In this document: positions 1 through 35,463 of the stretch, piece by piece
Numbering within the stretch: the first letter of the stretch is position 1
Layout: every line of letters begins with the position of its first letter
Assembly: GCA_900128565.1 (NCBI GenBank)
Contig: LT635944.1
Location: forward strand, 1-35,463
Direction: 5' to 3'
From: Stramenopiles sp. TOSAG23-6
Taxonomy: Eukaryota; Sar
DNA: 35,463 nt
Notes under the pieces: model-generated
Told to the model about the DNA's origin: nothing
What the model saw: the letters and a program-made list of their open reading frames with translations, nothing else
The model's database searches: none
Translations under genes and position numbers: made by a program

Positions 1-55
1 GAATCTCCAGCCGACGAACCACTTGTAATCAATAAAGATCCACTCGCGCCATTTT
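1..55. repeat. Near-identical repeat copy A (partner at 856-910)
   Basis: Bases 1-55 equal bases 856-910 at every called position (one N at 884). The offset of 855 bp is 285 codons, exactly three 95-residue modules. The copy is in frame. Confidence 0.9.
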
Positions 56-3000
56 CTGAATTTGCTGTCTTAAAAGAAGCTTTGCCACTCTCAAATCTAC
101 CTACACCACTCGACATACTTAAATCGCCACCACGAGATTTTTCACCTGCACTATCTCCAGCGGCAATAGCAATCAATCCACCATTACTGGAGCTGCTTGA
201 TCCACCTGATAAAAGTATGTCACCACCAAATCCAATCGAAGATGACCCACTTTTTAATGTAACTGTTCCAGTAGAACCCACGGATGAAGTTCCACTGCCA
301 AGGTTAAGAGATCCACTCACACCTGTACTGGAATTTCCAGTAGTAATATCTATTGAACCACTAGAATCCGCAGAACCAGTACCAATGCGAACTTCTCCAC
401 TTGATTTTGCTCCATCTCCTGAAGATATTGACACATCGCCACCATTAAACCCCTCTGCAAGTGCCGTGCCACCTGAAATATTTAAATGTCCACCATCAGA
501 AGATGTACTAGCCCCAACCGCAATCGATATATTCCCGGGTTTACGTGCGTCTCCCGTAGCAATGGAAATTTCACCGGAATTTCCGCTAGCTGCAGAACCA
601 GTAAAAAGTGAGATAGATCCACTTTCAGAATCTTTTTTTGTGATACTAGATGAAGCAACAATTACTGATCCACTTGAATGAGTACCTTCACCACTCAACA
701 CACCGACACTTCCTCCTGTTGATTCTGAAGATTTTGTGCTACCAGCAGAAATACTAATAGATCCTCCAGAACCATTTTTAGTATTTCCGACAGCAATAGA
801 AATCCCTCCTGCAGTACTACCCGAACTGCTACCAGATGCAATGGTCACATTTCCAGAATCTCCAGCCGACGAACCACTTGTAANCAATAAAGATCCACTC
901 GCGCCATTTTTTGTATCTGAGGATAAAAATGAAATACCCCCACTTGCAACATCACCATCACCTGATTTAAAAAACAATGAACCACCTATTAAATCTTCGG
1001 ATATACCTGCAGCAAGCAAAATATCTCCACCCTTGCCAAATTTAGATTCTCCAACATCAAAATGGATTGTACCAGCAGATTTACCATCGCCAGTTGAAAC
1101 TGTGACATTTCCGGACTGGCCATTTTTTGAATCACCACTATGCAAACTAAGAGCACCGCTTGTATCAGTGGAATTGGAACTGCTCAAAATGATGGTACCA
1201 CTTTTTTTACTCCCGTAACCAGACAACATTTGAATATCGCCGCCTTCACCATCCGCGGCTAAGCTCCCTCCGGCAGTGAGAAATACATTACCACCACTGT
1301 ATGATCCCATTCCACCAGCAATTGCAATATCTCCTGCTGAACTCTCCTTAGATACCCCTGAAGAAATTAGTATACCACCCGATTCATTTTCAGCATTACC
1401 AGTCGACATCGTAATAATTCCGCTAGCATCAGCGTTATTTTCTGATGATAGTGTCTTGTGAGTTTGAACTACGATGTTTCCACTGGCATCAACACCTTTT
1501 CCACTACTCAGTGACAGAGAACCACCGTGCGATTTCCTGGAAGTGCTCTCGCCGGCTGCTAAAGTAATATTCCCACCTTTGCCTTTGTCACCCGAACCAA
1601 CTGACATAATCACATTTCCTCCTGTCCCCCCTTTTGCTGATCCACTTTTAATTGATACTATTCCACTCGAAGCATTGTTTGCATCACCACTTGCAATATT
1701 CACAGCACCGCTACTTCCATTTTTTGACGAACCACTACTGACAGAAATTGACCCAGACGAGGCCTTTGTAGACTTGGACATTGGGGTAGAGATGTAAATA
1801 TCACCACTTGAGTTACTTTCACTACTACCAGATCTGACAAATACGTTTCCGCCTCGTCCAGTGAAAGATTTACCACCAGAGATGGAAAAACTACCACCGG
1901 TGCCAGATGAGCTATTTCCAACTTCAATGGACACATGACCTGCTGTAGCTGCATCCCCGGAACTAATTTGAACGTTCCCTGAAACTCCATGGGTCACAGC
2001 GCCAGATGAAAAAGTAAGATCACCTGACTTTCCATATTGATGAAGGTCGCCGCTAGCGACTTCTACAGATCCGCTAGATGACTGACCTTGACCACTTAAT
2101 AAATGAATACCACCACCAATTCCATCTTTAGCCGTTGTAGATCCACCTGCGAGACGAACAAGTCCTCCATTTCCAGTTCCACTTTTCCCCGAAGACACAA
2201 GAATTGCCCCGCTATTTCCACGAACAGCATCACCAGATCGAACGGATACAGTCCCAGAATTGCCAGCGTCTGAGGCCCCAGTAGATATAACTGTTGATCC
2301 ACTATTACCTTCGGCAGACATACCAGTGGTGACAACAGAGTTTCCACTTTCGCCTTTATGTATACTCTTTCCACTTGTTATGCGTATCGATCCGCCAACA
2401 CCACCATCTTCGCGAGTTTCACCACCAACGATTGCAACAGAGCCTCCAGCACCAGTAGTTCCAGATCCAGCAGCAACAGCGATAGAACCACCAGCCCCTC
2501 CTTCAGCATTTCCGGTTCGAAGTGACAGTCCCCCACTTGATGAACTTTCGGAGTCACCACTCTTCAAGAAAATATCACCACTGGGGTCTAATTCACTTGA
2601 CCCTGATGCAACAACTATGCTGCCACTTACACCGACACCTTCAGTATCGGCGGTTGATAATATGACATCGCCAGAGGACGTACCTGTACTACTTCCTGAA
2701 CGCAACACCACACGACCACCGCTAGAGGAAACTGAAGAGCCAGCAACAAGTAAAGCATCCGTTGCTGTCAATTTCAACGATGCAGACGGTACCCCCGAAT
2801 TTGTAGAACCTACACCGACCAATACGTCGCCAACAACATGGTTTTGAGTATCACCAGAACCAATATATACAGAACCAGAAGTTGTAGATTGTGTATCACC
2901 TGAACGAAGAAGAAGTTTTCCACTTGTACCGTGACCTCGGTTGACACTTGCGGTCTCAATTGCAATTTCTCCACTCGGGCCATTTTCACTCACACCACTT

Positions 3001-6000
3001 TGCACTGTAATAGATCCACCAACGCTTGACGATGTTTCACCTGCCGAAAAAGATATACTTCCGCCCAATCCTTCACCGCTAGCACCTCCAATAAAATTCG
3101 TAGATCCTGCATTGCCTTCTGATGCATCTCCACTGCCTAGTGTAATATCTCCGCTGTCACTATTTTCTGAATGACCACTTTTTATAAAAATGCGCCCTGT
3201 TGCGCCACCCTCGCTTGAATCCCCAGTGCCGATTTCCAGTGCACCACTGTCACCACGGTCAGTAGCTGCAGACTTAACTGTAACATAACCACTTCTGCTT
3301 GCACCTCCACCGGAATGAAGTGTAACTGCGCCACCAACATGTCCACCAGACCCAGCGTGTATCTGAACATCACTGCCAGAAATTTCCTCACTATCGCCGC
3401 TTTGAAGATAAACAGATCCAGCGGAAACTGAATCACCGGAAGATATTGAAACCTTACCGGAACTCTGTTCGCTATCCCCAGTTGAGAGGGATAAGGAGCC
3501 ACTATTCAGAGATGACTTTGCAGTAGCAATTTCAGTGTCTCCGCTAATTCCCCCGACACTGCCCCCGGACAGAAGCTCAACATGACCACCGCTTACACCC
3601 CCCTCTCCAGCTTGAATCTTCACACTACCGCCATCTTTGCCAGCCGATCCTGCTACAAAAACCATATTTCCTGAATTTCCATTATCTGAATTACCAGTGA
3701 CAAATGTGATGTCGCCACTATTGCCAGTTTTCCCTTCGGAAGATTTGAATTGAATATCCCCACTTGATGCAGTTGAACTAGAACCGCTTTCTAATAATAC
3801 TAATCCGCCGATACCAGAACCCTTCGTGGCACCTGCTCGCATTACGATGTCACCACCATCCTCCTTTTCACTTGAACCAATGTTTACATTAATTGAACCT
3901 GCTTGGGAGTTCTTTGAGTGCCCAGTAGCAATCGAGATTGAACCAGACTCGTCACCAACGCCTGCTCCAGTACGTATTTGAATTCGACCAGAGCGTCCTT
4001 TTGAATTTCCGCCCATATACGATCCTGCATCAGCTGTGTTGATAGTAACGCCTCCACTTTCATCTGGCGTATTGGCACCAATTGTAAGACGACTTTGCTG
4101 CTCCTGAATAGCTGATAATAGATCTACACTAAGCTTTATTTTATTCACTTCGAAGAACTTTTCTCGATGAAAACCTTTATCTGGCAATGTAAAATTATCT
4201 GTGATATGAATATATTCAGGAAATATTTCATATACTTGCTGCGCAATAAAACCCCGCACGGGTCTGCCGACACCAACATCATCTGGCTTCAGATTCCGTA
4301 CTTTAGCCCAATCTTCAGTGTACCTATACTGCTTCATTTCAATCTGATTCAGTCGTTGTAAAACATCATTGTTATCCGAGTCCTCAATATCACGTTTAAT
4401 ACGCTTATCAGACGGTTGTAAAATAGTTGATGCCTGAACGGGAACATGGGCCAAAACTTTATCTTTCCACACGCGAAATACAGACGTACCTTCATCACCA
4501 CCCGAAGCAAGCTCGTGTTTAATAACAAATTCAGCGTCTTTATCTTTTAGATTAACAATAGCATCGAACCCTGTGTCAATTGTAATATCTTGTCCAGTGG
4601 CAGATGAAGCGTCAATAGCACCATCTGGGTTAATCGCAACTCGGGATGTCCCCGATGCATCCTTTAGAAGCACGCTACCACCTGAATACTTATCTGTTCC
4701 GCCACCAGGTTGAAGAATGACTGAGCCTCCTGCAGATGCGACTGAATTGCCTGCTTTCAGGTTGAGAGAACCGGCAACAGTTTTTGCATCACCGGTGGAT
4801 ACTTTCAAATCTCCAGAACGACCGCCAAGTGAATCGACAGTCTTAATTGTAATGTCCCCACTTGCTTTTGTTCCGATGCCACTAGCAATGTTGATACCAC
4901 CTCCAACTTTATCTTCTGCTGAAGTTTTACCCCCACTGATCTCAACCGTTTTACCATCGCCTTGTCCGGATTCTCCTACAATAATACTTATGGAACCTCC
5001 ACCAGCAGAGTTCGATGTCCCCGTTCCGACCAAAATATCACCCGACGATCCTTCTTTTGTGCCACCTGTTATTAGTTGGATATCTCCGCTATTTCCTATA
5101 TCTGTCGCTGCTGAAGCTATTTTTAAAAAGCCACTTCTAGCCATACCAGTACCAGTAGATATTTCGACACTTCCCCCTAAACTATCAGCTGCAGTTGTTG
5201 ACCCACTAGAAATTTTCACACTTCCACCATCAGCAGCATCACCAGAACCAACATTCATTGATATACCCCCACCTTCTCCACCGACAGCAGAGCCTGTAGA
5301 TATATTCACATTGCCTGAATTTCCTGTAGACGCTTTGCCTGTACCAATTGATATAGCACCACTGAGTGTACTATCAGCAGATATAATACTTATTACTCCG
5401 CTCGACTTACCCCCGCGACCACTTATCATGTCAATTTTTCCACCGTTAGCGGCACCAGATCCTGCAACGACAGATATTTCCGCACCATTACCCGTACCAC
5501 TGGAGCCAGCAGTTAAACTCACAGCGCCACCTGAACCTCCAGTACCTGATCCCGCTTTGAGTTTGATTGATCCAGATGCCCCCTCGCCTGTGTTAATAGT
5601 ACCAGTAGAAATGCTCAAATCACCACTATTTCCAATTGTTGCAGCATCTCCGGTGTTAACACTGATTGAACCGGATGTACCAGTTGAACCACTCCCAGTT
5701 TTAAGTGAAATTTTCCCACTCGTTGCTGAGTCTGGTGTTGCTAAATCAATTGATCCACTACTTACCCCACCCGAGCCACTTGAGAGGGAAACTAATCCAC
5801 CATCACCAATCTCTGCAATGGTGGTTTTACCCGCCGACATTACTATTTTACCACCAGGGCCCGTATTTCCAGTACCCACTGTAATTTCAATATTCCCACT
5901 AGCGCCACCTAATGATGCACCTGTGGAGATACTTACAGATCCCGTGGAACCTGTGGAAGAAGTTCCTGTATTTAACTTGATTCCACCAGTTAGAACAGAA

Positions 6001-9000
6001 TCAGCAGTTTTAACAACAATTGATCCACTTTTTGCACTTGTAGTACTCAGAGAAGATGCAGAACCCGAATTAATAATAATTTTACCCCCATTAACTTGAT
6101 CTGATTTGGTCGACCCAGCAATAATATTGATAGAGCCACCTTTTGCGACACTACTTTTTCCCACACCGATTTCAATGCCACCCGCTGACCCAAGAACAGC
6201 AGCACCAGTCAATAGAGAAATACTGCCAGTATTTCCAAGTGTTGAAGAACCTGTAGATAATTTGATTTGTCCACTTATTGTACCTGGAGATGTATCAATC
6301 TTAATATTTCCAGATGATTTTGCGATTTCATTTGTTGCAACACTGCCACTAGAAAGTGCAATATCGCCACCTAAACCAGATTTCGAAACACCCGATTTAA
6401 TTTTAACCTGTCCACCATTAACGGTATCACCAGATCCTACAACAATACTTATCCCGCCTCCTGTTCCCCCTTTAGACGTTCCAGTTTGAAATTGAATTCC
6501 GCCCGAGTTACCATCTGCTGTATTTCCAGTGCCTATAGTAACTGCTCCACTAGTACCCGTATTTTTTGCATTTTCAGTTTTAAGACTGAAGTCACCAGTT
6601 TTTCCTTCTTCCCCTGTAGAACCACCAGTTACCATCCTGACCATACCCCCAGTCGCACTATCTGCAGTTGCATCCCCGCTGGAAATGACAAAGTCGCCAC
6701 CTTTAGCAGATTCTGACTCGCCAACATTTAATTTGATACTTCCACTAGGTCCAGTTTTTGATGAAGATGTGGTCACTGAGATTTCCCCAGAACTACCAGT
6801 GGAAGATGTTCCTGTTTTTACCAAAATTCCACCGCTGATTGATTCTTTACCTGAGTTTGGAGTTGAAATAACGATGTTACCGGATGATCCGTTTTCACTA
6901 AGCCCACTTATCAAATTGATTTTCCCACCGCTTTGAGTTTCTCCCAACGTTTTCCCTGCTATTATTTCAATGTTACCACCTTTACCGACACCATTACCTA
7001 CATTTAGAACTATGTCACCGCCTCGACCTGTAATAGCACGACCAGATGTCAAAGCTATACCACCAGATGTACTGGCATTTGATGTACCTGTTGCTAATAA
7101 TAAGGTGCCACTGACACCCGCTTCGCCAGAGTTAGCTGTCAGTAACCGTATATCCCCAGAAGAAGTTAAAGAACTGTATCCTGAGACAATGTCTACAATC
7201 CCTCCACTTTTAGAAGTTGCATCTGCAGTTGTATTACCCGCAGTGAAAAACAAATTGCCTGATGCACCTTCACTGCTACTTCCTACACGAAGAAAAATGT
7301 CACCGGCACTACCTCCAAGCGATTGACCAGTTTCAAAAGAAATTGACCCGCTATTTGCAACGGCAGCATTACCCGAAGAGACAACAATTGCCCCACTAGA
7401 CCCGGTAATACCACCGTCAGCAGTAGACACCCCAAACATTCCACTTGATGTGGAATCTCCTTTTCCTGTTACTAAAGAAATTTTTCCACCGGAACCCTTA
7501 CCTGTAACATTACCAGCCTCAACTGCAATGTCACCACCGGAAGCTGCTTTGTTTTCAGTAGAACCACTTGCAATCCTAATGTTACCTGCGCCTTTTTTGG
7601 CAGAGCCCGTCGACAAAATAAATGACCCAGATGCACCGGCGGAAGAGGTTCCTGTTCGAAGAGACATATTACCACTGGTACCTTCGGTTCCTGCGTTTGC
7701 TGTAAACATATCAATATCACCAGATGATGTTTTGCTGAAACCAGAGGTTATTAGAAGTTTCCCACCATCACCTTCAGATGGACTGACATCACCTGCTTTT
7801 AAAACAATATCCCCACCTGTTGCTTTTTCGCTTGCATCTGAAAGATCAGATGTCCCGACGTTGATAGAAATTGACCCCCCACCTCTACCTACAGAATTCC
7901 CTGTCTTTAATGAAATACCACCTGACTCCCCTGCCATACTAGCACCTGTGGAAAGGGCAAGTAGTCCTGACATTCCATTTGCTGCTTTCCCCGCTGATGC
8001 TGTACTTATATGAATTTTCCCTGAAGCTTTTGTAGCAGATGTGCCCGATGACACTATAACACTCCCTCCTGTGCTATCAGCTTTGGAATTAGTGGCTTCC
8101 CCAGCAGTAAATTTAATATTACCCCCAACACTCTTAGATGCCGACCCTACTGACAATTTAATGACACCACCGCTACCACCAGTACTGTCTCCGGTACTAA
8201 TACGAATTTCACCAGACCCACCGTTAGCTGACACACCAGTGGAAATACCAATACTACCAGATACCCCACTTACACCAGCCTTCGCAGTCCCAATATTAAT
8301 GTTTCCACTTGAAGTACCAACTGAAAACCCACTTTTAATGTCTACATTACCACCTGTACCAACTATCCCAGATGTTCCCAATACGTCACCAGCTTGAACA
8401 CCGACGTGTCCACCTTCTCCAACTGTTCCATCCCCAACTTTAATCTGTACATAGCCTGCTTGACCGACGGTTGCCGTTCCACTTTGTAATATTACATTTC
8501 CTGAGTTTCCATGATGAGTTGTTCCGGACGCCAAAAGTAAGGGCCCAGAGTGGCCCACTTTTCCAGAATTTGCAGTTGTGATCGAGACAGAACCTGATAT
8601 AGCATCCTCGCCGAGACCTTGACCCGAACGTATGCGAGTGGCCCCACCAACACCTCCAACAGAATGACCATGATGTGTTACACCAGCTTCAATTTTGATA
8701 GCACCACCAGCACCACCGTCACCTTCGCCCACCATAATTTTTATTCCCCCACCCGATCCACCTGTAGCTTTTCCAGTTTGTATTCGAATTTCCCCAGTCG
8801 TGCCAGATGAAGAGGTTCCAGTCGAAATAGCTACACCTCCACTGACACCAGAAATACCAGCATTACTGGTACCCAAGTTAAAATTTCCGCTAGACGTAGC
8901 AATCCCAGCTCCTGTCTTTATTTCTACCTTACCACCTGATCCTGTCGAAGCAGTTTCTAGCGCAGTTCCGGCATTGATATTGATATCTCCACCAACACCG

Positions 9001-12000
9001 GTGTCACTGGATCCTACTGACATTTGGATATTTCCGCTATTACCACCATTAGAAGTACCAGTTGAAATTTGGATTTCACCTGAAGAACCTGCTGTCGCAT
9101 CACCTGTCGAAAAGGCAATATTACCTGAAATGCCGCTTGTACCAGCATCCGCGGTTACAACAGAAATCTGACCCGAAGATGTTTGAGTTGAAGAACCACT
9201 CATAATAAATATTTTACCACCAGTTGAATCACTAACTGACGATACGTTTCCTGCCATCATATTAATTACCCCACCTATTCCATTACTGCTATCACCAACT
9301 TCGAGCCTTATGCCACCTGCGCGCCCTTTTTCGGAGTCTCCAGTTTTAAGGGATACAAAACCAGTGTTGCCATTTTCTTCCGATGCAGTACCACTTGATA
9401 TTTCTATAGCCCCACTAACACCATTTTTACCTGCGTTTGCTGAGGTGAGCAGTACACTTCCACTAGACTCTTCTTTGCTAATTCCAGTCTTCAAGAGTAT
9501 ACCCCCTCCATTGGCATTTGAAGAGTCGCCACCAGTTAATGAAACATGACCACCATCACCACCAACACCTTTACCGCTAACAAGACTAATTGATCCACCA
9601 GAACCTTTTGTAGCGGAACCAGTACGGATATCTAATTCACCCGAGTTTCCATCTGTAGCCGATCCAGTACTAACTGAAATTGCACCCGAAACTCCTGTAT
9701 TTCCAGCATCCGGAGTTGAAATATTGATATTACCACTCGAAGTTGCGGTTCCTTTACCAGATTGAATATTCACGGACCCACCACTTTCATCTGAGGAATC
9801 ACCAGCATTGACAGAAACTCGCCCACCGACGACGGTGTCTCCTTTACCCACTAAAATGTTGATTTTACCGCCGCGCCCCGATTCAGTATTTCCTGTTCTG
9901 ATGGATATTTCGCCTGAATCTCCTTTGGTTGCGACACCCGTAGAGAGCGCAATAGAACCACTAACACCTTGGCTGCCTGCATTTTCTGAAGCAAGAACAA
10001 TATTACCACTACTCGTAGTGCTACCAAACCCAGATTTGATAAAAATAGAGCCACCTGACCCTTTTGATTCTGCCCCAGCAGTAATAACAATTCGCCCACC
10101 TGAGTTATCATCAGGTAGTGATGAACTTTCACCAGCAACAACTTCAATATCACCAGCACTACTGCCTGACGCGGCACCACTCTTCAACAATATTGAACCA
10201 CTACTGCCAGTATTTGCTGCCCCTGTATGCACTGTAATACTACCCGACCCCGAGGAGACGCGAGTGGCAGTTGCAGTCTCCAGTAAAAGTTCTCCAGATG
10301 TTGACTTATCTCCGGTGACTTTTCCTGTGCTTACAGAAATAGCACCCCCACTACCTGACGCGGCTGAAGTGAGACCTGCTTTGAGTGTGATATGACCACC
10401 GTTTGCACTACTGCCTTCTCCTACGATAATATTTATAGCACCTGCTGCTCCAACAAATTCTGCTTTCCCTGTGGAAATATCCAAATTCCCAGAATTCCCG
10501 GCGGTTGCCAATCCAGTTTTGATGGATGCAGACCCAGTTGATCCGTCACTTATCGCATCTGATGTAGCAATCAAAAGTGTCCCGCTAGACCCCTTCAACG
10601 GACTAAGGGATTTTCCTGTTGTAATGGATACATCACCTCCAGTTTTGCCAGTTGATGTGGTATTGCCAGCCTCAATAAATATAGAGCCACCTACTCCAGA
10701 ATTCCCCTGCCCAACTTCAAGTTTAATATCACCTCCTGCTCCATTAATAGCATTGCCAGTCCGAACTACAATATCCCCTGAGCTACCAGAGCTTGATGTT
10801 CCAGTGCGTACGTCAATAAGCCCAGTATTTCCTTCTGTGCCACCCTTCGAAGTGGAAACGTAGAGGGAACCACTTGAAGTTTGTGCACTCATTCCTGTCT
10901 TGAGACTGACACTACCACCTCCGAAACCGTCAGATGTATCCCCTGCCTGCATATTTATTGATCCACCTTCGCCAACTGTTCCAGACCCTACTACCATTGA
11001 CAAACTACCACCTTGGCCACTTGTAGCAGCACCAGTGGAAATCGCAAGGTATCCACTATTTCCCGTATTAGAAGTACCCGAGGACACATATATATTTCCA
11101 GATTTCATAGTTGATTTGCTTGCATCTATATCATTACCCGTTCCAATAAATACACTACCCGAGGAACCAACTGAAGACAAACCTGTTATCAAAGAGATTT
11201 CCCCAGATGTCCCGTCACTTGTTGTTCCGGTCGATATCTCAATTTTCCCGCTGACACCTGATACTCCAGCATTCTGTGACATTATGTGAATATTACCACT
11301 TGAAGATAGAAGTGATTTCCCTGATTCAATATGAATTAAACCCCCAGTGGCTTGAGTGCTTTCGGCCGTTGTTTTACCAGCTATAAGCTCGATATTACCT
11401 CCGGTTCCAGTATCACCCTCTCCAACAGTTACCTCAATATCGCCAGCATTACCACCTGTTGCTGTACCTGTCCATATTTTGAGATCACCAGTATCACCGT
11501 CTGTTGTGTTGCCTGTGAAGACATTAACATTGCCACTATCTCCTGGTTCTGTCAATGAACTACTACCCAAGTCGAACCCATTTTTAGCTTCCATTGAAAC
11601 AAATGTACTACTCAATTCAATTGTGGCTTTATCGTCATAATTTGCTGTGAGATATATATCACCCGCGTCCAAGGCAACTGCACCGCGTCTGCCATTTGAC
11701 ACACCATCTTTTTCGAGTTTCGGTGCCCCCCCAGTTATCATAGTAATGTTTCCTGAGTTTCCTCTGGTCGATTTACCTGTATCAAGCGAAATTGCACCAC
11801 TTACTCCTTTAGAACCAGCCGAATCTGTCTGGAGAGCAATACGCCCAGATGATGTGAATTGACTATTACCCGAGGAAAATAAAATTGACCCACCTGTCGA
11901 CAAAGATCCTGCAATCGTGCCACCAGCCTCAATTGCAACATTGCCACCCTTACCAACTCCAGATTTTCCTACTTGAAGAGATATTGCGCCACCTTGACCC

Positions 12001-15000
12001 TGTGTAGATCCACCAGTCTGTAGCAAGATCAAACCTGATGAACCCGCTTCTGAATCCCCCGTTGATAATTTAATCATACCTGTTCGGCCAAAGCTTGCAG
12101 TGCCAGTTTCAAGAGTGACATTTCCTGAAATTCCTTCAATGCCAGCATTCATTGATCTGATATCGAGATGACCTGAGGAAGTCTCCTGAGAAAAACCTGT
12201 GGCGATATTAATATGACCACCGCGTTCATCAGAGGTATTACCAGCTAAAATTTTGATGGCGCCACCATTTCCACGGGCCCCACTTCCAACAAGGATGTCA
12301 ATACCACCTCCACTTCCTTTATCAGAATCTCCTGTTGCAAGAAGAATACTACCTGAAGTTCCACGACTGGCAGTTCCAGTCTTCACATAAATTTCACCCG
12401 ATACCCCATTTATCCCTGAATTTGATGTAAAAATTTCAATATTGCCCGATGACGTACGTTCACTATGCCCACTCTCTACGGAAATAGATCCACCTGAAAA
12501 TGAACCTGTAATGATATCACCTGCTCTCAGTCTTATATTCCCACCAACACCAGAATCTCCTATGCCAGATATAATATTAATATTACCGCCACTTCCTCCT
12601 ACGGCTTTTCCAGAAGCTACAGTAATCTGACCAGAGTTTCCACGCGTTGATTTACCACTTGAAATTTGAATAGCACCAGAGACACCAGAAACACCAGCAT
12701 CCACAGACGCAATATGAATCATACCGGATGATGTATGTTTGCCAAAACCACTTGACATCTTGATATGTCCCCCAGAACCACCTGAAAGTAAGGTTTGGGC
12801 CTCACCTGCCGTCATAATAATGTCACCCCCAGGCCCAGAATTCCCCATTCCAACCAGAACTTTAAAATCACCACCGCTACCTCCTGTTGAAGCACCAGTA
12901 GTAATAATTATTTGACCAGAATTTCCTTCACTAGACGTCCCTGTGTCTAATGTAATATTACCACTAGTCCCTGATTCTCCAGCATTAGAAGTGATCATCT
13001 TCATGTTACCAGAATCAAAAAAATCACTGTAACCAGACGATAACTTTACATCTCCACCTTTAACCCCACGGTCTTGGTTTTCATCTAAAGATCGCCCGGC
13101 AACAACTTTCACATCCCCCCCATTAAAAGTATCCCCTGTTCCAACACTAATGCTAATATCACCACCGGAACCTCCCTTTGCAGTACCTGTATTCACGGAA
13201 AACTTCCCAGAGGAGCCAGCAGATGATGTACCAGTCGTTATTAGAGCATTGCCAGACACGCCTTCTTCGCCTGCATTATCAGTTTGGAGGATCATATTTC
13301 CACTGTGGAAACCACGACTAAATCCTGTTTTCACAGTAACGGATCCCCCCAGAACGTCAGCAGTAGTCTGATCTTCCGTGAGACCTGCAGTGAAATGAAT
13401 ATCTCCACCATTTCCAAGTTGCCCTGTTCCAACTTGCACTTCAATATTACCACCATGTCCTTTTTTGGCACTACCAGTTTCCAAAACTATAGCACCCGAT
13501 TCAACTCCTGTAGCATCGCCTGTGTTTAGACGAACATCCCCTGAAACACCCTTTGCACCAGAGTCGGCAGTATGAAGAATGATATTGCCACTAGATGTTT
13601 GGGTTGATTTACCTGTAATAAGTTCTATCAATCCACCCGAAACTTTACCCGAGCCAAGTGTATCACCAGCCGTCATTTGTATCACCCCCCCAGATTTCGC
13701 CAAGCCAGTTCCTACTTTGACCAATACATCTCCTCCATGACCCGCGACAGAATCGCCGGTTTTTATAGCAAATTGTCCAGATCTGCCGTATTGGGCCGTA
13801 CCCGTTGTTACTTGTACGGATCCAGAGACACCAGCAGCAGCTGAATTAGCAGTCGATAGAAATATTTGACCAGATGAGGTTGTTGCGCTTGCACCAGAAA
13901 CGAGGCTAATTGACCCCCCTGATGATGTTGCAGCAATACCTGCAATCATAGATATATCACCACCTCTATCTCCAGCACCTTCCCCGTATGCTTTACCACC
14001 TGTGAATTCAATATCACCCCCCTTTCCCCCACTTTTCGAGTTTTTGGAGCGACCATCGCCTCCGGTAATTGAAACAATACCCCCTGCTTTACTATCATGC
14101 GTGGTGTTACCAGCATACAACAGGATATCTCCACCAGGCCCTGTGTTTCCATTGCCAACAGTAACCATGACAGAGCCACCTCTACCATTTATAGCCTCTC
14201 CCGTTGTTAGGTACATCGACCCCGAGTCTCCTGCCGTTGAATTACCGGTTGTGAAGAGCATTGCTCCTGATACACCTGCGTTTCCAGCATTGGGAGTATC
14301 AATGATGAAATTTCCACTCGAAGTGGGAGTACTTCTTCCTGTTTTCATAAGAATAAACCCACCAGACCCAGAATCTGTGGTATCGCCAGCATAGAAGAGT
14401 ATATCACCACCGGATTGTTTATTTCCTTCACCAACTTTGACTTCAAAACGACCACCATGACCCCCAGATGCATTCCCTGTGGTTAGAATGAAATTCCCCG
14501 ACGTACCTTTACTTGATGTACCTGTACCAAGTTCAATGTAGCCACTGACACCCGCCAAACCTGCATTAGGTGTATCCAATTTAATACTTCCTGATGTAGT
14601 GGCCAGACCTTGACCAGTACTCATAGTAATTTTACCGCCAGTTCCACCGGCAGAGTCACCACCAATTATTTCAATGTTACCTCCATTATCATCCAACTTT
14701 GTCCCAGAACCATTTCCACCACTGATAATAATGTCACCACCACCGCTATACCCCCCCGTACCTTTTCCAGACCCACCCGTTAGATATACTACACCTCCGC
14801 TATATCCTGATTTTGAAGATTTTATAGTCGAATCCCCAGCTTTGATATTCACGGGGCTTCCGTTGCCACCATTACCAGATCCAACCATAAGCTCAATATC
14901 ACCGGCGTATTCTTTTTTTGATGATCCGGTCACCATATGAATGAAACCAGTGGAGTTTGATTTCTTTACACTGGCATTTCCTGTCGTAAAATTCATATAC

Positions 15001-18000
15001 CCACTGTTGCCATTGGCTCCAGCTGCGGCAGTAATAAGTGTAATATCACCCGATGATGTTGATTCTGAGTATCCCGAAGTCAGTGTAATGTTTCCACCAC
15101 GACCTGATGCGGCATCTCCACCTGTTAAAAGTATATCCCCCCCTGTGTTATAATTGCTTAAACCTTTTGCTTCTCCGCCGATGACAACGACATTACCACC
15201 AGTACCTCCATTTGACGAACTTTTACTCGATCCTTCTCCAGCACTTATCTGAACTTCACCACCGGAAGAATCATCATCAGATGTTAGACCGGCGCTTAAT
15301 ACAACATTTCCTCCATTCCCAGTATTTCCATTTCCAACAAGCATATCTATATGCCCACCACGCCCACCTTCAGCATTGCCTGTGGTAATTTTGACAAGAC
15401 CCGAGTTTCCTTTTGTTGATTTTCCTGTGTGAAATTCTAAAACCCCGCTAACACCAGCTTTCCCAGCATTAGCAGTATTAACAATGAAGTCCCCAGAGGA
15501 CCGCATTTGACTATAACCAGTTACAAGATTTACACTACCCCCACTAATCTTTGCATTTGTTGTTGTTCCTGCTTCTACCAGTATTTTCCCTCCAATGCCA
15601 GTTGTACCTGATCCAACTTTAAGCGAAATACTTCCACCCTGACCTAATGTTGCAGTACCAGTAGTTACTGTAATATGACCACTTTTTCCAGATGTTGTTG
15701 TTCCGGTGCTAATATCTATCTGCCCGGATACACCAGATTGACCTGCATTTGCAGTCCATAATTCTACATGACCTGAGGAACTGGCAATTCCTGAACCACT
15801 ATGCATGATCAGGGACCCACCACTACCTTTGCGCGACCAACCACCTGTAAGCTCAAGGTTTCCTCCTCTATCTAATATAGGAGAACCACCCATGGCACGA
15901 CCCCCAGTAATAACAATAGCACCACCATCACCGCCATTAATATTCGACTCTGAGGATCCTTCACCACCAGTCATCACAATTTTACCACCACTCATATATG
16001 CAGCGGTTGAATTCCCTGCATTTACAATGACATCACCTCCATTGAAAGTGTCACCAGTACCAACATACATCTCAATATTACCACCTGCACCACCTTTGGC
16101 ATCCCCAGAACGAAAAGAAAAGGAACCAGAATTTCCGGCACTGGTAGTACCTGTATTCAGTAGTATACTTCCGGAAATTCCAGATTCACCAGCATTGGGA
16201 GTATTGAGGTATACATTTCCAGAAGAAGAAAATGAAGAGTATCCACTATCAAGATTTATATATCCTCCGGAAGCTCGGTATGTTGTGTCTCCTGCGGAGA
16301 GTTTTAGGTAACCACCTGAACCAAAATCACCTTCACCTACCTTAATATCTATATATCCACCATTACCCCCAGTAGAAACACCTGATTTAAGATCTAAATA
16401 ACCAGAATTTCCAGAACTTGAAGTACCCGAAGCCAGTGTAATTGAACCTGATACCCCCCTAGTTCCACCATTTGCTGTGTTCAGTACAAACCTACCAGAC
16501 GAGGTACCAACAGATTGTCCAGTAGAAAATAATATTGAGCCACCAAAGCCCATAAACGCAGAGCCACCTGTGATTTCTACATTCCCCCCGTTATCTTCTG
16601 ACGCAGCTCCCATCGCTTCACCACCTCGGATCTCAATCATACCCCCATTGCCACCATCATGACTATGTGCAGATGAACCTTCGCCAGCTAAAATAGACAC
16701 CTTACCACCTACTGCTGCATTAGCAGATGTGCGACCACCAAAAAAGAAAAGATCGCCACCATTTTTATAATCTCCATCACCAACAGCAATAGTGATGGTG
16801 CCTCCTGGGCCAGATGTAGTTTTTCCCGTTTGAAGAGTCATTGAACCAGAAGAACCCGCAGTTGAGGTTCCAGTATATAGTGACATATCACCGCTAGTTC
16901 CACTTTCTCCTGCATTACTTGTAGACAAATTTACCGAACCACTAGAGCGATCACGACTAGTTCCACTTCTTAGAACAACAGATCCTCCAACTCCACCGAT
17001 TGCAGCACCACCAACAACCTCTACATTTCCAGCACTATCACCGGCAAATTCACCTTTTGACTTACCACCGGTAAGTCGTACTACACCACCATTTCCACCG
17101 TCACCAGCGTCAGTATTTGTACCCTCACCAGCATTGATGAAAACAGCACCACCAACAGCAGATTTCGCGAGCGTTGCACCAGCGTTAAGGGACACATCTC
17201 CACCATCACCTGTATCGCCAACCCCAACCATGATATCAATCGAACCCCCTGATCCACCTCTAGCATATCCAGTTTCGAAAGTTATACCCCCAGATGAACC
17301 ACCGGAAGATGATCCTGTATTAAGGGCAATATCACCACTTACACCATAAACACCAGCATCCATCGACATAAGCATAATATTCCCGGATGATGTACTAGTT
17401 CCTTCACCTGAGCGTAATGTTAATGTTCCACCAGTTGCGGTTGCCGACTTTCCACCATCCATGGAAATGTCTCCACCAAAGCCAACCTCGGCCCCACCAC
17501 CCTGCAACATAATGTTACCCCCTTCACCGGCACCAGAATGCGAAGAAGAAGTTCCACCATGTAATTGTACTGTTCCACCACTACCAGCATATGAAGCATC
17601 AGAATCACCGCCATATAATTGGACTTTTCCTCCTGACTTGAAGTCATCTGTTGTCTTACCAGCATTGATAGAAACTTGTCCACCATCCCCACTATCACCA
17701 TCTCCAACGGCAAGCAAAATCTTACCCCCAGTACCACTTTTGGCAGTCCCGGTTGAGATGCTTAAAGCGCCTGATATACCACCAGATGATGTACCAGATC
17801 CAATGACCACCTTCCCCGAAACGCCTGATGTTCCAGCATTAACACTACTAATATGGACTTCTCCACTGGACGATACAGAACTTGCACCGGACTGAAGTTC
17901 TAACGAACCCCCCGTTCCAGATACGGCACTTGTGGAGCCTGCTTTAAATCTCACTGATGATCCCGTCTTGGTATTGCTAGATCCTCCACTAATTTCGATA

Positions 18001-19775
18001 GTACCGGCAGCCCCGTCTATAGCATTCCCTGACATTAGGGAAATATTACCAGTAGATCCTGATTTTGAATCACCAGTTACCATTGACAGAGATCCAGTAG
18101 AGCCAGATGTATCTGCTGGAGCAGAGCCTATTGCCACATCTCCAGATCTAATTCCTTGGGACGCACCTGACATCATTTTTAGCGAACCACCGTCACCATT
18201 CACCGCAGCGCCACCGGATACTATGACTGTACCACCTGTATCCAATGTACCAAGTCCTTTGCTGCCCCCCCCACTTATATTTATTTCCCCACCACTCCCT
18301 CCATTATCGTTATCTTCACTATTTCCATCACCACCAGTGATATTAATTTTACCACCTGTGCTACCAGATGCACTAGTATCTCCTGCACCGAGGGTTAGCA
18401 TGCCCCCAAGATGGCCTGACATACTGGTTCCTACTTTGAGATCAATACCCCCAGCAGTTCCCGCGGATGTACCTGTTTTAAGCGATATAGCACCTGAGGT
18501 ACCCTCAGTCGATGTACCAGTCCAAAGGGAAACATCACCACTGGAACCTTGGGTACCACCATTTGACGAGCTTACCTGGATTTCACCAGAATGTTTACTA
18601 TCGGAGCTACCTGATTTTACAGATACATTGCCACCTGAATGACTTGGACTTGAGGTTGCTCCAGCAGAAATTTTGATTTCACCACCTTGAACAGCATTCC
18701 CGGACCCGACTTTTACACTGATGTTGCCACCATGCCCACCAGCGGATTCACCTGTTGTTAAAAAGAGAGATCCTGTATCACCTGCTGAGGATGCACCTGA
18801 TGCAATAGACACGTCACCACTACTACCACTACTACCAGCTTTTGCAGACATAATATTGACATCACCACTAGAGGAAAGTTCAGAAATTCCACTAACAAGC
18901 AGAATACGCCCTCCACTCATTGTGGCGGCAGTTCCCCCTTGGATTTTCACGGTGCCTCCATTACCTTCAGCTGAATCACCACCTTGAAGAAGTATCTCAC
19001 CACCAGCCTGACCAAGAGATCCAGTTTCAAAAGCAGCTTCACCATGTGCAGCACCACCAAAAAGATATATACTTCCACCCCCACCGCCATTTGCGGCAAG
19101 TCCATCACCAGCTGAAATATTCACAGATCCGCCCAAAGTGTTGACTTCATTCCGATCGCCAGCAGTCAACTTAATATCGGCTGCAGATTGCAATTTAAAT
19201 TGTGTATCATCTAAAATCATTTCAAAGCGGCGCCCACCTGATGCAGGCCCGGATACTTGAAAGTGTCCGCCTCCAAATACAGGGTCTTCTTCTACGATAA
19301 GGTTACCAACTACACGATTGATCCCAACGAAAGATGCAGGGCACGGCATATCGAAGACAGTGCCCCGACAATTTGTACTGAAAACATCAGCAACAGTCAT
19401 ACACTTATTCTCCGAAGCACACCAAGCACACTCATGTTTGTCGGCACAGCTCCCGCAAGTTTGGAATTCATGGCAAACTGGCATTACCGGGCACTCTTCC
19501 TCCAGGGAAACCCAACTGGGGCACGGAGACCCATCTTGGGGACCTATTGAATCTCCATCCATGCAAGTTAGTGTGGAAAGACAGTATCCACACCCCTGTG
19601 TACGAACACAACCTCCACAAACCTTTACTTCATCCCAATAAGGTCCATCTATACCATCATCGAAAGAAGCACATGTCTGTGCAGTGACTGAAGTTAAGAA
19701 AAACAGTGATATGAAAGAAGTTAAAACTATCATTATAAATTGTGTTTTAAGGCTAGCCCTTTTACTAAATACCAT
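1..19775 (-). CDS. Giant secreted PSI / Gly-rich solenoid / S74 self-cleaving fibre-like protein (3' end beyond left edge)
   Basis: One open frame (codon low positions divisible by 3) runs from ATG at 19773-19775 to the left edge with no in-frame stop: at least 6,591 codons and no intron. Order: signal peptide (residues 1-32), two PSI-like Cys modules (about 53-145), a short linker, solenoid-like repeats (about 190-5020), a non-repetitive pre-domain, an S74 chaperone domain (about 5118-5232), then repeats again to the edge. The repeats are Gly/Ser/Thr-rich with alternating beta-prone residues (pattern SG-x-I-x-L-x-TG), which suggests stacked beta coils. The start is the first Met after an upstream stop near 20007, and the signal peptide follows it directly. 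The family is not one I can name. A role as an extracellular fibre, scale or adhesin is inference. The frame is also marked by proline-rich shadow ORFs on the opposite strand that stay in one phase throughout. Confidence 0.9.
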   Translation of the reverse strand, partial: MVFSKRASLKTQFIMIVLTSFISLFFLTSVTAQTCASFDDGIDGPYWDEVKVCGGCVRTQGCGYCLSTLTCMDGDSIGPQDGSPCPSWVSLEEECPVMPVCHEFQTCGSCADKHECAWCASENKCMTVADVFSTNCRGTVFDMPCPASFVGINRVVGNLIVEEDPVFGGGHFQVSGPASGGRRFEMILDDTQFKLQSAADIKLTAGDRNEVNTLGGSVNISAGDGLAANGGGGGSIYLFGGAAHGEAAFETGSLGQAGGEILLQGGDSAEGNGGTVKIQGGTAATMSGGRILLVSGISELSSSGDVNIMSAKAGSSGSSGDVSIASGASSAGDTGSLFLTTGESAGGHGGNISVKVGSGNAVQGGEIKISAGATSSPSHSGGNVSVKSGSSDSKHSGEIQVSSSNGGTQGSSGDVSLWTGTSTEGTSGAISLKTGTSAGTAGGIDLKVGTSMSGHLGGMLTLGAGDTSASGSTGGKINITGGDGNSEDNDNGGSGGEINISGGGSKGLGTLDTGGTVIVSGGAAVNGDGGSLKMMSGASQGIRSGDVAIGSAPADTSGSTGSLSMVTGDSKSGSTGNISLMSGNAIDGAAGTIEISGGSSNTKTGSSVRFKAGSTSAVSGTGGSLELQSGASSVSSSGEVHISSVNAGTSGVSGKVVIGSGTSSGGISGALSISTGTAKSGTGGKILLAVGDGDSGDGGQVSINAGKTTDDFKSGGKVQLYGGDSDASYAGSGGTVQLHGGTSSSHSGAGEGGNIMLQGGGAEVGFGGDISMDGGKSATATGGTLTLRSGEGTSTSSGNIMLMSMDAGVYGVSGDIALNTGSSSGGSSGGITFETGYARGGSGGSIDIMVGVGDTGDGGDVSLNAGATLAKSAVGGAVFINAGEGTNTDAGDGGNGGVVRLTGGKSKGEFAGDSAGNVEVVGGAAIGGVGGSVVLRSGTSRDRSSGSVNLSTSNAGESGTSGDMSLYTGTSTAGSSGSMTLQTGKTTSGPGGTITIAVGDGDYKNGGDLFFFGGRTSANAAVGGKVSILAGEGSSAHSHDGGNGGMIEIRGGEAMGAASEDNGGNVEITGGSAFMGFGGSILFSTGQSVGTSSGRFVLNTANGGTRGVSGSITLASGTSSSGNSGYLDLKSGVSTGGNGGYIDIKVGEGDFGSGGYLKLSAGDTTYRASGGYINLDSGYSSFSSSGNVYLNTPNAGESGISGSILLNTGTTSAGNSGSFSFRSGDAKGGAGGNIEMYVGTGDTFNGGDVIVNAGNSTAAYMSGGKIVMTGGEGSSESNINGGDGGAIVITGGRAMGGSPILDRGGNLELTGGWSRKGSGGSLIMHSGSGIASSSGHVELWTANAGQSGVSGQIDISTGTTTSGKSGHITVTTGTATLGQGGSISLKVGSGTTGIGGKILVEAGTTTNAKISGGSVNLVTGYSQMRSSGDFIVNTANAGKAGVSGVLEFHTGKSTKGNSGLVKITTGNAEGGRGGHIDMLVGNGNTGNGGNVVLSAGLTSDDDSSGGEVQISAGEGSSKSSSNGGTGGNVVVIGGEAKGLSNYNTGGDILLTGGDAASGRGGNITLTSGYSESTSSGDITLITAAAGANGNSGYMNFTTGNASVKKSNSTGFIHMVTGSSKKEYAGDIELMVGSGNGGNGSPVNIKAGDSTIKSSKSGYSGGVVYLTGGSGKGTGGYSGGGDIIISGGNGSGTKLDDNGGNIEIIGGDSAGGTGGKITMSTGQGLATTSGSIKLDTPNAGLAGVSGYIELGTGTSSKGTSGNFILTTGNASGGHGGRFEVKVGEGNKQSGGDILFYAGDTTDSGSGGFILMKTGRSTPTSSGNFIIDTPNAGNAGVSGAMLFTTGNSTAGDSGSMYLTTGEAINGRGGSVMVTVGNGNTGPGGDILLYAGNTTHDSKAGGIVSITGGDGRSKNSKSGGKGGDIEFTGGKAYGEGAGDRGGDISMIAGIAATSSGGSISLVSGASATTSSGQIFLSTANSAAAGVSGSVQVTTGTAQYGRSGQFAIKTGDSVAGHGGDVLVKVGTGLAKSGGVIQMTAGDTLGSGKVSGGLIELITGKSTQTSSGNIILHTADSGAKGVSGDVRLNTGDATGVESGAIVLETGSAKKGHGGNIEVQVGTGQLGNGGDIHFTAGLTEDQTTADVLGGSVTVKTGFSRGFHSGNMILQTDNAGEEGVSGNALITTGTSSAGSSGKFSVNTGTAKGGSGGDISISVGTGDTFNGGDVKVVAGRSLDENQDRGVKGGDVKLSSGYSDFFDSGNMKMITSNAGESGTSGNITLDTGTSSEGNSGQIIITTGASTGGSGGDFKVLVGMGNSGPGGDIIMTAGEAQTLLSGGSGGHIKMSSGFGKHTSSGMIHIASVDAGVSGVSGAIQISSGKSTRGNSGQITVASGKAVGGSGGNINIISGIGDSGVGGNIRLRAGDIITGSFSGGSISVESGHSERTSSGNIEIFTSNSGINGVSGEIYVKTGTASRGTSGSILLATGDSDKGSGGGIDILVGSGARGNGGAIKILAGNTSDERGGHINIATGFSQETSSGHLDIRSMNAGIEGISGNVTLETGTASFGRTGMIKLSTGDSEAGSSGLILLQTGGSTQGQGGAISLQVGKSGVGKGGNVAIEAGGTIAGSLSTGGSILFSSGNSQFTSSGRIALQTDSAGSKGVSGAISLDTGKSTRGNSGNITMITGGAPKLEKDGVSNGRRGAVALDAGDIYLTANYDDKATIELSSTFVSMEAKNGFDLGSSSLTEPGDSGNVNVFTGNTTDGDTGDLKIWTGTATGGNAGDIEVTVGEGDTGTGGNIELIAGKTTAESTQATGGLIHIESGKSLLSSSGNIHIMSQNAGVSGVSGKIEISTGTTSDGTSGEISLITGLSSVGSSGSVFIGTGNDIDASKSTMKSGNIYVSSGTSNTGNSGYLAISTGAATSGQGGSLSMVVGSGTVGEGGSINMQAGDTSDGFGGGSVSLKTGMSAQTSSGSLYVSTSKGGTEGNTGLIDVRTGTSSSGSSGDIVVRTGNAINGAGGDIKLEVGQGNSGVGGSIFIEAGNTTSTGKTGGDVSITTGKSLSPLKGSSGTLLIATSDAISDGSTGSASIKTGLATAGNSGNLDISTGKAEFVGAAGAINIIVGEGSSANGGHITLKAGLTSAASGSGGAISVSTGKVTGDKSTSGELLLETATATRVSSGSGSITVHTGAANTGSSGSILLKSGAASGSSAGDIEVVAGESSSLPDDNSGGRIVITAGAESKGSGGSIFIKSGFGSTTSSGNIVLASENAGSQGVSGSIALSTGVATKGDSGEISIRTGNTESGRGGKINILVGKGDTVVGGRVSVNAGDSSDESGGSVNIQSGKGTATSSGNINISTPDAGNTGVSGAISVSTGSATDGNSGELDIRTGSATKGSGGSISLVSGKGVGGDGGHVSLTGGDSSNANGGGILLKTGISKEESSGSVLLTSANAGKNGVSGAIEISSGTASEENGNTGFVSLKTGDSEKGRAGGIRLEVGDSSNGIGGVINMMAGNVSSVSDSTGGKIFIMSGSSTQTSSGQISVVTADAGTSGISGNIAFSTGDATAGSSGEIQISTGTSNGGNSGNIQMSVGSSDTGVGGDININAGTALETASTGSGGKVEIKTGAGIATSSGNFNLGTSNAGISGVSGGVAISTGTSSSGTTGEIRIQTGKATGGSGGGIKIMVGEGDGGAGGAIKIEAGVTHHGHSVGGVGGATRIRSGQGLGEDAISGSVSITTANSGKVGHSGPLLLASGTTHHGNSGNVILQSGTATVGQAGYVQIKVGDGTVGEGGHVGVQAGDVLGTSGIVGTGGNVDIKSGFSVGTSSGNINIGTAKAGVSGVSGSIGISTGVSANGGSGEIRISTGDSTGGSGGVIKLSVGSASKSVGGNIKFTAGEATNSKADSTGGSVIVSSGTSATKASGKIHISTASAGKAANGMSGLLALSTGASMAGESGGISLKTGNSVGRGGGSISINVGTSDLSDASEKATGGDIVLKAGDVSPSEGDGGKLLITSGFSKTSSGDIDMFTANAGTEGTSGNMSLRTGTSSAGASGSFILSTGSAKKGAGNIRIASGSTENKAASGGDIAVEAGNVTGKGSGGKISLVTGKGDSTSSGMFGVSTADGGITGSSGAIVVSSGNAAVANSGSISFETGQSLGGSAGDIFLRVGSSSEGASGNLFFTAGNTTADATSKSGGIVDIVSGYSSLTSSGDIRLLTANSGEAGVSGTLLLATGTSNASTSGGIALTSGRAITGRGGDIVLNVGNGVGKGGNIEIIAGKTLGETQSGGKINLISGLSENGSSGNIVISTPNSGKESISGGILVKTGTSSTGSSGEISVTTSSSKTGPSGSIKLNVGESESAKGGDFVISSGDATADSATGGMVRMVTGGSTGEEGKTGDFSLKTENAKNTGTSGAVTIGTGNTADGNSGGIQFQTGTSKGGTGGGISIVVGSGDTVNGGQVKIKSGVSKSGLGGDIALSSGSVATNEIAKSSGNIKIDTSPGTISGQIKLSTGSSTLGNTGSISLLTGAAVLGSAGGIEIGVGKSSVAKGGSINIIAGSTKSDQVNGGKIIINSGSASSLSTTSAKSGSIVVKTADSVLTGGIKLNTGTSSTGSTGSVSISTGASLGGASGNIEITVGTGNTGPGGKIVMSAGKTTIAEIGDGGLVSLSSGSGGVSSGSIDLATPDSATSGKISLKTGSGSTGTSGSISVNTGDAATIGNSGDLSISTGTINTGEGASGSIKLKAGSGTGGSGGAVSLTAGSSGTGNGAEISVVAGSGAANGGKIDMISGRGGKSSGVISIISADSTLSGAISIGTGKASTGNSGNVNISTGSAVGGEGGGISMNVGSGDAADGGSVKISSGSTTAADSLGGSVEISTGTGMARSGFLKIASAATDIGNSGDIQLITGGTKEGSSGDILVGTGTSNSAGGGSISIIVGESGQGDGKTVEISGGKTSAEDKVGGGINIASGIGTKASGDITIKTVDSLGGRSGDLKVSTGDAKTVAGSLNLKAGNSVASAGGSVILQPGGGTDKYSGGSVLLKDASGTSRVAINPDGAIDASSATGQDITIDTGFDAIVNLKDKDAEFVIKHELASGGDEGTSVFRVWKDKVLAHVPVQASTILQPSDKRIKRDIEDSDNNDVLQRLNQIEMKQYRYTEDWAKVRNLKPDDVGVGRPVRGFIAQQVYEIFPEYIHITDNFTLPDKGFHREKFFEVNKIKLSVDLLSAIQEQQSRLTIGANTPDESGGVTINTADAGSYMGGNSKGRSGRIQIRTGAGVGDESGSISIATGHSKNSQAGSINVNIGSSEKEDGGDIVMRAGATKGSGIGGLVLLESGSSSTASSGDIQFKSSEGKTGNSGDITFVTGNSDNGNSGNMVFVAGSAGKDGGSVKIQAGEGGVSGGHVELLSGGSVGGISGDTEIATAKSSLNSGSLSLSTGDSEQSSGKVSISSGDSVSAGSVYLQSGDSEEISGSDVQIHAGSGGHVGGAVTLHSGGGASRSGYVTVKSAATDRGDSGALEIGTGDSSEGGATGRIFIKSGHSENSDSGDITLGSGDASEGNAGSTNFIGGASGEGLGGSISFSAGETSSSVGGSITVQSGVSENGPSGEIAIETASVNRGHGTSGKLLLRSGDTQSTTSGSVYIGSGDTQNHVVGDVLVGVGSTNSGVPSASLKLTATDALLVAGSSVSSSGGRVVLRSGSSTGTSSGDVILSTADTEGVGVSGSIVVASGSSELDPSGDIFLKSGDSESSSSGGLSLRTGNAEGGAGGSIAVAAGSGTTGAGGSVAIVGGETREDGGVGGSIRITSGKSIHKGESGNSVVTTGMSAEGNSGSTVISTGASDAGNSGTVSVRSGDAVRGNSGAILVSSGKSGTGNGGLVRLAGGSTTAKDGIGGGIHLLSGQGQSSSGSVEVASGDLHQYGKSGDLTFSSGAVTHGVSGNVQISSGDAATAGHVSIEVGNSSSGTGGSFSISGGKSFTGRGGNVFVRSGSSESNSSGDIYISTPMSKSTKASSGSISVSSGSSKNGSSGAVNIASGDANNASSGIVSIKSGSAKGGTGGNVIMSVGSGDKGKGGNITLAAGESTSRKSHGGSLSLSSGKGVDASGNIVVQTHKTLSSENNADASGIITMSTGNAENESGGILISSGVSKESSAGDIAIAGGMGSYSGGNVFLTAGGSLAADGEGGDIQMLSGYGSKKSGTIILSSSNSTDTSGALSLHSGDSKNGQSGNVTVSTGDGKSAGTIHFDVGESKFGKGGDILLAAGISEDLIGGSLFFKSGDGDVASGGISFLSSDTKNGASGSLLXTSGSSAGDSGNVTIASGSSSGSTAGGISIAVGNTKNGSGGSISISAGSTKSSESTGGSVGVLSGEGTHSSGSVIVASSSITKKDSESGSISLFTGSAASGNSGEISIATGDARKPGNISIAVGASTSSDGGHLNISGGTALAEGFNGGDVSISSGDGAKSSGEVRIGTGSADSSGSIDITTGNSSTGVSGSLNLGSGTSSVGSTGTVTLKSGSSSIGFGGDILLSGGSSSSSNGGLIAIAAGDSAGEKSRGGDLSMSSGVGRFESGKASFKTANSENGASGSLLITSGSSAGD
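856..910. repeat. Near-identical repeat copy B (partner at 1-55)
   Basis: Matches 1-55 except for an N at 884, and diverges after 910. The surrounding modules are far more diverged, so the pair marks a recent in-frame duplication or gene conversion, or an assembly overlap artefact. Confidence 0.9.
4080..4424 (-). other. S74-type intramolecular chaperone / self-cleavage domain
   Basis: Residues about 5118-5232 carry the S74 hallmarks: LQPSDKRIKRDI with Ser5122 (codon 4410-4412) and Lys5127 in the S-x4-K dyad spacing; then LQRLNQIEMKQYRYTEDW; then GFIAQQVYEIFPEYI; and a terminal helix KLSVDLLSAIQEQQSRL. In endosialidase tail spikes and MYRF this domain trimerises and autocleaves just before the Ser. 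If that holds here, residues 1-5121 would be released from a C-terminal part that begins with Ser5122. The domain is usually near a C-terminus, but here more repeats follow in frame. Confidence 0.85.
4413..4740 (-). other. Pre-S74 linker/stalk segment
   Basis: Residues about 5013-5121 leave the Gly-rich coil pattern. They read as mixed beta segments (GGSVLLKDASGTSRVAI, then TIDTGFDAIVNLKDKDAEF, then SVFRVWKDKVLAHVPV) directly before the S74 signature. In phage and eukaryotic S74 proteins the region before the chaperone is typically the end of a trimeric stalk or beta-helix. The frame was checked codon by codon across here and is continuous. Confidence 0.6.
4741..19200 (-). repeat. N-terminal repeat array: about 95-residue modules of six short Gly-rich coils
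   Basis: Within the giant frame the sequence is a two-level repeat. The basic coil is 14-18 residues, (S/G)G-x-(I/V)-x-(I/L)-x-(T/S)G plus a loop. About six coils form a module of roughly 91-98 residues. Recurring landmarks per module are SSGN, NAG-x-x-GVSG, TGTSS-x-G-x-SG, GG-x-GG-x-I, VG-x-G-x-TG-x-GG and AG-x-TT. Roughly 50 modules fit here by length (estimate). Some modules carry extra coils, for example near 15100-15300 and 17450-17640. Alternating hydrophobic beta residues with glycine turns suggest a beta-solenoid; this is inference. Confidence 0.85.
11545..11735 (-). other. Non-repetitive insert within the repeat array
   Basis: Residues about 2681-2744 break the Gly-rich coil pattern. 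They contain charged and aromatic segments (KLEKDG, NGRRGAV, NYDDKATIEL, FVSMEAKNGFDLG) before the coils resume at PGDSGNV. The stretch DAGDIYLTA resembles the transition segment after the PSI head (SAADIKLTAGD near 19180). It may be a relic of an internal fusion or duplication, or a spacer domain. Confidence 0.55.
19341..19619 (-). other. Two tandem PSI-like cysteine-rich modules
   Basis: Residues 53-95 and 101-145 have matching cysteine spacing. Module 1 begins CGGCVRTQGCGYC and module 2 begins CHEFQTCGSC followed by CAWC. Both continue with a later Cys and a Pro-Cys-Pro or Cys-Pro end (PCPSW; PCP). The pattern C-x2-C-x5-C-x2-C with aromatic-Cys pairs (GYC, AWC) matches plexin-semaphorin-integrin (PSI) folds, small disulphide modules of extracellular proteins. 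Assignment rests on spacing only. Confidence 0.65.
19680..19775 (-). other. Signal peptide of the giant protein
   Basis: Residues 1-32 have the classic layout: a basic n-region (K5, R6, K10), a hydrophobic core (about 13-27, FIMIVLTSFISLFFL) and a small-residue c-region ending SVTA. The likely cleavage is after Ala32, before QTC. This sends the product into the secretory pathway. Confidence 0.85.
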
Positions 19776-19907
19776 GTTCAATGGAATTATTCGTGAGCTC
19801 GCGTTATTCTCTAAGCTGCAAACACTAAAAAGATGCAACAGTGCTTTATCTGAGTCCCTGGATAATTTCTTGGAATGAATAAAATTGCACACAATGGGAC
19901 AACAGCT

Positions 19908-19992
19908 GTATGTAAGAGTTGTACGCGGATCCTTTTCACAGTTACAAAGGGATACCGTCTTTTTGGTCGTACGAAATTTTATACCTAATCTA
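19908..19992 (+). other. Introner-like core, possible 5'UTR intron of the LMBD2-like gene
   Basis: At 19968 the sequence CGTACGAAATTTTATACCTAA matches the core of the introns at 21614 and 21840 with one or two changes, on the same strand. A GTATGT donor-like hexamer occurs at 19908 and TCTAG ends at about 19992. The shared CCAAAATAC tail is not present here. It may be a degraded element or an untranslated-region intron; transcript data are needed to tell. Confidence 0.45.
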
Positions 19993-20143
19993 GGATCTTT
20001 GTTTTACGTTGGAAATTGAATTTACTTTCTAAATTTCTTGGTTTTTCGTGATAAAATTGCTAAACCGACATTTTCCAGTACCGGGTAATCAACTTCGAAT
20101 TTTTTTTTTGCTTGCCAGACAAAGAAAAAGAAAAAGAGAAGAG

Positions 20144-20208
20144 AACTCGAAAATTTAATCAACTTTTGAACTGCTACATGCATAGATGCATGTTACCATT
20201 TTCGAGTT
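20144..20208. repeat. Nested inverted repeat upstream of the LMBD2-like gene
   Basis: Outer arms AACTCGAAAAT (20144-20154) and ATTTTCGAGTT (20198-20208) are perfect complements. Inside lies ACATGCAT-AG-ATGCATGT (20176-20193), perfect 8-bp arms with a 2-base loop. Weaker outer symmetry reaches CCGGGT at 20081 and ACCCGG at 20233-20238. It could be a small inverted-repeat element, or an RNA hairpin if transcribed in the 5'UTR. Confidence 0.75.
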
Positions 20209-20284
20209 TCAAGTTTTAATTGAAAATCAATAACCCGGATGAGGTAATCGAACTTTTTCTAGTTGATACTTTTGTGGAGGCGCA

Positions 20285-22376
20285 ATGTCGCTCGATCATT
20301 CTGAGAGTAATGGCATCACACTCAAAGTTGTTTCAGTTTTTATTATGCTTATATTGGGAGTCTATGTTTGTTATCTTGTAAAGAGATATGCTAGGGCAGA
20401 TACACCCACATTGGTTCTTTTTATTGTATGGGTTTCTTGGTTCCTCTCGTTATGTGGTTCTTTGATGCTTCCGATAGATATTGCGATAACATTGACAGAA
20501 CGTAATACATCTGCTGGTATCCTTGTATTGTGGGAAATTAACTATTGGGCAACTTTTATACTTGCTTGGGTGGTTGGACCCTTACTGATGGAGTTTGGCG
20601 CATCAGGACACTTTGAAACAAAGCTGAAGTTTATTTCGGCCGTGAAGTCTAATGGCAAGTGCTATATGTATGGTTTGATTGCTCTTGTTTTTATTTTTTT
20701 TGCTGTTGTGATGGTGGATGGTTTCACAAACCCTTTATCTATTTTAATGGCTGCTGGGAATGTCTACGGTATTCTGCTTGTAGTAGTTCTCACTTCGTAT
20801 GGTTTATTCAACGTCCCTCGTAATTTGTGGCATTCAGCAAATCCAGAATTAGAGCTCAAGAAGTTAGAATTTATGGCTCCTCAAAAAGAAACTGAAGTTT
20901 GGGAATCAAAACGAGATGTAGAATGTGTTATGAGAGAAGTGTGGGCAGTAGATTATTGTTTGCGAGAAGAATCTAACACACTGGACAACCCGTTGCTTAC
21001 ACAATATCTTCAACAGATTTTAGACAAGTGTAGCCTTTCTAGTTTTAATTTTACTGGAATTCCAGAAGAAGTTTGGTCTCCATCGACTAGTAGGAAGCAT
21101 AAAGTGGATAAAATGGCAAGCATTCACCGAAGACTTCGATCTGCTTTAGCTGTAAAGGGACGTGCTCTTGCTGAGTGGGACTTTTTGATGAATCGTGTGT
21201 TAGAGTTAGAAGATTTGTTAAATGTAGCTGCAATGCCTTCTGGAACTAATGCTGTTGCTGCTACTGGTGATAGCACAATTAAGTTACAACTTTTTGCTTG
21301 GAGGTGGTACTGGAAGGTACACATTGCTCCTTGTGCAAATCGAGTGTTTGCAGTTTTATTCGGTTGTTTATCACTTGTAGTTTTGTGGTGCGAAGTGTCA
21401 ATGCCGCTACAAATGGGACTTTCTCCATTTGGTTTTCTTGTGCGACATTCGGATCAGTCACAATTTTTTTGTGCTTTGGCAGTTGCAATTCCTCTTTGGT
21501 ACATTACCTTCTGTTGCTATTCTTCATTAGCTGCTGTATTAAAGGTTTTCTCAAATTTGACACAACGGGGTTGCTGCACGATGGATGCATATGATATTTA
21601 TGATGGCCAGCATGTATGTTTTATTTTTTTCAAATTCGAATTTATTTTTCGTACGAAATGTTATACCTAACATTTTTTTTTAGATTTTTTTTGAAATATT
21701 TTTCCAAAATACATACTGATCCTTATGCATTGCTGTTTAACGCTGGTTATATTTGTCGAATGCAATTTTCTCTTAATGCTAACTTTCTTGCCATTCTACA
21801 ATACAATGAAAGCGCCTTTAAAAATGTAGTAGGACAAATGTATGTTTTATTTTTTTTTAAATTCCAATTTATGTTTTTTTTTCGTACGAAATTTTGTACC
21901 TAACGAATTTTTTTTGAAATATTTTTCCAAAATACATGGAAGTTGGCGTACTTGGAAAAAATGTCCCGCTTATTTTCCCAGCTGCGATGGTTTTTATTGT
22001 TTTAATGCTTTATTACGAAATGTACGAAAAAATTCTGCGCTGTTTTGGGATTGACATCGCCTTTTTGGGTGATGTTAATGTCGAAAACCTTGGACCAGAG
22101 CATGAAGACCAAATTATGGAGGGACGAGGGCTCATTAGAAATGATCGTAGAGTCATTAGAAATGATCGTAGAAGATTTGGCGACTCGAAAAGAGTAGGTC
22201 CTTCGAGCAATTACAGGTCAGAAACGAAGTCAAGGTTCAAATCTACACGCAGAAGCGGCAATGAAACACTCGAAAATTCAGTGAATTCTATTGAAGTTGG
22301 TGATCTCGCGGTTGATATAGATCATACGAAAATGCCTCTTTGGTTAATTGATAGTAATAGTAGTAGTTCAGATTAA
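20285..22376 (+). CDS. LMBR1/LMBD2-like multi-pass membrane protein (three exons)
   Basis: Exons 20285-21613, 21715-21839 and 21938-22376 join to 630 residues. The first five membrane helices lie in residues about 14-200 (first VVSVFIMLILGVYVCYLV). A charged cytosolic stretch follows (about 205-350), then four more helices; the last (VPLIFPAAMVFIVLMLYY) is in exon 3. This is the LMBR1-like layout. WFLSLCGSLMLPIDIAITL and the segment TDPYALLFNAGYICRM match LMBD2 relatives, which set the exon joins QH/TDPY and VGQ/MEV. LMBR1-type proteins resemble lipocalin receptors; LMBD2 relatives have been linked to receptor signalling, but the role here is unknown. The tail (about 500-630) is Arg/Ser-rich, with a short repeat (LIRNDRR then VIRNDRR). 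Confidence 0.85.
21614..21714 (+). other. Introner-like intron 1 of the LMBD2-like gene (101 bp)
   Basis: Placed by protein conservation between QH and TDPYALLF (phase 0). It begins GTATGTTTTATTTTTTT, contains the palindromes AAATTCGAATTT and TTCGTACGAA, a CTAAC branch-point-like motif at about 21667, and ends CCAAAATACAT. Using the internal TTTTTTTTAG as acceptor would put the conserved exon out of frame or add an in-frame stop. The last two bases (AT) repeat the two bases before the donor. Confidence 0.8.
21840..21937 (+). other. Introner-like intron 2 of the LMBD2-like gene (98 bp)
   Basis: Placed between VVGQ and MEVGVLG (phase 2, splitting the Met codon). It begins GTATGTTTTATTTTTTTTT, shares CGTACGAAATTTTGTACCTAAC and GAAATATTTTTCCAAAATAC with intron 1, and has no AG between the branch motif and its end. 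It is flanked by an AT duplication. Confidence 0.8.
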
Positions 22377-22419
22377 TTAGGGTTAATTGATAGTAATAGT
22401 AGTAGTTCAGATTAATTAA
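22342..22419 (+). repeat. 39-bp tandem duplication spanning the LMBD2-like stop codon
   Basis: Copy 1 is 22342-22380 and copy 2 is 22381-22419, 38 of 39 bases equal. The unit encodes LIDSNSSSSD plus the stop. Since 39 is a multiple of three, the second copy is in frame behind the stop and would re-encode the same tail on readthrough. Confidence 0.9.
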
Positions 22420-22793
22420 TTAGGGTTGATGTAGGATACTTTTATAATTTTAGTTACATTTGATTTGCTTTTTTTTTTTTTTGCGATAGAATTCTTAAAT
22501 ATTAAGAGAAGTTATTTTGGATTTATTTCTTAGTAAATCCCTCCGATGCAGACACAAGGAAGTTGTATTGCGACATTAAATTTATTTAGGATTTGAGATT
22601 TATTATCTGTTAAACCTTTTTTTAGGGTTAGGGTTAAGTCGGATTTTGTTCAATCTCAAATCTGAAATAAATCAAATCTGAAATTTTTTTTTTAAAATTC
22701 AAAAAAAAATTGAAACACACGACACTGTTGTCGTCAGAAGATCTTGAAAATTTTGAGAGATTTGGATAGCATTATTAGACTAGAATAACATAT
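22377..22793. other. Intergenic region between LMBD2-like and allantoinase genes
   Basis: AT-rich, no supported gene. It holds the second copy of the 39-bp repeat, T- and A-runs, a TTAGGGTTAGGGTTA stretch at 22622-22636 and a loose inverted repeat (ATTTGAGATT near 22591, AATCTCAAAT near 22653). The 5' flank of the allantoinase gene lies at its right end. Confidence 0.6.
22622..22636 (+). repeat. Short telomere-like TTAGGG stretch
   Basis: TTAGGGTTAGGGTTA, two and a half TTAGGG units inside an intergenic region; single TTAGGG words also lie at 22376 and 22420. Too short to be a telomere. Confidence 0.6.
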
Positions 22794-23870
22794 ATGTCTT
22801 ATCGTGGACAAGGAGAGTATGGCAACCCCGTAAGAGATGTAGTAGGCTATGGTGCCAACCCACCAAATCCAAGGTGGCCGAATAACGCAAAGGTTGCGTT
22901 ACAAATAGTTGTGAATTACGAAGAAGGTGGTGAACACTGTTTGTTACATGGAGATGGAAAATCTGAGTGGTTATTGAGTGAAATTGTGGGCGCTAAACCA
23001 TATCCCGGACAGCGTCATATAAATATAGAGACTCTGTACAATTATGGATCACGCGCTGGTTTCTGGCGCATTTTTAGAATACTAAAGGAACGAAATCTTC
23101 GTGCGACTGTTTATGCTGTTGGCATGGCTCTGGAGCGCAACCCTGCTGCTGGTCGGGCAATGGTTGATGCGGACTGGGAAGTTGCATCTCATGGTTACAG
23201 ATGGATTGATTATCAAAATGTGGACCAGAAAACTGAACGAGAGCATATTCGAAAAACAGTTGAAATTCATCACCGAGTGCTTGGCCAAAGAGTTTTAGGG
23301 CTTGTATGTTTACAGCATCAATTTTAAATTTATTTATTTTTCATACGAANTTTGTANCTNACNAAAAAAAANTTNAAAATNTTTNCCAAAATACTTTACC
23401 AAGGTAAACCTAACAAAAATACTCGTAAGTTGTGTGTTGAAGAAGGCGGGTTTTTATATGACTCTGATGCATATGACGATGATCTTCCGTATTGGAATAC
23501 GGAGTATGGACGCCCACATTTGGTTATTCCGTATACACTAAGTGAAAATGACATGAAGTTTGTTTCACCGGGTGGTTTTAATAATGGAAGTGACTTTTTT
23601 GGATACTTAAAAGACAACCTGGATTTTCTCATTGCAGAAGGACGCTCTGGTCGTCCTGTTATGATGACTGTAGGTTTGCATGGCAGAGTTGTTGGTAGAC
23701 CAGGGCGTGCAGCTGCTTTAGCTAAATTTTTAGATTATGCAATGTCTTTTGATAAAGATGTTTGGATATGCCGTAGGGATGAAATAGCAAGACACTGGTA
23801 TCGCTATCACTGGCCAGAAGGATATGGTAAAGCTCCACCTTACGCAACAGGTGTATTTAGTAAACTATGA
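22794..23870 (+). CDS. Allantoinase, PuuE/polysaccharide-deacetylase type (two exons)
   Basis: Exons 22794-23303 and 23397-23870 join to 327 residues, the usual length for this family. It hydrolyses allantoin to allantoate in purine degradation. Features: NYEEGGEH (41-48), YAVGMALERNP (107-117), ASHGYRW with His133, HHRVLGQRVLG (159-169), EEGGFLYDSDAYDDDLPYW (185-203) and a C-terminal LHGRVVGRPGR with His265. These are the PuuE signature blocks of the NodB-like deacetylase fold, distinct from the amidohydrolase-type allantoinases. The join GLYQGKPNKNTR fits the family G-x-Y-x-G-x5-TR spacing exactly. It converges with the downstream nitrilase gene, 97 bp apart. AATAAA at 23872 follows the stop closely and could be a poly(A) signal. 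Confidence 0.88.
23304..23396 (+). other. Introner-like intron in the allantoinase gene (93 bp, contains Ns)
   Basis: Placed between GL and YQGKPN (phase 0). It begins GTATGTTTA, carries a CATACGAA-N-TTTGTA core and ends CCAAAATACTT, matching the LMBD2 introns. Flanking TT is duplicated. A canonical GT-AG alternative (donor at 23308, acceptor after CCAAG at about 23404) keeps the frame but replaces the conserved YQG by VC and is one residue short. Nine N bases fall in its 3' half. Confidence 0.75.
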
Positions 23871-23967
23871 AATAAATTTGCTGTTATTAATCGCTTTTAT
23901 TGAATTGAAATATTCATTTGAAGAAGTCTTCTGTATGTTTCAAAACATTTCGTATGATGATTATTTC

Positions 23968-24876
23968 CTATGCTTCATATACGTCCTTCCTCCTTTGATA
24001 GCCAATTGGGATATTTTTACGAATGGTATCCACAATATCTAAGTCAATATCGGCAATAATTATATCTGCAACTTCGGCAATTTCATCGCCCCCAGCTACT
24101 ACTTTACCCCAAGGATCTACAAGCAGAGAATGTCCCCATGCTTGATAACCACCAGTTGAATTTCGTGCAGGGGAGACTCCAGCAACATATACTTGATTAT
24201 CAACAGCACGGGCTCGCATCAAAAGTTCCCAGTGAAGTGGACCCGTAGTTACATTAAAAGCTGCAGGGAAAAGTAACATTTCACATCCTTCATCTCTCAT
24301 ACGCATTGATAGCTCCGCAAATCTTACATCATAGCAAATTGCAAGTCCCATTTTGCACCAAGGAGTATCAAAAGTAGTGAAGCAGTTACCAGCTGATAAT
24401 GTATCCGACTCTTTAAAGTATTGCCCTCCTGGGATATCGATGTCAAATAAATGAACTTTTCGATGCTTTGCGACTAAAAGACCATTTGGGTCAAAAGCTA
24501 CACTAGTGTTAAATACTTGGTTGTTCGAGTCTATTTCTGGGTAAGAACCACCAAGCAACCAAACTTTATTCTCCTTAGCAGCATCTGAGAGAAATTTTGT
24601 CGTGGGGTTTGCTTTAATATCAATTGAGTCTTTAGCGTTGATGTTTGGTATTTTCTCTGCGTATTTTCGGAATTGGGTAGTGTCGTAAGGACTATTGAAG
24701 CACTCTGGGAGTGCAACGAATTCAGCACCGCCTGCTACTGCAGCATCGATGGCTCTGCGAGCTTTCTGAAGATTTGATGATTTATCCGGTGAGCCACAAT
24801 CCAACTGACAAAGCGCTAGCTTAAACTTCCGTTTTGCACTTGAAGTAGAAAGAGGTATTGCTCTTTGGCATGCCAT
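23968..24876 (-). CDS. Omega-amidase (NIT2-type nitrilase-superfamily amidase)
   Basis: 302 residues, single exon. It is expected to hydrolyse alpha-ketoglutaramate and alpha-ketosuccinamate to the keto acid and ammonia, closing the glutamine transaminase cycle. The Glu-Lys-Cys triad is visible: Glu58 in LPECFNSPY, Lys140 in AKHRKVHLFDID and Cys181 in AICYDVRFAEL. NVTTGPLHWELLMRARAVDN and WGHSLLVDPWG are NIT2-specific blocks. Compared with animal NIT2 it has about 15 extra N-terminal residues (MACQRAIPLSTSSAKRK), basic and hydroxylated, possibly an organelle targeting segment (inference). Its neighbour is the convergent allantoinase gene, also in nitrogen recycling. Confidence 0.9.
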   Translation of the reverse strand: MACQRAIPLSTSSAKRKFKLALCQLDCGSPDKSSNLQKARRAIDAAVAGGAEFVALPECFNSPYDTTQFRKYAEKIPNINAKDSIDIKANPTTKFLSDAAKENKVWLLGGSYPEIDSNNQVFNTSVAFDPNGLLVAKHRKVHLFDIDIPGGQYFKESDTLSAGNCFTTFDTPWCKMGLAICYDVRFAELSMRMRDEGCEMLLFPAAFNVTTGPLHWELLMRARAVDNQVYVAGVSPARNSTGGYQAWGHSLLVDPWGKVVAGGDEIAEVADIIIADIDLDIVDTIRKNIPIGYQRRKDVYEA

Positions 24877-25310
24877 TTATGTTTTTTTCACTTATACAGA
24901 ATATGGGAAGAAAAGAGAGAGAGAGATACTAACTACTAGAGTCCTAGTCATAAAAATAACACTTGACAAGGTTGATTAAATTTTGGCCAAAAAAAACGGA
25001 TGTTTTTTTCGTCTTTGACCGAGCGTTTCTGTTAGTTACGGAGTATAATACGTAGTACCTCACTACGGGTAACCTATAGCTAGTAGAATTGGACCAGTAA
25101 GTAGTAGGCAAAGTACTATAGCCTCCTACGTACTCTGGACTCGAAACCACAGGGCTGATTCCCTAAATTCATCTCGAACATTTGTATTAGTCTGCCAAAC
25201 GTTCTAGAGATAACGTTTTGCTGATTTTTCTTTTATCTGTCTATACCAATCAGGGTCTGATTTTCGTGGTGTTTACCACTCTCCTCGTTCGTAGCACTGT
25301 TAATAGTTAT
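24877..25310. other. Divergent intergenic region between nitrilase and small ORF
   Basis: 434 bp with no supported gene. It contains a GA-rich run just upstream of the nitrilase start (about 24910-24927) and several TACGTA/CGTAGTA words (25045-25135). The frame of the small ORF stays open upstream to a Met at 25218, so part of this region could be coding. Confidence 0.5.
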
Positions 25311-25562
25311 ATGGCTTCTGTTCCTAAACCAAAGCGACAGAAACTAGAGGCAAAATCTTGTGATATTGTAACAAAAAGACCAAATGGTGAATTGTGGCAT
25401 TGTTTAGGCACGGACTGTTCTGTTACTTTGCCTTTTGAGTTAAAACCAAAGGGGAAATACTGTGCTTGTTGCAAACCAGGTAAGTGGAATGGGCCACCAC
25501 CAAGGAGTAATATAATGGTGGAGACTTCAGAAGATTTGACTGGGGAGTGTAAGCAGCAGTGA
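25311..25562 (+). CDS. Small cysteine-containing protein, unknown function
   Basis: 83 residues from MASVPKPKRQK. The start at 25311 is preferred because the frame upstream to 25218 encodes a hydrophobic stretch less like the rest, but the longer form (114 residues, with a membrane-like N-terminus) cannot be excluded. Cysteines occur as HCLGTDC and YCACCKPGKW, a possible small zinc- or metal-binding knuckle. The N-terminus is Lys-rich. I do not recognise a family. It lies between the nitrilase (divergent) and the 965-residue gene (convergent). Confidence 0.5.
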   Translation: MASVPKPKRQKLEAKSCDIVTKRPNGELWHCLGTDCSVTLPFELKPKGKYCACCKPGKWNGPPPRSNIMVETSEDLTGECKQQ

Positions 25563-25652
25563 TGGACATTGTTATGTTCCAGAGAAAAAAATGTTGTCTC
25601 AGTCTAAATGACAAAAGTGACAACCAAATTGATAAATGACTGTTTTTATTAT

Positions 25653-28550
25653 TCACCAGTTAACAAGTTTTTTCTTACCACTTTTACTACTATTTGATCT
25701 TCTTATTTCGCGGTCTAAGAAACTGCTTGTGACGCGTATTTTTTTCTTGCTAGTAGAGGTGTAAGTTTTTCTCTCGCATTGATCAATTGGTTTGTTTTCT
25801 ACCACAGGGCTAGTATAAGATTTTGCAAATAATCCCAAAAAGACGTCACCTAAATTCGATTGCATACTATTCGTATTATCTTCGTCGCCGTGTATCGTTT
25901 GATTCTCTTCAATTAGACTAGTGTCATTTTCTACTATGTTGTTGCTATCAATGGTTTTATCTTTAACCGTTAAATTCTTTTTACGTTTCCCTCGTGAAAA
26001 GGTGTTTGGATGACTGCTACTTTTTACAAAACCACTACTAACACGAACCTTCTTTTTACTAAATTGGTGGATCTTTTTCTTCTTCTTGTGTACTTTTTTA
26101 AAAGGTTCAGCTGTACTTGGTCGGACTCCGCGTATTCCATGGACATACTTTTTCTTCCGTACAGACATTAAATTTCTTGAATTCAAATTTAAATTACTAT
26201 CAGTACCAGTCTTATTGTCTGCAGTATCATCTGGATTCCATTGTCTTCTACTTCCTGAAGCACGATAAGAAGTTTGAAGTCCTTCAATGCCATGTCTATC
26301 AATATGATGTTTTTTTATCTTCAGTTTTGTGCTAAATTTATCATCAGACTGAAAATACTGTCGCGCTTCTCCCATAAAATTTTCAGTCATAGGACGGGGC
26401 ATTGAAGTCGCATAATTAGAATCATTGTGGCTTTCTTCAAAAGATGCGGGATAACTATACGTGTTATCACTTTGTCCTCCAATGTATTGAAATCCTTTAC
26501 TGTTGGGTATCGTCGGACTGATACCTTTGAATGCCCGATTTTTAGGTTTTGTTGAAACTTCTCTTTTTTTTTTCCGTTGATATTTAGTTACATCCTTAGT
26601 TGAATGTGACTCCTCATGTAGAACAACAGCCTTTTTTCTTGTTTTTGTCGATGGTGGTGTATTCATTATCTTTCCGGTTCGTGTGCTTTTTGCAGATGGA
26701 GGCCGTGCTTGCTGTGCACGTTTACTCCTTGTTTGGCGATTTTGTGGTGAGAGCCTTGTTCCTCGGTCAACTGTAGCGGTACCAGTTCTTGAGATTTTAG
26801 ACACAAAAGATGTATTACATTGCAATCCGTTGTCAATACTGAATGTACAGTCTTCGGTAAGACTCTCTTTTGTCTCTTGCATATGGGGTATTTTTTTAAG
26901 TTCAGGCTCTAATGATAGTTCTACCTCTGGTTTTATGGCCACTTCTGGCATACTCTGAGTAGAAATATTACTTTGCCATACATCCCAATTAATGTTTTTG
27001 TTGTTTTGTCTCTTACTTTTGTTATTAACTTGATCTAGGTGATTGTTGGAGCTCCCCATGCTAATGAAACGGGCTAAAATGCCTTCAGAGTCCGAACTTT
27101 TGTGACTAATTCCAGCGGAAGCAAAACGTTGAACAAAATCGCTAGTTAAATCATCTAAATTTCTTGTTCTGCTATAATCAACAATATTCGAATCATTAGA
27201 ATCTGTAGAATAAGAGTCATGGTCCGATCCACTTAAATATGAATCTGGGTCACTACTAAATATATCAGCATATTGTGGACCATAACCTGTAGTTGCCCCC
27301 AGACCACGTAATTCTGGGCGCTCGTGTGTGCTGTATGATTTTCTTTGACTTGGATATACATAAGAATCAGTGTTTGTGTATAGAATTTCTGCATCACTAT
27401 CACTCGTTGTGGAAACGGGTGAGAAAATATTATCCCCTTCTAAATTTCTATTTATAGAGTGTTCCATAGATATTTTTGTTTTGTCATCCATTGACAGACC
27501 TATGGCTTTAAAGCCAATAATCGGTGATTCAATCGGTCGAGGCGATGAAGGAACCGAATCTGGAAATGTGTCGAATGATTCTGTTGGTTTAATTTTAGAT
27601 GCAGGAAGTTGAAGATTCAAAGACTCCTGTGGGGGTCGATGACGAGATGGTGGGCGTCTTCTAGTTGAATCTTGTCGGCGGCGGTGTATATTCGGGCTTG
27701 GCATATACTCAATGCGAAACATCTCGGCGTCCCAATCTGCTTCTTCTGCATCAATTTCTATAACTCTTTCTACGTCCCTATCTTTCTCTCTTTGGGTTAT
27801 CTTGCTCTTTTTACTTTTAATACCACTCTTCAATCCAAATGATCCTCGACGCTCTTGTGTAAAACGCTTTCTCGTTTTTTCATAGGACTTTACGAACTTT
27901 CGTTGTCTAAACTTGGGGGAATTGTTCTTCTGATCCCACCCATATACACTTACAGGTTTCGCATCCACTACATGTGACTTTTGGAATGTTGCATTGTTGT
28001 TGTTAGATTTTTGAGGAGAGTGAACATTTCGGCGAGTGGGTCTTGGTTTACTTGTTGAAGATGATTTATCCAAGTGTGTTGGAAAAGCATCCCTTTGGCG
28101 AGACGGAGGCCGAGTAGTCCACTGTACTCTTTTATTATTTTCTAAAGGTTTCATTGACATTTGAGTCTCTACTCCTATATCTATACAACTGTTGCTTCCA
28201 GTGGCAATCGATACAGAGATATCTGAGTTATTTCTGTGACTTATATCGCTCTCTAAAATAACATCAGTTGTCTCTTCAGCGGCCTTTTGATTTTCTGTCA
28301 ATAAACCACGAACACGATATACAGTTTCTTCGTCGCGCATTGAGGGTGGTCTAGAATGACTGTCGTCTTGGTTGTTTACCTCCTCTTGGTCAAAATGCCA
28401 ATTTTTAGACTCGTTATTGACTAAATTTTGCTGCCTTAAAGATGCATTGAGAGCAGCAAGAGCGCTGGGGTCAGCGTGTTTCAAATACCCATTAGGGCGC
28501 ATCCCACCTGAATTTGTTGGCGCAGTCCACGGAGGTGATACAGACTGCAT
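25653..28550 (-). CDS. Disordered basic protein, 965 residues, unknown function
   Basis: A long intact frame; the start is the first Met after an in-frame stop 14 codons upstream. No folded domain is recognised. The sequence is rich in Ser, Lys, Arg, Asn and Asp. An acidic Ser/Asp/Tyr stretch (about residues 375-475, with SDPDSYLSGSDHDSYSTDS) is followed by Lys/Arg-rich segments. A motif KKK(V/I)RV(S/T)S(G/S)F appears twice (about residues 830 and 935). Basic patches such as KKVHKKKKKIHQF could bind nucleic acid, microtubules or act as nuclear localisation signals; this is speculation. It shares a 304-bp divergent upstream region with the 1,246-residue gene, so the two may be co-regulated. 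Confidence 0.75.
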   Translation of the reverse strand: MQSVSPPWTAPTNSGGMRPNGYLKHADPSALAALNASLRQQNLVNNESKNWHFDQEEVNNQDDSHSRPPSMRDEETVYRVRGLLTENQKAAEETTDVILESDISHRNNSDISVSIATGSNSCIDIGVETQMSMKPLENNKRVQWTTRPPSRQRDAFPTHLDKSSSTSKPRPTRRNVHSPQKSNNNNATFQKSHVVDAKPVSVYGWDQKNNSPKFRQRKFVKSYEKTRKRFTQERRGSFGLKSGIKSKKSKITQREKDRDVERVIEIDAEEADWDAEMFRIEYMPSPNIHRRRQDSTRRRPPSRHRPPQESLNLQLPASKIKPTESFDTFPDSVPSSPRPIESPIIGFKAIGLSMDDKTKISMEHSINRNLEGDNIFSPVSTTSDSDAEILYTNTDSYVYPSQRKSYSTHERPELRGLGATTGYGPQYADIFSSDPDSYLSGSDHDSYSTDSNDSNIVDYSRTRNLDDLTSDFVQRFASAGISHKSSDSEGILARFISMGSSNNHLDQVNNKSKRQNNKNINWDVWQSNISTQSMPEVAIKPEVELSLEPELKKIPHMQETKESLTEDCTFSIDNGLQCNTSFVSKISRTGTATVDRGTRLSPQNRQTRSKRAQQARPPSAKSTRTGKIMNTPPSTKTRKKAVVLHEESHSTKDVTKYQRKKKREVSTKPKNRAFKGISPTIPNSKGFQYIGGQSDNTYSYPASFEESHNDSNYATSMPRPMTENFMGEARQYFQSDDKFSTKLKIKKHHIDRHGIEGLQTSYRASGSRRQWNPDDTADNKTGTDSNLNLNSRNLMSVRKKKYVHGIRGVRPSTAEPFKKVHKKKKKIHQFSKKKVRVSSGFVKSSSHPNTFSRGKRKKNLTVKDKTIDSNNIVENDTSLIEENQTIHGDEDNTNSMQSNLGDVFLGLFAKSYTSPVVENKPIDQCERKTYTSTSKKKIRVTSSFLDREIRRSNSSKSGKKKLVNW

Positions 28551-28854
28551 GTATAGTATACAGTAAAGTTTAATACATGTTAGTGTTACCTACAAGAAAG
28601 CATTTAATTATTAATTACAAGAGGACTTTGCAGTACTAGCTATATATAGGCCTACCTACTAAACCCACGTATTATTTTACATAAGATTCTTGATATTTAA
28701 CGGTCGTAATAACGGTTACACTTCCCCAAGTCTCCCCTTTTATTTCCCTTTTATTCCACTATAATAAACGAAATATTACATTTTCGATAAACATCTTCAT
28801 GGAGTAGGCGTCATGGTCATGTTAAGCTCTTGCTAATAGGTCGAAAGTAAGCAA
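28551..28854. promoter_or_regulatory. Divergent promoter region of the 965- and 1,246-residue genes
   Basis: 304 bp between two divergent starts. It contains TATATATAGG at about 28641 and AT-rich runs (28660-28800). A shared bidirectional promoter is inferred from position only; no defined element is certain. Confidence 0.4.
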
Positions 28855-31800
28855 ATGCCGATCCTGTTGCAATCGACTGGCAATAGATCCGTATTGCCAT
28901 CGATTGCTAAACCACAGAATAAAACAGAAATTACTCGGAGAAAACGTGATGTCGGCAAACTTCCGATTATTCCAATTAGTGGCACTTCTGATACCTCAAA
29001 TTCGTCTTCAAAGAGTAAAATAGTTTACAATCGTCGCACTGCTGCTAATTATCATCATCACAAAAAGCTCATAAAAAGACAATACCAAATACTAGAAAAA
29101 ATGGTGAGACAGCACCAGCGAGATGAAATGACACGCCAAGTTGAAATGTCAGCTTGTAATAGTACTGCCCAACAAACTGTCCTTCGAATTCGTTTTGAAT
29201 CTGAACGTCAGAGTGAAAAAAGTGAAATTCGGCGTTTATTGAAGCATTTGAAAAGAGCTAAATCTCAATTAATCGATAAAACTGCTTATATTGATTCCGC
29301 GGTAAAAGAGACAAGTATAAAAAAGAAAATTAATATAGAAAAAAAAACAAAGAAAAATAGAGCAAAATCAAAATCAAAGTTACTAGTAGAAAATACATCT
29401 AATAGAGATGCAGATGATGTTAGTACTGAAGCAGCCATTGCAGCTATGGAAATGTCTGTTCGGCGGTTGGCAATAGAGCGCGCTTCTGTCGATGATAGCA
29501 TTAGCGGAGATAAGGACAAGTTTCTTGATAAAATGTTAGAGGACTATTTAAAAGAATATAATGATGCAATTCCAAGTAGATTAAATGTACTTTATTTGTT
29601 TATAAAAAAGAGAACACCAGACATAAAGATATCATTTAAAGATATTGAAGAAACAATCACTCGTTATAGTTCAAAGCAAGAAAATGCCACTCGCGCTCAT
29701 CAATTTAAATACCCTAGAATAGTAAAACAAAACAAAATTGAATCAAGTTTGAAAAAATCTTCACACAAAACAATAGAACGGAAGGAAAGTATAAATAAGA
29801 TGAAATACAAAGTAACACAAGCTCGAAAAGAAAAGTATTCTAGCAGTGATGAGACCGATGATGGTGGGTACTATGATGACTTTGCAGTATCTACTAGAAA
29901 AGAAGATAGTGATGACTGGAATAGAACTACCGGGGGCATTACTCACCAAAATCGTAATTCGTTAGGTACAAAGTTTGGTACGGATTCAAATTCGAATTTG
30001 CCAAGTGTTGCCCCACTGAATAGAAATATAGAGCAAAGTAAACATAAAAATCGAGGAAGAAACAATGATTCAGGTAAAAATGCTAAAATAACATTAGCGA
30101 AAAACACAAAGCGTGGTGTAGCACAGAGAGGTAAACAAAATAGAAAACAAAGACAATCAAGAGATCTAAGGCGGGTAAAACGCCGAGAAAGGAAAACACA
30201 ACAATATATGTCAAATCCATATGGCACCAAGAAGAAAAAAAAATACCAGAGTTTTAACATGAAAAAAACAATTCGTTCTCAATTTCGGGCACAAATAAAT
30301 GAGATGTGGTTTCGGATACCTAAAGCACAACGTACTTTGTGGAATAATAATTGGAGACGTGAAAAAAAGATGATCAGAGTTTACCATACAGCTGCATATG
30401 CAATTTCAAAAGCCAGGGCAAATGCCGCGAACATGACAGAGGATGATAAAGAGGAGATGATTCGAAGAATAGACAACTTACTTATCGAGGCAGAGTCTGG
30501 ATCGATTAAACCTGATAATTTCAATGAAAATGACGCGAAAGTCAAAATAGATGATGTATGGTCTGGAGAAACCAACGAAGGAACCAAAACTGCCTTTGAA
30601 GACCAAGATATAAACACAAAACAGGAAAGTATTTCTCAGGAAGATTTCATTGAAAGGGAGACTCTTATAAAGCTTGAGAAACTAAAAGATGCTTTTGAAT
30701 CTGAAGCACTCACAGAAGAACAATTCTTCCAGTTTAAAGAAAGTGTAGTTGAAGCGTCAGAAAAGGCCAAAGCAACTCTCGCGGCAAATTTAGAAGCTCG
30801 GAAACTTGAATTAGAAATGGCGGAGAAAGTTCGAATTGCTGAATTAGAGATGGCCGAAGATATAAAAAAAACAAAGGTGAAGCTAAATAAATTAAGACAA
30901 GCACATAAAGTGGGGGCTTTGACGCGTTCACAATATAATGATTTAAAAAATGGAATTGAAACAAATACTGGTATTCACTTGATGAGTGATTCCGAAGCTA
31001 ATATCGACTCAAATCGTCAATCTCATTACGTTTCACTTAAGGCTTCAAATATATCTCAAGTAGATGGAAGTAATCAAAGTAGTTACAAAAACGCCCCCCC
31101 TCCAGACACTAGCACAATTGATCAAGGAGAAAGTCATCTATCTAATACAAAATCTCCAACCAATGCTATTTCAAAAGAGGAAACACTTAAGTTACAAAAG
31201 CTAGAAATGTTGAAAATCAACGAACGAGCAAAACAACATTTATCCCGCCTGAGAAAGTTTGTTTTCAGAAAGCAAATTAGACCAGGTACTTTATTCCGAT
31301 ATATGCAGTCAAGTTTCTCTGCGGTTAGTATACATATTTCATTTATAGGATTTCTTCGAGGATTGGAAAGAATTGCTTTCCGGAATTTATCAAAGAATGA
31401 TGCAACGCATGTTTTTAGATTGATATCAAAAGGGCGCGCACAGTTCAGTATACGGGATCTTCTCAGAGCACTCGCTGCCCGTGACGGAGAAGAAGGATAT
31501 GATAGGAAGGAACTAGAAAAAACAACAAAATGGGAACAAAAATACAGCATGAGTAGTGCTGATATTGCACGTGAAAAAAAACAAGCAGTTTTAGACACAA
31601 TGAGACTCAAAATAGAGCTCAAAAGACTGAAAATTCGAATCGAGGTTTTTTTTGAACAAATGGACAAGAATATGAGTGGGAACATTAGTTTTATGGAGTT
31701 TGTCCGCGGGATGGAAAGTGTAAATATATCGTTATCTAGGCGTGCTGCTCGACAAGTCTTCAAAATTCTAAGTCCTGATGGTGTTTGTACCCTACAAAAC

Positions 31801-32595
31801 TTATCCGTTGGACTCAAAATGCCGATTGGGAAAGATGTTTTCCAAGGCAGCAGAAAAGTAAAGCTGTTTAGTGCGGCAAAACCTGTAAAAAGTAAAGATC
31901 AATTGATCACCGAAGCGAATACAATTTTTCATGATATTCGTAAACACTTAATAAGGAAAGCCATACGCCTAGAATCATTTTTTGAACTCTTGGATGAACA
32001 TGGTAAGGGTTTTGTGACATTCACAGGATTTAGCACATCACTTGATCAACTTAATTTCGTACGAAAAAAGAGGTCAAATTTAATTGATATCGAACTCTTC
32101 AAGCTATTTGGAGCAAATGAAAGCGGAATATTAAAAATTCCAGCATTCTCTGGAGCATTGAAACTACCCGAAACTCACAAAGATGAATCAAGCCTTCGTT
32201 CAAACATATCACAGTTTTCATTTACAAGCAACATCGAAGTCAATGAAGAGATATCTGAAGCAAAGCAAAATTTGGAAGATTTATTACTAATGCTGCAAAA
32301 AAAAAAGATGAGACTGGAAACATTTTTTTATGAATGTGATGTTGATCACAGTGGTTCTATCAATGTGATGGAATTTCTAAAAGGCATGAACTCATATGCT
32401 GAAATGTATTTAAACAAACGAAAGGCCATGACTATGTTTAAGCTGATTTCTCCAAAAACTTCATTTTCTAGGGAGGAACTTCTCAAGTATTATGGAAATA
32501 AATACAGTGTAGAAATTCATGATGTTAATGCTCATGATAGTGACTACAGCTCTGATTATTCAGATCAACCGCAAGAAGATCCTCAAGCCTTTTGA
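28855..32595 (+). CDS. Coiled-coil protein with SHOCT-like and EF-hand-like repeats, 1,246 residues
   Basis: Intact single exon with an in-frame stop shortly upstream of the ATG. The N-terminal 550 residues are Lys/Arg-rich and largely disordered, with an acidic patch (SSDETDDGGYYDDF). Residues about 605-630 (LEKLKDAFES-EALTEEQFFQFK) and 675-701 (LNKLRQAHKVGALTRSQYND) resemble SHOCT motifs, separated by a predicted coiled coil. Four EF-hand-like units follow at about 815, 937, 1047 and 1162. Loops DKNMSGNISFME (937-948) and DVDHSGSINVME (1162-1173) keep the calcium-ligand pattern, while those near 815 and 1047 are degenerate. Each unit continues with a helix ending in a VFK(I/L) or MFKL type motif. 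A calcium-responsive scaffold is an inference. The tail is acidic. Confidence 0.8.
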   Translation: MPILLQSTGNRSVLPSIAKPQNKTEITRRKRDVGKLPIIPISGTSDTSNSSSKSKIVYNRRTAANYHHHKKLIKRQYQILEKMVRQHQRDEMTRQVEMSACNSTAQQTVLRIRFESERQSEKSEIRRLLKHLKRAKSQLIDKTAYIDSAVKETSIKKKINIEKKTKKNRAKSKSKLLVENTSNRDADDVSTEAAIAAMEMSVRRLAIERASVDDSISGDKDKFLDKMLEDYLKEYNDAIPSRLNVLYLFIKKRTPDIKISFKDIEETITRYSSKQENATRAHQFKYPRIVKQNKIESSLKKSSHKTIERKESINKMKYKVTQARKEKYSSSDETDDGGYYDDFAVSTRKEDSDDWNRTTGGITHQNRNSLGTKFGTDSNSNLPSVAPLNRNIEQSKHKNRGRNNDSGKNAKITLAKNTKRGVAQRGKQNRKQRQSRDLRRVKRRERKTQQYMSNPYGTKKKKKYQSFNMKKTIRSQFRAQINEMWFRIPKAQRTLWNNNWRREKKMIRVYHTAAYAISKARANAANMTEDDKEEMIRRIDNLLIEAESGSIKPDNFNENDAKVKIDDVWSGETNEGTKTAFEDQDINTKQESISQEDFIERETLIKLEKLKDAFESEALTEEQFFQFKESVVEASEKAKATLAANLEARKLELEMAEKVRIAELEMAEDIKKTKVKLNKLRQAHKVGALTRSQYNDLKNGIETNTGIHLMSDSEANIDSNRQSHYVSLKASNISQVDGSNQSSYKNAPPPDTSTIDQGESHLSNTKSPTNAISKEETLKLQKLEMLKINERAKQHLSRLRKFVFRKQIRPGTLFRYMQSSFSAVSIHISFIGFLRGLERIAFRNLSKNDATHVFRLISKGRAQFSIRDLLRALAARDGEEGYDRKELEKTTKWEQKYSMSSADIAREKKQAVLDTMRLKIELKRLKIRIEVFFEQMDKNMSGNISFMEFVRGMESVNISLSRRAARQVFKILSPDGVCTLQNLSVGLKMPIGKDVFQGSRKVKLFSAAKPVKSKDQLITEANTIFHDIRKHLIRKAIRLESFFELLDEHGKGFVTFTGFSTSLDQLNFVRKKRSNLIDIELFKLFGANESGILKIPAFSGALKLPETHKDESSLRSNISQFSFTSNIEVNEEISEAKQNLEDLLLMLQKKKMRLETFFYECDVDHSGSINVMEFLKGMNSYAEMYLNKRKAMTMFKLISPKTSFSREELLKYYGNKYSVEIHDVNAHDSDYSSDYSDQPQEDPQAF

Positions 32596-32703
32596 TTTTT
32601 AAAGATAAAAATGAATATATTTTCGAAAAGATTTTAGAATTGTTTCATCATTAGTTTATAGATTAACGGTTATTTAAATTTAAAGCTACTATTGCTTAGT
32701 CTT

Positions 32704-35463
32704 CTACCTATTTAGCTTGTTTAGCCATTTACGAACAAATTTACTTGTTGTAGAGGATTTTTTTGTTGTTTTAGATTGACCATTTGATAAGTTTTTAGCT
32801 ACCTCTTTCACAGACAATCGTTTTTTAGTTTTGTCTTCTATTTTTTGTGGAGGACCCGGGGGATCTTTTTGCGTGCCTTTGGGTGTAACTTTTCCTTTTG
32901 ATTTTGTAGGAGTTTTCAAAACATCTTTTGATACCTCTTTCACTTTTGGGGGAGGTGGAGCTGTTCGCGTGCCTTTGGGTGTAACTTTTCCTTTTGATTT
33001 TGTAGGAGTTTTCAAAACATCTTTTGATACCTCTTTCACTTTTGGGGGAGGTGGAGCTGTTCGCGTGCCTTTGGGTGTAACTTTTCCTTTTGATTTTGTA
33101 GGAGTTTTCAAAACATCTTTTGATACCTCTTTCACTTTTGGGGGAGGTGGAGCTGTTCGCGTGCCTTTGGGTGTAACTTTTCCTTTTGATTTTGTAGGAG
33201 TTTTCAAAACATCTTTTGATACCTCTTTCACTTTTGGGGGAGGTGGAGCTGTTCGCGTGCCTTTGGGTGTAACTTTTCCTTTTGATTTTGTAGGAGTTTT
33301 CAAAACATCTTTTGATACCTCTTTCACTTTTGGGGGAGGTGGAGCTGTTCGTGTACCTTTTTTTTTGTTTCCTTTTGGTTTTGTAGTAGTTTTCAAAACA
33401 CCTTTTGATACATCTTTCACTTTTGGTGGAGGTGGAGCTGTTCGCGCGCCTTTAATTATTGGAAGTTTTGCTCCAAATTTCGCGTGTTTTTTCTTTTCTT
33501 TCTTCAACTTTGTTCCACTTTCGCATGGTATCACCTGGTTGTTTTTAACGCTTTGAATATTTTTATTGTAACCTTTAAAATCTAGGTTTTTCCTTTTTGG
33601 AAATAGCAATTTTCGGATCTTTTCCCATGTAAGATATTTTCCTCTATTTTTTGATGACCCAACAGAGATAAATAAACGCCTGCATTCGCTTTGGGTCACC
33701 ATTGTACCAGCCATCTGCAATCCTTTTGATAATTCAGGAAAAGAGACCCGTACTTTTCTATGACACATGGTATGTAACTGAGATTCCCTTACATTTGCAT
33801 CTTTGAGCTTTTGGCGTATCGATTTGAGTAACATAGTTCTTCTTTCACTTGCAGAAAGTTTTGCACTGATGTCAATTGCTGAGGCCGCAGGAATTTTATG
33901 TCCATCTATAGTCCATACCATTTTTTTATGTGGTATTGTGGGAAGCTTAACTTTGTGAGAATCAATATTTTTGCTGAACTCATCCGCAGATTTCTTCTGT
34001 TTTATCTTAGGATGTGTCGTTGACATTAGATTTTCCATCATTTCAGTGTAGGAGATACGATTAAGGAAGTGAATATCAAAGGTACTAAAAAGTTGCCGAA
34101 TTACTTTTCGTGTCGGTTTTACAGTTTTCAAGTCAATACTACGGATTCCTCTTGAAAACTCAGCAAAAGAAATGTATTCATTTTTATCCTTATTAATCAT
34201 CGGAAATAGCTGTTTTGAAGTGAGACTTATACTATACAGTTCTGATCGAAGTTTTTCCATCTGCAATTTATTATTGACGAGGTTATATCGATCTGCTCGC
34301 CCAAGGGTTCTCTGCTGTCTTAGCTGAAGACTCATTGGATTCTGAAAAGCTTTTCGACGGTATTTGCTTAGTTTTCTGTTATTATTACGCGTTATATTTC
34401 TCTGATTCTTTTTCTTCGTGCCCTTATGACTAGCATTGCTTTTATTATGTTTCATTCGAGAACTATTTAGTTCTAGTTCCATAGTATGTGATTTTATTAA
34501 ATCTATAGGTGAATTTATGCGACCACCTCTCATATCAACGAGAAATTCGTGCCAATGTATACTACCACTACTATCTGGACACATCCCTAATATAATATCA
34601 TTTATTTCATCCTCCATTATATTATCCTGAAAAATTTCAGGAATTGCTTCTCTCATTCGCAATTCTGGAATGTAGCCACTGTCAGAATCATCTAAATGAA
34701 GAAAGAAATCTGAAGAATTTTCAAGTCTTCGATTCCCAAACATTGCACCGCATTTGGTTTCAGCTTCAATTGCTTGTAAAAAAGAGTGGCGTGCCTTGTG
34801 TATTTTTGGGTCCGCGATTTTTTCAAATTCTATCCAAGTCACGAAGTCTCTCTGGTTCTTTGTAATATCACTGATACTAAAACCTTTATTTAGCAAAGAC
34901 TCAAGTCGTTGTGAATTTCGAGTATTTGCAATAAATTCGTGCCATACTATATTACCCCTTTCATCTAGAGGGAAATCATTGTACATAAATTGATTTATAT
35001 TTTCTAATTCATTATGGTTGTTGAATCGCCGAAGTGCTTTCCGAAGAGCTCGTTGAGTAACCCATCCCAAATCAAGCGGATCTAGTGCAAGAAAAATATC
35101 TGATAGAGTCATAAGAGGTCTACCATACAATTTGTCAGGAGGATCAGCATTTATTACTTTACTGTCGATTGCGTGTACTGATGATATTGCTAAAATCTGC
35201 ATTTGCGAAGCATTCCTCTTACCAGGAGAGTGTTTACTAATATATCTCCTTTGATAGGGTTTTGGACTACTGCTAAGTAATGTATGACGCCCTCTGGGAC
35301 TTTTTGAGTTACGACGACGTGGACTGGNCCTTCGTGATGATTGGCCTGGACTACGACTGAGTGATTTATGACTCCCTCTGGGACTTTTTGAGTTACGACG
35401 ACGTGGACTGGTCCTTCGTGATGATTGGCCTGGACTACGACTGAGTGATTTATGACTCCCTCT
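32704..35463 (-). CDS. EF-hand-like repeat protein with SR-rich head and Lys/Pro repeat tail (5' end beyond right edge)
   Basis: The frame has a Met at 35202 but stays open for 87 more codons to the right edge, so the true start lies outside; at least 919 residues. Order: SR-rich 28-residue repeats (edge to about 35292), EF-hand-like units, a Lys/Arg-rich linker, further units, then a Lys/Pro repeat tail. Numbering from Met 35202, EF-like loops lie at 41-52, 78-89 (ending WHEF), 171-182 (DDSDSGYIPELR), 208-219 (ending WHEF) and 337-348 (NKDKNEYISFAE). Most lack full calcium ligands. Later units (about 430-540) are more degenerate. It is convergent with the 1,246-residue gene, whose units share the same pattern. 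Function unknown; a cytoskeletal or nuclear scaffold is only a guess. Confidence 0.82.
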   Translation of the reverse strand, partial: RGSHKSLSRSPGQSSRRTSPRRRNSKSPRGSHKSLSRSPGQSSRRXSPRRRNSKSPRGRHTLLSSSPKPYQRRYISKHSPGKRNASQMQILAISSVHAIDSKVINADPPDKLYGRPLMTLSDIFLALDPLDLGWVTQRALRKALRRFNNHNELENINQFMYNDFPLDERGNIVWHEFIANTRNSQRLESLLNKGFSISDITKNQRDFVTWIEFEKIADPKIHKARHSFLQAIEAETKCGAMFGNRRLENSSDFFLHLDDSDSGYIPELRMREAIPEIFQDNIMEDEINDIILGMCPDSSGSIHWHEFLVDMRGGRINSPIDLIKSHTMELELNSSRMKHNKSNASHKGTKKKNQRNITRNNNRKLSKYRRKAFQNPMSLQLRQQRTLGRADRYNLVNNKLQMEKLRSELYSISLTSKQLFPMINKDKNEYISFAEFSRGIRSIDLKTVKPTRKVIRQLFSTFDIHFLNRISYTEMMENLMSTTHPKIKQKKSADEFSKNIDSHKVKLPTIPHKKMVWTIDGHKIPAASAIDISAKLSASERRTMLLKSIRQKLKDANVRESQLHTMCHRKVRVSFPELSKGLQMAGTMVTQSECRRLFISVGSSKNRGKYLTWEKIRKLLFPKRKNLDFKGYNKNIQSVKNNQVIPCESGTKLKKEKKKHAKFGAKLPIIKGARTAPPPPKVKDVSKGVLKTTTKPKGNKKKGTRTAPPPPKVKEVSKDVLKTPTKSKGKVTPKGTRTAPPPPKVKEVSKDVLKTPTKSKGKVTPKGTRTAPPPPKVKEVSKDVLKTPTKSKGKVTPKGTRTAPPPPKVKEVSKDVLKTPTKSKGKVTPKGTRTAPPPPKVKEVSKDVLKTPTKSKGKVTPKGTQKDPPGPPQKIEDKTKKRLSVKEVAKNLSNGQSKTTKKSSTTSKFVRKWLNKLNR
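32873..33448 (-). repeat. 96-bp coding tandem repeat (five near-identical copies plus one diverged)
   Basis: Units start at 32873, 32969, 33065, 33161 and 33257, exactly 96 bp apart and essentially identical. A sixth unit from 33353 is diverged and shorter. Each encodes 32 residues: GTRTAPPPPKVKEVSKDV followed by LKTPTKSKGKVTPK. The APPPPK segment could bind SH3, EVH1 or profilin-type domains and the TPTKSK/VTPK sites look like proline-directed phosphosites; this is inference. The near-perfect identity points to recent expansion. Confidence 0.95.
35291..35463 (-). repeat. 84-bp SR-rich coding tandem repeat at right edge
   Basis: Period 84 bp (CCTCTG starts at 35291, 35375 and 35459), about two copies in the window and continuing beyond it. 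Each encodes 28 residues, starting RGSHKSLSRSPGQSSRR and ending SPRRRNSKSP. The Arg-Ser/Ser-Pro content is like SR-type phosphorylated segments of RNA-processing proteins. One N at 35328. Confidence 0.9.

Follow-up and report, generated by a model that had tools for sequence, protein, structure and literature searches.

At issue in this window (the whole stretch of 35,463 nucleotides that was analysed) is how three short insertions that interrupt two conserved protein-coding genes are likely to be removed, given that none of them ends in the near-universal AG. A first-pass annotation, made from the sequence alone, had described them as introner-like introns with GTATG at the start and ATACAT or ATACTT at the end, whose boundaries are ambiguous owing to bases repeated at both edges, and had suggested that the complementary GTAT and ATAC ends might be brought together as in the nonconventional introns of euglenids. 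The sequence agrees with the starts and ends so described, and the features of both genes are collected in Table 1.

Table 1. Exons, introns and edge repeats of the two interrupted genes, numbered from the first letter of the window.
Feature	Position	Strand	Basis
Exon 1, LMBR1/LMBD2-type membrane protein gene	20285..21613	+	ORF; Pfam LMBR1 PF04791, 232.3 bits
Left AT copy of the intron 1 2-nt direct repeat (exon end)	21612..21613	+	Sequence
Intron 1, 101 nt, introner copy GTATG...ATACAT; right AT at 21713-21714	21614..21714	+	nhmmer family match, 45.4 bits; join backed by LMBR1 profile
Branch-site-like TACCTAAC, intron 1	21664..21671	+	Sequence
Exon 2, LMBR1-type gene	21715..21839	+	Joined protein reaches end of LMBR1 profile
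Left AT copy of the intron 2 direct repeat	21838..21839	+	Sequence
Intron 2, 98 nt, introner copy GTATG...ATACAT; right AT at 21936-21937	21840..21937	+	nhmmer, 60.2 bits; GT/GC-AG pair listing; LMBR1 profile
Branch-site-like TACCTAAC, intron 2	21897..21904	+	Sequence
Exon 3, LMBR1-type gene	21938..22376	+	ORF; LMBR1 profile
Exon 1, PuuE-type allantoinase gene	22794..23303	+	ORF; profile match; gapless alignment to solved chains; NCBIfam
Left TT copy of the intron 3 direct repeat	23302..23303	+	Sequence
Intron 3, 93 nt including 8 N, introner copy GTATG...ATACTT; right TT at 23395-23396	23304..23396	+	nhmmer, 22.3 bits; gapless join against three solved PuuE-type chains
Exon 2, PuuE-type allantoinase gene	23397..23870	+	ORF; gapless alignment; NCBIfam

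Removal of introns 1 and 2 gives an LMBR1-type protein that matches positions 3-510 of the 510 in Pfam PF04791 at 271.5 bits, compared with 232.3 bits for exon 1 alone. No relative of this protein was found in the PDB, and the joins of introns 1 and 2 therefore rest on the profile. The allantoinase obtained by removing intron 3 aligns with no gap over GL/YQG to the solved chains 1z7a, 3cl6 and 3s6o, and scores 450.1 bits against the NCBIfam PuuE family TIGR03212 (cut-off 424.6). The joins QH/TDPY, VVGQ/MEV and GL/YQG, which the first-pass annotation had drawn from protein conservation, are thus borne out by a near-complete profile in the first gene and a gapless alignment in the second. The 8 N within intron 3 would fit an assembly built from mixed copies.

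It had also been held that no shift of the boundaries gives a GT-AG intron. Among GT/GC-AG alternatives whose donor lies no more than 45 nt from the 5' end and whose acceptor lies no more than 60 nt beyond the 3' end, one, four and nine stop-free pairs remain for introns 1, 2 and 3, respectively; every one of them alters the protein at the join through residues lost or gained, and in this range the claim stands. The sole pair for intron 1, a GC-AG, introduces extra residues at a cost of 8.9 bits in the LMBR1 score (262.6). Intron 1 has one AG after its branch motif (TTTAG), and a GT-AG join there leads to a stop; intron 2, as had been noted, has none from CTAAC to its end.

The three insertions belong to a large family. 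The core CGTACGAAATKTTRTACCTAA, with up to two mismatches, has 952 + 900 = 1,852 matches in the 8.03 Mb assembly (408 contigs), a number that includes duplicated contigs and possible core-only pieces, and the reversed pattern has 0; a scan of viral contigs for the core gave no match. A profile built from 55 copies found 195 matches in 276,488 bases (26 loci plus the window), of which 94 were near full length, 88 remained after deduplication, 82 had good ends, and 81, beginning GT, GC or AT, form our main set. Including the last two bases these copies are 82-115 nt long (median 96), and their lengths are spread over the three phases as 28/27/26. Many similar copies stand as introns at different gene sites, as expected of introners, and they bear marks of a mobile element in the 2-nt repeat and the short GTAT/ATAC inverted ends. 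Two copies (105 and 91 nt) directly adjoin each other, without an intervening exon, at L031:7483-7678 on contig C1.

A crude coding-potential model called ~78% of the fetched bases coding, but found coding sequence on both sides in only 34 of the 81 copies (and on neither side in 17), and we therefore used a test based on stop-free frames, compared in 150-nt flanks after removal of GT...ACNN, for which 80 of the 81 copies were usable. Removal gave read-through in 57 of the 80, against 3 and 6 for the other two phases. Where a single frame was open on both sides, 51 of 54 copies fit, the expectation being one third, as did 47 of 52 with flanks of 120 nt and 39 of 44 with flanks of 90 nt; fake introns placed at random were distributed 209/195/201 over the three phases. 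In a looser, earlier copy set 54 of 60 keep the frame, and ends shifted by 3 were about equally good. The removed length is determined by this test only up to a multiple of 3; the exact ends rest on protein alignments. Junctions are gapless in the conserved proteins allantoinase, PUS3, SNF2 (ILADEMGLGKTIQ) and an ABCC transporter, and profile matches span the junctions of the LMBR1-type protein and of a TBC domain interrupted by the two back-to-back copies, in which the signature KYQQGMNLIAG is restored once both are removed. Copy number, frame test and protein joins together back the original description of introner-like introns that end without AG.

The longest frame across the joint is in the sense orientation in 90 of 92 copies, which argues for removal at the RNA level, and a sense frame of at least 60 residues crosses the joint in 91 of 92. 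Elimination from the DNA, like that of ciliate IESs, with one copy of the 2-nt repeat left behind, would share the flanking repeat of which one copy is kept, the short AT-rich elements and the restoration of frames on removal. However, ciliate IESs are not known to favour either strand of genes, DNA elimination gives no reason for the strand bias seen here, and both the branch motif and the 5' site are conserved, and we consider the chance of such elimination remote. Translational bypassing of a retained insert, of which the mitochondrial byps are a known case, would also suit the edge repeats, across which a ribosome could jump, but it is scarcely credible for AT-rich inserts of ~96 nt that carry splice-like marks and of which a dozen lie within ~3.3 kb at one locus (L018).

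The copies might instead be ordinary GT-AG introns in which the true AG sites, or accompanying changes in the exons, had been overlooked. Four of the 81 copies do end in AG, and two likely introns of the form GTAAGT...CAG occur in the same genome. Yet joining at the first AG at or after the element end leaves an open frame in 29 of 92 copies, with the phases at 30/33/29, as expected by chance, and the first AG between branch and end does so in 13 of 35; in 54 of 78 copies there is no AG from branch to end. Given also that the alternatives listed for the window introns alter conserved protein, we regard this explanation as highly improbable.

Among 82 copies the starts include GTATGT in 46 and GTACGT in 16, CTAA is present in 78 of 81 at 33-44 nt from the end (5th-95th percentile), and 67 of 81 carry TACCTAAC. 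The oldest third of the copies (27) still shows GTAYGT-like starts and the branch motif, and in these copies two positions of CTAAC, the T and the second A, never vary. While the GT 5' site and branch motif are those of a U2-type intron, AG at the 3' end is found in 4 of 81 copies; the last three bases are CAT in 50, TAT in 14, CAG in 4 and CTT in 3, the rest being others. Thus YAY ends the element in 66 of 81 copies, and it directly precedes the 5' site in 43 of 81. Among the first 100 listed of 540 whole-assembly matches, duplicated contigs included, 86 end in AT and 3 in AG.

U12-type introns are characterized by an RTATCCTT start and a short distance from branch to end. The first-pass annotation had proposed a search for U12-type or other unusual splicing factors; checked on the introns themselves, a U12-type identity did not hold, since 62 of 82 copies start GTATGT or GTACGT and the branch lies 33-44 nt from the end.

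Where the repeats at the two edges match, three cuts yield the same mRNA. The same introners might accordingly be cut two bases upstream, as NN-GT...AC (mostly AT-AC), with the right-hand repeat staying exonic. AT-AC introns form a known class, the end most often found before the repeat is ATAC, GT-AT and AT-AC cuts give identical mRNA at matching repeats, and 3 of 81 copies start ATA. Against this, marks of U12 introns (a ATATCCTT-like start and short branch distance) are absent, AG stands on the right in 4 of 81 copies, and among copies whose edges are unequal, AT is on the right with another pair on the left in 14 and the reverse holds in 5 (P 0.064, above 0.05). Two of the 5 reverse copies have AG on the right, and one of the 5 (L027 7473) probably has a mis-set end.

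In unequal copies the two cuts leave different residues at the join, and 5 of 10 such copies prepared for a left/right comparison were scored. At the junction in a DENN domain the residue is R when the left pair is retained (135.8 bits) and H when the right pair is (132.6 bits), a difference of 3.2 bits in favour of the left-hand bases, and DENND1A and DENND1B carry R at this position. Three copies were undecided: ATP-grasp and DCD models had no preference, and in the third a male-sterility domain scored 29.8 left against 29.3 right but Epimerase 15.3 left against 16.3 right. WD40 models mostly slightly preferred the left pair, some the right. Because of the 14 to 5 split among unequal copies and the DENN residue, we favour the GT...AT cut with moderate confidence on these sequence comparisons, and consider the AT-AC cut unlikely.

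The edge repeat itself accounts for the ambiguity of the boundaries. As the first-pass annotation had pointed out for AT, AT and TT in the window, the 2 nt before GT equal the 2 nt after the ATAC-like end, and this is so in most copies; the dinucleotide is mostly AT, but also TT, CT, GT, GG, AC or AG. When the left dinucleotide is not AT it is nonetheless matched on the right in 11 of 26 copies, where 0.9 would be expected and none of 100,000 shuffles reached 11, while a match of 3 nt was seen in 1 of 81. The repeat thus behaves as a 2-nt target-site duplication, as in insertions of DNA transposons. At the insertion site G follows in 39 of 81 copies and C precedes in 30 of 81, a weak CATG-like palindrome, and among the first 100 listed of 455 whole-assembly matches (duplicated contigs included) 84 have AT on the left. 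No DDE_Tnp_4 (PIF/Harbinger-type) transposase domain was found. Full-length copies that are antisense or lie outside genes, which a free DNA transposon should leave, were almost absent (91 of 92 have a sense frame across the joint), and insertion could conceivably be tied to transcription.

Components of a spliceosome are encoded in the same assembly. An open frame of 2,021 residues contains Prp8, with a score of 1,913 bits against the human protein across 932 residues. A U2AF65-like protein (L038, contig C376) has an RS-rich start and a UHM-like end, and all 16 of its 16 PDB matches are U2AF65; its NCBIfam score is 96.9 bits against a cut-off of 310.3, in a family that also matched two prokaryote controls. 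Its two RRM regions both correspond to RRM1 of the U2AF model, where an RRM1-RRM2 order would be usual. U2AF1 was not identified, the 8 zf-CCCH matches including no pair at a U2AF1-like spacing as judged by eye. Rfam models for U1, U2 and U6 RNAs found none in the whole, incomplete assembly, but the controls gave no match either, so that the missing RNAs say little; Rfam scans of 130,000 bases (13 loci) and of 113,138 bases (8 loci plus the window) gave no match. A strict scan for ordinary introns returned none and a looser one returned 4 GTAAG and 2 GTGAG candidates, of which two were convincing by eye as GTAAGT...CTAAC...CAG introns (L020 8182-8284 and L030 2397-2496), and ordinary GT-AG introns thus appear to coexist with the introners. 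Given Prp8, the U2AF65-like protein and these two likely introns, a U2-type spliceosome is the simplest agent for removal of the introners, and we infer that it removes them.

The alternative raised by the first-pass annotation was that these are spliceosome-independent nonconventional introns of the euglenid kind, removed after their ends pair. Non-canonical introns able to pair their ends are described in diplonemids and euglenids (PMC12621601; PMC6221363), and accounts of the euglenid nonconventional introns give them no complementarity to U1 (PMC6221363; PMC12621601). The copies here resemble them, as far as those accounts go, in their non-AG ends, complementary GTAT and ATAC termini and short direct edge repeats, the last as described in euglenozoans (PMC12621601). 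Folding the introns, a check that had been proposed at the outset, gave support in one respect, in that the ends are paired in 40 of 81 predicted folds against 9 of 81 when shuffled, but the pairing is not reflected in covariation: 274 of 324 cells are paired, the mean for shuffled copies being 276.4, and wherever position 4 is C (GTAC, 23 copies) the opposite base is A and never G. Unlike the described introns, then, the copies have no visible pairing constraint and keep a U1-type start and branch motif, GTAYGT and CTAAC being retained in the oldest third.

The Prp8 score to human is also far above the 936 bits to 9if7, which we take to be a trypanosomatid Prp8 chain, and a euglenozoan host therefore seems unlikely. 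We conclude that the proposal of splicing through GTAT/ATAC pairing is not supported by these comparisons and has a small chance of being right; we would rather take the complementary ends as a relic of short terminal inverted repeats.

Taken together, we think it probable that the three insertions are copies of a short (~96 nt), high-copy, transposon-like introner lying in a 2-nt direct repeat, most likely removed by the U2-type spliceosome as GT...ACNN, usually ending AT. Under such a mechanism a transposase that leaves a 2-nt duplication would insert the element, U1/U6 would read the 5' site and U2 the branch, and the 3' cut would fall two nt past the conserved AATAY. The last two intron bases would then be the second copy of the duplication, mostly AT (producing YAY) and sometimes TT, CT, GT, GG, AC or AG, and the 3'-site reader (U2AF-like) might be altered or relaxed, as has been reported for Fritillaria. 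We put forward more tentatively, as a possibility, that the transposon family rewrote the 3' splice rule of its host, such that the spliceosome finds the branch and AATAY and cuts two bases on, whatever the duplication supplies.

The nearest known systems, as we read the literature, are the introners of Amoebophrya and the introns of Fritillaria. Introner elements in Amoebophrya are reported as repeated non-GT-AG introns with direct repeats at their edges (3-5 nt), inverted repeats at their ends (8-20 nt) and a transposable-element-like spread, described as having no clear end signature and as coexisting with canonical introns and most spliceosome proteins (PMC7789003). The family described here is like them, on that description, in its repeated non-GT-AG introns, edge and inverted-end repeats and coexistence with likely canonical introns, and unlike them in that the repeat is 2 nt (3 nt match in 1 of 81 copies), GTAYGT and CTAAC vary little, most copies finish in YAT, and GTAYG and AATAY are mostly fixed at the ends.

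In Fritillaria borealis AG/AC and AG/AT are reported as the commonest intron classes, U2AF is duplicated, the 3' end is AT or AC within a last triplet YAY, and YAY often stands just before the 5' site (PMC13326754). The introners here share YAY at the 3' end (66 of 81) and before the 5' site (43 of 81), but unlike the introns so reported most begin GT, and one clear U2AF65-like gene was found and no U2AF1 identified. Introners surveyed across eukaryotes are given GY/AG splice nucleotides, with repeats of 3-9 bp in earlier families and a target-site duplication that can supply a splice site (PMC9860276). Ours resemble these in high copy number, transposon-like gain and, in part, target-site duplications and inverted ends, and differ in having a 2-bp repeat, from which they take a 3' end that is mostly not AG. 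Among the titles and opening parts of abstracts searched, a body in which few subscription journals are covered, no paper was found on GT...AT introners with a 2-nt duplication, and we call this combination new within introners.

If the 3' rule has been rewritten no AG would be needed, and the element could land on any dinucleotide and be spliced without trace; a mobile element would then have helped to change a splicing rule. Such introners would go undetected in surveys restricted to GY...AG ends, and gene predictors with the same restriction would break the genes that bear them. Confirmation would make this, next to Amoebophrya and Fritillaria, one more case of many introns that are free of the AG rule. 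Its sequence marks are clean, in that the 5' site, the branch motif and AATAY hardly vary and the variable 3' dinucleotide is the target duplication. With such a family one can test how a 3' site is selected where AG is lacking, and which came first, the element or a change in a splicing factor.

The genome is likely that of a single-celled eukaryote. Inverted or near-identical duplicate contigs are present (C2, C13/C14 and others), and in several contigs an introner end lies within the first 60 bases; these point to amplification artefacts and to an assembly broken at repeats, and from the inverted duplicates of C2 and the C13/C14 pair the assembly looks like a single-cell amplification. At L036, near 8390, ~20 bp of exon sequence is duplicated on either side of an introner copy (KHLRAIYEKHLRAIYE). 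Within the window, an antisense core remnant at 29949-29998 (- strand) lies inside a + strand ORF (28840-32595) and is read as protein. A core-only piece at 19955-19991 lies between the LMBR1-type gene and a divergent 6,667-residue open frame (3-20003, - strand), which consists largely of degenerate GGS-type repeats and runs off the window.
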